This document shows, piece after piece, positions 1 through 64,000 of a stretch of DNA of 64,000 bases. A program made the translations under genes and the position numbers. This stretch comes from Oceanidesulfovibrio marinus (GTDB lineage: Bacteria; Desulfobacterota; Desulfovibrionia; Desulfovibrionales; Desulfovibrionaceae): NCBI RefSeq assembly GCF_013085545.1, contig NZ_CP039543.1, positions 2,945,322 to 3,009,321 of the forward strand. The letters are read 5' to 3'. The notes beneath the pieces were generated by a model. That model saw nothing but the letters and a program-made list of their open reading frames with translations. It was not told the DNA's origin and ran no database searches. Every line of letters starts with the position of its first letter. Position 1 is the stretch's first letter.

Positions 1-1089
1 TCCGGCGAGGTCATTTTCAACACCGGCATGACCGGCTACCAGGAGGTGCTCACCGACCCCTCCTACGCCGGCCAGATGGTCGCCATGACCTACCCGCTGA
101 TGGGTAACTACGGCGTGAACCAGGAGGACGTGGAGTCCCACCGCATCTTTGTGGAAGGCTTCATCGTCAAGGAGTGCTGCAAGACACCCTCCAACTGGCG
201 CGCCATCGCCTCTCTGCCGGACTATCTGGCCGAGCAGGGCGTGATGGGTATCGAGGGTATCGACACCCGCGCCCTGACCCGCCACCTTCGCCTGCAGGGG
301 GCCAAGCGCGGCATCATTTCCACGGAGGTCGGCGATCCGCAGGCCCTGGTGGAGCGCGCCAAGTCCCTGCCCTCCATGGAAGGCCAAAACCTGGCCGAGG
401 TTGTCTCGCCCTCCGGCCCGTACACCTGGGACGGCACCCGGCCCCAGCCCGCCACCCTGGCCGCGGACGGCTCCTACGCCTGGCCCGGCCTGGCCCACGG
501 TGAACGCGGCATCCGCGTGCTGGTCTACGACTTCGGCATCAAGTGGAACATCCTGCGCCTGCTCCAGGAGCAGGGCATGGACCTGCTCGTCGTCCCGGCC
601 GGCTTCACCGCATCCCAGGTGCGCAGCGTCCGGCCCGACGCCGTGTTCCTCTCCAACGGCCCCGGCGACCCGGCCGCGCTCACCGGCTGCATTGAGCAGC
701 TCACGGCCCTGACGCAGGAGTATCCCATGGCCGGCATCTGCCTGGGCCACCAGCTCCTGGGCCACGCCCTGGGCGGCTCCACCTTCAAGCTCAAGTTCGG
801 CCACCACGGCATGAACCACCCTGTGAAGGACCTGGCCAGCGGGCACATCGAGGTCTCGTCCCAGAACCACGGCTTCTGCGTGGACATAGACACCCTGGCC
901 GACGTGACCCTGACGCACATGAACCTGAACGACAACACCCTGGAAGGCTTTGCGCACAACAAGCTGCCTGTCATCGCCATCCAGTACCACCCGGAGGCCA
1001 GTCCCGGCCCGCACGATAGCCGCAACTTCTTCCGCCGGTTCCGCAACCTGGCCGTGACAACCTCCGGCATTGCCGCACCGGCCGAATGA
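1..1089 (+). CDS. carA: Carbamoyl-phosphate synthase small subunit, 5' end outside window
   Basis: Glutamine amidotransferase subunit that hydrolyses glutamine and passes ammonia to CarB, which makes carbamoyl phosphate for pyrimidine and arginine synthesis in the cytoplasm. The reading frame is open from base 1, so the start lies upstream. By comparison with E. coli CarA about 35 N-terminal residues are missing. The N-terminal CPSase small-chain domain shows the conserved [12 protein letters not shown] block. The C-terminal class I GATase domain has the nucleophile motif [15 protein letters not shown] and the His/Glu motif [12 protein letters not shown]. No carB follows: a TPR protein starts 53 bases downstream, so the usual carAB pairing is absent here. 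GC-rich codon use matches a housekeeping gene. Identification is firm. Confidence 0.97.
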
Positions 1090-1142
1090 TTTGCGCATGA
1101 CGCGCGCCTGGTGACACCTTTCTCCCCCACGAGGACGCCAGC

Positions 1143-1946
1143 ATGTCTACCGAGCTGACACAAGCACGACAGAAAATCTCTCAGGTAAGCACGTTCCTCA
1201 AGCAGGCGAAGTACATACCTGCGGTGGAATCGCTGCACCAGGCGGTGCGCATCGTCATATCCCAGCCACTCATGCGGCAGGAGAAGGAGGAGTTCGCCGA
1301 GCTGCTGCAGAAGGCGGCCTACACCCTCGACTCCCACAAAGGCTTCCGGCAGGTCATCCCCCTCAAGGTGGAGTACACCCCCGGCCAGGAACGGGAGCTG
1401 CTCGGCGTGCTCGGCGCCTGCCTGTCCGAGCTGCGCAGTTCGGCCCTGAGCGAGGCCAAGGACCAGCTCGCCGCGCTGGAAAGACGCCGGGACGATGAGC
1501 TGGAGCGCGGCCAGCAGCTCATCGACGCCGCGGAGTACGATCAGGCCCGCGGCGTTTTTGACGAACTTCTGGGCATGATTCCGGACGATCCGGACCTGAA
1601 GGGCGACATCGGCGACCGTTTTCTGCGCGCCGGCCGCTACGAAGAGGCGTTCCACTACCTCTCCCAGGCCCTGGAGCAGTCCCCGGAGTCCATCCACTTC
1701 TACAACCGCATCGGCATAGCCCTGCGCAAGCTGGGCCGCTACGAAACAGCGGAGCGCTACTACCTCAAGGCGCTGGAGTACTCCAAGGACGACCCCAATC
1801 TCTACTTCAACGTGGGCCGGCTCTACGTGGACTGGAAGAAGTGGGACGACGTGGCGCTGATGGCGCAGAAGGCGCTCAAGCACAATCCGGACTTCAAGGA
1901 AGCGGGCAAGATGCTCGCCTTCGCCAACAAGCAGAAGGCCAAGTAG
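1143..1946 (+). CDS. TPR-repeat protein
   Basis: 267-residue soluble protein with no signal peptide or membrane segment. The first ~120 residues are helical and charged without a recognised domain. From about residue 130 to the end there are roughly four tetratricopeptide repeats, with the typical pattern of small residues and A/Y/F at repeat positions (for example RAGRYEEAFHYLSQALEQSP and KLGRYETAERYYLKALEYS). TPRs form helical scaffolds for protein-protein contacts, and the partner cannot be read from the sequence. A GAGGA ribosome-binding site lies just before the ATG. It sits 53 bases after carA and 19 bases before the flavoprotein on the same strand, so the three may be co-transcribed. 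The function is unknown. Confidence 0.85.
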   Translation: MSTELTQARQKISQVSTFLKQAKYIPAVESLHQAVRIVISQPLMRQEKEEFAELLQKAAYTLDSHKGFRQVIPLKVEYTPGQERELLGVLGACLSELRSSALSEAKDQLAALERRRDDELERGQQLIDAAEYDQARGVFDELLGMIPDDPDLKGDIGDRFLRAGRYEEAFHYLSQALEQSPESIHFYNRIGIALRKLGRYETAERYYLKALEYSKDDPNLYFNVGRLYVDWKKWDDVALMAQKALKHNPDFKEAGKMLAFANKQKAK

Positions 1947-1965
1947 GCCCGGCAGGAACGGGCTC

Positions 1966-3366
1966 ATGCGCCTGGCAGAGACCGACGTCCTCGTGCTTGG
2001 CGCCGGTCTGGCCGGCCTGAGCGCCGCCCGGTCTGTCCTCGCCGCCACCTCTCTCTCCCATACGCCGCTCCGCGTGACCGTGGCCTGGTCCAGCCCCGGC
2101 CCTGCCGGCTCCTCATTCGCCAACCACAACAACGGTTGGGGCCTGCTCGCCCCGGACGATGACGCCTCCCGAGAAGAGGTCGTCGCCCGCGCCGTGCGGA
2201 TCGCCTCCCCCGGCTTCATCGACCCGCGCCTTGTCACCATCCTTGCCGAGGAAGCGGCGGACCGCCGCCGTGAGCTGGAGCCCCTGGGCATCCTTCCACT
2301 GAAACGCACGAGCCGCGTCTGCTTCGCCCCGGAGCTGCGCGCATACGTTTATCGCGATGCACGGGCCGTTTTCCGCGCCCTGGCCGGCCACGTCGCTTCC
2401 TGCGGCGGCGAGCTGTTGGAGGGTGTCGAGGCTGTCCGCCTCATTACCTTGGACAACGCCGTGCGCGGCGCTTTGCTCGTGGACAATGCGGGCGAACCCG
2501 TGCTCTGCGCGACGCGCGCCGTGGTCTGCGCTTTGGGCGGACCGGCCCCGCTCCTACCACACCACGTGGCCGGCGGCGGCAATCCCGGTACATCCCCGGC
2601 CCTGCTCGCCCAGGTTGGCGTGTCGCTGGTGAATACGGCGTATTTGCAATGGATGTGGCACGACGTGGAGGGCGGGCAGTTTGTTCGCATTGACCGTTTG
2701 CCCTGGGGAACAGCGCAGGACGGGGCCGCGGCGCTACCACCCGGAGACCTGAGGCTGCTCCAGGCGCGGGGCGACCACTTTCCTCGCAGCTATGACCTCC
2801 CGGACGAAGCGCTGGACCTGGCGCTGGGCCGGCTGGCCGTTGCCGATCCGGACGGGGCTGTGTCCGTACGCAACGAGGACGGCGCAGTTCTTCGCATTCG
2901 GCCGCATGCCCATGCCGCCAACGGCGGCGCGCGCATCGACGAGCACGGCCGCACCTCGGTGAACGGGCTCTGGGTTTGCGGCGAGTGCGCCGGCGGTATG
3001 CACGGCGCCAACCGCCTGGGTGGAGCCATGATCGCAGCCTGCCTGGTCTTTGGCCGCCGCGCCGGCATGGATGCGGCAACCTGCGCCGCGGAAACGCCGA
3101 CTCCGAATCGAGGTATGCTTGTGGAAGCGGCCACGGCCTGGATGGCGGACGCAAAGCGCTCCGCAGAACAACACGGCCCGCGGCTGGACCCGCACCGCGC
3201 GGCCAGGGCGCTGTTTTTGCGCGATGGAGGCGACGCCCGCGCCATGCTGCAGGAACTGGGCGCATTGTCCCTGCACAAATCCGAGCCTGAGGACGATCCC
3301 CAGGGGCAGTTGCTCACCTGCCTCGCCAAGACGCGGGTTCAGGAAGCCATCGTCCGCCGGACCTGA
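1966..3366 (+). CDS. FAD-binding flavoprotein of the fumarate reductase / L-aspartate oxidase type
   Basis: 466 residues. The N-terminus carries a Rossmann dinucleotide motif (VLVLGAGLAGLSAARSV, about residues 9-25), followed by the SSFANHNNGWG block in the place where NadB/FrdA/SdhA proteins bind FAD. Near residues 330-360 the second FAD block is present (GLWVCGECAGGMHGANRLGGA), strongly typical of this superfamily. Substrate-binding histidine and arginine candidates lie around HAHAANGGARIDEHG. It is shorter than NadB (~530) or SdhA (~590), and no iron-sulfur or cytochrome subunit is adjacent, so it may be a stand-alone oxidoreductase. The substrate cannot be assigned. It ends 227 bases before the tRNA promoter. 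Confidence 0.8.
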   Translation: MRLAETDVLVLGAGLAGLSAARSVLAATSLSHTPLRVTVAWSSPGPAGSSFANHNNGWGLLAPDDDASREEVVARAVRIASPGFIDPRLVTILAEEAADRRRELEPLGILPLKRTSRVCFAPELRAYVYRDARAVFRALAGHVASCGGELLEGVEAVRLITLDNAVRGALLVDNAGEPVLCATRAVVCALGGPAPLLPHHVAGGGNPGTSPALLAQVGVSLVNTAYLQWMWHDVEGGQFVRIDRLPWGTAQDGAAALPPGDLRLLQARGDHFPRSYDLPDEALDLALGRLAVADPDGAVSVRNEDGAVLRIRPHAHAANGGARIDEHGRTSVNGLWVCGECAGGMHGANRLGGAMIAACLVFGRRAGMDAATCAAETPTPNRGMLVEAATAWMADAKRSAEQHGPRLDPHRAARALFLRDGGDARAMLQELGALSLHKSEPEDDPQGQLLTCLAKTRVQEAIVRRT

Positions 3367-3592
3367 CGCGTGACCGCCCGCCCTGCCCGGCGACATCTCT
3401 GTAGAACCGCGCCCACACCCTGGCCGCAACGCGCCCGCTCTGGACGTTGTCCACGAACCGCCGGCAGGCCTGCAAAGTTCCGAACGGCCGGGAATGGTGG
3501 AGACCAGTGCCTGGAGCTGTGATAACGGCAAGTCTGGGCAGACGCCGCCCTGGAGCGGCGCAAAATTATCGGACAGAAATCACCGCGAGGTG

Positions 3593-3621
3593 TTGACAGC
3601 CACCCGCAGCTTGGATAAGTA
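3593..3621 (+). promoter_or_regulatory. Sigma70-type promoter of tRNA-Pro
   Basis: A perfect -35 box TTGACA (3593-3598) is followed after 17 bases by TAAGTA (3616-3621). This ends 14 bases before the tRNA, the expected distance for a tRNA promoter. The -10 box is a partial match to consensus. Confidence 0.6.
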
Positions 3622-3635
3622 TTCCCTCCTTGCGT

Positions 3636-3712
3636 CGGGATGTAGCGCAGTCTGGGAGCGCACCTGAATGGGGTTCAGGGGGCCGGAGGTTCAAATCCTC
3701 TCATCCCGACCA
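3636..3712 (+). tRNA. tRNA-Pro, anticodon GGG
   Basis: 77-base cloverleaf with encoded CCA. The acceptor stem CGGGATG pairs with CATCCCG. The anticodon stem CCTGA/TCAGG encloses the loop ATGGGGT, giving anticodon GGG, which reads CCC/CCU proline codons. The T-arm GGAGG-TTCAAAT-CCTCT is present. Overall sequence follows the bacterial tRNA-Pro pattern. The 3' end of such genes is a common integration target, and mobile-element debris starts within 160 bases. Confidence 0.95.
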
Positions 3713-3721
3713 GATATTTCG

Positions 3722-3752
3722 AGGGCTTACCGTTAATTCGGTAGGCCCTTTT
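3722..3752 (+). terminator. Rho-independent terminator after tRNA-Pro
   Basis: Stem AGGGCTTACCG (3722-3732) pairs with CGGTAGGCCCT (3739-3749) with one G-U pair and a 6-base loop. It is followed by a T-rich tail. It lies 9 bases after the CCA end. Confidence 0.85.
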
Positions 3753-3787
3753 TCTTTGCTGCACCACACGATTGCACCACAAACGGC

Positions 3788-3877
3788 CTAGCGGCGCTCC
3801 TTGATGTTGACCACTTTCCGGTCCTGCTTGGGCTCGGGTTCGGCCTCCGGCAGCCGGAGCATGAGCTCGAGGGCGCG
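3788..3877 (-). pseudogene. C-terminal gene fragment, origin uncertain
   Basis: On the minus strand a charged C-terminal stretch (LELMLRLPEAEPEPKQDRK, then VVNIKERR and a stop) reads out from the edge of an IS481-type relic toward the tRNA. The upstream part of the gene has been replaced by relic sequence. Position and orientation would suit the tail of a tRNA-associated integrase, but no catalytic residues remain, so that is a guess. Confidence 0.25.
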
Positions 3878-3992
3878 GGCTGCGACATGGATGGCCGAGC
3901 GCCTTCCCAAGCATTCCTGGGCGGTATCGTAACCGACGAGGCCGGGGCAGAATGGCAGGAGAAACAGCAGAACCGCCAACCAACAAGAGGCG

Positions 3993-3997
3993 GAGTG
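3993..3997. repeat. Target-site duplication GAGTG, left copy (partner 5309-5313)
   Basis: GAGTG occurs immediately outside both termini of the IS3-family element. The intact IS481 copies contain a single GAGTG at this point, which shows which bases were duplicated. Confidence 0.85.
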
Positions 3998-4011
3998 TGG
4001 TGTTGCCCCCG

Positions 4012-4854
4012 CTAAATCGGACACTCGGCTGTTGCCATAGAGCGGATGAACTCGCGAGGAGATTTCATCCGCAACCCCTTGTGGGGATGCCTCTCGTTGT
4101 AATCTTCGATCCAGTCCGCCAGCTGTCCGAACACCGTCACGGCATCCGGCCTGTCGCTTATGCGCACGTAATCACGCTTGAACGTGTTCACGAACGCTTC
4201 GGCAATGCCGTTGCTCTCCGGGCTCCTGACGGGCGTGAACCGGCTCTCCAGGCCCAGCCACGAGGCGAACTCCACCGTGTCTTTCGCCGTGTAGCATGAG
4301 CCGTTGTCCGAAAGCCATTGCACCGGGCGGGGAGTTCGATTTGTCCCGAACCGCTTCTCGACGCACTCCAGCATCAGGTCCTGGATCATCGAGCTGGAAA
4401 TGCCCCGGCTCGACGCCATATGGCCGATGACTTCCCTGTCGCAGCAATCAATGGCGAACGCCACCCTGACCGCCTCGCCATTGGCGCAGGACACTTCGAA
4501 GACGTCGGAACTCCAGCGCAGGTTGCTGCGCAGCGTAATTACCTTGCCGTCATGGGCGCGCGTCGGCCGCTTGCCGGAATGCCGCGTCAGCAGAAGTCCA
4601 TGAAGGCGCATGATGCGGTAAACGCGTTTGTGATTCACGCGAGGCTGGCCCAACTCAACCAGGCGTCGATTGAGCACGGCGCAAACCCGCCTGTAGCCGT
4701 ACGTGAGACGATCGTCGATGATGTCGCGAATGAGCGGCAGCAGCGCTTCATCTTCTGCCTTGGAATAGCGAGGCGGCCTCACCTTTGGCTGGGCGCCGAC
4801 GCGCTCCACAAGCCTGGACCGGGAAACGCCCATGGCGTCTGCAACGCGCGTCAT
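4012..4854 (-). CDS. IS3-family transposase OrfB (DDE integrase domain)
   Basis: 280 residues with the rve integrase core that catalyses strand transfer. Acidic triad candidates: D in RWSSDVFEV, D in WLSDNGSCYTA, and E in SNGIAEAFVNTFKRDYV. The C-terminal YNERHPHKGL block is typical of the IS2/IS3 group. The ATG overlaps the orfA stop (ATGA). The frame is also open upstream of this ATG back to the slippery A-run in orfA, so the functional product is probably an OrfAB fusion made by -1 frameshifting. No internal stops. Confidence 0.93.
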   Translation of the reverse strand: MTRVADAMGVSRSRLVERVGAQPKVRPPRYSKAEDEALLPLIRDIIDDRLTYGYRRVCAVLNRRLVELGQPRVNHKRVYRIMRLHGLLLTRHSGKRPTRAHDGKVITLRSNLRWSSDVFEVSCANGEAVRVAFAIDCCDREVIGHMASSRGISSSMIQDLMLECVEKRFGTNRTPRPVQWLSDNGSCYTAKDTVEFASWLGLESRFTPVRSPESNGIAEAFVNTFKRDYVRISDRPDAVTVFGQLADWIEDYNERHPHKGLRMKSPREFIRSMATAECPI

Positions 4855-5249
4855 GGGGTATCGTCCTCGAAGGGCAATGGCGTGCGCGAGATCAGTTTTT
4901 TTTCGCGCGCAATCTCGATGGCCTCCTTGAGGATCTCCACTTCCATCGTCTTCTTGCCCAGAAGGCGCTCGAGATCGCGGATGCGCTTCTTCATGGCCCG
5001 CGCTTCGGCTGCCGAAACAACCGTGTCGTTGGCCTCGATGGCTTTCCTGCCGCCCTCGCTCATGAGCTTCCTCCAGCGGAAAAGGAGATTGGGGGCGATG
5101 CCGTGCTTGCGGGCCACGTAGGAGACGCTCATGCCTGGCTGCGACGACTCCTCGACGATCCGCAACTTCTCGGTCAGTGCCCAGCGCCGGCGCTGGACAC
5201 TGTGCACCACCTCTACCGTCGGATACTCGTTAGCACTATGTCTAGACAT
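4851..5249 (-). CDS. IS3-family OrfA (DNA-binding helix-turn-helix)
   Basis: 132 residues. The N-terminal half is a helix-turn-helix of the transposase-8/IS2 OrfA type (ALTEKLRIVEESSQPGMSVS, then YVARKHGIAPNLLFRWRKL), which recognises the terminal inverted repeats. The C-terminal half is a leucine-zipper-like coiled coil (residues ~85-120) for OrfA/OrfAB contacts. A run of eight A residues (4903-4896, minus-strand sense) lies near the end of the gene and is a plausible frameshift site. It overlaps orfB by 3 bases. Confidence 0.92.
   Translation of the reverse strand: MSRHSANEYPTVEVVHSVQRRRWALTEKLRIVEESSQPGMSVSYVARKHGIAPNLLFRWRKLMSEGGRKAIEANDTVVSAAEARAMKKRIRDLERLLGKKTMEVEILKEAIEIAREKKLISRTPLPFEDDTP
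4896..4903 (-). promoter_or_regulatory. Probable -1 programmed frameshift site (A8) in the IS3 element
   Basis: Eight consecutive A (minus-strand sense) read as GAA-AAA-AAA in orfA. Slipping back one base enters the orfB frame, which stays open from here through the annotated orfB ATG with the residues TDLAHAIALRGRYP before it. IS3-family elements commonly use such A-runs to make OrfAB. Confidence 0.65.
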
Positions 5250-5308
5250 GCCTCCAGACCTACCTCTTCGGTATGCCGAGGTGTCCGGTCGAAACGGGGG
5301 CTACTCCA

Positions 5309-5313
5309 GAGTG
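5309..5313. repeat. Target-site duplication GAGTG, right copy (partner 3993-3997)
   Basis: Lies directly outside the right terminus of the IS3-family element and continues into the IS481-type terminal sequence TCAGGTAAATATTATCTCTG. Confidence 0.85.
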
Positions 5314-5385
5314 TCAGGTAAATATTATCTCTGTACAACCCTTCGCCTCATTAATATGGCAGATGATTGCTATTGATAGTAATGC

Positions 5386-5769
5386 TCAGGAAGCCTTTGC
5401 GGAACGAAAGACCCATAGCTTAAGGCAAAGGTAATTGAAAATTGTAGAAGCTGCTGTAGCGCAAAGGAATGCGAATTGGGTAGAGTATCTCAATGATCCT
5501 GAGAGACTCAACGCACCCATGTTAACAAATACATTCATTATTATACTAACAGCATACACTGTTATGTACTTGATAATGCGCTCAAGCCTATTTTCGGAAT
5601 TAAATGTCCAAGAAACATTAATAAAATAGCTTACACAGACACTTGTTGTCACGCTGATGGCTTTAGAAGTGCTGACACCTACACCGAATGCCATTAGAAT
5701 ATTATATACAACATAGTCTATTGTGACGCATAATACGCCAGCTACCAAAAATCTTATAACTTGAGGCAT
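5386..5769 (-). CDS. GtrA-family membrane protein
   Basis: 127 residues with four predicted hydrophobic segments and little else, matching the GtrA family. Members are thought to move undecaprenyl-phosphate-linked sugars across the inner membrane or assist that step in O-antigen and teichoic-acid decoration. Conserved features include FLVAGVLCVTIDYVVYN at the N-terminus and FNYLCLKLWVFR at the C-terminus. The start codon overlaps the stop of the upstream methyltransferase by one base (TAATG), implying translational coupling. Its natural partners, a GtrB-like transferase and a GtrII-like membrane transferase, lie about 18 kb away at 23-26 kb. AT-richer than neighbours, consistent with transfer. 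Confidence 0.85.
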   Translation of the reverse strand: MPQVIRFLVAGVLCVTIDYVVYNILMAFGVGVSTSKAISVTTSVCVSYFINVSWTFNSENRLERIIKYITVYAVSIIMNVFVNMGALSLSGSLRYSTQFAFLCATAASTIFNYLCLKLWVFRSAKAS

Positions 5770-6434
5770 TATTTCGTGCTTTTATGGATTATTCCAGAAA
5801 GGCTACAATGAAAGTTACTTCTCCACAATTTAATATCTGATGAAATAAACCCCGCCTCGATAAGAATCGGCCACATATCACGAGGGGAAAAGTACATCTT
5901 ATGGGTGTCCACTTGATTGGAAATTATTCTTTTGGGATCAAGCAACTTTGTTGTCATTACATTTTCTAAGACCCATTTCCCAAACCAATTCGGGCTGTTA
6001 AAAAAGATATATCCACCTGGTAACAATAGCCTTCTGGCCTCTTTGAGCGCTGCTAGTGGGTTATCCAGGTGCTCGAGAATGCTCAAAAAAAGAATAAGAT
6101 CAAACGATTCAGACTTCAGTTGCGGCATACACTCGAAAAGGTCACCCTCCATGTATTCAAAATTAGAGTCCCCTTTGATTTGGTCATTCACTGAGAAGTC
6201 TATCCCTACCCCAGAATGTATCTTCTTCGACAAAGAGCGTAGCAGGCGAGCATCATAGCCGCAGCCAACTTCTAAAACTCGCGTCTTACCAGGATTCATG
6301 AATTTTGCAAATTTTTTGCTCAATGATTTAGAGACGATCTGCACTTTAAAGCGATCAAGAAAGGGGATCTTAACGCCCCCTTCTCCCAAAACGACAGGTT
6401 TCTTATTCACCATTTCAACTGTCTCCATGGTCAA
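5769..6434 (-). CDS. Class I SAM-dependent methyltransferase
   Basis: 221 residues. Motif I for S-adenosylmethionine binding is VLEVGCG (residues 53-59), followed by the acidic motif II region VGIDFS. Then come a motif typical of Methyltransf_11 proteins (FDLILFLSILEHLDNPLAAL) and the post-motif LLLPGGYIFF. This family methylates small molecules and sugars; the substrate is not readable. It is coupled to gtrA, so a role in polysaccharide or lipid-linked sugar modification is likely. The DNA is noticeably AT-rich compared with the flanking housekeeping genes. An ATG two codons further in is an alternative start. Confidence 0.82.
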   Translation of the reverse strand: MTMETVEMVNKKPVVLGEGGVKIPFLDRFKVQIVSKSLSKKFAKFMNPGKTRVLEVGCGYDARLLRSLSKKIHSGVGIDFSVNDQIKGDSNFEYMEGDLFECMPQLKSESFDLILFLSILEHLDNPLAALKEARRLLLPGGYIFFNSPNWFGKWVLENVMTTKLLDPKRIISNQVDTHKMYFSPRDMWPILIEAGFISSDIKLWRSNFHCSLSGIIHKSTK

Positions 6435-6928
6435 GATATCCCGGCAATGCCGGAATGTTGTACTGTAAACCGCTCAAGCAGCTTTATAAATCACCTTAAG
6501 ACGAAAGCACACTCTCTCCAGAGCAGTTTCCCGGCAATCATATAATGATGTGTGACAATCAAAGCACTTGCAGTACAAACACAAACTTGGTTGGGGACTA
6601 ACGCCAAGAATCATTCCAGAATGAGTCAAGCTTTTTGGATCCCCCGGAGCACACCAATTTCTGTACCGGGCTTATGTTAGTTTGCGCTCGTTTTGACCAT
6701 CAGCCGATGGCCCGGGATGCCTCGGCAGGACGTTCCCTGTGTATAGCGCTCATTCGGGAGCGTCAGCCCATCTTCCCTGTAGAGCCGTCTCCGATTTCCC
6801 TTATTCGCATTCGAAGCGCTGTCTGGCATTGGCAACGGGCATATAATACTACGAGAAAATCAGGGTTAACAACATAATACAAGTACGCCGATTGCTTTTA
6901 CATCAAAGCCGACCCATATGTACAAAGG
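6435..6928. other. Non-coding stretch upstream of the methyltransferase
   Basis: About 490 bases with no reading frame that resembles a protein. The first ~150 bases are AT-rich and presumably hold the leftward promoter of the methyltransferase-gtrA pair. The remainder is mixed-composition sequence bordering the ISL3 relic; no repeats or terminal inverted repeats were recognised. Confidence 0.4.
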
Positions 6929-7455
6929 TGGTTCAATGGAACTTTGCATAGCCCGTCGATGCCACTCTTCTCCGGCGCAATACGCAGCCTTGGGATATCT
7001 GTACTGCTACAGCTGCTTCAAGTTCTCCTCCAGCACATAGACCTTCATCGGAGTTCGGTCGGCATCCAGCAGATCGCACAGCTGGACGAGTTCTCCCCCG
7101 GGCGATGTCCCCCTTGTTCCCAACAGCCAACGCGCTTGGCCTCGCCGCAACGAACTCTGTCAATCAATGGCTTCGCGCCTAACTTGGCCACTACGCGAAA
7201 ACGGTCGTAAACGATCTCGGCTTAGGCAGTGGGCTTCGATCTCCGCCTCGTAAACGCGTTCATGTCCATGCCCACTGTCTTGGGGCGCTTCAGTCATCTT
7301 TCCCTGTCGTTGAAAGAACGGCCTGATGCTTTTCTCTCGGCCGGGGCCGCGGTCGATCCAAGGCAGCAGTTTAACACGCGGCGCGACGATCACCGCGGTG
7401 TAGCGGTGGTCTTCCTGCAGGGGGAGGCGAATGCGCTGATTCGCGTTCACACCTC
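6929..7455 (-). pseudogene. Frameshifted remnant of an ISL3-family transposase
   Basis: Read on the minus strand with changes of frame, the segment rebuilds the C-terminal half of an ISL3 (IS204/IS1001/IS1165) transposase. Pieces in order are VGMDMNAF, YEAEIEAHC, EIVYDRFRVVAKLGAKPLID, RVRCGEAKR, LLDADRTPMKVYVLEENLKQ, then after a stop QYRYPKAAYCA and EEWHRRAMQSSIEP. At least three frameshifts and a nonsense codon separate them, so no functional enzyme can be made. Catalytic completeness cannot be judged, and no terminal repeats were found. It abuts the 3' end of fcl. Confidence 0.8.
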
Positions 7456-7463
7456 CGGACCGG

Positions 7464-8396
7464 TTACCGGGCCTCGCTTTCCGTATACCACGCATACGCT
7501 TGGGCCAGTCCCTCCCGCAGATCAATACCGGCCTTCCAGCCGATGGATGTAAGCTTGCTCACATCCAGCAGCTTGCGTGGTGTTCCGTCCGGTTTTTCAA
7601 CGTCAAACTGGATGTCGCCTTCGAATCCGACAACCTCGGCAACAAGACGGGCCAGTTCGCCTATGGTGATATCCTGGCCCACGCCGATATTGACCAGCTC
7701 TTCCCCGTCATAGTTTCGCATCAGATAGACGCAGGCGTCGGCAAGGTCGTCGACGTGCAGAAACTCGCGGCGGGGCTGACCGGTTCCCCAAACCGAGACC
7801 GTGGCGGCACCGGCAACCTTCGCCTCATGAAACTTACGAATCAACGCCGGGACCACATGTGAAGTCTGCAGATCGAAGTTGTCCTCGGGTCCGTATAAAT
7901 TAGTGGGCATCACGCTGATGGCATTGAAGCCATATTGCCGTCTGTACGCGGCGCACATTTTCAAACCCGCGATCTTGGCGATGGCGTAGCACTCGTTGGT
8001 GGGTTCCAGCGGCCCAGTCAGCAAACAGTTCTCAGGCATGGGCTGCGGTGCAAGCTTGGGATAGATACACGAAGAGCCGAGGAAGAGGAGCTTCTTGACG
8101 CCGTTGCGATACGCGGCATCAATGATGTTCGTTTGAATCTGCAGGTTATCGCGTATGAAGTCTGCCGGATACGTATCATTGGCAACAATGCCGCCCACCT
8201 TTGCCGCAGCCAGAAACACATAGGCCGGCTTATGCTCGGCAAAAAAGGCATTCACAGCGGCCTGGTTGCGCAGATCCAGCTCGCTGCTACGGCGCAGCAG
8301 CAGGTTCGTGCAACCGTCCTTTGCCAACCGCCGCACCAGCGCAGAGCCTACGAGACCGCGGTGACCGGCGATATATATGACATCGTTTTTCTGCAT
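7464..8396 (-). CDS. fcl: GDP-L-fucose synthase
   Basis: Final step of GDP-L-fucose synthesis: epimerises and reduces GDP-4-keto-6-deoxymannose with NADPH in the cytoplasm. 310 residues from the chosen start. N-terminal SDR nucleotide motif [10 protein letters not shown] (residues 11-20). The active-site block FLGSSCIYP and the YxxxK pair YAIAK are present, along with family signatures AAAKVGGI and [10 protein letters not shown] chose the ATG at 8396 because a longer frame starting at 8432 would run into the gmd 3' end, and a purine-rich GGGTGGGA precedes this ATG. It follows gmd by 17 bases in the operon manB-manC-gmd-fcl. Confidence 0.95.
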
Positions 8397-8413
8397 CTGA
8401 GCATCCCACCCTA

Positions 8414-9502
8414 TTATTCCTGAGGCAGACATACCTCATAGCCGTTGCGCCTGCACAGATCTTCGCGCTTGGCCACGAGATAATCCTCCTGCACCATCTC
8501 CTGCACGAGTTCGCGGAACGTCACTTCGGGAGTCCACCCCAGCTCATTCTTTGCTTGGGATGGATCGCCGAGAAGCGTCTCCACTTCGGTGGGTCTGTAA
8601 TATTTCGGATCCACCGCCACGATGACCTTGCCACTGGACGCATCGCGGCCGACCTCTTTCTCGTTCTTGCCTTCCCACTCGATCTTCATGTCCAACTCGG
8701 CGGCGGCAACCTCGACAAACTCGCGCACCGAGTGTTGCTCCCCGGTCGCGATGACGTAATCCCGGGGCGCATCCTGCTGCAGCATCAACCACTGCATCTT
8801 CACATAGTCCTTGGCATGTCCCCAGTCGCGCAAGGCGTCCAGGTTGCCCAGGTACATCTTGTCCATCAGGCCGAGCTTGATCCTGGTCAACGCGCGGGTG
8901 ATTTTACGCGTCACAAAGGTCTCCCCGCGCACCGGAGATTCATGGTTGAACAAGATGCCATTACATACGAACATATTATAAGCTTCGCGGTAGTTTACAC
9001 AAATCCAGTACGAATACAGCTTGGCAACCGCGTACGGCGAGCGAGGATAGAAGGGTGTGCTCTCGGTCTGCGGAGTCTCCTGGACCAGACCGTACAGCTC
9101 GGAGGTGGACGCCTGGTAGAATCGAGTCGATTTTTCCAGGCCGGCGATTCGGATAGCCTCAAGCAAGCGCAAGGTTCCCAGGGCCGTGACATCCGCCGTA
9201 TACTCCGGGCACTCGAAGGACACCGCCACATGGCTTTGGGCTGCGAGGTTATACACTTCGTCCGGTTTCACCTGCTGTATTATGCGGATGAGATTCGAGG
9301 AGTCAGTAAGATCGCCATAGTGCAGGTAAAAACGTTTGTTCTCCGCGTGAGGGCCTTCATAGACATCATCGATACGGTCCGTATTGAACAACGAAGCACG
9401 ACGCTTGATGCCGTGCACCTCATATCCCTTATCAAGCAGAAGCCTGACAAGATATGATCCATCCTGCCCGGTGACACCCGTTATCAGAGCTACTTTCTTC
9501 AT
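8414..9502 (-). CDS. gmd: GDP-mannose 4,6-dehydratase
   Basis: Converts GDP-D-mannose to GDP-4-keto-6-deoxy-D-mannose, the precursor of GDP-fucose, GDP-rhamnose and GDP-perosamine. 362 residues, near the usual length. Extended SDR motif [10 protein letters not shown] at residues 9-18, followed by the Gmd-specific [15 protein letters not shown]. Also YAVAK with the catalytic tyrosine and the [16 protein letters not shown] block. The ATG overlaps the manC stop by 4 bases (ATGA), so the two are translationally coupled. Next gene fcl, 17 bases on, completes the route to GDP-fucose. Confidence 0.97.
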
Positions 9503-10908
9503 GTATCAATCCCATTGCGTCCATATACATCGTCAAGCCGTACGATATCATCTTCCCCGAGGTAAGATCCTGTCTGGATCTCAATCAACTGCAGAGGAAT
9601 ACAGCCCGGATTCTCCAAGCGATGAACTGTTCCGACCGGTATGTACATGGATTGGTCTTCTGTGAGTAAAACTTCCTTGTCGCCGTTTGTTATCTTTGCT
9701 GTTCCGCTAACAACGATCCAATGCTCCGCTCGATGGTGGTGTTTCTGCAAAGAAAGGACGTGTCCGGGCTTGACTACAATACGTTTGACCTGGAAGCGCT
9801 CATCCTTGTCCGTTCCTTCGTAGGACCCCCATGGCCGGTATACCTTTCTGTGCAGAAGCGCTTTCTCGTCTTTGTTTTCGCACAATGTGTTCACGATGCT
9901 TTTCACATTCTGAGCCTGACTCTTCTTTGCGACAAGAATTGCGTCCGGGGTTTCGACAATGACCAGGTCTTCAACCCCTACTGCGCTGACCAACCGGGAC
10001 TCCGAATGCAGGTAACAGTTTTTCACGCCGTCCACGAGCACCTCGCCCTGGCAGACATTGCCATTGGCATCCTTTGTACCTGTTTCGTAGATGGCGCTCC
10101 AGGAGCCCAGGTCGCTCCAGCCGGAGTTTTCGAGAACAACCATCGCGCACTTGTCTGTCTTTTCCATCACTGCATAATCAATGGAATCAGAGGGACAGGA
10201 GGCGAAAACATCGTGCGGGAGCCGCATGAAATCGAGGTCGGAAACCACTCCCGCCACAGCATCGGCGCAAACGGAATACATTTCGGGAGCGAACTTCTTC
10301 AGCTCGTCCAGATAGGCGGACGCCTTGAAGAGAAAGATCCCGCTGTTCCAGAAGTAGTCGCCCGAATCCACATACTGCCGCGCGAGCTCGTATGTGGGCT
10401 TTTCAGCAAAGGCATCGACCTTGAAGCCGTCTTGCAATGGCTGCCCTTTCTGCAGATAGCCGTATCCGGTCTCGGGCTTTTCCGGATCTATTCCAAAGGC
10501 GACGAGGTATCCTTCCTCGGCAAGCGGCAGCGCTGCTTCCACCGCCTCATTGAGCACCCCGCCATCGAGCTTGTGGTCGGCCGGCATGACCAGCAAAACA
10601 GGGTCTTCGTCCTGGCACATCAGAGCACTGATCGCTGCTGCGGGCGCCGTGTTCCTCCCGACCGGCTCCAAAATGATCCGCCCCGTTATGTTCAAACGCT
10701 GCAACTGCTCGGCGACAAGGAAGCGGTGCTCGACATTGCAGACCACCACGGGCTCGGCGACCTGGTCAAAAAGCTTGCTACGCAACAACGTCTGCTCAAA
10801 CAAAGTCCCTTCACCGGGAAACGTGATGTACTGTTTGGGATACAGCTCTCTGGAAAGGGGCCATAAGCGGCTTCCTTTCCCGCCGGCAAGAATTACTGGC
10901 TGAATCAT
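9499..10908 (-). CDS. manC: Mannose-1-phosphate guanylyltransferase / mannose-6-phosphate isomerase
   Basis: Bifunctional type II enzyme of 469 residues. The N-terminal nucleotidyltransferase domain carries the [12 protein letters not shown] signature (residues 9-20) and makes GDP-mannose from GTP and mannose-1-phosphate. The C-terminal cupin (about residues 360-465) has the zinc-isomerase blocks [26 protein letters not shown] and [12 protein letters not shown], for fructose-6-P/mannose-6-P interconversion. It starts 8 bases after manB and overlaps gmd by 4, so all four genes form one operon for GDP-mannose and GDP-fucose. Confidence 0.96.
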
Positions 10909-10916
10909 ACAATTAC

Positions 10917-12269
10917 CTATTTTTCAGCAAACAGTTCGAGGAGACGCAGAAGCTCGGCAGTCTTCTCGTTCATGAGTGTTTCATTCGCCTTGGCCTCGAC
11001 ATTCAACCGGACTATCGGCTCCGTATTGGAGCAGCGCAGATTGAATCGCCATTGGCCAAGGTCCATACTCAGACCATCGATTTTGTCGATGCCTTGCGCC
11101 TGGGTTCGGTACACTTCCTCGACATGCGCAAGGGCCTTCAGCGGGTCGGCTACCTTCAGATTTATCTCTCCGCTTACCGGATACGAACGTTTCAGCTCAT
11201 CCACAAGGGCAGATAGTGGTTTCCTGGTACGGCTCAATATCTCACAAACGAGCAGCCAGGGAATCATGCCGCTATCGCAGTAACCGAAGTCCCTGAAGTA
11301 GTGATGGGCACTCATTTCACCGCCATATATGGCGTCTTCCTCGCGCATCCGGTCCTTGATGAAAGCGTGGCCAGTCTTGCTCACAACAGGAATCCCGCCA
11401 GCTGCGGTTACGATGTCCACGGTGTTCCAGGTCAGCCTCGGATCGTGAATTATTTTCGCTCCCGCATTGCGAGACAGCATGCTTTGCGCCAGAAGCCCTA
11501 CGAGATAGTAGCCCTCGATGAACTCGCCGCGCTCATCAAAGAAAAAGCATCGATCGAAGTCGCCATCCCAGGCAAGGCCGATATCCGAGTCGGACTCGAC
11601 CACCGCTCTGGAGGTATCGGCTCGCCGGTCGGGAAGCAGCGGATTGGGGATACCATTGGGAAAAGTCCCGTCCGGTTCTTCGTGAATGAACTGAAACGAA
11701 AAAGGCAGGTGTGCTGCAAGCTCCCGCACCACGGGTCCGGCGCAGCCATTGCCTGGATTGGCCAGTATCTTCAAAGGAGCAAGCGCTTCACGGTCGATGC
11801 AGTTCAAGAGAAAATCGACATACTCCTTGCGCTCTGCCAGCTCATGCCGGCGGCCAATCCGCTCGGAGTTTTTGAAACGCTTTTCGGCAACCCTGTCCCG
11901 AACGCTGAAGAGGCCGTTATCCCGGCTCACGGGTCTGGCCTGCTCCCGGACAATTTTCATCCCGTTGTAGTTGGCAGGGTTGTGACTGGCGGTAACCATG
12001 ATTCCGCCGCCAAGGCCTTTATGGAATGTATGGAAGTAGACTTCTTCGGTTCCACACAGCCCTATATCGAAAACATCCGCGCCCCCATCGCACAGCCCTT
12101 GCATCAAAGCCTGGGCAATTCCGTCGCTGGACAGCCGGATATCCCGCCCCACGCAAACCGTGGACGCATCGACTTCAGACAAAAACGCTTGCCCGATACC
12201 ATAGGCGACATCTTCATTCAACTGGTCCGGCACGATGCCGCGGATGTCATACGCTTTAAAGCAGTCCAT
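10917..12269 (-). CDS. manB: Phosphomannomutase / phosphoglucomutase
   Basis: 450 residues. Interconverts mannose-6-phosphate and mannose-1-phosphate. The active-site phosphoserine loop TASHNP is at residues 93-98 (Ser95). The magnesium loop DGDFDR, the sugar-specificity loop GGEMSAHHYF and the C-terminal phosphate-binding RCSNTEPIVRLN are all present. First gene of the leftward operon manB-manC-gmd-fcl. Some bacteria call this gene algC or cpsG, and it may also serve glucose-1-phosphate supply. Confidence 0.94.
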   Translation of the reverse strand: MDCFKAYDIRGIVPDQLNEDVAYGIGQAFLSEVDASTVCVGRDIRLSSDGIAQALMQGLCDGGADVFDIGLCGTEEVYFHTFHKGLGGGIMVTASHNPANYNGMKIVREQARPVSRDNGLFSVRDRVAEKRFKNSERIGRRHELAERKEYVDFLLNCIDREALAPLKILANPGNGCAGPVVRELAAHLPFSFQFIHEEPDGTFPNGIPNPLLPDRRADTSRAVVESDSDIGLAWDGDFDRCFFFDERGEFIEGYYLVGLLAQSMLSRNAGAKIIHDPRLTWNTVDIVTAAGGIPVVSKTGHAFIKDRMREEDAIYGGEMSAHHYFRDFGYCDSGMIPWLLVCEILSRTRKPLSALVDELKRSYPVSGEINLKVADPLKALAHVEEVYRTQAQGIDKIDGLSMDLGQWRFNLRCSNTEPIVRLNVEAKANETLMNEKTAELLRLLELFAEK

Positions 12270-12672
12270 ATGTACTCGTTAACAATAAGGTTTGGCGAAT
12301 GCAACAGAGGCCCGGACTCTACTGCGCACGTTTGACTGCTGGTGAGACGACGATGGATTCTCCCGACTGGGATCTCGTGAAAGAAGATGTCATCTGGCAG
12401 GCCCCCCTGCTCCCTGTCTCGTCCCCCTATTGAAAGTATCAACTGAACAAGCTGCCTAATACATAGGCATTCGGGCTTGTGGCAAGGATGGTGATTGCCG
12501 CGCACAAGGCATATCGCTCATTACGTTCGCCCTCCGCGCGGGGTGGGCGCCTGACGCCCACACTGAACGAAAGAGCATTTTTGAGAAGGCTTCTAGCTGC
12601 AACGTGCTCTGGCGTTCCATCGGCACTCCTGGCGATACAAGAAGACATAGGCCTTTGGAGTACGGCGCGGTG
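12270..12672. other. Intergenic region upstream of manB
   Basis: About 400 bases between the manB start and the end of the next leftward glycosyltransferase. It presumably contains the manB promoter, but no convincing -35/-10 pair was found on the minus strand, and no coding similarity was recognised. Confidence 0.4.
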
Positions 12673-13779
12673 TCACGAGGCCACTTCGTTGTAGAGGTCG
12701 ACATAGTTGGAAGCCATTATGTCCGCCGTGAACAACGTGGAATAGCGCTGTTGCGCATGTGAGCCCATCTCCGCGGCGAGATCGGGATTGTCCCAGAGCT
12801 GCAGCATTGCCTCGCGCAACGCGCCGGGGTCGCTCGGAGGAACAACGATGCCGGTCTCACCATGGATATTGATATAGCTCATGCCCGAACCGATTTCGCT
12901 GGAAAGCAAGGGCTTTCCGAACATGGCCCCCTCCAGAAGCGAAATGCCGAACGCTTCGGAACGCAAGTGCGACGGAAAGACCACAGCATAACATGCATTC
13001 ATGAGAGCGACTTTGTCTTCATCGTTCACCCACCCCAGGAAATGAATATTCCGAAGGCCGAGTCGATCCGCCAGACCTTTGAGCTCTTGTTCAATCGGGC
13101 CTGACCCAACAATCACAATGGGGAAGTCGGTGTTTTTCGCCGCCTCAAGAAGGATGTGAAGCCCCTTGTAATATCGAAGCACGCCGACAAAGAGGAAAAA
13201 TCGAGAGCCGAACTTATCTTTCCAGCGTTGGACTCCTTCCTCAGACGGGACAGGATAGGAATCCCTATCAATTCCAATCGGAATATTTACAACCTTTTCC
13301 TGGAACCGCTGCAAAATATTGCTCGTGGCGGAATAATTGGGCGACGTGGAGACGATTCTGTCTACACGGCCCAAGAACTTCATCATGAGAGGAGAATACA
13401 GCAGCAGCAACTTCTTTTGACGTACAATATCTGAATGATACGTTACTATGGAAGGTTTTCGAGTCCGGCTTATAAAATGAACCAAGTCCATGAATGGCCA
13501 GGGAAAATGATAATGAATGACATCTGCACTCTTGGACAATTCCATAAATTGCTGCAATGAGCGCAACGAAAAACGTGTTGACGCTATTTCCAAATCTGCT
13601 TTGAGCAAATGCAGGTCATATTCATCAAAATTTATTATGCGGTTCTGATCTCTAGAAAGTGCAAGTACATCGGATCGTACACCATACGCTGCCACACCTT
13701 TGGCTATCTGGTGTATTGCCGTCTCAATGCCGCCGGTTGAGTCTGGATAGGCCGATTTGTAGAAATGCAGGATACGCAT
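12673..13779 (-). CDS. GT4-type glycosyltransferase
   Basis: 368 residues in a GT-B fold. N-terminal acceptor domain with the glycine-rich turn STGGIETAIHQIAKG (about residues 14-28). C-terminal donor domain with LFVGVLRYYKGLHIL, IVGSGPIEQELK and the E-x7-E type motif RSEAFGISLLEGAMFGKPL. These are diagnostic of family 4 retaining transferases that use nucleotide-sugars at the cytoplasmic membrane face. I chose ATG 13779 over an upstream GTG three codons earlier. Donor and acceptor are unknown. It stands alone, 400 bases from manB and 285 from the phosphatase gene. Confidence 0.88.
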   Translation of the reverse strand: MRILHFYKSAYPDSTGGIETAIHQIAKGVAAYGVRSDVLALSRDQNRIINFDEYDLHLLKADLEIASTRFSLRSLQQFMELSKSADVIHYHFPWPFMDLVHFISRTRKPSIVTYHSDIVRQKKLLLLYSPLMMKFLGRVDRIVSTSPNYSATSNILQRFQEKVVNIPIGIDRDSYPVPSEEGVQRWKDKFGSRFFLFVGVLRYYKGLHILLEAAKNTDFPIVIVGSGPIEQELKGLADRLGLRNIHFLGWVNDEDKVALMNACYAVVFPSHLRSEAFGISLLEGAMFGKPLLSSEIGSGMSYINIHGETGIVVPPSDPGALREAMLQLWDNPDLAAEMGSHAQQRYSTLFTADIMASNYVDLYNEVAS

Positions 13780-14064
13780 GGGGCACACTGATGCAGCTGC
13801 AACTAATGAGAAGAACGTTCACAAGACGTTTTCATATGGGGAGCAGAATAACTTGACATCTTATTTCACTATAACCTTTCAAATAGAACTGCAATGCTCC
13901 AGATCAATCCATTGCTAAATGCTTTAGGATCCCTTAACCATACCGATCAAAACATCCCGACATCTCAGGAGATAAATCCTTTTCAGGCTTCCCCGAAATA
14001 ACGGCGTCCAAAACAAGCCATCACATGGTTTGGCGCGCCCGGAAGTCAAGTTACTGAGCTGCGC

Positions 14065-14661
14065 TCAGATGCCGCCAGCAATGCCGAATGCATATAGCCT
14101 TGCAACGCCCGTCTTATCTATATGGAGATGCGACAACGATGCATTCGGCGCCGTGAAACGAGGAAAACAGGTCATGGGCGTGTTATAACAATGATGGAGT
14201 ACGCATGCGATCGGGCCATTGTGTGCGACCATTACCACTCGCTCGTGCTCCCCATACGTTTCGATCGCGTTCATAAACCAATGCGTTGTGCGGTGGTAAA
14301 GGTCCATGTGCGACTCACCGCCTGGATACGGACGGTCAGGATCGAACTCACTGTAGAAATTCGAATGGTCCGCAAGAAACCGCACTAATGGCCACTCGGC
14401 ACAGTGGCCGGCGTCGGTCTCCGCGATCTCGGGAAGCACAACGAACTTCTGATCAGGAAAGATTATCTCGGCGGATTGAACTGCCCGGAGCATGGGGCTG
14501 ACCACGTAGCGATCGAACTCCAGTCCGCGGATTTGAATAAGCGTCCGCAACGAACGGCACTGCTCCTTTCCCTTGTCAGTAAGCGGCGACTCCTCGCCCC
14601 CTGTCACAAGACCCTGAAGGTTTGCCATGGATTCACCATGTCGGATCATAAAAAAATGCAT
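14065..14661 (-). CDS. Histidine phosphatase superfamily protein
   Basis: 198 residues. The phosphoglycerate-mutase/phosphatase signature IRHGES at residues 6-11 supplies the catalytic His8. The second catalytic histidine lies in VMVAHNGPIACVL. The conserved arginine and glutamate are in the expected positions (YVVSPMLRAVQSAEIIF). Members dephosphorylate sugar phosphates and other small molecules. Inside a polysaccharide cluster a role in sugar-phosphate metabolism is plausible but unproven. Separate transcription unit or operon with the following glycosyltransferases cannot be decided. Confidence 0.85.
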   Translation of the reverse strand: MHFFMIRHGESMANLQGLVTGGEESPLTDKGKEQCRSLRTLIQIRGLEFDRYVVSPMLRAVQSAEIIFPDQKFVVLPEIAETDAGHCAEWPLVRFLADHSNFYSEFDPDRPYPGGESHMDLYHRTTHWFMNAIETYGEHERVVMVAHNGPIACVLHHCYNTPMTCFPRFTAPNASLSHLHIDKTGVARLYAFGIAGGI

Positions 14662-14731
14662 CGCCGTATCTCGTTCAGGGATTCAAATCCGTAAGGCAGT
14701 TGCTGTGCACAGTTACCCATTTTATCTTCCA

Positions 14732-15763
14732 CTATGAGCTAAGCAATTGCCAAAATACTTCAGCGCCATCTTTGATGTGAAAATTGCGTTTCACATCTTC
14801 ACGGGCCTGCTCCCGTATGCGTTGTCTGAGCTCGTAAGAACTGGCAAGGCGATTCATGGCGTCAACCCAGGCTTCATACGTGTTTTCAACCAACAAGCCT
14901 GTCTCGCCATCAACAACCACATCTTTGTACAAGTCCGTATTCGAGTACACGCCAGGAATGCCCAGCAGGCCATAATTAATATACTTAAATGGATTCTTGC
15001 ACGAATTGAAAAATCTACTCGCCTCGTCCTCACATCCGCCAAGAGGAATGATGGAAAAATGGTATGCGCCATTGGCGAGACACTGCAAGTAATCGCCGTA
15101 TGAAATGCGATTCGTATAGTGGATGAATGGGAGTGATATCAGCTCGGGAAATGGATCACCGTAAAAATCGACTGTATACTTCGGGTGCGCAGCCCAGAAA
15201 TCTTGCAGTACGCGCAGAAAATCCTTCCGAAAGCACTCGAGCTTCAATAAATCCGCATTGGTGAACACGAGCTTTTGCCTGGACGGCTCTTCAGGCTTCG
15301 CCTCGGGATACTTTTCCACATATATGCCGTTTGGCACCAAAACCAAGTCTTCGCGCATACAACGCAACGCCTGAAGCAGTCGGACATTGGCCACGGTAAC
15401 CACATCGGCGAGTTCCAGCATCCTCCTGACGCGCTGTGTGTTGGCCGGATCGTTCCTGGGGCCGCCGCTGTAGGAAGGAAAATCGAGGGTCCAATCGTCG
15501 AAATCAAGCAGCACCTTCTTGCCCATATCCCGAGCGCGAGCCGCCAACTCTATGGAGTTGGGTGAAGCGTTCTTGCAGAACACGACCGCATCTGCCCACG
15601 CGAAAAGACGATAGACTTCCGGATCATTTTCCAAGTGCGTAACGAAGTGCAGACGCCCCTGGTCTCGCAACCACTCCATGGCTTCCACAACCCGGGCGAA
15701 TACGGACAGCGAGAAGGACACGCCGGAGACGTGGGATTGACGTTGAGCGACCAGTACTCTCAT
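14732..15763 (-). CDS. Glycosyltransferase, GT4-like
   Basis: 343 residues resembling GT-B transferases. An N-terminal half with GKKVLLDFDDWTLDFPSYSG is typical of proteins related to family 4 ('LDFDDW' lineage). A segment DVVTVANVRLLQALR is followed by LVPNGIYV, the usual hinge before the donor domain. The C-terminal half has YGDYLQCLANGAYHFSIIPL and the end block YINYGLLGIPGVYSNTDLY in place of a classical E-x7-E motif. AAGG precedes the ATG. Donor and acceptor unknown. The first codons MRVLVAQRQSHVSGVSFS suggest a soluble, membrane-associated enzyme. Confidence 0.78.
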   Translation of the reverse strand: MRVLVAQRQSHVSGVSFSLSVFARVVEAMEWLRDQGRLHFVTHLENDPEVYRLFAWADAVVFCKNASPNSIELAARARDMGKKVLLDFDDWTLDFPSYSGGPRNDPANTQRVRRMLELADVVTVANVRLLQALRCMREDLVLVPNGIYVEKYPEAKPEEPSRQKLVFTNADLLKLECFRKDFLRVLQDFWAAHPKYTVDFYGDPFPELISLPFIHYTNRISYGDYLQCLANGAYHFSIIPLGGCEDEASRFFNSCKNPFKYINYGLLGIPGVYSNTDLYKDVVVDGETGLLVENTYEAWVDAMNRLASSYELRQRIREQAREDVKRNFHIKDGAEVFWQLLSS

Positions 15764-15876
15764 TATAACCTTTTTGGGGTGTGGGGATGCACAAAAACTC
15801 TTTGCACGCGAGCAGCTTCAGAGGAATCAAAACCCAACCGTACAACCATCCTTTGGGCCGTGCCGGTCAGGTTGAT

Positions 15877-16869
15877 TCAGCGCTCTTGGGTAAGCTCTGC
15901 AATCAGCTGCGTCAATGGTGAAAGTACATCGGGGAACAGGTGTTTCTTCATCAGATCGTTCCGCAGGACCTGTTTCTTGGGCACATCAAGGGTGCGCTCG
16001 ATACCCTCGCGAATGCTGCCAGCATCATCAGCGTTCAGGTAGAAGGCGGCATCGCCAAAATGCTCCCGCGCCCAGGCCGACTCCCGTACCAACAACGGCG
16101 CACCGGCAATGGCCGCTTCGATCACCGACTTGCCAGGAGGATCGAGTGACGTTTCGATATATAACCGGCATTCCTGCATGGCTGACCGAATAAGGTCGGA
16201 ATTGTGAGCGATTGGATCGAGGAACAAAAAATGCTCAGGCGCCGCAGCTCTGCACTGAGCATAATACTCTTTGTCGCGATAGTCGCCCACGATCACGAGA
16301 GGCAGATCAAAATCCGCGAGGGCTTCAATGGTCGAAAGCTGGTTTTTGGTCGGCTCGATAATGCCTACCCAGAGCAGATACGTATCCAGGTCGTATGAGC
16401 TACGGAACAGCCTGGACGGCGCGGCTTGAGCAAAAGAAGGGTCCACGCCGGCCGGAACGATGATCGAGCGAGTATTGTCCTGCCAGGCCACCGACTTGAA
16501 CTTTTTCTCTTCGGTCCTGGATTTGAACACCACCGCGTCAGCTAGATCGAGATGGGCGGCAGCCACTTTTTTCACTCGATCCCGGTCATGAGACTCCACC
16601 CACAAATTGGGCCACAAGATGACTTTCTTGCCCTCGCTCTTCACGTGGCGAAGCAAGCCGAGCCCACCCTCTTCGACTGAAAAATGTATAATAATATCAT
16701 AATATTGCACAGACCTTGAGTATGGGCTGTACACATCGGCTATGTGCCCCATTTTCCTTAAATTCAGAGCCACTTCAAGGAGTTCATACTCGCCACCGCC
16801 TTTATTAAGAAATGCATTATGATATGTAGTTATTAATATTTTTTTGTCTGCTGGCAAAATATACTCCAA
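15877..16869 (-). CDS. GT4-type glycosyltransferase
   Basis: 330 residues. N-terminal domain with KGGGEYELLEVALNLRKMGH, a glycine-rich acceptor-side loop. C-terminal donor domain with LLWVGIIEPTKNQLSTIEAL, LPLVIVGDYRDKEYY and the acidic motif ETSLDPPGKSVIEAAIAGAP. It is clearly related to the rightward gene at 30128-31093, which has the same GGGE, EP-KNQ and E-TPGLAALEAA blocks. The two probably arose by duplication and may transfer similar sugars to different acceptors. AT-rich upstream region. Confidence 0.85.
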   Translation of the reverse strand: MEYILPADKKILITTYHNAFLNKGGGEYELLEVALNLRKMGHIADVYSPYSRSVQYYDIIIHFSVEEGGLGLLRHVKSEGKKVILWPNLWVESHDRDRVKKVAAAHLDLADAVVFKSRTEEKKFKSVAWQDNTRSIIVPAGVDPSFAQAAPSRLFRSSYDLDTYLLWVGIIEPTKNQLSTIEALADFDLPLVIVGDYRDKEYYAQCRAAAPEHFLFLDPIAHNSDLIRSAMQECRLYIETSLDPPGKSVIEAAIAGAPLLVRESAWAREHFGDAAFYLNADDAGSIREGIERTLDVPKKQVLRNDLMKKHLFPDVLSPLTQLIAELTQER

Positions 16870-17195
16870 AGCTAGGACGCCACTGCGCCCGCTTGATCAT
16901 GCTGATGTCTTTCTCAGCAAGGTCCATGTCCCCACGTCTGGAGCGCCTTCGGAGCGTGGGTAAAGACCTGCCTTTCCCCGTGCAGGGAGCCTCTTGTGAT
17001 GTCGATTACGAGGCTTCTCCTCACAACGGACTCGTATAAAGCGAAACACTGCAAAAATGAAGAGCTAAGGCGAGCTAATCCCACTGACCTCTTCTCGAAA
17101 ATCAATCCACATAAAAACATCATGTGAACCGATCGCGTCCAGTATTGATGATACTTGCATGCCGGTCAATCATCTCAGTAGCAAGATGGCGGCCC
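16870..17195. other. Intergenic region between divergent glycosyltransferase genes
   Basis: About 325 bases with no recognisable coding sequence. It should hold the leftward promoter for the gene at 15877-16869. Nothing distinctive was seen. Confidence 0.4.
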
Positions 17196-17427
17196 ATGAA
17201 AAAGCATATCCGGGTACTCGAATATCTCTTGTCACGGTGACGATACGAGTTATACCTTCCCGGATGCCTGCCCACAGTGCGGCTCCAAACCCATCTCACA
17301 ACCGAACGGCTGCGCCTGCCTCTGTAGACATCCGCAAGCAAATGTGTTCATCCTCACCGAATTTGAATGTGCGAATACCCGTCCGAACACGATCTGGACG
17401 GTTTTGACGCACCGCGACGACTCAACC
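17196..17427 (+). pseudogene. Possible broken zinc-ribbon reading frame fused upstream of a glycosyltransferase
   Basis: An ATG at 17196 opens MKKHIRVLEYLLSR then stops. One frame over, the sequence continues as CHGDDTSYTFPDACPQCG and a second cysteine cluster NGCACLC, and runs without a stop into the next glycosyltransferase frame. The four-cysteine pattern recalls the zinc ribbon at the start of the 950-residue protein at 36734. There is no start codon in the cysteine frame upstream of a GTG at 17344, so this may be the remnant of an N-terminal domain lost by frameshift. Confidence 0.35.
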
Positions 17428-18543
17428 ATGAACACGACTCAATCACCTGCTATCGTTGTCCTTGGATACAACCGCCCAGAATCCCTGCGACGCATACTGG
17501 GCGGCCTGAACGCGTCCCACTACCCGCATGACGTGACCCTGGTCATCAGCATTGATAAAAGCGACTCCCTGAACGTTTTGAAGGTAGCGGAAGAATTCCA
17601 ATGGAAGGGAGGTCCCAAACGGATTCTCACGGCCGAGGAAAGTCTGGGCCTCAGGCGCCATGTGTTGCGTTCCGGCGACTTGACCGAAGAGTACGGCTCT
17701 ATAATCCTTTTGGAGGACGACATCTATCCGTCGCCCCATTTCTATAACTACGCTGCCAGCGCCCTCGACTATTATCAGGACGACGATCGCATAGCCGGCA
17801 TCTCGCTTTATTCACCGCAATACAACGAAACCTCTTTTATGGGCTTCCGGCCCATGCAGGACGACGTCGATGCATATTTTCTCGCACTACCTTCTTCTTG
17901 GGGGCAAGCTTGGACATGGGAACAATGGCGACGCTTCAAAGCATGGTACGACGCGAACGCCGACAAGGACATAGCCCCCATCGTACCGCCCAACGTGCGG
18001 CTTTGGCCTGAGAGCTCGTGGAAAAAGTACTTTATCGCCTACATGTGCGATTCCAATCTTTTCTTCGTTTACCCGTATCTCTCTTTCAGCACCAACTTTT
18101 CCGACATCGGCGTCAACCACAAGACCAACTCCACGCGCTTTCAGGTCCCCATCCACATGTTCCCCAAAGAATATGTCTTCAAGCCGATGGACGAGTCTCT
18201 TTGCGTCTATGACGAATACTGCGAGCTACTGCCTGACAGGTTTGTGCGACTGGCTCCACATCTGGGGGACAGCGACCTCGTGGTGGATCTTTACGGAGTG
18301 AAGGACTTGAACCAGTTCCAAGCCACGCACATCCTCACCTCGCGGCCCATGCCTGCCCTGGCCAGCTGGAGCAAAGACCTGAAGCCCCACGAACTCAATG
18401 TCGTCTGCGACATCAAGGGGAACGGCCTGAACTACGGATTGCTCTGTGACTGCGACAAGACTCCATTGAACATAAACGCCGAATCTGTCTGCTATTACTA
18501 CAACGTGTCCCGCCGGGTTCTACGTTGGTGCCGTATTGATTAG
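17428..18543 (+). CDS. Glycosyltransferase, GT2/GNT-I-like, EDD type
   Basis: 371 residues from the first ATG in frame; a GTG at 17344 would add 28. GT-A-fold features: AIVVLGYNRPESLRRIL at the N-terminus, LVISIDKSD, and the metal-binding acidic triplet in IILLEDDIYPSP. The EDD motif resembles N-acetylglucosaminyltransferase I (GT13) more than classical GT2 DXD. A strong paralogue lies 2.9 kb downstream (20357-21520) with matching SSWGQA and SLKPHELN blocks. No clear ribosome-binding site precedes the ATG. It is followed after 15 bases by the next glycosyltransferase. Confidence 0.82.
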   Translation: MNTTQSPAIVVLGYNRPESLRRILGGLNASHYPHDVTLVISIDKSDSLNVLKVAEEFQWKGGPKRILTAEESLGLRRHVLRSGDLTEEYGSIILLEDDIYPSPHFYNYAASALDYYQDDDRIAGISLYSPQYNETSFMGFRPMQDDVDAYFLALPSSWGQAWTWEQWRRFKAWYDANADKDIAPIVPPNVRLWPESSWKKYFIAYMCDSNLFFVYPYLSFSTNFSDIGVNHKTNSTRFQVPIHMFPKEYVFKPMDESLCVYDEYCELLPDRFVRLAPHLGDSDLVVDLYGVKDLNQFQATHILTSRPMPALASWSKDLKPHELNVVCDIKGNGLNYGLLCDCDKTPLNINAESVCYYYNVSRRVLRWCRID

Positions 18544-18558
18544 CTAAAACATCAGGCT

Positions 18559-20331
18559 ATGAATTTTTCCGTCTTCAACGATCTTTCCTGGCTGGAAGCG
18601 CCCCACTCCTTCGCGCGTTCTGGCGACCTTGTCGTCAGTGAGCGGCTGTACCTGTTCTGGACTCTGAACTCCTGGCTACAACGCTCCTTCGACCTCGAAG
18701 AACCCGCCCAGCGCAACGGCTATCTGCTCTGGTGGCTAAAATCCGGTCGTCGGGAGTTCCACTGCGATCCCTTTCTGGCCCCCGACGCCTACGAGTACTG
18801 GCGCGGCCAGGTGAACGAGGTTGAATCCCTGCAGGATCTGCCTGTGACGCGCCTCGCCTACCTGCTCTGGTGGGGACGCAAGGATGTCCAGCGATCGTAC
18901 CCGCTGAGCACCCCGGAATGCTGTGAACGTTTTGTCGACTGGTACATGGACTGGGGCGTCAAGACCGCACGCCTTCCCCTACGGATGGCTCTGGCGCCCA
19001 ACTACTGGGAGGAGCCGTCTTCAGCGCCCGGTCTGACCAGGCTCCAGCTTCTTCTCTGGGAGAAGTATGATGACCTGCGACAGCGTTTTGACATTAATAC
19101 GCCTGAAGGACACGATTCCTATCTCGCATGGTTCGCCGAGAATGGCGACGCCGTTGTGGACGCCTTGCCCGAACAACGCCCCGCAATCTCGCCTAAACCT
19201 CGCACCATCCCGGCAGGCGAGTTCGAACGCGGCGGACTGAATGTTGTCGGCTTCGTTCGGGGCGAACTGGGCGTGGGTGAGGACGTACGCATGGCCGCAG
19301 CCTCGCTCAGGGCTGCCGGGATGGACTTCGCCCTGGTGGATGCGCCCATCCACAGCGCCTCCCGCAGCGAGGACGACCGCGCCGCAGAGCACCTGGCTCA
19401 GGCTCCCAGGTACTTGGCCAATCTCTTCTACCTACCTTGCGTGGAGACGACCCGACTCTTCATGGTCCACGGACCGGAATGCTTTCTGGGACGATACAAC
19501 ATCGCCGGCTGGCAGTGGGAGCTGCCTCGTTGGCCTCGCCCTCTGGAGCCGGCCTTCAAGCTGGTGCAGGAGGTCTGGTCTTCATCCAACTTCACAGCTC
19601 ATGCTGCTGCCGAGGTCTCTCCGGTTCCCGTGCGCGTCATGCCCATGGCTGTGACCGTGGACGAAACGCCAGACTATGGCCGCGATTACTACGGCCTGCC
19701 GCAGAACCGTTTCTGCTTCGCTTTCGTGTTCGACAGCTTGTCCAAATACGCGCGCAAGAACCCCTTCGGGCTGCTCGATGCCTTCAAGCTGGCCTTCGAG
19801 CGCACACGCGACGATGTGGCGCTGGTGGTCAAAGCCATGAACGCCAACGGCGATGATCCCGTCTGGAAGGCCTTTATGGCCCAGGCCGAGCTCGACCAGC
19901 GCATCAAGGTCATCAATGCCGTCTACAGCCGCGCCGAGATCCTGGGACTGTTCAACTGCTGCGACGCTGTGGTCTCGCTGCACCGCTCCGAAGGGTTTGG
20001 CCGCACCTTGGCCGAAGCCATGCTGCTGGGCAAACCTGTGGTCGCCAGCAACTATTCCGGCAACGTGGACTTCACCACGCCGGAGACCGCCTTCATGGTT
20101 GAGGGACGCACCGTCCCTGTGGAGCCGTGGGAATATCACTTCTGGCAGGACCAGGTCTGGTTCGACCCGGACATGGGTCATGCCGCCGAGCAGATGCGGG
20201 CCTGTGTGGATCAACCGGCCCTGGCCGCGCGACTGGCAGAGGCCGGCAAGCGTACGATACAGGATATGTACAATCCGCTGACCGTGGGTCGCAACTATCA
20301 ACGGCGACTCGCAGAGCTCGGGCTCATCTGA
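18559..20331 (+). CDS. Glycosyltransferase with N-terminal triple repeat and C-terminal GT4 domain
   Basis: 590 residues. Residues ~28-66, 97-137 and 160-200 are three degenerate copies of a ~40-residue unit with the pattern LLW-x5-R-x-F/Y-x-L-x-TPE and a terminal WF/WW-G (LYLFWTLNSWLQRSF, LAYLLWWGRKDVQRSY and LQLLLWEKYDDLRQRF). From ~225 a GT-B domain follows, with NVVGFVRGELGVGEDVRMA, CFAFVFDSLSKYARKNP and the E-x7-E motif HRSEGFGRTLAEAMLLGKP. The repeat may bind acceptor glycan or partner proteins; its function is unknown. It sits between two paralogous EDD transferases in a tight rightward operon. Confidence 0.85.
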   Translation: MNFSVFNDLSWLEAPHSFARSGDLVVSERLYLFWTLNSWLQRSFDLEEPAQRNGYLLWWLKSGRREFHCDPFLAPDAYEYWRGQVNEVESLQDLPVTRLAYLLWWGRKDVQRSYPLSTPECCERFVDWYMDWGVKTARLPLRMALAPNYWEEPSSAPGLTRLQLLLWEKYDDLRQRFDINTPEGHDSYLAWFAENGDAVVDALPEQRPAISPKPRTIPAGEFERGGLNVVGFVRGELGVGEDVRMAAASLRAAGMDFALVDAPIHSASRSEDDRAAEHLAQAPRYLANLFYLPCVETTRLFMVHGPECFLGRYNIAGWQWELPRWPRPLEPAFKLVQEVWSSSNFTAHAAAEVSPVPVRVMPMAVTVDETPDYGRDYYGLPQNRFCFAFVFDSLSKYARKNPFGLLDAFKLAFERTRDDVALVVKAMNANGDDPVWKAFMAQAELDQRIKVINAVYSRAEILGLFNCCDAVVSLHRSEGFGRTLAEAMLLGKPVVASNYSGNVDFTTPETAFMVEGRTVPVEPWEYHFWQDQVWFDPDMGHAAEQMRACVDQPALAARLAEAGKRTIQDMYNPLTVGRNYQRRLAELGLI

Positions 20332-20356
20332 AGCGGCATTGCTCTCTGGAGGCAGC

Positions 20357-21520
20357 ATGCATCCGGCCATCGTTGTAGCGACGCACAACCGTCCCCGCTC
20401 GCTCATGCGAGTGCTCTCCTCGCTCAAACGCGGTATCGGCTTGGACGACGTCACGCTGATCATCAGCATTGATCCCGATGGCGCGGACGTCGTCTTGGCA
20501 ACGGCCGAGGCATTCTCCTGGGAGTTCGGCCCCAAGCGGATCATCGCCCACTCCGACCATCTGGGCTTACGTCGCCACCTGCTCTCGTGCGGCGATCTGT
20601 CTCAGGAATACGGCGCTGTCATCGTCATAGAGGACGATCTTTTCGTCTCGCCCTGGTTCTACGAGTATGCTTCGCAGGCATTGGGTCTTTACGGGGCTGA
20701 TGCACGCATCAGCGGCGTATCGCTCTACGCCCCGCTTTTCAACGAAACGGCTGAGCTGGGGTTCACGCCGCTGAACGCCCCATATGACGGGTACTTCATG
20801 CAACTGCCCTCGTCCTGGGGGCAGGCGTTCACGGCCGCTCAATGGAAGGCGTTCAAGACCTGGCTGGCCGCCCAGGAAGGAGAGCCCGACATTCCCGTGC
20901 CCTGGAACGTGGAGGGTTGGTCGCAACATTCGTGGAAGAAGCTACTGCTGATGTATATGCTCGCTGCCGACACGTACTACGCCTACCCCTACCTGGGATT
21001 GTCCACAAACTTTTCAACCCCGGGCTCGCACCACTTCATCGCCTCGACACACCTCCAGACACCTCTGCGGATGCATGGGGGATTCTCCCTGCCAACGCTC
21101 GACGAGAGCCCAGCAGTCTACGATGTCTTCGGAGAACTCCTGCCAGAACGCATGACGCGCCTTGCCCCCTGGCTGGAGGACTATGATTTTGAGGTGGATC
21201 TGTACGGAAAAAAGTTTCTGAACCGCGTCAACAGCAAGTTCCTGCTCACCGCCAAGCCGGGCGTAGCTCCTGTGCGCACCTTTGGCCGCTCGCTCAAGCC
21301 CCATGAGCTCAACATAGCCTTCGATAGCGAAGGAGACACCTTCCGTCTCGTGCGGACCAACGAGTGTTCAGAACACCTTGTCTGGCCCAACAAGGATAGC
21401 CTGAGCTACTACTTCAACGTCTGGCGGCGCTGCATGGACCACCAGTACGTAGCCCTCAAGAGCGACCTGCCTGTGGACTATTTCGAACGATTGCTCCCGG
21501 CCGGAAAGTCCAGGTCGTAA
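20357..21520 (+). CDS. Glycosyltransferase, GT2/GNT-I-like, EDD type (paralogue)
   Basis: 387 residues. The ATG at 20357 is preceded by a strong GGAGG site, and an upstream TTG at 20339 is less likely. Same architecture as the 17428 gene: AIVVATHNRPRSLMRVL, LIISIDPDGAD, the acidic VIVIEDDLFVSP, then SSWGQAFTAAQWKAFKTWL and RSLKPHELNIAF near the C-terminus. The two paralogues flank the repeat-containing GT4 enzyme. It ends 6 bases before the convergent glycosyltransferase at 21527. Substrates unknown. Confidence 0.84.
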   Translation: MHPAIVVATHNRPRSLMRVLSSLKRGIGLDDVTLIISIDPDGADVVLATAEAFSWEFGPKRIIAHSDHLGLRRHLLSCGDLSQEYGAVIVIEDDLFVSPWFYEYASQALGLYGADARISGVSLYAPLFNETAELGFTPLNAPYDGYFMQLPSSWGQAFTAAQWKAFKTWLAAQEGEPDIPVPWNVEGWSQHSWKKLLLMYMLAADTYYAYPYLGLSTNFSTPGSHHFIASTHLQTPLRMHGGFSLPTLDESPAVYDVFGELLPERMTRLAPWLEDYDFEVDLYGKKFLNRVNSKFLLTAKPGVAPVRTFGRSLKPHELNIAFDSEGDTFRLVRTNECSEHLVWPNKDSLSYYFNVWRRCMDHQYVALKSDLPVDYFERLLPAGKSRS

Positions 21521-21526
21521 TCGAAA

Positions 21527-22684
21527 TTACAGAATGCTTTTGTAGAAGGCGTGGAGCTCTGCCGCGGTCTTTCGCCAGTTGAAATGCTTTTCGGCAAAGG
21601 CGAGGGCGTTCTTCCCCAGTGTGGCGGCCAACTCCTCGTTCTCCGTGAGCAGCACGACCTTTTCGACGATCTCGTCCGGGTCTCCGCGCTCCATGAGCAG
21701 AGCGTCCACGCCATCGCGGATCATCCCTCCCAGGTTTGTGCGGCCCATGACGACAGGCTTGCCTGCGTAAAAGAACTCGGGGAGCTTGGAAGGAAAACGA
21801 TAATCATTGAAGTGACCTGGCGCGCCGGGTTGCACCAGGACATCCGCCATGCCAAGATACTGTGGAATCTCTTCGCGTGGACGAAACCCAAGAGAGATCA
21901 CGTGCTCGTTGAGCTCGGGTCCGATTCCCAGATCGCAAAAATCCACGCCAGTCCTTAGTAATCTGAACGAGTGCCCCTTTTGATTGAGCAAGGCCACAGC
22001 CTTGTACAAGGAGAGCACGTCCTCTTTGTTCGGTTCGCTGACGGCGCCCGGATAAAAGATGACGCGCTCGCCCTCCCCTATTCCCAGGTCCCGCCGCAGG
22101 TTCCGGTCACAACGCGCGTTCAGAAACATGGAGCTTTCGCACGAGGGCCAGAGCACCACAGAAGGCACATGGTCCGGCTTGAAATCATTCAGGGTCTCGA
22201 TAATGACCGAAAGACCGGCCGCGCCCTCCAGAAAGGACTGGAAATAGTGCGGATGCGTGCACGGCAACTCCCCTGGGGCGGGCATCAAGGCATCCACTTC
22301 TTCCCTGGGCATAGCAAGGGCCTGCTCCATGCTCACGCCAAGAACGAACTCCAGGACTGAGAGCTCGTTGTCCTCAAGGTGTATCATGTAGCGGCAGCCA
22401 AGCTTTTCACACAGGGCGAGCGTGCACTGGCGAACATTTTCTCGCGGTGTCCAGGCATGCACCAAGGTGTTTTTCGGATCCTGGACCGTGAAGTCCGGCG
22501 CCAGGATCTCCTCATGAGTCATGCAAGAGAACAGAGGTTTGCCAATGTTGTGAACGAGTTCCACATTTTCTGTGACGCAAACAGTGCAGTCCACGCCGAT
22601 CTTACATAGCTCATTGGCTATATTAAAGATATGGATGGCACTTTGCACCTTGAAATCGTAATAGCTTACGAAGATGATCTGCAC
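21527..22684 (-). CDS. GT4-type glycosyltransferase
   Basis: 385 residues, minus strand. N-terminal domain opening MQIIFVSYYDFKVQSAIHIF. C-terminal donor domain with VIFYPGAVSEPNKEDVLSLY, LLRTGVDFCDLGIG and the late block YRFPSKLPEFFYAGKPVVMG, where the glutamate E (LPEFF) takes the place of the family 4 acidic motif. It is convergent with the preceding operon and divergent from the GtrII-like gene. The start context has no clear Shine-Dalgarno sequence, but the codons fit the frame. Likely adds one sugar to the polysaccharide repeat; the specificity is not readable. Confidence 0.8.
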   Translation of the reverse strand: MQIIFVSYYDFKVQSAIHIFNIANELCKIGVDCTVCVTENVELVHNIGKPLFSCMTHEEILAPDFTVQDPKNTLVHAWTPRENVRQCTLALCEKLGCRYMIHLEDNELSVLEFVLGVSMEQALAMPREEVDALMPAPGELPCTHPHYFQSFLEGAAGLSVIIETLNDFKPDHVPSVVLWPSCESSMFLNARCDRNLRRDLGIGEGERVIFYPGAVSEPNKEDVLSLYKAVALLNQKGHSFRLLRTGVDFCDLGIGPELNEHVISLGFRPREEIPQYLGMADVLVQPGAPGHFNDYRFPSKLPEFFYAGKPVVMGRTNLGGMIRDGVDALLMERGDPDEIVEKVVLLTENEELAATLGKNALAFAEKHFNWRKTAAELHAFYKSIL

Positions 22685-23126
22685 TAATGGTCCTGGTCAA
22701 GATTGAAGCTTTGCACTAGACATTGAAGTGCGTAAAGTTCTTGGCTTGGTAGATATTGTCATGGATAAGATGAACTACACCATGGTATTAATTTTCGAAG
22801 AATTCGCAGCTTCTCTTTGACACATCTATTTGTATAGATTATTTAAGTAACGATCAATATATGATTCTGCCGCCCATATGCTATTATCCAAGGCGGACTC
22901 AACAATCTAACTAGGCTTTGAGCTTCTCTTCGCAGGGTGGGGATTGCCTTGGGTGACTTAACCTAGCCTTTACAAAAAAACGACTACTCGTTAAATATTA
23001 TTCTTGTAGTTGAAAGAAGGTCCACCCTGCTCACACAAGATCTCGGCTGCACTTTTGACTGAGAAAAATCGTCAGAAGCGTATGTTTTTCATCATGTCCC
23101 TGCGGCATACTTGAAACGGTGCTTCA
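22685..23126. other. AT-rich divergent intergenic region
   Basis: About 440 bases separating a leftward glycosyltransferase from the rightward GtrII-like gene. Strikingly AT-rich against the GC-rich genes on both sides, as expected for promoters or transferred DNA. It contains one promoter-like pair for the rightward gene (22817-22845). No coding sequence recognised. Confidence 0.5.
22817..22845 (+). promoter_or_regulatory. Candidate sigma70 promoter for the gtrII-like gene
   Basis: A perfect TTGACA (22817-22822) followed after 17 bases by TATTTA (22840-22845), about 280 bases upstream of the ATG at 23127. The long leader weakens the case. Confidence 0.35.
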
Positions 23127-24692
23127 ATGTCCATCCTTCAATTTGATCTCACTCGTTACCTCAAAGGCAAATCCGATGCCCTGGGACCAGGAATAGCAAC
23201 AGGGTTCGCCCTTTGCGTCGGCCTCAATATTCTGAGTTACCTGCTTTTCATCTGCCACTACTTCCTCACGAACCACGCTGGCCGGTTTCCCTGGATCTCG
23301 CCCAATGACCAACTATTCGCCGGGCGTTGGTTCGCCATATTCTTTTACAGCCTCACGGGCTTTGCCAACACTCCAGCCCTGCAGCAGATTATGGGCATCC
23401 TGCTGCACTGCCTAGCTGCGTTCTGTCTGGCTCTGCTCTGGCAGCGTCAGACAGAACGCCGATCCCAGATCCTAGTCGTCACCCTGGTGGCTACGCTCTA
23501 CCCTGCGAATTTGGCAGCATTCTATTACACATGGCAGGTGGGTGTCTTCTTCGGCGCCATCTTGCTGGTCGTCCTGGGGCTTATGGTGGCTGATTCTTTT
23601 CGTTTTTTCCGCTTTGCCTTGGGCAGCCTGTGCATCACGCTGGGCTTGGCAACCTATCAGCCCAGCCTGAGCGTAGCAGCGACCATTCTGATGGCCTGCA
23701 TTGTCCTGGAGATTATCTATAGCCCGCCTGGCACGCTCTTCATCTCATTGTGGCGCCGGCAAATTCCACGCCTCCTGGCATTGCTGGCTGGCGGGTTTGG
23801 CTATTTGTTGAGTCTCAGAATCCTCGGCCTGGAGGTTAATTCTGTCCATAGTCTGAAGATCGTCACCTTATCTGAGCTTCCCGTCAGAATTCAACAGGTG
23901 GTTGTCGAGAGCTTCCTCTCCTTGGTGTATACGCAGCCGGATATCCGCACTGTTTTGCGCACTCTTCTCCTTGTGGCGAGCGGACTCGCAATGGCTGAGC
24001 TATTCAGCACCCTGTTGCGCAGGTACAAAGGCCGCGAGCTGATCATGCGACTTGTTCTTCTGACATTGGCAAGCCTGGGCCTCGTCATCGCCACCAAAGC
24101 TTTGTTTTTGATATCCAACAATAACTACTTCTGGCAATATCGCTACAATTTCTCTTTGTCCTATTTTTTCGCCTTTATTTTCTTTATCTTAAGTTCCTGG
24201 CGCAAGCCGCCACTGTTCAGAAGCAGCATCCTAGTATTGTGCTGCGCCACCATTTTCCTTTTCATGCAGTCCGATCTTCTGCGCCAGGGCGTGCTGCTGC
24301 GTGGCCAAGAGCACGACTTAGCCTTGGCCAACCGCATGCTGCAACGCATCGAACAGCTTCCTGAGCTTGACTTATCTAAAGAATATTATTGTGTGCGAAC
24401 AGGCCCATATCCTCCTATACGCATGAACATGATGCATTCTTCCAATAAATTTTTTGGACGGGGCGGAGACCACCACATGGACCATGGTGAAATAACCGAC
24501 GTCTGGAACCCGGCCTATGTATTTACCTACCTGGGCTCCAAAATCCGCTGGGCCAAGGGCGGTCATTACATGCCCGATTTCTCCGAAAAAATGCAAGAAG
24601 CGAAGAGAATCGCCAAGGCGCAACACAGAAAACCCTGGCCACACAACTCATCGATATTTATTCACAATGACTGGATAATAATTTACATGTAA
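23127..24692 (+). CDS. GtrII-like membrane glucosyltransferase
   Basis: 521 residues with about ten hydrophobic membrane segments through residue ~400 and a hydrophilic C-terminal tail. It fits the Glucos_trans_II family, whose members transfer glucose from a polyprenyl-phosphate carrier to O-antigen on the periplasmic side. Supporting features: WISPNDQLFAGRWFAIFF in the first periplasmic loop, including an acidic residue expected for catalysis in such GT-C enzymes, and GLATYQPSLSVAA. Next gene downstream (90 bases) is a GtrB-like polyprenyl-phosphate transferase. No gtrA is beside them; one lies at 5386. Substrate sugar undetermined. Confidence 0.8.
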   Translation: MSILQFDLTRYLKGKSDALGPGIATGFALCVGLNILSYLLFICHYFLTNHAGRFPWISPNDQLFAGRWFAIFFYSLTGFANTPALQQIMGILLHCLAAFCLALLWQRQTERRSQILVVTLVATLYPANLAAFYYTWQVGVFFGAILLVVLGLMVADSFRFFRFALGSLCITLGLATYQPSLSVAATILMACIVLEIIYSPPGTLFISLWRRQIPRLLALLAGGFGYLLSLRILGLEVNSVHSLKIVTLSELPVRIQQVVVESFLSLVYTQPDIRTVLRTLLLVASGLAMAELFSTLLRRYKGRELIMRLVLLTLASLGLVIATKALFLISNNNYFWQYRYNFSLSYFFAFIFFILSSWRKPPLFRSSILVLCCATIFLFMQSDLLRQGVLLRGQEHDLALANRMLQRIEQLPELDLSKEYYCVRTGPYPPIRMNMMHSSNKFFGRGGDHHMDHGEITDVWNPAYVFTYLGSKIRWAKGGHYMPDFSEKMQEAKRIAKAQHRKPWPHNSSIFIHNDWIIIYM

Positions 24693-24782
24693 AAGACACT
24701 GTACCCAAATAGGCACCGTCACATTCAAGCATTATCTCATGCTGCTGAGCATAAACCTCGAATCTCATCCAATAAACACTCT

Positions 24783-25748
24783 ATGGAACCCAAAAGCACC
24801 AACGCACCGCTGAAGGCAACGGTTGTTGTTCCCGTCTTCAACGAAGAGAACGTGATCTCCATTTTTCTCGAAACTATCGAGGAGCTATTCAAAGCCCGAC
24901 CGGATATTCAACTTGAAATCCTCTTCGTAAACGACGGCAGCACGGACGCGACTCTCGCCCGACTTATAGAACTCCAAGACATGGGACACCAAATTCGGAT
25001 TATCGATCTGAGCCGCAATTTCGGCAAGGAGGCTGCCCTTGCAGCCGGACTACACCATGCCACGGGGCAGGTGGTCATCCCCATTGATGTCGACTTGCAA
25101 GACGACCCGAAGCTGATCTTCGATATGATCGAAAAATGGCGAGAGGGATACGAAGTCGTCCTGGGCCGGCGGATCGACCGTTCCACTGACACTCGACTCA
25201 AACGTGTAACTGCTAACGCCTTTTACTACGTGCACAATTTGATATCCCAGCCTAAGATCTCCTCCAATGTTGGGGACTTCCGGCTTATGGACAGGAAAGT
25301 GGTTGAGGCCTTCAGGAGCCTGCCCGAGTCCAGGCGCTTCTCCAAAGGGCTGTTTGCTTGGGTCGGATTCCGCAGCACGTATGTCGATTACTCGCGTACC
25401 CCCCGTGTGGCTGGCTGCTCCAAGTTCAACGGCTGGAAACTCTGGAATTTCGCTTTAGAAGGTTTTACCAGCTTCAGTACCGCCCCCCTACGTTTTTGGA
25501 CCTATTTTGGGTTGGGTATCTCACTGACATCTTTCTTATACGCACTCCTCATCATAACAAAAGTTTTGATACGCGGCATCGATGTCCCAGGATATGCCTC
25601 CCTCATAGTCGCCATCATGTTCTTTGGCGGCCTGCAACTGATGGGCATCGGCATTCTAGGTGAATATCTAGGCCGAACCTACATCGAATCCAAACGACGC
25701 CCAATCTTTATTGTTCGCGAAGCTATCGAGCCCTCCAAAAATGCTTGA
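24783..25748 (+). CDS. GtrB-like polyprenyl-phosphate glycosyltransferase
   Basis: 321 residues. GT2 domain (residues ~10-230) with VVVPVFNEEN, LFVNDGSTD and the metal-binding DVDLQDDP. The C-terminus has two membrane helices (around 235-300), as in GtrB/DPM1-type enzymes that load glucose or another sugar from a nucleotide donor onto undecaprenyl phosphate. The conserved DLSRNFGKEAAL block supports this subgroup. Genomic pairing with the GtrII-like membrane protein suggests a serotype-conversion style decoration module. Donor sugar unknown. Confidence 0.88.
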   Translation: MEPKSTNAPLKATVVVPVFNEENVISIFLETIEELFKARPDIQLEILFVNDGSTDATLARLIELQDMGHQIRIIDLSRNFGKEAALAAGLHHATGQVVIPIDVDLQDDPKLIFDMIEKWREGYEVVLGRRIDRSTDTRLKRVTANAFYYVHNLISQPKISSNVGDFRLMDRKVVEAFRSLPESRRFSKGLFAWVGFRSTYVDYSRTPRVAGCSKFNGWKLWNFALEGFTSFSTAPLRFWTYFGLGISLTSFLYALLIITKVLIRGIDVPGYASLIVAIMFFGGLQLMGIGILGEYLGRTYIESKRRPIFIVREAIEPSKNA

Positions 25749-26213
25749 GGAGACATGTGCTTGCTGCACTTCTCCCTCCCAGCTCGAGAGCTCCAATGCC
25801 CATAACGAATGGTCGCGCACATCCGGGATAGAGCCAGACTCTACCTGGGCGTCATCCTGATTTCATACTGCCCCTACGGTCTAGGTCATTTCAGTCAGCT
25901 AGCAGCCCATAGCATCTGCATCAAGAACAGCATAGTCAAATATCTATACATATTGACTGAAACCTGGAGAAAGTCCCTCCGCTTCTAGGCTGCCTCGATC
26001 AAAAACGCGATGTCTGGGGTTAAAAAAGCCCGCTACAAGCGCCTCCGCGAGCAATCCTATACTCCTGCCCATCTGTGGTCCTTGACAAGGCTTGATAATT
26101 CAACGAGTAAATTTAATTCTCGATTTGTGCGGGCATCAATGTCTGTATGACTTATGCATCAGGCTCTTTTGTCTGCCCATGCCTTTCCTGATGCAAATAG
26201 TTTGGTTTTTATT
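25749..26213. other. Intergenic region before wecB
   Basis: About 465 bases without a credible gene. A TTGACA occurs at 26082-26087, but no -10 box at the right distance was found. No terminator stem with a T-tract was recognised after the gtrB-like gene. Confidence 0.4.
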
Positions 26214-27335
26214 ATGACAAACATCTGCCTTTTCGCCGGCACAAGACCAGAGGTCATCAAGTTGGCGCCGGTGTTCCGGATGTTGCGAGCTGACGACAGC
26301 TTCTCCGCGCACCTGATTCTGACCGGACAGCACACGGACATACTTGAGCAGGCTATGCGGGATATGGAGCTCGAAGCGGATGCGAACCTGCACCTGATGA
26401 CCACGAACCAGACCCTCAACAGCCTGACTGCCAAGCTGCTGAGTGCTGTTGACGTGGTTCTCGAAAACGAAACGCCTGACTGGGTTCTTGTCCAGGGCGA
26501 CACCACGACCGCCATGACGTGCGCCATGGCGGCTTTCCATCGTCAGATACGCGTGGGCCATGTCGAGGCGGGCTTGCGCAGTTACAATCGATTTGCCCCG
26601 TACCCCGAAGAGGTCAATCGCCGTATTATCTCGACCATGGCGGATTTGCACTGTGCGCCTACCGAAGAGGCGCGCTCGGCGCTGCTGTCCGAAGGCGTGC
26701 CGGATAATAACGTAATCGTCAGTGGCAACACCGTGGTGGATGCGCTCTCTTGGATGTCGGAGCAGCTCAAATCTGGAGACACGGGGTTGCCCATTCCATT
26801 CAGAACAGCCCTTGAGGCTGGCCGTAGAGTCATATTGGTCACCAGCCATCGCCGTGAGGCCTTTGGACAGGGCCTGAAGAATATTTGCCAGGCCCTGCGA
26901 ATCTTGGCGCAGACACACGACGATATCCACGTGCTCTACCCTACGCATCCCAACCCCAACGTGTTGGGGCCGGTTCAGGAGATGCTCGGCGGCGTGGATC
27001 GCATATCGCTCATAGATCCAGTGGGCTATCGCGAGATGATTGCCATGATGCTGTCCAGCCATCTGCTGCTGACGGATTCGGGCGGAGTTCAGGAGGAAGG
27101 TCTGTCGTTGGACAAACCGGTGTTGGTCATGCGAGAGGTAACCGAGCGCCCAGAGGGCATCGCGGCCGGAGGGGCCAAGCTGGTGGGCGTGGACTGCGAC
27201 CGCATCGTCAATGGGGTTGGAGAACTGCTTACAGACGAAAACCTCTACCGGCGCATGGCAGAGGCAAAAAATCCCTATGGCGATGGCCGGGCCAGCGAGC
27301 GCATCATCGAGGCGATAAAGTCCTTCCATGCCTGA
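26214..27335 (+). CDS. wecB: UDP-N-acetylglucosamine 2-epimerase (non-hydrolysing)
   Basis: 373 residues from ATG 26214, chosen because MTNICLFAGTRPEVIKLAPV is the canonical N-terminus; an upstream ATG would add 20 unconserved residues. Interconverts UDP-GlcNAc and UDP-ManNAc, supplying N-acetylmannosamine for surface glycans. Signature blocks present: LVQGDTTTAMTCAMAAFH, HVEAGLRSYNR, PEEVNRRIISTMAD, TSHRREAFG with the catalytic histidine, and LLTDSGGVQEEG. No wecC dehydrogenase is nearby, so ManNAc itself, or a ManNAc made from it elsewhere, may be used. The next gene overlaps it by 8 bases. Confidence 0.95.
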   Translation: MTNICLFAGTRPEVIKLAPVFRMLRADDSFSAHLILTGQHTDILEQAMRDMELEADANLHLMTTNQTLNSLTAKLLSAVDVVLENETPDWVLVQGDTTTAMTCAMAAFHRQIRVGHVEAGLRSYNRFAPYPEEVNRRIISTMADLHCAPTEEARSALLSEGVPDNNVIVSGNTVVDALSWMSEQLKSGDTGLPIPFRTALEAGRRVILVTSHRREAFGQGLKNICQALRILAQTHDDIHVLYPTHPNPNVLGPVQEMLGGVDRISLIDPVGYREMIAMMLSSHLLLTDSGGVQEEGLSLDKPVLVMREVTERPEGIAAGGAKLVGVDCDRIVNGVGELLTDENLYRRMAEAKNPYGDGRASERIIEAIKSFHA

Positions 27336-28530
27336 GACTGCCAACAACGACGGCAAGACACGCCGAGACATTGTTCTTCTCTCCACGGCGGATTGGAGCC
27401 ATCCCTGCTGGACAAACAAGCAGTACGTGGGCCGCGAGCTGGCCGCTGCAGGTCACAGGGTGCTGTATGTGGAGTCCCTGGGGCTCAGGCAACCCTCCTT
27501 GCGCGAAGGAAGGGACATGCGTCGAATTTTTCGCCGGCTCATGCACATGTTCAGGCCTATGGTGAAGGTGAACGAGCATCTGTATGTCTACACGCCCTTT
27601 GTCATTCCGCTCCACCGTTACGCTTTGGTCCGAAGAATCAACCGCGGCCTGTTCAATCTCTCGCTGCGATTAATCATGCGCGTCCTGAGAATGGACGCTG
27701 ATCTGCTCTGGACATACAACCCTATCACCACGGCGACGACTGACCTTCAGCGTTTCAAGACTGTGGTCTATCACTGTGTGGACAACATCGCCGCCATGCC
27801 TGGTCTGCCCAAAGAGACCATAGAGCAGCGTGAACCAGAGCTCATCCGCAACGCCGATGCGATTTTCACGTCCGCCCCTGCCCTTCAGGACAAATGCGCC
27901 GCGCTCAATTCGAACACACATTACTTTCACAATGTGGCGGAGTTCGAACACTTCAACCAAGCAACACGGGACGACCTTCCAGTCGCCGAGCCCTTGCGGG
28001 ATATGCAGGGAGTCATTGTCGGGTTTGTCGGGGCCCTCAGCGACTACAAGGTGGACTTCAACCTCATCGCAGGCATAGCAGCCGCCCGACCGGACTGGAC
28101 CATCTATTTATTAGGACAGCTCGGTGAATCGATTCTTTGCAGAGACGACTCGGCGCTCAGGCAACACGACAATATCGTGCTTCATGGTCCGGTGGACTAT
28201 GCAGAACTGCCGTCGTATCTAAAAAGATTTGACGTGGTGCTCCTGCCCATGCTGATCAACGAGTATACCAAGTCGGTTTTCCCCATGAAATTCTTTGAGT
28301 ACCTCGCCGCGGGCAAGCCGTTGGTCTCCACCCGGCTTCCGGCGATTACCGAGTATCGTCACCTGGTACGCCTTGCTGACGATGCAAAAGGGTTTGTGGC
28401 GGCCATTGAGGACATCCTGAGAAATAATTGTCCGCCCCGGGCTGGCATCGAAGAGGCGCAAAAACACTCATACCCAGCGCGCACTCAGGCCATGATGGAG
28501 ATAGTCGCACAGACCCAGGGTGAGAGATAA
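27328..28530 (+). CDS. Glycosyltransferase, TuaH-like GT4 lineage
   Basis: 400 residues. Begins inside the last codons of wecB (8-base overlap), so it is translationally linked. GT-B features: IVLLSTADWSHPCWTNKQ followed by VGRELAAAGHRVLYVES at the start, a HCVDNIAAMPGL motif typical of TuaH-like enzymes, and the donor-domain blocks GFVGALSDYKVDFNLIAG, VLHGPVDYAELPSYLKRF and SVFPMKFFEYLAAGKPLV. The wecB linkage makes ManNAc a reasonable guess for its donor, though this is inference. It is followed immediately by the deacetylase-like gene. Confidence 0.85.
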   Translation: MPETANNDGKTRRDIVLLSTADWSHPCWTNKQYVGRELAAAGHRVLYVESLGLRQPSLREGRDMRRIFRRLMHMFRPMVKVNEHLYVYTPFVIPLHRYALVRRINRGLFNLSLRLIMRVLRMDADLLWTYNPITTATTDLQRFKTVVYHCVDNIAAMPGLPKETIEQREPELIRNADAIFTSAPALQDKCAALNSNTHYFHNVAEFEHFNQATRDDLPVAEPLRDMQGVIVGFVGALSDYKVDFNLIAGIAAARPDWTIYLLGQLGESILCRDDSALRQHDNIVLHGPVDYAELPSYLKRFDVVLLPMLINEYTKSVFPMKFFEYLAAGKPLVSTRLPAITEYRHLVRLADDAKGFVAAIEDILRNNCPPRAGIEEAQKHSYPARTQAMMEIVAQTQGER

Positions 28531-28531
28531 T

Positions 28532-30082
28532 ATGAATCGGATTGCATTGATCGGCAGCAGTCCCGCCCTGAATATGGTGTGCTCGGCCCTGGTACGTTCT
28601 TTTACCCCGGGCTGTCTGGCTGGACCTGAGCAAGCAGCGTCGGCGTCTGTCGTGGTGGCCATAAGCCCAGGCGATGAGCATGCCTCGCGCCTGGAGCAAG
28701 CGTTTGAAGGCGGTGGCAAGGTGCTGGTCTTTGGTGCGCCTGGACCTGCCTGTGCTTCCGTGTTGGGATTGCGGTTTGAAGACGCTTTGCCCGTCACCGC
28801 CAGTGAGGCCGAAGCTCCCAATGCGGTGGGGCCGTGCAGCGGGCAAAGCATGGCATGTATCCAATATCTGCCGGGACATACTCTGGGCGAGGCCTCTCCC
28901 TATACTTTGCGGCCTTTTCTCCGCTTCGATTTCACCAATGAGTGGAACAACATGGGCTATGGTCGTGTCCGGGCTGACGGAGAGATCTGGGCCATTTCCG
29001 GCCGTTCTGAACCTGCGGGGGCGGTGGCGCTGGCGGAGATCGTCGTGGATGGCGACTGCCGGGGACTATACGCCGCCGTGGCAGACAACGCCAAAGGCGC
29101 GGCCCTGTGGTTCAACCGTCCTGTAGGGCCTCTGGACAGCCTGGAATGGGCGGTCGTGGAACGTTTCCTCTGTGATTATCGCAGCGAGGAGTTGTCGTGC
29201 CTGCCGCTTTTGACAGAGCTTCCCTACGGGGTCCGGGCGCTGGCGACCATGCGCTTGGATTGCGACGAGGACATCGCTTCTGCGCAGGGACTTTTCGAGT
29301 GGTACGCGGATCAAGGGCTGCCGCTGAGCCTGGCGGTGAAGACTTCGCTGGATGTGACGCCCATGGACATGCACCTGCTCGACGATGTGCTGAACGCCGG
29401 GGGATCGATCCTCTCCCATAGCCATAATCATCTTGAGAACTGGGGCCGGGACTATGACGGGGCTCTTGCTGACGCCAGAGCGAGCCGGGCCTGGTTCGAA
29501 GCGCATTTCCCCCGGGCCTGCCCCGTGCGCTATGCGGTGTCGCCATTTCACACGAATCGCCCCTGGTCCCTGCGCGCCCTGGCCGACGCCGGCTTCGAAG
29601 GGGTCATCAGCGGAATCGTACACAACGACCCGGACATGCTTGTGGCCCGACCCGGGATAATGCCCGAGGTGAAACGCGACATCATCAGCCACAGCCAGCA
29701 GTGCATGCTCCATGGCGACAGCCACGATGACGCTCTCGATGGGCCGAGCGTGCCCTCCCAAAGTTTCGATGCTTACGCCAAAGCAGGAGCGATTTTCGGC
29801 TATCTGGATCATCCTTTTTCGCCCCGCTACGATTACGGCTGGGGGAGCGAAGAGCGTCGCTTGACTGCCCATCGTGAGCTTGTGGAGCACATATCCGGGC
29901 ATGAAGGGGTCCTCTGGCTGTCGGCCGGAGATTGTTTGGCCTACTGCGTTTTGCGAAGCCGCGCTGTACTGACGATGGATCCCGACGGTGCTATTGACTT
30001 GGCCGGATATTCCAACCACACCGGCCTACAGCCGGGAGTGCGAGTCCGTGGACATGACGTCCCAATAGGCGAGCTGGCATAG
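28532..30082 (+). CDS. Polysaccharide deacetylase-domain protein (NodB fold)
   Basis: 516 residues from the ATG at 28532, which has GGTGAGAG upstream; a GTG at 28520 is the alternative. The N-terminal ~210 residues have no recognised domain. From about 235 a NodB-type deacetylase domain follows: the metal-binding acidic pair in RLDCDED (241-247) and the histidine pair in HSHNH (296-300) match the family's D-D and H-x3-H arrangement. No signal peptide, so a cytoplasmic or membrane-face site is likely. It would remove N- or O-acetyl groups from a glycan intermediate. It stands in an operon with wecB, consistent with acting on acetamido sugars. Confidence 0.75.
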   Translation: MNRIALIGSSPALNMVCSALVRSFTPGCLAGPEQAASASVVVAISPGDEHASRLEQAFEGGGKVLVFGAPGPACASVLGLRFEDALPVTASEAEAPNAVGPCSGQSMACIQYLPGHTLGEASPYTLRPFLRFDFTNEWNNMGYGRVRADGEIWAISGRSEPAGAVALAEIVVDGDCRGLYAAVADNAKGAALWFNRPVGPLDSLEWAVVERFLCDYRSEELSCLPLLTELPYGVRALATMRLDCDEDIASAQGLFEWYADQGLPLSLAVKTSLDVTPMDMHLLDDVLNAGGSILSHSHNHLENWGRDYDGALADARASRAWFEAHFPRACPVRYAVSPFHTNRPWSLRALADAGFEGVISGIVHNDPDMLVARPGIMPEVKRDIISHSQQCMLHGDSHDDALDGPSVPSQSFDAYAKAGAIFGYLDHPFSPRYDYGWGSEERRLTAHRELVEHISGHEGVLWLSAGDCLAYCVLRSRAVLTMDPDGAIDLAGYSNHTGLQPGVRVRGHDVPIGELA

Positions 30083-30127
30083 CACCTATCTCCAGATACT
30101 CTCCAGAGCTACGAGAGCATTATTCCG

Positions 30128-31093
30128 ATGAAAGTTTTATTCAACACCTACCCGGTCGCTTTCGATTGCCCAGGCGGTGGCGAGGTCCAGCTCATGGAGT
30201 GCAAGGCCGCCCTGGAACGCCGCGGGATCGAGGTTCTGCTCTACGATCCTTGGCAACCTCAGTTCGACCAGGCCGATGTGGTGCACTTTTTTTCGGTCCA
30301 GGGAGGTTCCATTCCCTTCTGCCGACACGTCAAGAACAGAGGCCTTCCCCTTGCCATCTCCCCCATTCTCTGGCTTGGCGAAAACAAATATGATTATGCG
30401 CTGAAGGAAATTGGCGCATTGCTCGAGCTGTGTGATGTGGTGCTGCCGAACTCTCGGGCCGAGGGAAAGCTGCTGGCAAACTGGTACAAGTTGCCGGAAA
30501 GCAAGTTCGCGCCCGTTGTCAACGGCGTTGACGATCGCTTTTTTGCCAAAGGGGACCCTCTGATATTTTGCGAACGATTTGGCATTGAGACACCTTTCCT
30601 GCTGAATATCGCCAATATCGAACCTCGTAAGAATCAAAAGCGGCTGATTCAGGCGAGCAGAGACCTCGAAATGCTCGTTATCCTCGCCGGACGGATTCGG
30701 GATGAAGCTTACTGGAAGGAATGCCAGGAATATATGCACCCGGGAGTGCGTTACATAGGTCCTCTGGAGTATGCTTCGGATCTTCATCGCTCTGCATATG
30801 CAGCCTGCAAGGGCTTTATCCTGGCCACTCGCCTGGAGACTCCCGGCCTGGCAGCATTAGAAGCCGCGGCTCAGGGCGTTCCTCTATGCATTACCAGCGA
30901 GGGCTGCGCGGAGGAGTATTTTGGAGAACATCCGCATTATGTCGATCCCCAATCGGTGGAATCCATACGCGCCGGGCTCAAGGCAGTCTGTGGCATGGAG
31001 AGGTCCCCAGAATTGGCTAGGCTTGTAAAAAGGCGCTATACATGGGATGAGGCAGGGCGCCAACTGCACGAGGTGTACACGCGCTTGGTCTAG
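30128..31093 (+). CDS. GT4-type glycosyltransferase
   Basis: 321 residues, paralogous to the leftward gene at 15877-16869. N-terminal loop CPGGGEVQLMECKAALERRG. Nucleotide-sugar side FLLNIANIEPRKNQKRLIQA and LVILAGRIRDEAYW. Acidic motif in ATRLETPGLAALEAAAQGVP. The N-terminal half includes DVVHFFSVQGGSIPFCRH, similar in position to the paralogue's IIHFSVEEGGLG. Located 45 bases after the deacetylase gene and 40 before the CapK-like gene, all on the same strand. Donor and acceptor unknown. Confidence 0.87.
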   Translation: MKVLFNTYPVAFDCPGGGEVQLMECKAALERRGIEVLLYDPWQPQFDQADVVHFFSVQGGSIPFCRHVKNRGLPLAISPILWLGENKYDYALKEIGALLELCDVVLPNSRAEGKLLANWYKLPESKFAPVVNGVDDRFFAKGDPLIFCERFGIETPFLLNIANIEPRKNQKRLIQASRDLEMLVILAGRIRDEAYWKECQEYMHPGVRYIGPLEYASDLHRSAYAACKGFILATRLETPGLAALEAAAQGVPLCITSEGCAEEYFGEHPHYVDPQSVESIRAGLKAVCGMERSPELARLVKRRYTWDEAGRQLHEVYTRLV

Positions 31094-31133
31094 TAGTTGG
31101 TGCCGTACATGTAGCCTAAATGGACGTCGGTCA

Positions 31134-32486
31134 ATGATTGGAAAAGGACTCATAACAGCATATATGGCCTACCCCATTGCCCAGCGCATGGAAAAACGGT
31201 CAATTCTTCCCAAGGCTCGCGCGTTACGCAGGGCAGCACGGCAGCCCTTCGCCGAGAGAAAGGCTCAAGCCAGTGAGATGCTTTTGGATACCCTCAGGCA
31301 TGCCCAGGCAACCGTACCGTACTATCGCGACCTGTTCGCCTCTCTTTCGTTCGATCCGGAAAAAGTCGCCAAGGATCCCCGCTACCTTGAGGATCTGCCA
31401 TGGCTCACCAAGGACATCCTGCAAGAGCAAGGCGCACGCATGCTCAGCGAGGATTACGAATACAAGTCGCTCTGCCAGTGCAAAACCGGCAGCTCCACCG
31501 GCCCTTCCGCATTGATCTATTATGATCCCGTCTCCCGGGACTGGACCGCTGCGCACAACATCGTTTCTCTGTGGCTAGGCGGCAAGCGACGCTGGAACTC
31601 CGAAATTCATCTCTCCACCCGCTTCATCGAACCACAGCACAAGATAGATATCCGGCGTGAGGCGTTCAAGTGTTTCGCCCTGAACCGCGTCAATGTGCTG
31701 ACGGACAGCTACAGCGCGGAGGGTCTGGCGCCAGCCTGGGACAAGATCAGCAAGGTGCGTCCACATGTGGTGCAAGGACATCCGTCCACCATGTACGCCC
31801 TCGCACGGTATGTGGAGCAGTTGCCCAAGCACCCGGGCAAACGATTCAATATGTTCGTCTCCACCGGCGAGATGCTTGAAGAGCGCCAGCGGGAGGCCAT
31901 CGAGCGCGTGCTGAAATGCAGGGTGGCCAACAGGTACGGCGCGGCCGAGTTCGGAGTCATGGCGCAAGAGCTGAAGGACCGGCCGGGAAACGAAATGCTG
32001 GTGGCCGACTTCATGGTATGGCCGGATGTAGCGGATCCGGACAACGACGGATATGGGGAGCTGGCCTTCACGAATTTACGCAATCCATCCATGCCCCTGA
32101 TCCGCTACCGCATGGGAGACATGGGCCGGCTTGAGGAGCACGACGACGGTTGGTGGATCACGGATATCACCGGCCGCGTTCACGACAAGGTCAGCATCAA
32201 TGGCGATGTTTATCCCACACATTACGTCCAGGACATCCTGGATCGCTGCGGTCACATCCAGGACTTTCAGATCGCTGTACGCCAGGGCGAGGTGGAGGAA
32301 CTGCGCCTGGTGGTGGCGGAGAAGGATTGGGAGCCCATAGCGACGAAAGTGCGGCAGAACTTTCCGGATGTAGCCTTGCGTCGAATACGGGCAGACGAAC
32401 TGCTGTTCCAGGGCTGGCGCGGAAAATTCCGCTATATATGCAACGTCGATGCGCACGAGCCGGACAAGGAGGAGTATGTCTCTTAG
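31134..32486 (+). CDS. CapK / phenylacetate-CoA-ligase-like adenylate-forming protein
   Basis: 450 residues from ATG 31134. Family resemblance to PaaK-like ligases found in capsule and O-antigen clusters (CapK). The nucleotide-binding loop CKTGSSTGPSALIYYD, FVSTGEMLEERQREAIERV, NRYGAAEFGVMAQE and the hinge region RYRMGDMGRLE are all present. Such proteins activate a carboxylic acid as an acyl adenylate. In glycan clusters they are thought to attach an acyl or amino-acid group to sugars. The downstream ABC permease begins within its last codons (11-base overlap), so ligase and exporter are coupled. The precise substrate is unknown. Confidence 0.8.
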   Translation: MIGKGLITAYMAYPIAQRMEKRSILPKARALRRAARQPFAERKAQASEMLLDTLRHAQATVPYYRDLFASLSFDPEKVAKDPRYLEDLPWLTKDILQEQGARMLSEDYEYKSLCQCKTGSSTGPSALIYYDPVSRDWTAAHNIVSLWLGGKRRWNSEIHLSTRFIEPQHKIDIRREAFKCFALNRVNVLTDSYSAEGLAPAWDKISKVRPHVVQGHPSTMYALARYVEQLPKHPGKRFNMFVSTGEMLEERQREAIERVLKCRVANRYGAAEFGVMAQELKDRPGNEMLVADFMVWPDVADPDNDGYGELAFTNLRNPSMPLIRYRMGDMGRLEEHDDGWWITDITGRVHDKVSINGDVYPTHYVQDILDRCGHIQDFQIAVRQGEVEELRLVVAEKDWEPIATKVRQNFPDVALRRIRADELLFQGWRGKFRYICNVDAHEPDKEEYVS

Positions 32487-33249
32487 CGCGACATGGAGCT
32501 GGCGACTCGATCTCATCAGAGTGCTACTGAAAAAGGAGCTGCTTGTACGCTATAAAGGCAGCTTTTTCGGCTATCTATGGTCTGTCATGAATCCGTTGGC
32601 AACGGCCGGGATTTATTACGTGGTGTTCGGACTTATTTCTCGCTTCAATCAGCCGAACTACCTGATCATGTTGCTGGCCGCCCTCTTTCCCTGGCAGTGG
32701 GTTTCCAGCTCTATAGGATTTGGGGCCAACTGCTTCATCAACAACAAGCCACTGGTGAAAAAAGTGGCGTTCCCACGTCTCACCATTCCATTTGTGACTA
32801 ATCTGCAGGACATGGTGCACTTTCTGATCTCGCTGCCTGTATATATTGCGTTCATGTTCGCCTATGGTCTCTACCCAGGAATCAACTGGCTCTGGAGCGT
32901 TCCGTTGATGGTCCTGATAACCCTGGGCACGGTGTATGGCATTTGCCTGTTCACTGGGAGTATCAATATCTTCTTCCGAGACCTGGGCTACATCGTCAGC
33001 ATCGCCATGCACGCATTGTTCTTTGGTTGTCCCATTATCTACCCATTGAGTCATGTCCCTGACAAATTTCATTTCGTTTTTCTGCTTAACCCGCTGGCTC
33101 CCATGATGATCTGCTGGCGCAGTGCCCTATATGAGAACTCAATAGATTTGTATTATTTACCATACGCCATACTGTATGCATTTATTCTCTTCTCCATCGG
33201 GCTATTCACGTACCACAAGCTCCATTGGAAATTCGCGGAAGCACTGTAA
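32476..33249 (+). CDS. Polysaccharide ABC exporter permease (Wzm/KpsM-like)
   Basis: 257 residues, about six hydrophobic membrane segments, ABC-2 type. N-terminal cytoplasmic helix LIRVLLKKELLVRYKGSFFG resembles the family's coupling region. Motifs PLATAGIYYVVFG and NINIFFRDLGYI-like NIFFRDLGYIVSIA match O-antigen exporters. A strong AAGGAGG site precedes ATG 32476. It forms the inner-membrane channel with the ATPase encoded directly downstream, whose start overlaps this stop by one base (TAATG). It exports the completed, lipid-linked polysaccharide to the periplasm. Confidence 0.93.
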   Translation: MSLSATWSWRLDLIRVLLKKELLVRYKGSFFGYLWSVMNPLATAGIYYVVFGLISRFNQPNYLIMLLAALFPWQWVSSSIGFGANCFINNKPLVKKVAFPRLTIPFVTNLQDMVHFLISLPVYIAFMFAYGLYPGINWLWSVPLMVLITLGTVYGICLFTGSINIFFRDLGYIVSIAMHALFFGCPIIYPLSHVPDKFHFVFLLNPLAPMMICWRSALYENSIDLYYLPYAILYAFILFSIGLFTYHKLHWKFAEAL

Positions 33250-35561
33250 TGGGCGATATCGTTATTTCATTCCGTGACGTAGTGAAGACGTACCCCTCGT
33301 ACCACCAGTTCAATGGCGGTATAAAAAATTTTATTTTCCATCTCCATTCGAACATCAAGGAGATGCGCAAGCGCTTCCTGGCCATCAACGGGCTGAGCCT
33401 TGATATCAAACGCGGAGAGAACTTCGCCTTTATTGGTCGCAACGGCGCAGGGAAGAGCACGCTGCTCGGTCTCATGGCCGGGGTACTGAAGCCAGATTCG
33501 GGTGAGATATCCGTTCACGGCAGGATCTCGCCCTTGCTGTCCCTGGGCGCAGGTTTCCACCCGGAGCTGACTGGCCGCGAGAACATTCTGCTTAACGGAG
33601 TGCTTTTGGGGCTCTCCCGAGAGAAAGTGCTTAGTCGTATTGATGAGATCATCGCTTTTTCAGAGCTGGAGGCTTTTATCGACCAACCTGTGCGAACGTA
33701 CTCCTCTGGCATGTACAGCAAGCTCGGCTTCTCTGTGGTGACCATACTGGATCCGGAGATTCTGCTGCTTGATGAGGTCCTGGCGGTCGGCGATGTTGCT
33801 TTTGTTGAAAAGTGCAAGAAATCATTCGATGCGTTCCGCAGCGACAAGAACGTAACCATGGTTCTGGTTTCGCATTCCCTGCCCATGGTGGCCGAGACAT
33901 GCGACCGAGCCGCATGGATTCATCACAAGAAAGTGAGGGCGCTGGGCCCCTCCGCCGATGTAGTTTCAGAGTATATGACGGCCATGATGCCCAAAGTCGA
34001 CACGCCGGCGACGATCACCGCGCAGCCCGCCCATGTCAGCCTGGGCGTGTGCTCTCTGGATGCAAGCTCCGGAGCTGTGTTCAAGCCCCGCATTGTCAGC
34101 GAAGTGGAGGAGCCGACGATTCGTATATCTTTGCTGCGGCGGTCTGACGGCGCCGTTATCCGCGATTGGACAACGGCGCCGCAGCCAATGGCTCTATCGC
34201 ACGAAGAAGACGGCTGGCTGCTGACGCCGCGCTTTACAGATAGGTTCGAGCCGGTTCCAATCGCTCCAAATGCAGGGAACAGAGCGGATGAAGAAGATGA
34301 TTATGCGCTCATGCGCGTTTGGGCCGAAAAGGATGGACGGAAGATTACGCCGCCCATCCATACAGCGGTGGTCCTTGACCAGACCTCGCGCACTGCCCTG
34401 GAAACAGAGCGTGGTCGCATATTGTTCCATTACGGGGCGAACGGGTGCGAACGAGTGCCGGCCTGGCCTGCCGGTATGGCAATCCGGATAGTAGCGCGCA
34501 ATCTGTTCTGTAAGGATGGTATTGGCGCGTTTGTCCTGGGTCTGGCCGGGCTTTTGACTTCGGCGGGCTTGCGTGTTCAGCTATATGCCTATGTATTCGA
34601 TCCGGCGCTTTCCGGCTTCGTGCAATCCATCAGCGACCTTGAAAACGACGCCAAGGAACACGATCTCCTCATTTACAACTGGTCCATTGAGGACGAGTTT
34701 TTGTCCACAATTACCTCTGTGCCATGCAAAAAGCTCCTTTATTACCACAACGTGACCCCGGGGGCTTTTTTTGAGGCGTACGACAAAACATTCGCTGCTG
34801 TTCTAGATCGCTCTACCGAGCAATATGAATACTTCAAGCTTTTCGACGCCGTTCTTGCCAACTCGGAATACAGCTTGGAAAACATTCGTCCGTACTTGGA
34901 TACAGACATCTATGCGTCCCACTGCCCTCCCACGCTCAATCCTGCCCGCCTCACCTCGGTAACTCCGGAACCTGTCAAGATGCCGGACACCAACCGCTTC
35001 CTGTTCTGGATCAGCCGTATGGCGCCGCACAAGCGTCCCACGCTGGCCATCGACATCTTCGCTGAACTTGCAGCCAAAGATGACAACATCGGGCTGGTCA
35101 TGGTCGGTGGCGGCAGAAATGATTTCCCCAGCCAGGCCGCCCAGATCGAGGAGGCCCTGGCCCAATTGCCGAAAAAGGTGCGGGCGCGTTGTGCGTTGAT
35201 GGAGGGCGTGAGCGACTCCAAGCTGGCGTTTTTATACTCGCGTGCGACAGTGTTGCTCGCAACGAGCGCTCATGAAGGTTTTGGCCTGCCGCTCATGGAA
35301 GCCATGGGCGCCGGTCTACCTGTGGTAGCAACTTCTCAACCCGCCGTGGAGGAGGTCCTGGACGGCGCGGGGATGATCCTACCGGATGATCCAGCCGCGG
35401 CGGCAACCGCCCTTGGCGAGCTTTTGAATGACGCTTCACGCCTGGAAACACTGAAACAGGAAGGGGTTGCTCGAGCCGAAACGCTGTACGCCATGGCCGA
35501 CGGCTCTGTTGTGTTCGACGCCGCCGAGGCGGCGCTTGCGCGCGAGAGCGACAAAGCATGA
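33249..35561 (+). CDS. Wzt-like ABC ATPase fused to a glycosyltransferase domain
   Basis: 770 residues. Residues 1-~245 are an ABC ATPase of the polysaccharide-export type: Walker A GRNGAGKST (63-71), signature YSSGM (151-155), Walker B ILLLDE (171-176), H-loop His209. A linker region (~250-440) without a clear family follows, roughly where Wzt proteins carry a carbohydrate-binding domain. The C-terminal part (~440-770) is a GT4-type transferase, with LFWISRMAPHKRPTLAIDIF and ATSAHEGFGLPLMEAMGAGL. The single frame has no internal stop. Coupling export ATPase and sugar transfer in one chain is unusual. It starts by overlapping the permease stop (TAATG). Confidence 0.9.
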   Translation: MGDIVISFRDVVKTYPSYHQFNGGIKNFIFHLHSNIKEMRKRFLAINGLSLDIKRGENFAFIGRNGAGKSTLLGLMAGVLKPDSGEISVHGRISPLLSLGAGFHPELTGRENILLNGVLLGLSREKVLSRIDEIIAFSELEAFIDQPVRTYSSGMYSKLGFSVVTILDPEILLLDEVLAVGDVAFVEKCKKSFDAFRSDKNVTMVLVSHSLPMVAETCDRAAWIHHKKVRALGPSADVVSEYMTAMMPKVDTPATITAQPAHVSLGVCSLDASSGAVFKPRIVSEVEEPTIRISLLRRSDGAVIRDWTTAPQPMALSHEEDGWLLTPRFTDRFEPVPIAPNAGNRADEEDDYALMRVWAEKDGRKITPPIHTAVVLDQTSRTALETERGRILFHYGANGCERVPAWPAGMAIRIVARNLFCKDGIGAFVLGLAGLLTSAGLRVQLYAYVFDPALSGFVQSISDLENDAKEHDLLIYNWSIEDEFLSTITSVPCKKLLYYHNVTPGAFFEAYDKTFAAVLDRSTEQYEYFKLFDAVLANSEYSLENIRPYLDTDIYASHCPPTLNPARLTSVTPEPVKMPDTNRFLFWISRMAPHKRPTLAIDIFAELAAKDDNIGLVMVGGGRNDFPSQAAQIEEALAQLPKKVRARCALMEGVSDSKLAFLYSRATVLLATSAHEGFGLPLMEAMGAGLPVVATSQPAVEEVLDGAGMILPDDPAAAATALGELLNDASRLETLKQEGVARAETLYAMADGSVVFDAAEAALARESDKA

Positions 35562-35642
35562 TTCGGGTGATTGTTCAAAAAGGACGTTCATGTTGTTAAA
35601 CGTTGCCCTACTCTCTAATATTCTTAACAAAGTGATGATTCC

Positions 35643-36419
35643 ATGACGCATCTGCAGGAGAAAGGCGCCTTCTTTCACAGTGGGTATCGATTTCTGAAGT
35701 TGACCAGTGCGACCGAAGTGGCCCGCATGTGCGAGGCTTATCCGGAGTTCCTCGCCGTACGTCGCAAGTTCTACGGTGAATCCGACGACGACTACACTAA
35801 GGCGCGTCTCAAGTTGGCCCAGGACTTATGTATCTGTGATTTTTTCCACTATCATGTCACAAAAGGCGCCAAAGTACTTGAAATAGGCGGAGGATTTTCC
35901 CGTTTGTTGGAGTATCTGCAAGACGACGTGGAAGGCTGGAATCTGGACAAGTTCGAAGGATGGGGAAACGGTCCAACCGATATCCCAAAAGATACCGGCT
36001 TTAAAATCGTCCCCAATTACATTGGTGCATACGACAAAAATATTCCAGACAACTATTTCGACATCGTCTACTCCATTTCAGTACTCGAACATATAAATCT
36101 CGAGGATGAAGCTTTGGATGATGTGATACAAGATATGGAGCGTGTCTTGAAACCTGGTGGGTTCAGCGTCCATTGCATTGACTGTAGATTCCCACCGAAT
36201 TTAGCTCCTGATATCTCAAATCGCAGAATGTTGAAGCATTTGATGAAGCACTATGGTCTTTCCGAGAACTTTATCTATGCAAACCATGACCACGAAAACG
36301 TCTATCATATGTCAGCATATGCGTACAATGCGTACTGGAAGTCCAGCTGTGGCAATCGTCCTTATGAGTTAGACGGCTTGCCGTTCAACATCTTCGTTGC
36401 TGTGCAGAAGCCTGAATAA
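35643..36419 (+). CDS. Class I SAM-dependent methyltransferase
   Basis: 258 residues. SAM-binding motif VLEIGGGFSR (78-87), then ISVLEHINLEDEALDDVI and the post-motif VLKPGGFSVHCIDCRF. A decayed second copy lies on the opposite strand at 42267-43051; this copy is intact and has Trp where the other has a stop. Located 81 bases after the exporter ATPase on the same strand. In ABC-dependent O-antigen systems methyltransferases often cap the chain end and set its length, which would fit this position, but that role is inferred. Lower GC than the neighbouring exporter genes. Confidence 0.84.
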   Translation: MTHLQEKGAFFHSGYRFLKLTSATEVARMCEAYPEFLAVRRKFYGESDDDYTKARLKLAQDLCICDFFHYHVTKGAKVLEIGGGFSRLLEYLQDDVEGWNLDKFEGWGNGPTDIPKDTGFKIVPNYIGAYDKNIPDNYFDIVYSISVLEHINLEDEALDDVIQDMERVLKPGGFSVHCIDCRFPPNLAPDISNRRMLKHLMKHYGLSENFIYANHDHENVYHMSAYAYNAYWKSSCGNRPYELDGLPFNIFVAVQKPE

Positions 36420-36733
36420 AGGTATCACAACTATTCACGCCTGGAATGTCTACATTGCTCTGCACCTATGGCATGGCACCTGAAAGGCTGTGTTTGAAAT
36501 CATTGTTCTATTTTTGTAGTGGGGACTAGTCGGGGAAGTGTTCTCCGATTGTACAAATAATGACTTCAAACATAACACCGTGATCGATTGAGCTTGAACA
36601 ATATTGATATTTCAACGTAGACCATTTGGCAAACCAAAAAATTTAAAATCAACCTTCCCATAGCATAGGTTTCACGCATGTGCATATAATGTTAAGATCT
36701 GCACTAGACTGCTAATTACACCAAGAATAATCT
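36420..36733. other. AT-rich intergenic region
   Basis: About 310 bases, AT-rich, without a recognisable gene. A TATAAT occurs at 36685-36690, but no good -35 box is placed before it. It presumably carries the promoter of the large glycosyltransferase downstream. Confidence 0.4.
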
Positions 36734-39586
36734 ATGAAACAATGCCCAATCTGTCAGTCCATTAGTCCACTGAGGACGCCACAATCCGTTAGTGATTATA
36801 TCTGCCCGGCATGTGGCGCCAATTCTCGTCAACGCATCGCTCGCACCGTCCAGGCCACTTTGGGCGTGTTATTAGATTTTGGCCATGTCGATGCTCTCAT
36901 AATCGACCCAAATCATGTAATCGATATACAAATAATCAAAAAAGTGTGGAGAGCATGCTGCTGGGATACCGACAACAAACGTGAGCTGTTCGTTCACATG
37001 TCGCAATGGCAGCGCTTCATGGACGGGCAAAGAGTAGGGCGCGTACGTTACGATCCAGACAACTCGCCTCCCCATAAGCTTGTGTGCGTCTATAAGATGC
37101 TCAGCCGACTTCGCGATGATCGGTATGCTTTAAAGCAGGTCAAAGGAGTCATGACAGGGGACTCCATTGTCCTGATCAACGAACTCGACGACCTCAAGCT
37201 TGCACATACTATTGATCTTGACCCCGATGACGAAAAATCCTTTGGCCGTTTTCGTCGCTACGGCCGCGACCTGCCAGCTCGAATCGCTGAAGCGCTGGAT
37301 GTACGTTTCGTCGCCAGGATTGAGGGCCGGGACGAAGGCTTCACGTTCGTGCAGGAGAACTACTACGTGGCAGGCAATGACCATCAACTGCTTGGCCTGC
37401 CGCTTCTCTACCCGCATTCGCTTTGCGAGCTCTACGACTTCTCCCTTCCGGACCGTGACGAATCCGGCCTGCCTGAGCCAATTACGCGCGAGAAACGTCT
37501 TGTTTTTTTCCCTGATTACAGCGCGGCTAATCCATACCAGACTCTACTGTACGGCAACATTCTCCTGGCCGGCCCCGGTGATATCGACAAGGCCCTGCAG
37601 CTTCAACAGCGTAAAAACTCCGACATTGCGACCATCTTCCATCTGCATTGGACCGCTCCCATATTTGAACACGCAGGCAACGATTCTCAGATGGTGCAGC
37701 GCCTCATGGACGAGTTCATCGAGAAGGTGGAGGCATTTATTCAGGCCGGCGGAGATCTGGTCTGGACCATCCACAACGTCATCACACACGAAAGCCTGCA
37801 CAAGGAACTCGAGGAACAATTCTCGGCCCGGCTCGCCGAGCTAGCCACCAGGGTCATTCTGCACACAACAGACTCCCAGGAGATTCTGGCGCGCTATTTT
37901 CACCTTCCGGCGCAAAAGGTCACAATTGCCCCCCACGGCAACTATATTCACAGCTACCCCGTGGATTGTTCTCCCCTGGAGGCCCGAAAAAGTCTGAAGA
38001 TCCCCGAAGATGCGACGGTCTTCCTTTTTTTCGGGCAGGTACGCCGATATAAAGGCGTTCGCCATCTCATACGCGCTTTCAAAACGATATCGCAAAGCAA
38101 TCCCAACATCTGGCTCATTATCGTCGGACGAGTGCTCCCGGACGACTTCCGGCGTGAAATCACCGCACTCTGCACCGAGGCTCCCCGCATTATCACCGAA
38201 CTTGAATTCATCCACGATCAGGACGTGCAACGCTACTTTCTGGCCAGCGACTTCGCTGTTCTACCATTCAGACAGATTCTCAATTCCGGCTCTGCGCTGC
38301 TATCGCTTTCCTTTGCCAGGCCCGTCATTGCCCCTCGTTTAGGCGTGCTGCGCAGCCTACTCCAGGGAATGGAAGAACTCACCTACGATCCCGAGGACCG
38401 CGAAGAGGCCTTGGTCAAACGCATGCTTGCCGCGGCAGCTTTTGACAAAAAACAAGTCCGCACATTCATGGAGAAAGCGTACGAGCTGGTGCTCGACATG
38501 CCGTGGAGCGCTTCCACCCAAATCATAAACGGCTTGATCAAGGAGCTGTTTTTCAAAGGAAACGAGCGCGTCGACCCGTCGGGTCGCCCCACTTACCAAT
38601 CTCCGGCTTCCTCCTACAGGCCTCCGGCGCGCGTGGCGATTGTCGTCTGCCATTATGGCAACTTAGAAGACACCATGAGTTGCCTTCGCAGTCTCGACGC
38701 GGACAAGAGCGAACCTTTCCACGGGTACCTTGTCAGCAACGACGACGACCTCACGGCCTATCAGTACGTTCGGCGAGTCGCCACGCACTGGACTTGCATC
38801 CAGTCTCCGGGGAATATCGGCTTCGCCGCCGGCTGTAACCTTGCCTTGCGCGACATCAAAGACGCCGGGTATGACTACATATGGCTGGTCAATCCAGACA
38901 CCATCGCACCATCCAACCACTTGACACGGCTGGTCCAAAACGCCGACGCACTCCCCGAATCCGATATCTTCGGCACGACCATCGTCATGGATGACGATCC
39001 GGATTTTGTCTGGTACGGCGGCGCCTGTATCTCGTTTGAGCACGGCTTGCAGGCCAAGCACCTTCATTACGGTGAAAGCCCAGGGGCCTTGCCAGAGGGA
39101 CCGTATTCCGTGGACTATGTCACAGGGGCCAGCCTCTTTTTCAGATCACACCTGTTGGATGACATTGGCTTACTGCCTGAGCGATATTTTCTGTACTTCG
39201 AGGAAACGGATTGGTGTATGCAGGCTCGCGCTCACGGCAAGAACCTCGTCATGCTCCCCGAACTGATTTTACGCCATAAGCGACGCTCCGTGCAGAAAGG
39301 CGTTCCAACTTTCCACTATCTGTACTATTATACCCGCAATCTGCTATTGATGTGTCGGATCTGGAACCCGGATAAGTTGGATCGTTGCGTTCAGCATCAT
39401 CGAAAGACGCTTGCGGCTTCGTGGTTGAAAAAGTATGAGCAACTAGGGCCGCAGGATATCGAACGCGCCAAGAATGTTATCGAATTGGGCTTCAGGGATG
39501 GCCTTGCTGGTGTTCAAGGTTATTGCGATTTGAATCGTTTTCTCGACCAGATGCGGCTCAAACGCTTGCTACCCGATGCTTCGTGA
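36734..39586 (+). CDS. Very large multidomain glycosyltransferase: zinc ribbon, GT4, GT2
   Basis: 950 residues. Cys4, Cys7, Cys24 and Cys27 form a zinc ribbon (CPIC...CPAC). Residues ~30-290 are of unknown family. About 300-600 is a GT-B domain with TIFHLHWTAPIF, VTIAPHGNYIHSYP and FLFFGQVRRYKGVRHLIRAF. From about 632 a GT2 domain follows, with VAIVVCHYGNLEDTMSCLRS, the acceptor-side SPGNIGFAAGCNLALR, the metal site WLVNPDTIAP and EETDWCMQARAHGK, typical of rhamnosyl-type GT2 enzymes. Two catalytic domains in one chain suggest successive sugar additions. The C-terminal ~80 residues are helical. No membrane segments. Confidence 0.87.
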   Translation: MKQCPICQSISPLRTPQSVSDYICPACGANSRQRIARTVQATLGVLLDFGHVDALIIDPNHVIDIQIIKKVWRACCWDTDNKRELFVHMSQWQRFMDGQRVGRVRYDPDNSPPHKLVCVYKMLSRLRDDRYALKQVKGVMTGDSIVLINELDDLKLAHTIDLDPDDEKSFGRFRRYGRDLPARIAEALDVRFVARIEGRDEGFTFVQENYYVAGNDHQLLGLPLLYPHSLCELYDFSLPDRDESGLPEPITREKRLVFFPDYSAANPYQTLLYGNILLAGPGDIDKALQLQQRKNSDIATIFHLHWTAPIFEHAGNDSQMVQRLMDEFIEKVEAFIQAGGDLVWTIHNVITHESLHKELEEQFSARLAELATRVILHTTDSQEILARYFHLPAQKVTIAPHGNYIHSYPVDCSPLEARKSLKIPEDATVFLFFGQVRRYKGVRHLIRAFKTISQSNPNIWLIIVGRVLPDDFRREITALCTEAPRIITELEFIHDQDVQRYFLASDFAVLPFRQILNSGSALLSLSFARPVIAPRLGVLRSLLQGMEELTYDPEDREEALVKRMLAAAAFDKKQVRTFMEKAYELVLDMPWSASTQIINGLIKELFFKGNERVDPSGRPTYQSPASSYRPPARVAIVVCHYGNLEDTMSCLRSLDADKSEPFHGYLVSNDDDLTAYQYVRRVATHWTCIQSPGNIGFAAGCNLALRDIKDAGYDYIWLVNPDTIAPSNHLTRLVQNADALPESDIFGTTIVMDDDPDFVWYGGACISFEHGLQAKHLHYGESPGALPEGPYSVDYVTGASLFFRSHLLDDIGLLPERYFLYFEETDWCMQARAHGKNLVMLPELILRHKRRSVQKGVPTFHYLYYYTRNLLLMCRIWNPDKLDRCVQHHRKTLAASWLKKYEQLGPQDIERAKNVIELGFRDGLAGVQGYCDLNRFLDQMRLKRLLPDAS

Positions 39587-39799
39587 CGTGATATCCTGTA
39601 GTTCTTGTACATATTTCAACACGAACCACGGAAAATTTTGTGCTCACATGGAGATACTTTCCCATCTTCCATCATCCGCAATGTGCAAATTCACTGCGAC
39701 TGCTAACCTTGCGTATACCGTGCTCCATCACAAAATCCAAACAATTCTGCATGAACTTCGAACAAATCCATCTGTATTGTACTGAACTGAGATAACACC

Positions 39800-40558
39800 A
39801 TGCATCTTTCCATAATTATCGCTACATTTAATTGCAAAGAACAGCTCGAGGAGACGTTAGGATCACTTCTTGAGCAGGACTTTAATGAGTATGAGGTCCT
39901 CATCATCGACGGGGGTTCTACCGATGGCACCCTCGACACGATAAAGAGCATTGATGGAAAGCTCGGCAACAGGGTCAGATGGATTAGTGAACCTGACGAC
40001 GGTGTATACTCAGCCATGAATAAAGGAATCAGCAAAGCTCATGGCCGTTACCTTCAATTCATGAACGCGGGCGACAAGTACACCACTTCTGAAGTGCTGA
40101 GCAATGTCTTTGCCCTCGCGAACGATGATCCGGACATCATGTTTGGTGATATCTACCTCACCGACGAGCACTTCAATACTCTGCACCATGTTACATATTC
40201 AGAATTCTCTCTGAAACAACTGCGCTGCCGGGGCACTGCCACTTGTAACCATCAAGCATTCTTTATCAGACGCGAAATGGCGCCGATGTTTTCTGATATA
40301 TACAAGATCAAGGGAGAGTTGAACTGGTACATCGACATCGTCCAGCAGCACCCAGGCATTTATGCCAAACACATAGACGCACCTCTGGTTCTGTACGCTC
40401 TCGGAGGCTTGGGCTATAAGCGATTCTGGAGCAATCTGCGTGAATGGATACTTCTGGTGCAGCGACGCTTTGGCACTTCCCAGAACATACAGAACATCCC
40501 GAGGTATTGGAGATTTATAAAATACCGCTACCCCCGACTAAAAAAACTTCCTTTCTAG
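39800..40558 (+). CDS. GT2 glycosyltransferase (WcaE-like)
   Basis: 252 residues. GT-A fold: LSIIIATFNCKEQLEETLGS, VLIIDGGSTDGT, WISEPDDGVYSAMNKGIS with the metal-binding acidic residues, and FMNAGDKYTTSEV. The CNHQAFFIRR block with a helix at the end matches the WcaE-like subgroup from colanic-acid clusters. Separated by 213 bases from the large enzyme and by 12 from the next gene. It probably adds a single residue to the growing repeat unit. Donor sugar undetermined. Confidence 0.9.
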   Translation: MHLSIIIATFNCKEQLEETLGSLLEQDFNEYEVLIIDGGSTDGTLDTIKSIDGKLGNRVRWISEPDDGVYSAMNKGISKAHGRYLQFMNAGDKYTTSEVLSNVFALANDDPDIMFGDIYLTDEHFNTLHHVTYSEFSLKQLRCRGTATCNHQAFFIRREMAPMFSDIYKIKGELNWYIDIVQQHPGIYAKHIDAPLVLYALGGLGYKRFWSNLREWILLVQRRFGTSQNIQNIPRYWRFIKYRYPRLKKLPF

Positions 40559-40570
40559 CAGCACCCATCC

Positions 40571-42187
40571 ATGCACATCAGCAATACAGATTATCAACGT
40601 TGGTTGGCAGACAAAGAAAAGCCAGATACGACTATCGGTTGCCCCACGCCGCCTTTGAATATCTTGGCCCACGAGGCCGAAGTATCCCACGAGCCCCTTC
40701 AACTCCTCCTCAACAGCATACCAGACGATGACTGCCTGCAGTGGCACGTCGAGTACGTCGTAGAAAGCTGTGCAGGCGAGAACACTGTTCCTGACCATAA
40801 ACGCCTCGGGCTGACGCATGCCCCCGGGGAATCCATTGAATCGTCTTTCAACACCTTCCTCGAGACCATCAGCGGCTTCGTGCTATTCGCCCGTTCTCCT
40901 CTCGTCTTCAACGGTTGTATGGTCACCCAAATCGCATCCCACATGGCATCCGCCCTCGCTGTACAACTGTTCACCGTGGACAGTGACACCCTGGAACAGG
41001 GCTGCCGCGTTCGCCCCAGATTCATCAAGCCCTGGGACCCGGATTTGCTGCTAGCCCATGATTATATTCAAGGGGCTGCTCTTCTGGACGTAGACCTGGT
41101 GCGACAGTTGGGCGGGCTACGCCCCGAATACGGCCGAGCTGCTGTCTATGATTTGCTTTTGCGCGCCAGCACCATGCTGTGCCAAAAACAAACGCGGCAC
41201 ATACCAGTCATGCTGTTCCATCGACTTGCCGACACGCCTGTGGATCACGGTGCCGAAAATAGCGCCGTCTCTGCGTTTGTGCGCAAAGGCTCAGAGAACA
41301 CAGAGGTCGCTGAGACCTCACCCGGTTATCGCCATATTGTTTGGCTACCTGCCGAATGGCCCAGGATCTCGCTGATTATCCCCACCCGCGACCAAGCGGC
41401 GCTGCTTGGGGCATGTCTACGCAGCCTGCTGGGGAGGACGGACTACCCTGATTTCGAAATTCTGCTGGTCAACAACCGTAGTGTCGAGCCGGCGACATTC
41501 AGGCTATTCGAGATGTACTCCCGTCACTCGAATGTTCGGATTATCGAGCATGACGCCCCCTTCAGCTTCCCGCACATCAACAATGTCGCCGCGCGCCAGG
41601 CCAGCGGTGAAATCCTGGGGTTGATCAACAACGATGTGGAGGTGATGGAACCGGGTTGGCTGAAGGAGATGGCGGGGCATGCGCTCCGACCCGAGGTCGG
41701 GGCCGTAGGCGCTATGCTCCTCTACCCCGACATGCGCATCCAACACGCTGGCGTGGTCCTCGGGATGTGCGGCACGGCGCGCCATGCCGATCTTTTTGAA
41801 CCACACGACTCGCCCGGTTACCTGGGACGGCTTCGTTGCGCACAACGAATGAGCGCTGTCACCGGAGGGTGCATGCTCACACGGCGGGAACTCTACGAGA
41901 AAGCAGGCGGATTGGAAGAGAAACTGCCCGTGTCGTACAACGATATCGACTACTGTCTGCGCCTACGCGAGATGGGCAAACTGGTCATCTGGACACCGCA
42001 TGCGCGTCTCATCCATCACGAATCCGTCAGCCGCGGCGACGATGGGTCTCCGGAAAAACGTGCGCAAACCATGAAGTCCATCGCCTTCTTCAAATCGCGT
42101 TGGGCAAAATGGATCGAATCCGACCCTGAGTACAACCCGAATCTTGCCCTGGAGCCTCCGGGGTTCAGGCTACCTGATGCCAGGTAA
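40571..42187 (+). CDS. Two-part GT2 glycosyltransferase with a degenerate N-terminal domain
   Basis: 538 residues. The C-terminal ~280 residues (from about 255) are a GT2 domain: ISLIIPTRDQAALLGACLRS, LLVNNRSVEP, LGLINNDVEVMEPGWLKEM and the acidic block VSYNDIDYCLRLREMGKLV with CMLTRRELYEKAGG before it. The N-terminal half shows weak GT2 features (for example LQLLLNSIPDDDCLQWHVEY and the GGLRPEYGRAAVYDLLLRAS block) but lacks a clear metal site, so it looks like a worn, possibly structural, second transferase domain. Distance to the upstream gene is 12 bases. Confidence 0.85.
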   Translation: MHISNTDYQRWLADKEKPDTTIGCPTPPLNILAHEAEVSHEPLQLLLNSIPDDDCLQWHVEYVVESCAGENTVPDHKRLGLTHAPGESIESSFNTFLETISGFVLFARSPLVFNGCMVTQIASHMASALAVQLFTVDSDTLEQGCRVRPRFIKPWDPDLLLAHDYIQGAALLDVDLVRQLGGLRPEYGRAAVYDLLLRASTMLCQKQTRHIPVMLFHRLADTPVDHGAENSAVSAFVRKGSENTEVAETSPGYRHIVWLPAEWPRISLIIPTRDQAALLGACLRSLLGRTDYPDFEILLVNNRSVEPATFRLFEMYSRHSNVRIIEHDAPFSFPHINNVAARQASGEILGLINNDVEVMEPGWLKEMAGHALRPEVGAVGAMLLYPDMRIQHAGVVLGMCGTARHADLFEPHDSPGYLGRLRCAQRMSAVTGGCMLTRRELYEKAGGLEEKLPVSYNDIDYCLRLREMGKLVIWTPHARLIHHESVSRGDDGSPEKRAQTMKSIAFFKSRWAKWIESDPEYNPNLALEPPGFRLPDAR

Positions 42188-42266
42188 TCGGTGCAAGGGG
42201 CCAATCCAAAAGCTGTCGAGATCACAACATCGCAGCAACCTCATTGTGAACTCATAAAACAGTATC

Positions 42267-43051
42267 TTACTCCGCAAACCATGCTTTCTGCACCACAACA
42301 AAAATATTAAAAGGCAGCCCATCCAGCTCATGTGGTCTGTTATTGCAATACGGCTTCCAGAAAACATCATACGCATACTCTGACATGTGATATACATTTT
42401 CATGATCATGATTTGCATAGATGAATTCTTCGGAAAACCCGTAGTGCTCCAATAAACGCTTCAACATCCTGCGATTGCTGATATCCGGATGTGAGCCTGG
42501 CGGGAACCTGCAATCAATGCAGTGGGCACTGAGCCCACCAGGTTTCAGCACGCGCTCCATGTCCCGTACCACTTCGTCCAAAGCGTCATCCTCAAGATTC
42601 ACATGCTCGAGCACCGAGATCGAGAAAACGACGCCGAAATAGCTATTGGGAAGTTTCTCGTCAAAGGCTCCGATGTAATTTGGAATAATCGTATAAGACG
42701 TGTCTTGGGGGATGTCTGTCGGACCGTTCCCCTAGCCCTCGAACTTATCCAAGTTCGAGGCTTCCACATCTTCTTTCAAGTATTCCAACAAACGGGAAAC
42801 CCACCACCTATCTCTAATACTTTGGCACCTTTAGTAACGTACCTATGGAAAAAGTCACAGATGCATAAATCTTGCGCCATTTTAAGGTCGGCCTTCGTGT
42901 AATCTTTACCGGCGTTTTTGAAGATTGTACGATGGACATCCAGGAGTTCCGGGTAACCCACATACATGCGGGCCACCTCGCTGATACTGGTCAACGCCAA
43001 GGAACGGTAACCGTCATGAAAGGCAGAGTGTTTTTCTTGCAGCCTAGCCAT
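42267..43051 (-). pseudogene. Decayed copy of the SAM methyltransferase at 35643
   Basis: Minus-strand homologue of the intact methyltransferase. The first ~85 codons read well (MARLQEKHSAFHDGYRS to VLEIGGGF). After that a one-base loss shifts the frame to VCWNT and a stop. In the restored frame the sequence continues as LEYLKEDVEASNLDKFEG, then a TAG where the intact copy has Trp (KFEGWGN), and then reads on to the end with VLEHVNLEDDALDEVVRDM and NRPHELDGLPFNIFVVVQK. At least a frameshift and a nonsense mutation, so no active enzyme. Confidence 0.9.
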
Positions 43052-43432
43052 TTATAATCGCTTATGGTTATTTATCGTCATAAAACACTCTCGACAATAA
43101 TCCTTGATTTCCGCATAAAACACTCGCATCCCACTAGCCGTACATGCAACTAGAATCATACCTACGGATAGCCACAATAGTCTTTGCAAAATATGCATAG
43201 TGGCGTAGTATAAATACGCGCGCTTTAAAATTTAAAAACGCTCTTGCAAACAATCACTACCTGTTGCCTGAACTTCCAACAGCGACGTATGGACCATCTC
43301 ACGCGAAAAATTTACATTATCGACAGGATTACACAGCTTTTTGTTCGGCGAATGAGGCGCTAGGCGCTTACCCGTATTGACACAAACAAAGCCTTCAAAT
43401 ATTGAGTTGGTTCATTTATACGGAGTTATCTT
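43052..43432. other. Intergenic region with a promoter for the radical SAM gene
   Basis: About 380 bases between the decayed methyltransferase and the radical SAM gene. AT-rich overall with no coding sequence recognised. It contains a clear -35/-10 pair at 43377-43405 for the rightward gene. Confidence 0.5.
43377..43405 (+). promoter_or_regulatory. Sigma70-type promoter of the radical SAM gene
   Basis: TTGACA (43377-43382), 17 bases, then TATTGA (43400-43405), 28 bases before the ATG at 43433, with a CGGAG ribosome-binding site at 43421-43425. Spacing is ideal. Confidence 0.6.
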
Positions 43433-44914
43433 ATGCCTGTCGAAAGTCATCACACCTTTGAGCCATACGAATCCATGCGGCCTTTCGCCGGGGGCTCCTT
43501 GGACATTTCGCTCCTGCACCCTGAAAACGGCGGACAACTCGAACGTCGCGAAGAAACCGACGGAGTTCTATACATTCAGGGTTGGACCATGATCCCTGAC
43601 CGCAGCGGGTTCACCTTGCCTGAACGAGTACTCGTCGTCCACGATCAAAAAATTATCGGACAGATTGAGTTGACGGATCTGCGTCCCGACAGGGCCGAAG
43701 AGTTCGGATTTGATCCAAAAGTTGTGTGCGGCTTCAGGGTAGCTGTACCCCTGTCAATCGCGACTGGTGGGCTCCAGATGATTTCCATTATTGCGGAGTC
43801 CAGCGAGGGCGAGTACTGGATGGTGGGGCCCCGCCGTAGCGAGTGGGTACAGCTTGAGGTAACCGGTCGCTGTAACCTCAAATGTCCCCAGTGCCCGAAC
43901 AACTCTTTCAGTTCTGCGCACAACCAGGAGCTTGAGCCTCAGGACCTGAAGTTAATCCAGCCCGTGCTCGACATGGTGACCCATGGATGCCTCGACGGTT
44001 TTGGCGAGATCTTCATGTCCCGCCATGCGGAACACTTTCTCAGCGCTATCCACTGGTCCAAAAACTTTCTCTTTCACACTAACGCCCAGCTTTTGGATAA
44101 ACAGCGCGCAAACCTGATTCTCGACCACTCCCCCCCGATTCGCAAAATCATCATTTCGCTGGATACGCTGGATACAGGCAAATACAGGAAGCTTCGCGCA
44201 GGGGGTGAGCTTGATCGAGCATTGGACAACACCCGACAGTTGATAGCACTGCGCGAAGAACGGGGTCAGAAATCCCCCCGTGTAGGCATCAACCTGACGT
44301 ACATGAAGGAAAACGCAGGTGAGCTGGCAGACTTTGTTCGCATGGCTGCCAGCCTGGACGGCTATTTCGAGCTGAATTTCCTGTATGACGCCGCCCACCT
44401 GAATGACTCAGTCAGCGCAGACGTGGAGGACTGGACTTTCAACTACGAAGAGCAGAAGCCCAAGTACTTTGCTCGCCAGGCAGTTGAAGAAGTCGAGTCC
44501 GCCATGGCTACGGCCAAAGAACTGGGGGTGGAGTTCACTGTAAGCGGCTCCATGTGGAGATCCATGCTTACGCAGGAGCCCGATGAGTACGGGTATTGCG
44601 GCGGTAGGTTCCCCGTGGAGCAATGCGGCGCCGTGGACAACACACGAATGCTGTTGGCCGACGGTCGCGTGCAGTACTGCGTCTGGCAGACCAGCTCCAT
44701 GTATAACTGGCGAGACTCCGGAATCGTCGAACCCAAGGATCACCCGCGCGGCAAGGCTGTCCGCGATATGATCAAGCATGGTATTGTTCCGCACGAATGC
44801 GCCGGTGCCGGCTGCTCCTGGGTGGGCCTCATGCCTTCCACCGAAGGCGGCAAGGGCGAGATGGAAGACGCCTCCAACGGCAAGGCCGGTGGGTGGTCAG
44901 GTTCCAAAGTCTAA
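43433..44914 (+). CDS. Radical SAM/SPASM-type protein with N-terminal beta domain
   Basis: 493 residues. Residues ~40-110 form a beta-rich domain with a GWTMIPD-type opening and GFRVAVPL end, a pattern seen in accessory sugar-binding domains of glycosyltransferase-like proteins. The radical SAM core follows: Cys147, Cys151 and Cys154 in CNLKCPQC bind a 4Fe-4S cluster that cleaves SAM. The C-terminus has further cysteine groups (GYCGGR, EQCGAVD, VQYCVW, HECAGAGCSW), as in SPASM auxiliary-cluster proteins. It could modify a sugar or peptide; the substrate is unknown. It has its own promoter, and no precursor peptide gene was recognised nearby. Confidence 0.85.
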   Translation: MPVESHHTFEPYESMRPFAGGSLDISLLHPENGGQLERREETDGVLYIQGWTMIPDRSGFTLPERVLVVHDQKIIGQIELTDLRPDRAEEFGFDPKVVCGFRVAVPLSIATGGLQMISIIAESSEGEYWMVGPRRSEWVQLEVTGRCNLKCPQCPNNSFSSAHNQELEPQDLKLIQPVLDMVTHGCLDGFGEIFMSRHAEHFLSAIHWSKNFLFHTNAQLLDKQRANLILDHSPPIRKIIISLDTLDTGKYRKLRAGGELDRALDNTRQLIALREERGQKSPRVGINLTYMKENAGELADFVRMAASLDGYFELNFLYDAAHLNDSVSADVEDWTFNYEEQKPKYFARQAVEEVESAMATAKELGVEFTVSGSMWRSMLTQEPDEYGYCGGRFPVEQCGAVDNTRMLLADGRVQYCVWQTSSMYNWRDSGIVEPKDHPRGKAVRDMIKHGIVPHECAGAGCSWVGLMPSTEGGKGEMEDASNGKAGGWSGSKV

Positions 44915-45106
44915 CTATGACGCTTATCCCTCTCGCGCCAAGCCGCTCCATAGGGCTCCTGGTATGGTATCTGTAGGTATGAATAGCATAAAAAAACAAC
45001 TGCACCAGCAACTGAATACGGTCAGAACCCAAGAGGATGAATTGTAACCGGCGAGAGCGGTTCGAAGTCAAATACTACATACAGCGAGGATGGAGGAGAT
45101 TATACC

Positions 45107-46015
45107 ATGAACAAGGCTGAAATATATTACGACGCATTCAATAGTGACGTGGAGAGCTATTCCAAGGAGTATATTGACACCATCGAAAATGCGTTACTCT
45201 ATGCCAAGGGCATAGATGGCGTATATTATAAACACACGCGGGAGATGTCTGGTTATACAATTTACGACAATACTAGCAACAATACAGAATGCCTGCCACT
45301 GCCTCCAGACTCTTTACGACAATTATATGGTATTCTTGATGATGGCACCTATGATGACCACCAATACCTGGAGAGTGGCAGGTTAGACTACAATTCACTT
45401 CTGAAAATTATCTCTCAGGATAATTTTGAACTGAGTTCTGGCACTCGTATCCTTGAGTTTGGGTGCAGTTCTGGAAGAATCATTCGGTGGTTCAAAGACC
45501 ATACCGCTACTTGCGAGCTCTGGGGATGCGACGTAGATGCTGAGTCCATATCCTGGGCACAACAAAACTTGAAACCATTCTTTAACTTCTTTTTATCAAC
45601 TACCGCTTATCACTTACCGTTTACTGACGGATATTTCGATCTTATCTATGCTGGATCAGTTTTCACCCATATAGGGGACCTAGCCGACGCATGGTTGTTG
45701 GAACTGCGGAGATTGTTGTCACCACATGGTAGATTATATATTACCATTTTTGATGAGGCCTCTATTGAAAGTATCAACAGGCGCTGGCCAAACCATCCGT
45801 ACAAACATTTTCTTGATGAACAAAACGCAAAACATGGCAATGTTCTTGCCAACGAAAATGTATTTAAATTTGTATTTGGTGCTTCCCCAAAATACGAACA
45901 TGTCGTATATTTCCGCAAACCTTTCATTGAGCACCTTGAAAAAATGTTTCGTATTTGTTCTATTACAAATGAAGCATATGGTTATCAAAGCGCATACCTT
46001 TTGACGCATCGATAA
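45107..46015 (+). CDS. SAM-dependent methyltransferase, AT-rich gene
   Basis: 302 residues. SAM motif ILEFGCSSGR (115-124), then LWGCDVDAESISWAQQNLK and YFDLIYAGSVFTHIGDLADA, followed by the post-motif LLSPHGRLYITIF. This is a Methyltransf_11/25-type enzyme with a ~105-residue N-terminal extension that has no recognised domain. The gene is much more AT-rich than the adjacent radical SAM gene, which suggests a separate origin. It lies 192 bases downstream of the radical SAM gene and is the last gene before the IS481 pair. Substrate unknown. Confidence 0.85.
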   Translation: MNKAEIYYDAFNSDVESYSKEYIDTIENALLYAKGIDGVYYKHTREMSGYTIYDNTSNNTECLPLPPDSLRQLYGILDDGTYDDHQYLESGRLDYNSLLKIISQDNFELSSGTRILEFGCSSGRIIRWFKDHTATCELWGCDVDAESISWAQQNLKPFFNFFLSTTAYHLPFTDGYFDLIYAGSVFTHIGDLADAWLLELRRLLSPHGRLYITIFDEASIESINRRWPNHPYKHFLDEQNAKHGNVLANENVFKFVFGASPKYEHVVYFRKPFIEHLEKMFRICSITNEAYGYQSAYLLTHR

Positions 46016-46189
46016 ACAACGGAACCGCAAATATATACGCTCCTGCATTACTCTTGGAGTTTGGGTAGATATGCATGCAAATTGCCCAGAAATGGCTGTC
46101 CCTGATGCCTAATCTCCATTATCTAAGCAGCATAGTGCTATGTGCTGACCTTCTTGTGCTCTCTGCCACAGAGGGCCCCTGCACGGCAT

Positions 46190-46196
46190 AACAGTC
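46190..46196. repeat. 7-bp target duplication AACAGTC, outside IS481 copy 1
   Basis: Matches the reverse complement of GACTGTT at 47988-47994, which lies inside the bracket next to copy 2. The pair becomes a normal direct repeat around copy 1 when 47406-47994 is flipped. Confidence 0.8.
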
Positions 46197-47405
46197 TGTA
46201 CAGAGATAGTATTCACCTGACACTCCGCCCCTGGCGGGGTGATGGCTACGCTGCTTCTTCTTTTTCTACCTCTGCTTCGTCGATTACGATGCCGTCCAGG
46301 AACGCTTGGTAGGGCACTCGGCCGTCCATGCCGCGGCCCTGATGGGTGCGTTCCCGGTTGTAGTGGTTCAGGTAACTGTCCAGATCCTCTTGCATTTCCT
46401 CCACCGATTCGTACCACTTCTCGCGGCCCTTGATGCGGAAATGCTCGTCGAGCAATGTCCGATGCAACCGCTCCACAAAGCCGTTGCTCTGCGGCCGGCG
46501 AACCTGCGTTGTCCGGTGCTCAATCCCTTCTAATTGCAAGAACAATTCGTACGGATGCTTGTCCGGGCGACCGCAGAACTCGCGACCGTTGTCCGAGAGA
46601 ATCGTCGAAATGCGCGCGATGTGCTCCTCGAAGAACGGCAGCACGTCCTCATTGAGCACGTGAACCGCGGTAACCGGCAACTTGGTGGTGTAGAGTCGGC
46701 CCCAGGCATAGCGGCTGTGGCAGTCGATAACCGACTGCAAATACACGCGTCCAACGCCCTTGAGCGTGCCCACGAAGAAGGTGTCCACGGCCACGAGGTC
46801 GCCGGTGTGACGCGTCTCGATGTGCCGGTCGCGAAACTCGGGACTGAAGCGCTCCAGGACGCGGATTTGTTCGTCCGAGAGCTCCAAACGCTGCTCTCGC
46901 ACGCTCTTCTCCAGCCGCAGCAACCGCTCGTGGCGTGTGAGCAAGCCGTGCCGGCTCCAGACGCCGCGGACACCGCCGGAGCTGACCTGGACGCCTTGCA
47001 GGACAAGCTGTTGGGCGACGCGGAGCGGCCCGTGCGTGGGGTGAGCCAAGCAGTAGTCGAGGATGGCCTGCTCGACAGCCTCGTCGACGCGGTTGGGGTG
47101 CGGGCCTCGCGGCCCGGGCAGGCGGTCCAATAGACCTTCGGCGCCGAAGGTCTGGTAGTTGCGCCGGATCTCGTAGAACTGCTGCCTGGAATAGCCCATG
47201 ATTTTGCACGCTTTGCTGACGTTGCCCAATTCAGTGGCCAGCTCTAGCAGACTCATCTTCCTTCGTGCTACTTTGCGTTTCGTGGTCATGGCGTTCTCCT
47301 CGAAAGGGTTCGTGAAGCTTCGCAACTCCATCGATACCCAGCCAGGGACGGCATGACCACAACCTTTTGGTGGCCCAGGTGTCAGGTTATATCCATCTCA
47401 GTTCA
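46197..47405 (-). mobile_element. IS481-family insertion sequence, copy 1
   Basis: 1209 bp with terminal inverted repeats TGTACAGAGATAGTATTCAC... at the 46197 end and TGAACTGAGATGGATATAAC... at the 47405 end, about 20 of 27 positions identical. It carries one transposase gene on the minus strand. It is the inverted twin of copy 2 (47995-49203), with equal length and an identical protein. No matching direct repeats flank it as it stands; see the target duplications. Confidence 0.92.
46246..47331 (-). CDS. IS481-family transposase, copy 1
   Basis: 361 residues. N-terminal helix-turn-helix (MSLLELATELGNVSKACKIM, then GYSRQQFYEIRR) for terminal repeat recognition. rve integrase domain with acidic residues in VAVDTFFVGTLKG, ILSDNGREFCG and SNGFVERLHRTLLDEHF, giving a complete DDE triad. 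The C-terminal YNRERTHQGRGMDGRVPYQA block is typical. Identical in protein sequence to the copy at 48069-49154. No frameshift needed. Likely functional. Confidence 0.94.
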   Translation of the reverse strand: MELRSFTNPFEENAMTTKRKVARRKMSLLELATELGNVSKACKIMGYSRQQFYEIRRNYQTFGAEGLLDRLPGPRGPHPNRVDEAVEQAILDYCLAHPTHGPLRVAQQLVLQGVQVSSGGVRGVWSRHGLLTRHERLLRLEKSVREQRLELSDEQIRVLERFSPEFRDRHIETRHTGDLVAVDTFFVGTLKGVGRVYLQSVIDCHSRYAWGRLYTTKLPVTAVHVLNEDVLPFFEEHIARISTILSDNGREFCGRPDKHPYELFLQLEGIEHRTTQVRRPQSNGFVERLHRTLLDEHFRIKGREKWYESVEEMQEDLDSYLNHYNRERTHQGRGMDGRVPYQAFLDGIVIDEAEVEKEEAA

Positions 47406-47412
47406 TAATATT
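47406..47412. repeat. 7-bp repeat TAATATT beside IS481 copy 1 (partner 49204-49210)
   Basis: Reverse complement of AATATTA, which follows copy 2. The two become a direct repeat around copy 2 when the inner segment is flipped. Confidence 0.78.
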
Positions 47413-47987
47413 TCATGCTCCTGGTGGGAGATGGCTACGCTGCTTCTCAATTGTTTCTGCCCCTGTCTCGTCGACGTCGATTACGATGTCATCCAGGAAT
47501 GCTTGATAGGGCACACTGGGTCATGCCGTGGTCCTTGATGCGGAAATGCTCATCGAGCAACCTCCGGGGCACCATTCCGCAAAACCGCTGCTCTGCGATC
47601 TGCATTGTCCGGTGCGCAATACACTCTAATTGCAAGGACAATACATACAGATGTTGGTCCAGCCGACCTCGGAGTTCGCGATCGTTGCCCAAAAGGATCG
47701 TGGAGATGCACACGAACAGCAGCACGTCTTCATCGAACACGTGGACCGTGGTCACGGGCAGCTTGGGTGGTGTAGAGCCGGCTCAGGCATAGCGGTTGTG
47801 GAACTGTAGATACACATCCAACGCCCTTGGGCGTGTCCGCGAAGAAGGTGCCCAAGGGCATCACGCCGGTGTGGCGTGTCTCAATGTGCGCCGGTCCGAG
47901 GAACTTTTGGGGCTCAAGTACGCCAGGAGGCGGATTTGCTCGCACGGGAACTCATGCCAGTCTTCTACTTTTAATAAGGAAGGGTCA

Positions 47988-47994
47988 GACTGTT
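47988..47994. repeat. 7-bp repeat GACTGTT beside IS481 copy 2 (partner 46190-46196)
   Basis: Reverse complement of AACAGTC outside copy 1. Confidence 0.78.
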
Positions 47995-49203
47995 TGAACT
48001 GAGATGGATATAACCTGACACCTGGGCCACCAAAAGGTTGTGGTCATGCCGTCCCTGGCTGGGTATCGATGGAGTTGCGAAGCTTCACGAACCCTTTCGA
48101 GGAGAACGCCATGACCACGAAACGCAAAGTAGCACGAAGGAAGATGAGTCTGCTAGAGCTGGCCACTGAATTGGGCAACGTCAGCAAAGCGTGCAAAATC
48201 ATGGGCTATTCCAGGCAGCAGTTCTACGAGATCCGGCGCAACTACCAGACCTTCGGCGCCGAAGGTCTATTGGACCGCCTGCCCGGGCCGCGAGGCCCGC
48301 ACCCCAACCGCGTCGACGAGGCTGTCGAGCAGGCCATCCTCGACTACTGCTTGGCTCACCCCACGCACGGGCCGCTCCGCGTCGCCCAACAGCTTGTCCT
48401 GCAAGGCGTCCAGGTCAGCTCCGGCGGTGTCCGCGGCGTCTGGAGCCGGCACGGCTTGCTCACACGCCACGAGCGGTTGCTGCGGCTGGAGAAGAGCGTG
48501 CGAGAGCAGCGTTTGGAGCTCTCGGACGAACAAATCCGCGTCCTGGAGCGCTTCAGTCCCGAGTTTCGCGACCGGCACATCGAGACGCGTCACACCGGCG
48601 ACCTCGTGGCCGTGGACACCTTCTTCGTGGGCACGCTCAAGGGCGTTGGACGCGTGTATTTGCAGTCGGTTATCGACTGCCACAGCCGCTATGCCTGGGG
48701 CCGACTCTACACCACCAAGTTGCCGGTTACCGCGGTTCACGTGCTCAATGAGGACGTGCTGCCGTTCTTCGAGGAGCACATCGCGCGCATTTCGACGATT
48801 CTCTCGGACAACGGTCGCGAGTTCTGCGGTCGCCCGGACAAGCATCCGTACGAATTGTTCTTGCAATTAGAAGGGATTGAGCACCGGACAACGCAGGTTC
48901 GCCGGCCGCAGAGCAACGGCTTTGTGGAGCGGTTGCATCGGACATTGCTCGACGAGCATTTCCGCATCAAGGGCCGCGAGAAGTGGTACGAATCGGTGGA
49001 GGAAATGCAAGAGGATCTGGACAGTTACCTGAACCACTACAACCGGGAACGCACCCATCAGGGCCGCGGCATGGACGGCCGAGTGCCCTACCAAGCGTTC
49101 CTGGACGGCATCGTAATCGACGAAGCAGAGGTAGAAAAAGAAGAAGCAGCGTAGCCATCACCCCGCCAGGGGCGGAGTGTCAGGTGAATACTATCTCTGT
49201 ACA
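47995..49203 (+). mobile_element. IS481-family insertion sequence, copy 2
   Basis: 1209 bp, ends TGAACTGAGATGG... (47995) and ...CTCTGTACA (49203). It is the same element as copy 1 but on the opposite strand; stretches compared by eye are identical. It is followed by AATATTA and the residual terminus of the decayed copy. Confidence 0.92.
48069..49154 (+). CDS. IS481-family transposase, copy 2
   Basis: 361 residues, amino-acid identical to the transposase at 46246-47331, so the two copies split recently or are kept alike by gene conversion. The DDE core is complete (see copy 1). The ATG is followed by the short leader MELRSFTNPFEENAMTTKRK; an ATG 14 codons in (MTTKRK), preceded by GGAGAACGCC, is a credible alternative start. 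Confidence 0.94.
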   Translation: MELRSFTNPFEENAMTTKRKVARRKMSLLELATELGNVSKACKIMGYSRQQFYEIRRNYQTFGAEGLLDRLPGPRGPHPNRVDEAVEQAILDYCLAHPTHGPLRVAQQLVLQGVQVSSGGVRGVWSRHGLLTRHERLLRLEKSVREQRLELSDEQIRVLERFSPEFRDRHIETRHTGDLVAVDTFFVGTLKGVGRVYLQSVIDCHSRYAWGRLYTTKLPVTAVHVLNEDVLPFFEEHIARISTILSDNGREFCGRPDKHPYELFLQLEGIEHRTTQVRRPQSNGFVERLHRTLLDEHFRIKGREKWYESVEEMQEDLDSYLNHYNRERTHQGRGMDGRVPYQAFLDGIVIDEAEVEKEEAA

Positions 49204-49210
49204 AATATTA
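49204..49210. repeat. 7-bp repeat AATATTA beside IS481 copy 2 (partner 47406-47412)
   Basis: Directly follows the copy 2 terminus and continues TCTCTGAACA, the end of the decayed copy's right inverted repeat. Confidence 0.78.
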
Positions 49211-49256
49211 TCTCTGAACAACCCCCTCTCACAGGTTTGATTCGCTGATCAAGTAC

Positions 49257-49979
49257 CTAATTCTTATAGTGCAGATCTATTGCGCCGTCTGCAATTTGAG
49301 TCAATGTATCCACGTCTACGACGACAGATGATCGGCCTGATTTCTTGATAATATTGTCTCTGCGGAGTGCTTTGAATATCTTCGCAACAGTTATTTCATG
49401 CATTGATAGATAGAACGCTATTTCTGTATATGTGAGAAACCGTGGAATCACAGGCTCCTCATCGTCAGACATAAAGTCCAGAATAACCTGACACACACGC
49501 GCCGATGCCGACTTCGAAACAATCTCGGTCGATAAAGCAAGCAAGTTGACCATATTTTCTGTGAGGGACCGCACAAGAATCATATACAATGCAGGGTTCT
49601 TCTCGAGATAGTCCAGAAACACTTCACCCGGAATACAAATAAATCTGCATCGTGTCTTGGTGTATATTGTATGGTTTATCTTAGAGAACCGCCTCCGTGT
49701 GATGTCTATCTCCAATCCTGTTGTATGAATCAATATAGGGAGGAAATTTAAAAGCATTCCCTGCTTGAAGAATATATACGAACTCTCCTCCCCTGAAGGC
49801 GTTAAATATGTCAGCGCCGACACCCCCTCGATCAAATAATAAATATTCTCCGAAGGAAGCCTCGTCCCCTTTGGAATCACCACCTCTTTTCCAATTTTTT
49901 TCAGATGCTTTTCGTATATTTCGAATTGCCTGCTGGACACTTCGCGACGCCCCCTGCTCCCCCACGATATTTTTTTCAC
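49257..49979 (-). CDS. Crp/Fnr-family transcription regulator
   Basis: 240 residues. N-terminal cyclic-nucleotide-binding-type beta barrel (~residues 20-140; IPKGTRLPSENIYYLIEGVS, then FFKQGMLLNFLPIL), a dimerisation helix (~140-165), and a C-terminal winged helix FLTYTEIAFYLSMHEITVAK with KSGRSSVVVD. No N-terminal cysteine cluster like FNR was seen, so oxygen sensing by an iron-sulfur cluster is unlikely. Family members sense cAMP, haem, aryl compounds or redox. It is divergent from the permease operon (98 bases between starts), so it probably controls that operon and itself. The inducer is unknown. Confidence 0.88.
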   Translation of the reverse strand: MKKISWGSRGRREVSSRQFEIYEKHLKKIGKEVVIPKGTRLPSENIYYLIEGVSALTYLTPSGEESSYIFFKQGMLLNFLPILIHTTGLEIDITRRRFSKINHTIYTKTRCRFICIPGEVFLDYLEKNPALYMILVRSLTENMVNLLALSTEIVSKSASARVCQVILDFMSDDEEPVIPRFLTYTEIAFYLSMHEITVAKIFKALRRDNIIKKSGRSSVVVDVDTLTQIADGAIDLHYKN

Positions 49980-50077
49980 AAAGTTAGTCTGGGCTACTTT
50001 TTTCCTTCCGGGAATCTGGGAAACACAAATTGCTAGCTACAAAGGCGCCTACTCCAAAATAAAGCGTAGGTCGAGTT
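49980..50077. promoter_or_regulatory. Divergent promoter region, regulator versus permease operon
   Basis: 98 bases between the starts of the Crp/Fnr gene and the permease gene. An imperfect palindrome with arms TTG (50030-50032) and CAA (50040-50042) could be an operator, but it is weak. No consensus FNR or CRP box was recognised. Confidence 0.35.
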
Positions 50078-51616
50078 ATGAAAGTATTTGGCAGGTGGGA
50101 ATTTAATAGCATAGGGCTGCTCAACACCCTTGTTGGCATCAGTATCATGCTGTTCGGGCGCTTCGCGCCACCGCCGTCGATAGTGGTGCCGGCATCGGAA
50201 AAACTGCTCAACCTTGGCTTGCCCCAGGTCGATGGCGGCGTCCTGCTGTCCATCACGCCCATGGGCATGGCCATGATCTCGCTGTTCGTCGGGGTCGTTT
50301 ACCTCTGGACCGCGGTAGACACCCTGTGGCCCAGCTTCTTGGGCGTCTTGCTGCTGGGGATGAGCGGCTATATGTCCATGCCCCAGGTCTTGGGAAAGTT
50401 CATGGGCAACCCCATGGTTGTCATGATCTTTTTCCTGTTCATCTTCGCCGCTGTTCTGATCAAGAGCAACCTGTCCGCGTACCTGGCGCACTGGTTCATG
50501 ACGCGCAAGATAGTGCAAGGCAAGCCCTGGGCGTTTACCGGAACCATACTGCTTGCAACGTATTGCGTCGCCTTCTTTGAGCAGACATCGGCCTGCTTCC
50601 TGATGTGGCCCGCGCTGTACATCATCTTCGACCATGCGGGCTTCAAGAAGGGGGACAAGTACGTCAGCGTGATGATCGTCTATACAATGGTCATGGCGCT
50701 GCTGTGCTTTGCCACTGACCCTGTAAAAGGCGGTGCATTTTACTTGTTGTCCAACATGGACAACCTGGCCGCCTCGTCGTCGGACATCGCCATTGTACCG
50801 ATCAACTACGCCAAGTACCTCTTCTTTGGCGTGTGCGTCTCATTGGTATGTATTGCGGCCATGCTCTTTGCCATGCGCTTCATATTCAGGATCGATGTTT
50901 CTCCCATCAAGAACATCAATATGGCGGAGATTGAAAAAGACGAACTGCCGCCCATGTCGATTCAACAAAAGATCATCATTCTTTTGTTCGTGTTCTATGC
51001 AGCCTGGCTGCTGCTCCCCGGCATAATAGGCCGCGACAATATCATAGGTGACTTCCTGGCAAAGAATGCGCTGGGCGGCACCCTGCTCGTCACCTTTATC
51101 CTGTCGTTCGTTCACATTGGCAAGAAGCCGATCGCGGACATTGTGGAGACAAACTCGGCGTATCCATGGCGGACACTCTTCCTCATCGCCACGGCGTTCC
51201 TTCTGGGCGGCTCCATGACGGGCCAGGGAACCAACGTCACGCTATTCATGGAATACCTGCTCCGCGACTATCTGTCCGGCCTGAATGGCGTAATGCTCAC
51301 CGTTGCGGTGATCGTCATTGGCATTCTGGTTACCAACTTCTTCAACTCCGTTGTGGCTGGCCTTGTGCTCACTCCGGTTCTGTTGGCCATCTGCCAGGCC
51401 TTCCAGCTGGACGCCTCACCGGTCATCGTCTGCTTTTTCTACATTGTACTGGTCGCTGCAGCCACACCAGCCGCATCGCCATTTGCCGCTATTCTCTATG
51501 ACAACACGCAATGGGTGGCCAAAAAGGATGTCGCATTCCATGCCGCTTTGGCTTCCGCCATTGTCGTATGTGTTCTCATTGTAGCAGGAATCCCATTAGC
51601 TCGATTCCTGTTCTGA
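50078..51616 (+). CDS. SLC13/DASS-like anion permease
   Basis: 512 residues with about 12 hydrophobic membrane segments. The overall layout, hairpin loops and C-terminal VAAATPAASPFAAILYDNT resemble the divalent anion:sodium symporter / ion-transporter superfamily, which imports dicarboxylates, sulfate and organic anions. It begins the operon with thioredoxin reductase, thioredoxin and arylsulfotransferase, so import of a sulfate ester or related organic anion is a reasonable inference. Substrate-binding signature SNT/TPN motifs are not canonical, so this is probably a divergent branch. It is 14 bases upstream of trxB. Confidence 0.75.
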   Translation: MKVFGRWEFNSIGLLNTLVGISIMLFGRFAPPPSIVVPASEKLLNLGLPQVDGGVLLSITPMGMAMISLFVGVVYLWTAVDTLWPSFLGVLLLGMSGYMSMPQVLGKFMGNPMVVMIFFLFIFAAVLIKSNLSAYLAHWFMTRKIVQGKPWAFTGTILLATYCVAFFEQTSACFLMWPALYIIFDHAGFKKGDKYVSVMIVYTMVMALLCFATDPVKGGAFYLLSNMDNLAASSSDIAIVPINYAKYLFFGVCVSLVCIAAMLFAMRFIFRIDVSPIKNINMAEIEKDELPPMSIQQKIIILLFVFYAAWLLLPGIIGRDNIIGDFLAKNALGGTLLVTFILSFVHIGKKPIADIVETNSAYPWRTLFLIATAFLLGGSMTGQGTNVTLFMEYLLRDYLSGLNGVMLTVAVIVIGILVTNFFNSVVAGLVLTPVLLAICQAFQLDASPVIVCFFYIVLVAAATPAASPFAAILYDNTQWVAKKDVAFHAALASAIVVCVLIVAGIPLARFLF

Positions 51617-51630
51617 TTCTGGAGGTACTT

Positions 51631-52566
51631 ATGAGTCCTATATCCCATTATGACGTCATTATTATTGGCTCAGGCCCCGCAGGATTGACTGCATCCATCT
51701 ATGCAGCCCGAGCCAACATGAAGGTCTTGCTTCTGGACAAGCTCGCTCCCGGCGGCCAGATGATCAACACCAACGAGATCGAAAACTACACCGGGTATGG
51801 CGCAATCAACGGTGCAGAGCTCAGCATAAAGATGTTCGACCACACCCAATCACTTGGGGTCGAGTTCGATTACAAGACGGTCCTTTCCATTGAAGATAAA
51901 GGCGAGACTAAAGTCATTACCTGCGAAGAGGACGACGCCGTCTACCACGCCACGGCCGTAATCCTGGCTACCGGCACCGTGCCCCGCCGGCTCGGCATTC
52001 CGGGCGAAGAGAAGTTCGCCGGCGGCGGCATCAGCTGGTGCGCCATCTGCGACGGCGCACAGTACAGGGGCAAGGACGTCGTCGTCATCGGCGGTGGTAA
52101 CTCCGCCGTGGAAGAGTCCATTTATCTCGCCGGGATAACCAACGCGCTCACCATCGTCACCCTGTTCGACCTGACAGCCGATCCCAAGGCCTGCGACCGC
52201 CTTTGCGCAATGGAGAACGTCACGATCTATCCATACCAAGATGTCCTGGAGTTCACAGGCGAAGACAAGCTCACGGGTGTCCGGTTCAAGTCCACCAAGG
52301 AAGACGCCACCGAGCGGTACGTCACGTGTGATGGTGTTTTTGAATACATCGGCCTGCAACCGACGTCGAAGTTCTTCGCCAGTCTTGGCATTCTGGACAA
52401 GTTCGGATGCATCATCGTCGACGATGAGATGAAGACATCCGTTCCCGGTGTATTCGGCGCTGGCGACATCACAGCAAAGAAACTGCGCCAGGTTATCACC
52501 GCCTGCTCCGACGGAGCCATCGCAGCCAACTCCGCAGCAAAATACGTTGAGTCTTTGCGCGGTTAA
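51631..52566 (+). CDS. Thioredoxin reductase-like flavoprotein, atypical pyridine-nucleotide site
   Basis: 311 residues; ATG 51631 has GGAGG 6 bases upstream. FAD motif IIGSGPAGLTASIYAARA (11-28). Redox-active pair CAIC (Cys137/Cys140) in the usual place. NAD(P)H domain with VIGGGNSAVEESIYLAG. In classical NADPH-dependent enzymes, HRRxxxR follows and holds the 2'-phosphate. Here that stretch is TLFDLTADPKACDR, with no arginines, so NADPH is probably not the donor. It precedes a thioredoxin gene by 15 bases and should reduce that thioredoxin. Donor may be NADH or another reductant. Confidence 0.9.
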   Translation: MSPISHYDVIIIGSGPAGLTASIYAARANMKVLLLDKLAPGGQMINTNEIENYTGYGAINGAELSIKMFDHTQSLGVEFDYKTVLSIEDKGETKVITCEEDDAVYHATAVILATGTVPRRLGIPGEEKFAGGGISWCAICDGAQYRGKDVVVIGGGNSAVEESIYLAGITNALTIVTLFDLTADPKACDRLCAMENVTIYPYQDVLEFTGEDKLTGVRFKSTKEDATERYVTCDGVFEYIGLQPTSKFFASLGILDKFGCIIVDDEMKTSVPGVFGAGDITAKKLRQVITACSDGAIAANSAAKYVESLRG

Positions 52567-52581
52567 TATTGGAGGTTCACT

Positions 52582-52893
52582 ATGATCAAAGAAGTCAACA
52601 CCCAGGAATACGACGCGCTGGACAAGTCCGGCGTCATGCTTGTCGAGTTTTACTCCAAGACATGCGGCCCCTGTAAGATGCTCGCTTTTGTGCTCAAGGA
52701 CATCGACAAGAATATGTCGGACTTTCCCATATATACAGTCGATTTCGATGAGAACCAGGAGCTCAAGGAGCGGTGTGGCGTCAAAGGCTTCCCCACCATG
52801 CTTTTCATGAAAGACGGCGAGGAAGTGAGTCGCCTGGAAGGCCTGAAACAAAAGCCCGCAATCATCAAGGAAATTGAGAAACTGAACGCTTAA
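52582..52893 (+). CDS. Thioredoxin
   Basis: 103 residues, cytosolic. The redox site is CGPC at residues 28-31 with Thr before it instead of the usual Trp (KTCGPCK). The cis-proline loop GFPT (about residue 72) and the fold-defining segments LVEFYS and PTMLFMKDGEEVSRLEG are present. GGAGG lies just upstream. It sits between its reductase (15 bases) and the sulfotransferase gene (11 bases), implying a dedicated partner. It may keep cysteines of the sulfotransferase or of a sulfur-handling enzyme reduced. Confidence 0.94.
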   Translation: MIKEVNTQEYDALDKSGVMLVEFYSKTCGPCKMLAFVLKDIDKNMSDFPIYTVDFDENQELKERCGVKGFPTMLFMKDGEEVSRLEGLKQKPAIIKEIEKLNA

Positions 52894-52904
52894 CGGGAGA
52901 GATC

Positions 52905-54785
52905 ATGAGCAATAAAGTCACATACACCTGCGAAGAGCACCTGATTACACAGCAGAACCGGGCGGAAGCGACATTTCTCAAAGCGTTTGAGGAAGCCAGA
53001 CCTGGGCTGGACGATGCGCACGTCATCGTGAACCCGTACCTGATCAACCCGTTGAGCGCCCTGATCCTGTTCAATACCGAAGCGGAGACCGAAGTTACCC
53101 TGACGGTGCACGGCAAGCGTTACGCCCGGGAAGACATCACCCACACCTTCACAAAGGCCACGACCCACATCATCCCTGTACTAGGCCTGTACGAGAACCA
53201 CGACACCAGGGTGACGGTGGCACTTTCCAACGGACAGAGCAGGATCTTCACGATAACGAGCGAGCCGCTGCCGGAAGATGTCTGCCGCTGCCTTAACATC
53301 CAGACATCCATGGACTACTTCGGCAACGACTTCATGTTCCTCACCCCGGCGGGCAAGAACCTGCCAACGGCCTATGACTACCGCGGCAACATCCGCTGGC
53401 TGCTCACCATCAACACCATGTTTGATATCAAGCGGTTGGCCAACGGCAACATAATGACCGGCTCGCATCGCTTCTGCCGCATGCCGTACAACGCCACCGG
53501 CCTTGTGGAGCTCAGCCTGCTGGGCAAGATTTACAAAGAGTTTCGCATGCCCGGCAACTACCACCACGACCACTTCGAGATGGAGGACGGCAACATCCTG
53601 GCGCTGACCCAGGACTTCACCACCGACACCGTGGAAGACATGATCGCCCTGCTGGATCGTGAGACTGGCGAAGTGCTCCGCACCTGGGACTACAAGGATT
53701 TCCTGCCCCAGGACGTGGCCGGTTCCGGCTCCCAGGACGCCCACGACTGGTTCCACAACAATGCCCTGTGGTACGACAAGCGCAACAACACCATCACCAT
53801 TTCCGGCCGCCACCAGGACGCCGTGGTCAACTTCGACTACGATACCAGCAAGCTGAACTGGATCCTCGGCGATCCGGAAGGCTGGCCCCAGGAAATGGTG
53901 GACAAGTACTTTTTCACCCCTGTGGGCGATGTGGAGAACTTCGACTGGCAGTACGAGCAGCACGCCTGCGTGGTGTGCCCGGACGGCGACATCATGATGT
54001 TCGACAACGGCCAGTACCGCGCCAAGTCCAAGGAGAAGTACATCAAGAACCAGGACAACTTCTCCCGCGGCGTGCGCTACCGCATCGACACCGAGAAGAT
54101 GGAGATCGAGCAGGTCTGGCAGTACGGCAAGGAGCTCGGCCAGGAGTTCTTCTCCCCGTACATTTGCAACGTGGAGTACTACGACGAGGGCCATTACATG
54201 GTCCACTCCGGCGGCATCGGCCGCGAAAATGGCTATGCCTCGGACAGCCTCGGCGCCTTCCTGGACATGAAGGCCCCCGGCGTGGAGCTCCGTTCCATCA
54301 CGGTGGAAGAAAAAGACGGCGTTGTGCTGTACGAGATGGAGGTGGAAGGCAACTTCTACCGCGCCGAGAAGCTGCCCCCCTACCATGACGGCGAGAACAT
54401 CGCCTTTGGCGAAGGAAAGCTCGTGGGTCAGCTGGATGTAACGCCCACCTTTGACACCATCCCGGACGTGAAAGAGGTGGACGAGCTTACGCCTGTGGAG
54501 CGCCAGATCGTCATCGAGGAAGACGAAGACCGCTTCGTGTTCCACGGCCTGTTCGAGCGCGGCTCCCTGGCCATGGTGGTGCTGCAGGGTGAAGAAGAGA
54601 CCCGCGGCTACTTCCTGAACACCGCCGCGACGCATCATCTGGCCATGTGCTCCGGTGCCTTCCTGGAAGATGACGACCGCATGCTCAAGATCAACATCAG
54701 CAAAAACGGCCTTGCCGGCAAGTACGACATCAAAGTCATTGTTGATGACGCAATGTACCAGACCGGTGTTACCATCTACTGCTAG
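52905..54785 (+). CDS. Cytosolic aryl-sulfate sulfotransferase
   Basis: 626 residues with no signal peptide, unlike the periplasmic E. coli AssT. N-terminal beta-sandwich domain (~1-125), then a six-bladed propeller (~130-450) and a ~170-residue C-terminal part. AssT transfers sulfate from an aryl sulfate to a phenolic acceptor through a sulfohistidine. Candidate equivalents of its catalytic residues are all present: His220/221/223 (NYHHDH), His284 (DWFHNN), Arg302/His303 (SGRHQ) and His353 (YEQHACV), the last most likely the sulfohistidine. Last gene of the operon; an inverted-repeat stem follows. Substrates unknown; a phenolic sulfate is likely. Confidence 0.88.
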   Translation: MSNKVTYTCEEHLITQQNRAEATFLKAFEEARPGLDDAHVIVNPYLINPLSALILFNTEAETEVTLTVHGKRYAREDITHTFTKATTHIIPVLGLYENHDTRVTVALSNGQSRIFTITSEPLPEDVCRCLNIQTSMDYFGNDFMFLTPAGKNLPTAYDYRGNIRWLLTINTMFDIKRLANGNIMTGSHRFCRMPYNATGLVELSLLGKIYKEFRMPGNYHHDHFEMEDGNILALTQDFTTDTVEDMIALLDRETGEVLRTWDYKDFLPQDVAGSGSQDAHDWFHNNALWYDKRNNTITISGRHQDAVVNFDYDTSKLNWILGDPEGWPQEMVDKYFFTPVGDVENFDWQYEQHACVVCPDGDIMMFDNGQYRAKSKEKYIKNQDNFSRGVRYRIDTEKMEIEQVWQYGKELGQEFFSPYICNVEYYDEGHYMVHSGGIGRENGYASDSLGAFLDMKAPGVELRSITVEEKDGVVLYEMEVEGNFYRAEKLPPYHDGENIAFGEGKLVGQLDVTPTFDTIPDVKEVDELTPVERQIVIEEDEDRFVFHGLFERGSLAMVVLQGEEETRGYFLNTAATHHLAMCSGAFLEDDDRMLKINISKNGLAGKYDIKVIVDDAMYQTGVTIYC

Positions 54786-54795
54786 TTGAACAGCA

Positions 54796-54834
54796 AAACG
54801 TGGCGCGGCATTGCGTAGACGCCGCGCCACGTTT
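54796..54834 (+). terminator. Perfect hairpin after the arylsulfotransferase gene
   Basis: AAACGTGGCGCGGC (54796-54809) pairs perfectly with GCCGCGCCACGTTT (54821-54834) over 14 bp with an 11-base loop. The tail is TTTG rather than a long T-run, so termination is probably partial, and the SDR gene 17 bases on may be reached by read-through. Confidence 0.65.
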
Positions 54835-54851
54835 GTCTCTGGAGGCATCAA

Positions 54852-55604
54852 ATGGATCTGAATCTGTCAGGCAAGGTGGCGCTGGTTACCGGAGCCGCAC
54901 GAGGGATTGGCGAAGGCATCGCATCGCGCTTTATTGCAGAAGGCGCCAAAGTCGCCGTCGCAGATGTGGATGAAATACGCGCCCAACGCACACTGGAGCA
55001 TCTCGGCCCGCAGAGCATGTTCGTCAGGATGGACGTCACCAACGAACAAAGCGTGCAGGACGCCGTGGATACGGTGACCGACGCGTACGGCCAGATCGAT
55101 ATCCTGGTCAACAACGCAGGCGTCAGCACGCGTATCAGCCTTGCGAACATGACCTATGACGACTTCGATTACGTGTTCAAGGTCAACACGTATGGCACGT
55201 TCCTGGTCACGCGGGCTGTCATTCCGCAAATGATCGAGCGGAAGCACGGCAAAATCGTGAACATTGCGGCCATGGTCGGCGCTTCACCCATGCAGACCTT
55301 CTCCCACTACAGCGCGTCCAAAGCTGCGGTCATCGCCTTTACCAAAGCCGTTGCCATGGAGCACGCCGAGTACGACCTGAACATCAACTGCGTCTGCCCC
55401 GGCGGCGTGGACACCCGCCTGTGGTCAAAGGACAACCTGCAGGTCAAAGGCGGCACGGACATCATCAACTTCAAAGCCGACATCGAACAGCGGTTCTCGC
55501 TGGGCCGGGCGCAGAAGATCGAAGATATCGCAAACATGGTCTGCTATCTTTCCTCCGACCTCACGCAGAACATCTCCGGCCAGAACTTCTTTGTTACAAG
55601 CTGA
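54852..55604 (+). CDS. Short-chain dehydrogenase/reductase
   Basis: 250 residues. Classical SDR: TGAARGIGEG cofactor loop (residues 14-23), NNAG stabilising motif, and active-site Ser...YSASK with the catalytic tyrosine and lysine. The Asp after beta-2 (VADVD) favours NAD over NADP. The C-terminus ends GQNFFVTS instead of the common G-x-DGG end, so the substrate pocket may be altered. GGAGG precedes the ATG. It lies 66 bases after the sulfotransferase gene, across a hairpin, and may be the final gene of that operon. Substrate not predictable: a secondary alcohol or sugar. Confidence 0.9.
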   Translation: MDLNLSGKVALVTGAARGIGEGIASRFIAEGAKVAVADVDEIRAQRTLEHLGPQSMFVRMDVTNEQSVQDAVDTVTDAYGQIDILVNNAGVSTRISLANMTYDDFDYVFKVNTYGTFLVTRAVIPQMIERKHGKIVNIAAMVGASPMQTFSHYSASKAAVIAFTKAVAMEHAEYDLNINCVCPGGVDTRLWSKDNLQVKGGTDIINFKADIEQRFSLGRAQKIEDIANMVCYLSSDLTQNISGQNFFVTS

Positions 55605-55964
55605 CACCCCACACCGCTCGAACCACACCGCCCGGGCGCTTCAAAGACAGTCCTGGCGGTGCCCGGCGCGTGGTGGCGGTGGTTTTATTTTCTGCTCACC
55701 TTTGTTGAGGCGGATTCCAGGGGCCTGTCGCGGCAGGACCAGTGAGCACGCCATGTATGGTAGTATGGTAGTGCGGCCGGGAAGGGGGGCTTCCCGGCCG
55801 CATCCAGCATATGCACCCGTTTCCATGGCAGGACGGAGGGGCTCTGATGGGTGCTGCTGTTCCACATTGTACTGCCGCCGTTGCGACGGACCGCGCCCGC
55901 AGTCAGACACGCGGGCCGGCAGGCCGTTTACGGAGCAATCGGCAGGAGAGTGCAACCAGCGAGG
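55605..55964. other. Convergent intergenic region with hairpin
   Basis: About 360 bases between the rightward SDR gene and the leftward malic enzyme gene. It contains a strong GC hairpin: TGCGGCCGGGAAG (55772-55784) pairs with CTTCCCGGCCGCA (55790-55802), loop GGGGG, without a T-tract. It may act as a bidirectional transcript end. No gene recognised. Confidence 0.6.
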
Positions 55965-57275
55965 CTAGCGATAGCTCTCGACAAAGCTCTTGATCCGTTT
56001 TCCGGAAGCCTCCATACGCTCACGCAGGCTCACGGCGTAGCCCTTGAGATCGTCAATGGGCGCTTTGGCCACCCCCGAACGCATGGCCGCTTCGGCAACC
56101 GCAGGCGTCTCCCACTCCAGCACGCGGGGATCAAGGGGCTTTGGAATAACGTAATCCAGGCCAAAGGACATTTCCTTCACGCTGTAGGCATCGCAAATTT
56201 CACTCGGCACCGGCTCCTTGGCCAGATCGGCCAGGGCCCTGGCGGCAGCCACCTTCATCTCCTCATTGATTTCAGTGGCCTGTACGTCGAGCGCACCGCG
56301 GAAGATGTACGGGAATCCGGAGACGTTGTTGACCTGGTTGGGGAAATCCGTGCGGCCGGTGCCCATGATGCACTCGGGGTTGGCGCCCTTGGCGTCGGCG
56401 TAGCTGATCTCCGGGTCCGGGTTGGCCATGGCGAAGATGATGGGGTTGTGCGCCATGCTGCGCACCATGTCCTGCGTCACGAGATCCTTTCTCGATAATC
56501 CCAGGAATACGTCCGCGCCTTTCATGCACTCCGCCAGGCTGGCTTCCTTGTTCTGGGCAAAGAGGACCTTGTACGGGTTCAGCCCGCCCCTGCCCTGGTA
56601 AATCAACCCCTTGGAATCGAACATATAAATATTCTCATTGGCGATTCCCAGAGAGACGTAGAACTTGGCGCAGGCGATGCCTGCCGCGCCGGCGCCGACA
56701 ATCACCACCTTCATATTTTCCATTTTCTTGCCGGAAATCTCGGCGGCGTTCAGCAACCCTGCTCCGGATATGACGGCCGTGCCATGCTGGTCGTCGTGGA
56801 ACACCGGGATGTTCATCTCGTCCTTGAGGACCTCCTCGATGTAAAAACATCCAGGCGCCTTTATGTCCTCCAGGTTGATGCCCCCGAACGTCGGCTCCAG
56901 GGCCTTGACCACGTCGATAAGCTGATCCGCATTGCGCACGTCCAGGTTGAGGTCGAAGACGTCGATGTCGGCAAAGTTCTTGAACAGCACGCCCTTGCCT
57001 TCCATCACCGGCTTGCCGGCCAGGGGTCCGATATTGCCCAGTCCCAGCACGGCCGAGCCGTCGGAGACCACGGCGACCAGGTTCGCCCTGCCGGTATAGA
57101 GCGCCGCTGCGGAAGGATCTTCGACAATGGCGTTGCACGCCTCGGCCACCCCTGGCGAGTAGGCCATGGACAGCTCTTTCTGGTTGCCGCACGGTTTGGT
57201 GGGGACCACTTCGATAATTCCCGGACGGGGGCTACGGCGATACTGCAGCGCTTCTTCTCGGGTATACAAGGCCAT
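55965..57275 (-). CDS. Malic enzyme (malate dehydrogenase, decarboxylating)
   Basis: 436 residues. Oxidatively decarboxylates malate to pyruvate and CO2 in the cytosol. The malic-enzyme N-domain has the catalytic tyrosine in [10 protein letters not shown], the lysine region [18 protein letters not shown] and metal-binding acidic residues in HDDQHGTAV. The NAD(P) domain has [16 protein letters not shown] and [11 protein letters not shown]. Length matches the short bacterial type; the phosphotransacetylase-like domain of MaeB is absent. Cofactor not certain. It lies 309 bases downstream of the HACD gene on the same strand. Confidence 0.94.
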
Positions 57276-57584
57276 TTGGATTCCTCCTGTCGTTGTAAAT
57301 GTGCTGGCACAGAGCGCGCCGTATCACGCCGCCACGCATGAACAGAGCGGAGCAACCCGGCGTTTTTCTTCTTTATTCGTTGGTTAAGCGTGCTAACGGC
57401 CAGAGAGCCGCTGCGCTGGTTGCCCGTTGGAACGACCAGGGAAACCAGAAAACAAGGAGGTCGACGTATCCTTCATATCAAGTTGCAATCCGTTGCAGCC
57501 GGAAGTGAGCGGCGCACGCTTCGCGTCCAGCCCTGCCCGGCTGGAGGGCGACCGCGATGCCGCGAATCTCACTCCGTGCCGAAA
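57276..57584. other. Intergenic region upstream of malic enzyme
   Basis: About 310 bases carrying the leftward promoter region of the malic enzyme gene; no clear -35/-10 pair seen. A short GC hairpin (TCCAGC...GCTGGA) near 57529-57548 lies between the HACD stop and the malic enzyme start and could end HACD transcripts. No gene recognised. Confidence 0.35.
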
Positions 57585-58544
57585 TCAGTCCGAGCCATCC
57601 ATGCGTTCCGCCCTGAACAGCGCCAACCGATCGAAAAGGCGCTTGTCGCGCGTCCGGCGCAACGCATCTGCGGCGTCGTCACCGTAGTCGTAGAATCCAG
57701 CGCCGCTCTTCAGGCCCAACTTGCCGTCCTGGACCATTTTTTCCAGCAAGGGCGGCGGGGCGAACTGTCCTCGCCCCAGCATTTCGTGCAGGTATTTGAA
57801 GATAGAGAGATACACATCGATGCCTGCCTGATCCGCAATTTCAAAGGGACCAAAAGCGCTCAGCCTGAAGCCGAAGGATGAGGTCACGATGCGGTCCACT
57901 TCCTCAGGCGTCGCCAGCCCCTCTTCCACGATGGCCAGGGCTTCGGCCGCCATGGCGAACTGGATGCGGTTGGCCACGAACCCCGGGGAGTTGGCACACG
58001 CGGTCGGATACTTGCGTACGGCCTCGGCAATGACTTTGGCCGTCTCCACGGTTTCCGCGCTGGTCGCGCCGGCCGGGATGACCTCGATGCAGGGCGTGAT
58101 CTGCGGGGGGTGGAACCAGTGCATGCCGATGACCCGCTCCGGGTGCTGCGTCACATCACAGAGCTTGGCGATGTCAAAAGAGGATGTGTTGCTGGTCAGA
58201 ACCACATCCGGCCTGGTCAGGGCGCCGAGACGGTGGAACAGCTCGCGTTTGACCTGAAGATCCTCGAACACGGCTTCGAACACGAAGTCCGCCCAGGCGG
58301 CTGACGCCTCCAGGTCATCATGAAACTCCATGCGCCCAAAAGAGGCTTCGGCCAGCTCGGCGTCGATGCGCCCTTCTCTGACCATGCCTTCCAGATGCTC
58401 TTTGACAAGCACCTTGGCCTTGTCCAGAACTCCGGGAAACTGATCCACAATGCGCACGTTGAAGCCGGCCATGGCGACGCACTGCGCAATGCCGTGGCCC
58501 ATGGTGCCAGCACCGACAACCATAATCTTCCATGACGTATCCAT
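57585..58544 (-). CDS. 3-hydroxyacyl-CoA dehydrogenase family protein
   Basis: 319 residues. Rossmann motif VVGAGTMGHGIAQ (residues 9-21), catalytic His in GMHWFHPPQ with Glu nearby (CIEVI), Ser/Asn residues in SNTSS, and the C-terminal dimerisation domain beginning at CANSPGFVANRIQ. It oxidises an L-3-hydroxyacyl-CoA with NAD; related proteins act on free hydroxy acids such as L-carnitine or gulonate, so the substrate may not be a CoA ester. Starts 24 bases downstream of livF on the same strand, so it is probably in the liv operon. No thiolase or hydratase nearby, which argues against complete beta-oxidation here. Confidence 0.9.
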   Translation of the reverse strand: MDTSWKIMVVGAGTMGHGIAQCVAMAGFNVRIVDQFPGVLDKAKVLVKEHLEGMVREGRIDAELAEASFGRMEFHDDLEASAAWADFVFEAVFEDLQVKRELFHRLGALTRPDVVLTSNTSSFDIAKLCDVTQHPERVIGMHWFHPPQITPCIEVIPAGATSAETVETAKVIAEAVRKYPTACANSPGFVANRIQFAMAAEALAIVEEGLATPEEVDRIVTSSFGFRLSAFGPFEIADQAGIDVYLSIFKYLHEMLGRGQFAPPPLLEKMVQDGKLGLKSGAGFYDYGDDAADALRRTRDKRLFDRLALFRAERMDGSD

Positions 58545-58568
58545 TATATCTCCTCGTACCGCGCGTGA

Positions 58569-59291
58569 TTAGCCAACGCCCATCAAGCGTTGCTGCAGAG
58601 CCTCATCCTTGGCCAGGACATCGGGCGAGCCGGAAAAGATCACTTCGCCCATTTCCATGACGTAACAATGGTCCAGATACGGCAGCAGCTTTGCCGAGAA
58701 CTGCTCGACCACGACGGCGGTCAGCTTGAAGTCCTTCCGGATCTCGAGAATCATATCCAGCATGTCCTTCGCGATGTTCGGGGCCAGCCCTTCCGTGGGC
58801 TCGTCCAGCAGCACCAGGTCGGGGTTGCCCATCATGGTGCGGGCCACGGTGAGCATCTGCTGCTCGCCACCGCTCATCTGGGCGCCCAGTTTCTTGCGCA
58901 GGATATGCAGCTTGGGAAAGTACTTGTATGCTTCATCGAGCCCGAAGAGCTTGTCCTTATTCGGGGTATGCCTGGCTGATTTGATGCCCAGCCTGAGATT
59001 GCGACGCACAGTAAGGTTGGGAAAGATCTTGCGGTCTTCGGGAACCCATCCCAATCCGAGATTCGCGATCTTATGCGGTGGCAAGCCCACGATATTCTGC
59101 TTCTTGAAGACAATTTCACCAGTGACACGCGGCGGCGTCAGTCCCATGAACGCCCGGAACAGACTGGATTTGCCGGAGCCGTTGCGGCCAAAGAGCCCTA
59201 CGAACTGCCCTTCGACAATATCGATATCGATATCGAAGATGACATGCGCGCCGCCATAGTACACGTTGAGATTTTTCGCTTGCAGCATCAT
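58569..59291 (-). CDS. livF: Branched-chain-amino-acid-type ABC transporter ATPase LivF
   Basis: 240 residues. Walker A GRNGSGKSS, signature MSGGEQQMLTVARTMM, Walker B LVLLDEPTEGLAPN; the LivF-type GLAPN follows Walker B. Its ATG overlaps the livG stop by 4 bases (ATGA). Hydrolyses ATP at the cytoplasmic face of the LivH-LivM channel. The substrate is defined by the LivK-like binding protein, not by this subunit. Confidence 0.94.
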   Translation of the reverse strand: MMLQAKNLNVYYGGAHVIFDIDIDIVEGQFVGLFGRNGSGKSSLFRAFMGLTPPRVTGEIVFKKQNIVGLPPHKIANLGLGWVPEDRKIFPNLTVRRNLRLGIKSARHTPNKDKLFGLDEAYKYFPKLHILRKKLGAQMSGGEQQMLTVARTMMGNPDLVLLDEPTEGLAPNIAKDMLDMILEIRKDFKLTAVVVEQFSAKLLPYLDHCYVMEMGEVIFSGSPDVLAKDEALQQRLMGVG

Positions 59292-60034
59292 TGCACCTCG
59301 TGCCCCAGATAAGCGGCCTGGACTTCATTATTATTTGCAATTTCCTTGGGCGTGCCCGTAGCCAGGATGGTCCCGTGGTGGAGTACGATGATCTCGTCGG
59401 AAATGCCGAATACGAGGTCCATGTCATGCTCAACGATGATTATCTTCGTGGTTTTGTTCAGCTCCTTGATCAGATCGGTGATGCGCAACCGCTCGGCCTT
59501 GGACAAGCCGGCCATGGGTTCGTCGAGTAGCAGGGTCTGCGGCTCCGAGGTGATGGCTACCGCCAGATCCAGAATCTTGCGGTCGCCATGGGGAATATAG
59601 GCGGCGCCGTTGTTGGCCTTATCCGCAATATTCACACGCTCCAGGATTTCCATGGCCTTCTCCTGGACCTGCTTGTTTTTCTTGAAGCTTCTGAAGGGGT
59701 GTCTCATCTGCCCCAGGCGGTGCTGCACGCCGATGCACACGTTTTCCAGCACCGTCATTTCTTCAAACAGGCTGACCACCTGGAATGAACGGGCTATGCC
59801 CTGCCCCACCACTTGGTACGGCTTGAGGCCGGTGATGTCCTTGCCCCTGTAGTGGATGGAGCCCGAGTCCGGTTTCAGCAACCCTGTCAGTAGGTTAAAG
59901 AACGTGGTCTTCCCTGCGCCGTTGGGCCCGATGATTGACAGGATGCCTGTCTCGTCGATGTCGCAGCTCACGTCGTTGGTGGCTACGAACGCCCCGAACC
60001 GCTTGACAAGATTACGTATCTCAAGAAAAGCCAT
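59288..60034 (-). CDS. livG: Branched-chain-amino-acid-type ABC transporter ATPase LivG
   Basis: 248 residues. Walker A GPNGAGKTT, Walker B TLLLDEPMAGLSKAE and the H-loop IVEHDMD. The IEPRK-like region carries the LivG insertion (RHPFRSFKKNKQVQEKAMEI). The signature region GDRKILDLAVAIT replaces the usual LSGGQ with PHGDRK, so it is divergent at a key ATPase motif and may depend on LivF for hydrolysis. Follows livM by 50 bases and overlaps livF. Confidence 0.9.
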   Translation of the reverse strand: MAFLEIRNLVKRFGAFVATNDVSCDIDETGILSIIGPNGAGKTTFFNLLTGLLKPDSGSIHYRGKDITGLKPYQVVGQGIARSFQVVSLFEEMTVLENVCIGVQHRLGQMRHPFRSFKKNKQVQEKAMEILERVNIADKANNGAAYIPHGDRKILDLAVAITSEPQTLLLDEPMAGLSKAERLRITDLIKELNKTTKIIIVEHDMDLVFGISDEIIVLHHGTILATGTPKEIANNNEVQAAYLGHEVQ

Positions 60035-60084
60035 AGTAATGTTCCTTATTAAGGTCTTATGGCGGAAGGCGCATGGAAATTGCG

Positions 60085-61101
60085 CTAATTTGTCTGCTCC
60101 ACCTGCTCCTCTGCACCGCCGCCTTGCTTGGCAGGTGTGGGCAGCAAACCTTTCTTGCTCTTTTTGCCGCGGGAGCGGTTTATAATGATGCCCATCAGCC
60201 CCGTGGGGAAAAGACTCAGCACCACGACGAACAGCAGCCCGTAGATCAGCGCCCAGTGGTCCCAGAGCGCACTGAGAAGCTCTTTAAAAAGAATGAAGAT
60301 GATGGAACCGACGATCGGGCCGTAGAAGCTGACTGTGCCGCCGCCAAGCAGCGTGGCCATGACCACGTCGCCTGACTTGCTCCAGTCGAGGATGTCGGCA
60401 AAGGCCGACTGGGTCAGCATGCAGTACATGCCGCCGGCCAACCCGGCAAAGGCGCTGGAAATGGTGAAGACGGCGAACTTGTACTTCCCTGTGTTGTATC
60501 CCAGGTACTGCGCGCGGATGTAATTCTGGCGCACCGCCTGCAGCGACATGCCGAAGCAGGATTTCGCCAGGGTCCGGATCAATATCGCGCACAGCAGGAA
60601 CACCACGAAGCAGAAGTAGTAGTAGGTATGCGGGTCCTTCATGTTCAGGCCCAGAATGCTCACGCGGTCAATGCCGGAAAGCCCGGCTTCGCCGCCGGTC
60701 ACGGCATCCCACCGCCAGCAGATGCCGAACACCACCTGGGTGAAGACAACGGTCAGCATGGCGAAATACACGCCCCGTTTTTCGCGGATCATCCAGCCCA
60801 GCATGGCGCCGAACAACGCCCCGATGGCGATCGCGGTGATCAGCGGCAGAAAGAAGGAGTCCTCACCGTAGAACCTCAGAAAACTGATGGCCGCCGCATA
60901 GGAGCCAAGACCGTAGAACGCGCCGTGGCCGAAGGAGGGCAAGCCTGTCTGTCCCAGGCAGAGGTTGAAGCTCAGGGTAAAGATGAACCACAGTAGCAGT
61001 TCTGTTCCCAGGGAAACGAAGTTCCCCAGATACGGCAGAAACGGATAACAAAGAAAGACGAGAAAAATCCAAAAGAGAGGATCCTTGCGTACTTTGTCCA
61101 T
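60085..61101 (-). CDS. livM: ABC transporter permease LivM
   Basis: 338 residues from ATG 61101, which has GGAG 5 bases upstream; an ATG at 61113 would add 4 residues. About ten hydrophobic membrane segments. The LivM-type blocks GQTGLPSFGHGAFYGLGSYA and SAFAGLAGGMYCML are present. Forms the inner-membrane pore with LivH. It lies between livH (71 bases) and livG. Confidence 0.93.
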   Translation of the reverse strand: MDKVRKDPLFWIFLVFLCYPFLPYLGNFVSLGTELLLWFIFTLSFNLCLGQTGLPSFGHGAFYGLGSYAAAISFLRFYGEDSFFLPLITAIAIGALFGAMLGWMIREKRGVYFAMLTVVFTQVVFGICWRWDAVTGGEAGLSGIDRVSILGLNMKDPHTYYYFCFVVFLLCAILIRTLAKSCFGMSLQAVRQNYIRAQYLGYNTGKYKFAVFTISSAFAGLAGGMYCMLTQSAFADILDWSKSGDVVMATLLGGGTVSFYGPIVGSIIFILFKELLSALWDHWALIYGLLFVVVLSLFPTGLMGIIINRSRGKKSKKGLLPTPAKQGGGAEEQVEQTN

Positions 61102-61172
61102 GACATTCTCCATGCACCTGGCGAGCTTGTGTCTGTGCGCTTCACGATTGCAGAATCAGCACCGCTGTCGCC

Positions 61173-62036
61173 TTACTCGATGATGTTCTGCTGCCCCATG
61201 AGCCCGCGAGGCCAGAAGTAAACGATGACGCCCATCAGCAGGTAAGGAATGATGTCTACGTAGCGCGGCACGACAAGTGTGCCGAGGGAGATGGACAAGC
61301 CCACAAGCAGCCCGCCGATAAGCGTACCGGGGATGCTGCCCAGGCCGCCCATGAGCACGATGAGGAAGGACGGCATGAGGATGGCATTGCCCATGCCCGA
61401 TTTCACGCTCCAGATAGGCGCTGCCAGGATGCCGGCGAGACCCGCCGCAGCCGAGCCCAGAACCATCACGTACAACCGAAGCTTGTAGAGGTTGTGACCC
61501 AACGCACCGACCATCTCGCTGTTGAACATGCCGGCTTTGACCACGGCGCCGAAGTTGCTTTTTTCCGTGAGAATCCAGGTTCCGCCGATCATCAGGATGG
61601 CGACGCCTGCGATGAACAGCCGGTAGTAGGAGTAGACAAAGTCGCCGATGATCAGGAGGCCGCTTGCAAAGCTCGGCGGATCGACGTTGTGCGCGGCAGG
61701 ACCGAAGATCATGCGGATGAGCTCTTCCATGGCGATGGCGAAGCCCAGTGTGATGAGGAGTCCGAAAAGGGGGTCTTGTCCGTAGACCCTGCGGATAATC
61801 ACCCGCTCAACAAGATAGCCGATGCCGGCTACAAAGATCGGCGCCAGGACCATGGCCGGCAGATAGCCGATGGATTGGTACATGGCCCAGAAAAAGTAGG
61901 CGCCGAAAGTGAAGATGATACCGTGGCTGAAGTTGATCACTCCCGAGACACCCAGCACCAAGCTGAATCCCAGGGCAACGGCGGTGTAGACCAGTCCGAG
62001 GACCACGCCGTTCAGAATAAGCGACAAGATAAGCAT
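61173..62036 (-). CDS. livH: ABC transporter permease LivH
   Basis: 287 residues with about eight membrane segments. Family features: LGVSGVINFSHGIIFTFGAY near the N-terminus and GGLGSIPGTLIGGLLVGLS near the C-terminus. A GGGAGGCC ribosome-binding site precedes the ATG. Second gene of the operon after livK and a GC hairpin. The hairpin may limit expression of the permease relative to the binding protein. Confidence 0.94.
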   Translation of the reverse strand: MLILSLILNGVVLGLVYTAVALGFSLVLGVSGVINFSHGIIFTFGAYFFWAMYQSIGYLPAMVLAPIFVAGIGYLVERVIIRRVYGQDPLFGLLITLGFAIAMEELIRMIFGPAAHNVDPPSFASGLLIIGDFVYSYYRLFIAGVAILMIGGTWILTEKSNFGAVVKAGMFNSEMVGALGHNLYKLRLYVMVLGSAAAGLAGILAAPIWSVKSGMGNAILMPSFLIVLMGGLGSIPGTLIGGLLVGLSISLGTLVVPRYVDIIPYLLMGVIVYFWPRGLMGQQNIIE

Positions 62037-62054
62037 GCAGGCCTCCCTCAGAGG

Positions 62055-62083
62055 GGCCCGGCCGCCCTTGCAGCGGCCGGGCC
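62055..62083 (-). promoter_or_regulatory. Hairpin between livK and livH
   Basis: Perfect 11-bp stem GGCCCGGCCGC (62055-62065) and GCGGCCGGGCC (62073-62083) with a 7-base loop in the 58-base gap. No T-tract follows, so it is more likely a transcript-stabilising or attenuating element that raises binding-protein output. Confidence 0.55.
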
Positions 62084-62094
62084 GTCATTGCGAG

Positions 62095-63309
62095 TTATTT
62101 CTGGGCGCCACAACTTACGTCGACAGGATTTTCCTCCTCGGTCATGTCATATTCAGATGCGTGGTAGGCCTTCTGCACATCCCAAATATTGAGACCCTTG
62201 CCTTCAGGATTGGCCTTCACGATGTCCACGGTGCTGAGCACCTGATGCGTCTTGGGGGAAACGTAGCTGGGTTGAGCACGCAGGTTGTTGGTAATCTCAA
62301 GACCCTCCATTGCGCAAATCAGCTTTTCCACATCATCAAGACTGCCGGCTTTATTCGCTGCCTCGTTAATCATCATGATTGCGATGTAGCCGTTGTAATT
62401 CCCGTTATCCATGACAGGCGCGGCTGCGTCAGGGAACATCTTCTCGAACTTCTTGGATGCGGCTTCCATCTTGGGATTCTCGTTCCAGGACACTTCCACG
62501 GCGGCATACGCCTGACGCTCATCCGGATCGAGTGGATACATGTCCACATATTCCATGAGCGTATACACCACCTTCATCTTGTCATAGATCTTATACTCGG
62601 CGAGTTGCTTCAGCAGCGCCACGTTGTCGAAGCCGGCACAGGTGATCATCAATACTTCGGCGCCGGAGTTGCGGATCTGCAAAAGCTGGGAGCTGAAATC
62701 ACGAGTTCCCAGAGGCACTTTGACCTCGCCCACTTCGGTGGCACCGGTTTTTTCCATCACGTCGCGAGCCCAGCGGGTTCCGGAGTGGCCCCAGGAGTAA
62801 TCGTGGGTCAGGTAGAACCACTTTTTGCCCAGATTGTTCGTGGCGTAGGTTGCAGCGGCCCGGCCCAAGGCGGCCATGCTGGCGCCCACGCGGAATTGAT
62901 AGTGGTTGGCTTTGGCTGAAGTCAGCTCATCGGAGTTGCCGTTGGTGCAGACGTACAGCACCTTGCGCTCTTCAGCCACGGCGCCGACGGCCATGCCGAC
63001 CGAGGAGCTCACGCCGCCCACGAGGACCTTGACCTGGTCCTTTTCGATAAGGCTGCGGGCGCGTCTTGCCGCGGCATCAGGGTTGCTTTCGGAATCAAGC
63101 ACTTCCAGCTCCACGGTCCTGCCAAGAATCTTGCCTCCCAGATCCTTGAGCGCCATTTCCATGCCTGCACGCTCCAGGGCGCCATGGTCGCCGTAGTTAC
63201 CCGAGACCGGGCTCACCACGCCGATTTTAAACGGCTCTTCAGCCATTGCCTGGGGTGCGACTAACAGTACGCCAAGCAACATCAGACCGACGATCCAAAT
63301 GCGTTTCAT
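62095..63309 (-). CDS. livK: Periplasmic binding protein of the Liv-type ABC transporter
   Basis: 404 residues from ATG 63309, chosen because MKRIWIVGLMLLGVLLVAPQ followed by AMA-EEPF is a clear signal peptide with a cleavage site after AMA; a longer upstream frame lacks this start. Periplasmic type I fold: IGVVSPVSGNYGDHG, VKVLVGGVSSSVGMAVGA and VYTLMEYVDMYPLDPDERQA. Members bind branched-chain amino acids, amides, aromatic acids or urea; the ligand here cannot be read. First gene of the liv operon; the SDR fragment lies 71 bases upstream. Confidence 0.92.
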   Translation of the reverse strand: MKRIWIVGLMLLGVLLVAPQAMAEEPFKIGVVSPVSGNYGDHGALERAGMEMALKDLGGKILGRTVELEVLDSESNPDAAARRARSLIEKDQVKVLVGGVSSSVGMAVGAVAEERKVLYVCTNGNSDELTSAKANHYQFRVGASMAALGRAAATYATNNLGKKWFYLTHDYSWGHSGTRWARDVMEKTGATEVGEVKVPLGTRDFSSQLLQIRNSGAEVLMITCAGFDNVALLKQLAEYKIYDKMKVVYTLMEYVDMYPLDPDERQAYAAVEVSWNENPKMEAASKKFEKMFPDAAAPVMDNGNYNGYIAIMMINEAANKAGSLDDVEKLICAMEGLEITNNLRAQPSYVSPKTHQVLSTVDIVKANPEGKGLNIWDVQKAYHASEYDMTEEENPVDVSCGAQK

Positions 63310-63380
63310 GGAGCTACCTCGTTTTTGTTGAGGGTTAGTGTTCCAAAGTCTCCGACAAACAATTCCCCTTCTTGTTCGGG

Positions 63381-64000
63381 TTAATGCGCTGTCCATCCGC
63401 CATCGACGTACAGCACGGTTCCTGTGACCATGTCCGAGGCCCGGGACGCCAGGAATACCGCGGCTCCGACAAGGTCATCGGTTGTGGCCATTCTTGAAAA
63501 CAGGATGTTCTCGTCCACGTAGGCCTTGAACTCAGGCTCTTCGAACATCGCCTGCGTCAAGGGCGTCAGCAGAAAGGTGGGGGCGAGGGAGTTGACGTTG
63601 ATGTTGTGTTTGGCCCACTCCACCGCAAGCACGCGGGTCATCTGGTCCATGGCCCCCTTGCTGGAACAGTAGGCGCTGCGACGAATGAGCCCTACGCTTC
63701 CTGCTTGCGACGAGATGTTGATGATCTTGCCGCCCTGCTGGGCAATCATGATCCGCCCCACAGCCTGGCAGCAGAAGAAGCTGCCCTTGAGGTTGATGTC
63801 GAGCACCTTGTCCCAGGCCTCTTCGGTCACTTCTTCCGCGATCTGAGGAATGTTGATCCCCGCGCTGTTGACGAGGATGTCGATGCGGCCATACGCCTCG
63901 TTCACCTCGGAGACGCATGCGTTGATGGACGCCGTGTCGGTAACGTCCAGCCTGCTGGACAAGGCCCGCCCCCCCCAGGTGGAGGCGATATCCTCGGCAG
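63381..64000 (-). CDS. Short-chain dehydrogenase/reductase, 5' end outside window
   Basis: Reading frame open to the window end, so the N-terminal cofactor motif is missing. What remains includes the NSAG motif (normally NNAG) in ILVNSAGINIPQ, the catalytic YCSSKGAMDQM tyrosine-lysine pair, and the C-terminal end GTVLYVDGGWTAH, which is typical of SDRs. A complete SDR would be ~250 residues, so about 40 are missing. Lies upstream of livK on the same strand and is probably in the same operon, hinting that it oxidises the transported compound. Confidence 0.9.
   Translation of the reverse strand, partial: AEDIASTWGGRALSSRLDVTDTASINACVSEVNEAYGRIDILVNSAGINIPQIAEEVTEEAWDKVLDINLKGSFFCCQAVGRIMIAQQGGKIINISSQAGSVGLIRRSAYCSSKGAMDQMTRVLAVEWAKHNINVNSLAPTFLLTPLTQAMFEEPEFKAYVDENILFSRMATTDDLVGAAVFLASRASDMVTGTVLYVDGGWTAH

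Follow-up and report, generated by a model that had tools for sequence, protein, structure and literature searches.

E. coli AssT, which is encoded with DsbL and DsbI, shares with the arylsulfotransferase (AssT) described here its fold, its catalytic His/Arg set and the presence of a thiol-redox pair encoded alongside. However, the E. coli enzyme is periplasmic, has a signal peptide and needs a disulfide, whereas the present one is predicted to be cytosolic, is encoded with a reducing pair and possesses an extra C-terminal domain with an invariant cysteine. A second point of comparison is PAPS/APS reductase (CysH), in which the sulfuryl group is carried on a cysteine and thioredoxin releases sulfite. 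The likeness would be confined to the proposed chemistry: CysH has an unrelated fold and donor, whereas here an aryl sulfate would serve a sulfohistidine enzyme without any nucleotide, and Pfam returned Arylsulfotrans domains only, and no PAPS reductase domain, in AssT.

The "Cluster II" PAPS-independent arylsulfotransferases (ASTs) of Desulfitobacterium hafniense, Desulfosporosinus and Hungatella effluvii (from which an AST has been expressed) have the same PF05935 enzyme and catalytic residues. They differ in that the accessible part of a 2026 review describes them as sulfating phenols and alcohols in vitro and mentions neither a thioredoxin or sulfite reductase nor a physiological role; the same text states that little is understood of what ASTs do physiologically and that their natural substrates have yet to be identified, and gives indoxyl sulfate as a donor of the Eubacterium A-44 enzyme (PMC13426309). 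Our tree of related AssTs includes Desulfosporosinus and Hungatella proteins and contains neither E. coli AssT nor DhAST; the H. effluvii record (L045) has three AST copies. ASTs without signal peptides were previously known (PMC10932419, accessible part), and a missing signal peptide alone is not new. As far as the available text goes, a glycyl radical enzyme breaks a C-S bond in the isethionate sulfite-lyase pathway of Bilophila, turning an organic sulfur compound into sulfite for sulfite respiration (PMC8473560), whereas the system proposed here would break the S-O bond of a sulfate ester by group transfer and use two electrons. An arylsulfotransferase and asrAB are named separately, without connection, in the accessible part of PMC10866078. 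Our literature search, beyond whose reach lay subscription papers and preprints, found no paper tying an AST to a sulfite reductase or a thioredoxin operon, and the texts consulted describe neither a thiol acceptor nor the release of sulfite.

The locus lies in a 64,000-nucleotide stretch of the Oceanidesulfovibrio marinus genome (the window). On the forward strand, four genes separated by 14, 15 and 11 nt encode a CitMHS/SLC13-like permease (50078-51616; CitMHS PF03600, 65.6 bits), a TrxB-like flavoprotein (51631-52566; Pyr_redox_2 PF07992, 151.9 bits), a thioredoxin (Trx; 52582-52893; Thioredoxin PF00085, 82.5 bits) and the 626-residue AssT (52905-54785; Arylsulfotrans PF05935, 351.5 bits against a cut-off of 24.2; Arylsulfotran_N, 67.4 bits). 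A Crp/Fnr-type regulator diverges from this run on the reverse strand (49257-49979); in Pfam it scored above the cut-off for HTH_Crp_2 (35.7 bits) and below that for cNMP_binding (21.3 against 27.5 bits). The four-gene layout with a divergent Crp/Fnr regulator, proposed in an earlier note on this DNA, was thus borne out by the Pfam matches and gaps of 11-15 nt. No E. coli-type DsbA or DsbB gene was found by Pfam among the adjacent genes, and the contrast drawn in that note with the E. coli AssT/DsbL/DsbI system holds for both the signal peptide and these neighbors.

Nine asr-linked Clostridia loci, as well as L007, L015 and L018, likewise have a relative of the regulator encoded divergently beside the permease. 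A weak possible operator, TAG-N6-CTA (49985-49996, no strand assigned), was picked out by comparing intergenic sequences by eye, with no statistics, and similar stretches were seen in the same way 5' of the permease in L007 and L018. Downstream of AssT, a strong hairpin on the forward strand (54796-54834; -30.5 kcal/mol, z -3.53, equalled by none of 200 shuffles) precedes an SDR-family dehydrogenase gene (54852-55604, forward strand; PF00106, 202.6 bits). This could be an accessory gene: close relatives lie 3' of AssT in L007, L015 and L018, and most loci have no SDR gene. Rfam gave no match within 49150-56000.

AssT has no predicted signal peptide: its open frame has 635 codons for a protein of 626 residues. 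In a simple hydropathy scan (15-residue windows within the first 50 residues; not SignalP), the maximum mean hydropathy among 78 related AssTs was 1.16, compared to 1.85-3.25 for ten distant PF05935 proteins, and the enzyme is predicted from this to be cytosolic. Based on alignment, the E. coli catalytic residues His252, His356, Arg374 and His436 correspond to H221, H284, R302 and H353, and all four are conserved in 78/78 clade members. His353 (codon 53961-53963, forward strand) is the equivalent of the sulfated His436, and the residue altered in entry 4p04 (H436N) falls in the same alignment column. The predicted model (pLDDT 92.8) superimposes on E. coli AssT 3elq with a Z of 36.9 and an rmsd of 2.7 over 435 residues, and exhibits the beta-sandwich and six-bladed propeller of the family. 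AssT is therefore predicted to be a PAPS-independent arylsulfotransferase.

The C-terminal domain (about residues 500-626; 54402-54782, forward strand) is missing from E. coli AssT and from the Aerococcus and Enterococcus AssTs. Modeled in isolation, it forms an Ig/fibronectin-like sandwich with generic sandwich matches only (best Z 7.4, rmsd 3.1, 88 residues), and it had no sequence match in the PDB. It carries Cys582 (codon 54648-54650, forward strand), a candidate carrier of the sulfuryl group that is present in 69/69 alignment rows and, in the clade scan, in 77 of the 78 proteins, the remaining one being truncated; the C421 position is a cysteine in 69/78 related AssTs. Cys582 could instead be structural. 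In DhAST, a change at Val579 alters acceptor activity according to the available text of PMC13426309, and this residue, judged from protein length, may lie near Cys582; our reading does not draw on it.

Both trxA and trxB were found near AssT in 44 of 63 related loci, in the orders trxB-trxA-AssT, AssT-trxB-trxA and trxA-AssT-trxB. The 63 are what remains of 68 loci after removal of L067, L073, L074, L076 and L077, which hold short or broken AssT pieces (L073 does have trxB and trxA); our locus sets overlap in two places, since L123 and L043 are one locus and so are L098 and L040. Among 36 further loci of Desulfitobacteriaceae, a Trx was found nearby in 25 and not in 11; most are of another type, with a CHVC or CHIC center replacing CGPC in 19 of the 25. 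Sixteen longer reductases occur in these loci, and the two that were scanned both contain a Trx domain. No Trx was found nearby in 11/39 loci with long flanks, and L063 has asrABC without a nearby Trx. At L143, a 281-residue protein adjoining AssT looks glutaredoxin-like by eye, had no Pfam match and was left out of the counts. Genes for Trx, TrxB and Asr were all absent from the surroundings of nine distant PF05935 loci. The gene set exceeds chance, as it turns up in many genomes with its genes in several different orders. The earlier note withstood two of the conditions that it had named as refuting it: the hydropathy scan of the 78 relatives did not refute an enzyme without a signal peptide acting in the cytosol, and the gene order recurs in other genomes. 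The link to the TrxB/Trx pair and the permease is likewise conserved, also in ten gene runs in Clostridia.

The pair itself departs from the canonical one. The start of TrxB was placed at 51631 rather than at 51511, as given in the ORF list, since the former fits a GGAGG just 5' and the starts of homologs. Its redox center is CAIC, and it scored below the TIGR01292 equivalog cut-off (321 against 343.45 bits). Canonical thioredoxin reductase binds NADPH through the motif HRRxxxR. HRRxxFR is absent from 49/49 AssT-linked TrxB copies, and three further TrxB-like proteins encoded in the window's genome have it; the AssT-linked enzyme is probably NADH- rather than NADPH-linked. The thioredoxin carries TCGPCKM (S[KT]TCGPCKM in 45/49 AssT-linked Trx genes) and satisfies Pfam Thioredoxin and CGPC, but falls short of the TIGR01068 equivalog cut-off (76.1 against 96.8 bits). 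The pair might serve to keep the cysteines of AssT reduced while the enzyme transfers sulfuryl groups from one phenol to another in the cytosol, a reading in line with the conservation of Cys582 and of the C421 position and with published relatives that sulfate phenols in vitro (PMC13426309, accessible part). We consider it improbable, as the genome encodes those further TrxB-like proteins, which have the usual NADPH motif, and another thioredoxin.

Anaerobic sulfite reductase is encoded by asrABC. At ten Clostridia loci, a single run reads permease-trxB-trxA-AssT-AssT-asrA-asrB-asrC, and one further locus reads AssT-asrABC; AsrA, AsrB and AsrC all passed their cut-offs (TIGR02910, TIGR02911 and TIGR02912) in L045, A and C did so in L088, and C in L049, L063 and L066, while Asr in other loci was called by profiles built in this analysis only, on which the Asr counts rest. 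In L088, tetrapyrrole and siroheme genes come next in the cluster. A sulfite reductase over cut-off was found in 56/66 AssT-carrier genomes (dsrA in 44, asrC in 12); of the remainder, four had a dsrA fragment and in six neither was found, these six being MAGs in which the search covered dsrA only. In Desulfobacterota, a sulfite reductase is expected anyway and only Clostridia test the link to AssT; the 392-genome sample contained three Lachnospirales carriers, two of them drawn from the loci of this study. In Niameybacter (G109), asrABC does not adjoin AssT. Same-subtype asrABC without AssT occurs in L090-L095, and the tie therefore runs from AssT to sulfite reductase and not the reverse. The earlier note had assigned the Trx pair to thiol control of the enzyme. 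This is unlikely to be the point: keeping AssT reduced would leave asrABC within the same gene run unexplained, and the continuation into asrABC, together with dsrA or asrC in the 56 genomes, makes the pair better read as a sulfite-releasing reductant, possibly also as the sulfuryl acceptor.

Sulfite reductase could also be reached if AssT acted in effect as a sulfatase, the freed sulfate entering ordinary sulfate reduction, as would be feasible in the window's genome and in G036, where ATP sulfurylase and dsrA are both present. We regard this as very improbable: ATP sulfurylase (TIGR00339) was not found in 18/20 carriers tested, CysDN-type enzymes not being sought, the Trx pair would go unexplained, and the Eubacterium A-44 AST does not hydrolyze its donor (PMC13426309, accessible part).

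We propose, with a probability of about 0.68, that the locus is a sulfate-ester reduction system in which AssT transfers the sulfuryl group to a thiol, from which the Trx pair sets it free as sulfite. This reading builds on gene content, conservation, the catalytic residues, the predicted fold and location of AssT and the link to sulfite reductase. The permease would import an organic sulfate, probably aryl, and cytosolic AssT would take the sulfuryl group onto His353, freeing the phenol or alcohol. The group would then move to a thiol, which may be Cys582 of AssT, a cysteine of the dedicated thioredoxin or both in turn, and the thioredoxin dithiol would displace it as sulfite. The resulting thioredoxin disulfide would be reduced by the TrxB-like enzyme, with NADH the probable donor, and sulfite would be reduced to sulfide, by DsrAB in the case of the window's genome and by AsrABC of the same cluster in Clostridia. 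Such a pathway would use no ATP, APS or PAPS. Hydrolysis of phenolic sulfates may well release enough energy to cover a reduction to sulfite by NADH, although the proposal does not rely on this. The substrate, the thiol acceptor, sulfite as the product and the electron donor are what we infer.

The acceptor might instead be a small thiol such as cysteine or CoA, with the Trx pair then acting on the resulting S-sulfo compound, whose reduction would yield the thiol and sulfite. The gene linkage fits this equally well, and ASTs have broad acceptor ranges (PMC13426309, accessible part), but the clade-specific domain with its invariant cysteine points to a thiol belonging to the enzyme, and we hold a small-thiol acceptor to be rather unlikely. 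More tentatively, at somewhat less than even odds, the sulfate-ester reduction system may embody a new activity, an organosulfate:thioredoxin reductase (sulfite-forming) in which sulfo-His353 hands its group to Cys582 on the clade-specific domain and the dedicated thioredoxin releases sulfite.

The gene context makes the physiological role of PAPS-independent ASTs testable. If the proposal is true, these long-studied sulfotransferases of anaerobes would gain such a role, and genomes with sulfite reductase but without ATP sulfurylase would have a plausible source of sulfite. Sulfate esters would be direct electron acceptors needing no activation by ATP, and anaerobes, including gut species, would be able to turn phenolic sulfates into sulfite and sulfide without spending ATP, so that sulfated phenols such as indoxyl sulfate could feed gut sulfide.

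The AssT operon lies in a single-contig genome of 4.76 Mb, within a gene block at 49257-54785 that comprises a divergent Crp/Fnr-type regulator, a CitMHS-type permease, a TrxB-like flavoprotein (start at 51631), a thioredoxin (Trx), and a 626-aa arylsulfotransferase (AssT). The four co-directional genes are separated by gaps of 14, 15, and 11 nt, and a strong hairpin follows AssT, with an SDR gene behind it. Beside the operon, upstream of the 3′ end of the regulator, are two identical inverted copies of a 1209-bp insertion sequence (46197-47405 and 47995-49203) whose ORF encodes an integrase core. A decayed third copy (47475-47953; 76-95% match to the element) sits between them.

AssT is a member of a known enzyme family, matching PF05935 with 351.5 bits, and neither hydropathy nor frame length revealed a signal peptide. 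Alignment with the E. coli enzyme, for which the reference entry 4p04 is the H436N protein, placed His252, His356, Arg374, and the sulfated His436 at H221, H284, R302, and H353, respectively; all four catalytic residues are kept in 78 of 78 members of the clade of close AssT relatives. An AlphaFold2 model (pLDDT 92.8) superimposed on 3elq with a Z-score of 36.9 over 435 aligned residues, spanning model residues 26-497. The final 129 residues fall outside this structural alignment, and positions 500-626 align with 10, 1, and 3 residues of the E. coli, Aerococcus, and Enterococcus AssT, respectively. This C-terminal part contains Cys582, which is invariant in 69/69 aligned relatives. Because residues 581-590 have a mean pLDDT of 82 in the whole-protein model and 54 in the matching block of the isolated-domain model, the modeling suggests that the loop around Cys582 packs against the remainder of AssT.

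Among 99 genomes (the organism's own and 98 relatives), close AssT relatives were found in G036 (two copies) and G009, with a marginal match of 20 bits in G040; the only other genome of the genus searched lacks this AssT. The trait is thus sparse in the family. A scan of genome contigs found 68 AssT loci, distributed over Desulfovibrionaceae, Desulfobulbales, other Desulfobacterota, Desulfosporosinus, Hungatella, Niameybacter, Lachnospiraceae, Peptococcaceae, and Gracilibacteraceae. Counting the 63 loci with an AssT above 690 bits (L067, L073, L074, L076, and L077, with short or broken pieces, were dropped), Trx was nearby in 46, TrxB in 45, and both in 44. The 39 loci with long flanks had both genes in 26 cases, either in 28, and neither in 11. 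Such loci without Trx count against a universal need for a dedicated pair; a general thioredoxin might serve there. Across all 68 loci, the order was trxB-trxA-AssT 37 times, AssT-trxB-trxA five times, and trxA-AssT-trxB three times, one of the last (L046) having a distant Trx with a permease in between. The Trx active center reads S[KT]TCGPCKM in 45 of 49 genes.

The clade also occurs in 18/45 Desulfitobacteriaceae genomes. Trx was present at 25 of the 36 loci examined there (of 39 places found), 21 of these 25 having a TrxB-like gene too, and its center was CHVC in 18, CGPC in five, CHIC in one, and without CxxC in one. Longer reductase forms make up 16 of the 21 TrxB-like genes; both of the two that were domain-scanned contain a thioredoxin domain. 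Since the two kinds of dithiol partner go with different AssT subclades in the tree, these sequence patterns speak for a functional tie of AssT to a dithiol partner. As a control, the same profiles detected none of the Trx, TrxB, and Asr genes around nine distant PF05935 loci from Lachnospirales.

Some loci have other surroundings. At L043 (Desulfosporosinus), a thioredoxin-fold protein without the CxxC pair (5564-5896) immediately precedes AssT. L053 (Peptococcaceae) has short PF05935/PF14269 proteins of 481-506 aa on both sides of AssT (3044-4564 and 8026-9471), MFS and metallo-β-lactamase-like genes, and no Trx. In Aerococcus tenax (L145, CP127381.1, 3278-6491), a 491-aa AssT is annotated directly after genes for PTS ascorbate-type IIC and IIB, and the profiles used here found neither Trx nor Asr; this AssT perhaps uses a sulfated sugar or ascorbate sulfate.

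A link to sulfite reduction emerged from gene order. In ten Clostridia loci, permease-trxB-trxA-AssT-AssT-asrA-asrB-asrC form one gene run, and one further Clostridia locus has AssT-asrABC. Curated models for the anaerobic sulfite reductase AsrABC (Asr) exceeded the cut-off for A, B, and C in L045, A and C in L088, and C in L049, L063, and L066. L088, one of the ten and found by a separate whole-genome search, carries downstream genes for glutamyl-tRNA reductase, siroheme synthase domains, hydroxymethylbilane synthase, and porphobilinogen synthase. AssT at L047 (3-4990) follows genes encoding HdrA-like Fe-S/FAD domains, FlpD (MvhD), and proteins weakly resembling AsrA/AsrB, and electrons may take a different route there. 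Same-subtype asrABC clusters without AssT occur in Lachnospirales (L090-L095), several with a divergent LysR gene.

We then considered 66 carrier genomes, 62 from the 68-locus scan plus G000 (the organism's own), G036, G009, and G478; L026, L042, L076, and L077 were left out, their accession prefixes matching assemblies already included. The dissimilatory sulfite reductase (Dsr) marker dsrA was over the cut-off in 44 (14/26 in one set, 30/40 in the other), and asrC in 12 others (11/20 in one set, plus G478). Four (G120, G555, G575, and G582) have a dsrA fragment, below the cut-off or cut by a contig end, and a search covering dsrA but not asrC found none in six (G559, G580, G584, G586, G587, and G593). 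A sulfite reductase is expected in Desulfobacterota but not in Clostridia: 57 of 392 Lachnospirales have asrC, and these include all three with this AssT clade, two of which came from our own loci. In a set of 20 genomes, aprA was over the cut-off in seven. ATP sulfurylase TIGR00339 was over the cut-off in two (G000 and G036) of a 20-carrier set that leaves most clear sulfate reducers outside, CysDN-type enzymes also lying outside the search. Of the 18 carriers without TIGR00339, among them G009 from the organism's own family, 17 have dsrA or asrC over the cut-off and G120 has the dsrA fragment.

The earlier note had rightly seen the oddity of the layout, but its proposal of thiol control by the TrxB/Trx pair gave way, after comparison, to reductive sulfite release from sulfate esters. 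In this scheme, an aryl sulfate would be imported and its sulfuryl group would pass to His353 of AssT and then to a thiol, either Cys582 or directly a Trx cysteine. The Trx dithiol would free the group as sulfite, the TrxB-like enzyme would reset Trx, and Dsr or Asr would reduce the sulfite. Gene linkage is the basis for this last stage; PAPS reductase is the model from which both the transfer to a thiol and the freeing of sulfite are inferred. The operon TrxB lacks the HRRxxFR motif found in three further TrxB-like proteins that this genome encodes, and 47/49 linked TrxB copies have an Asp at the matching place, which suggests that the enzyme uses NADH.

The available portion of PMC13426309 describes a ping-pong mechanism for arylsulfotransferases (ASTs), divides them into E. 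coli-like Cluster I and D. hafniense-like Cluster II, and covers an AST of Hungatella effluvii. It notes that most natural acceptors have yet to be identified and that little is understood of the roles of these enzymes; neither "thioredoxin" nor "sulfite" appears in that portion. According to the part of PMC10932419 available, ASTs occur both with and without signal peptides, and one Sutterella strain usually has its asst genes outside operons. The accessible text of PMC13232883 lacks the terms sulfotransferase, sulfatase, and aryl. No link of an AST to a sulfite reductase or thioredoxin operon was among the matches listed in our literature search, whose scope excluded subscription papers and preprints. 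A role for AssT in a sulfite-releasing pathway appears undescribed in the literature searched, and the operon system itself is real, conserved, and coherent.
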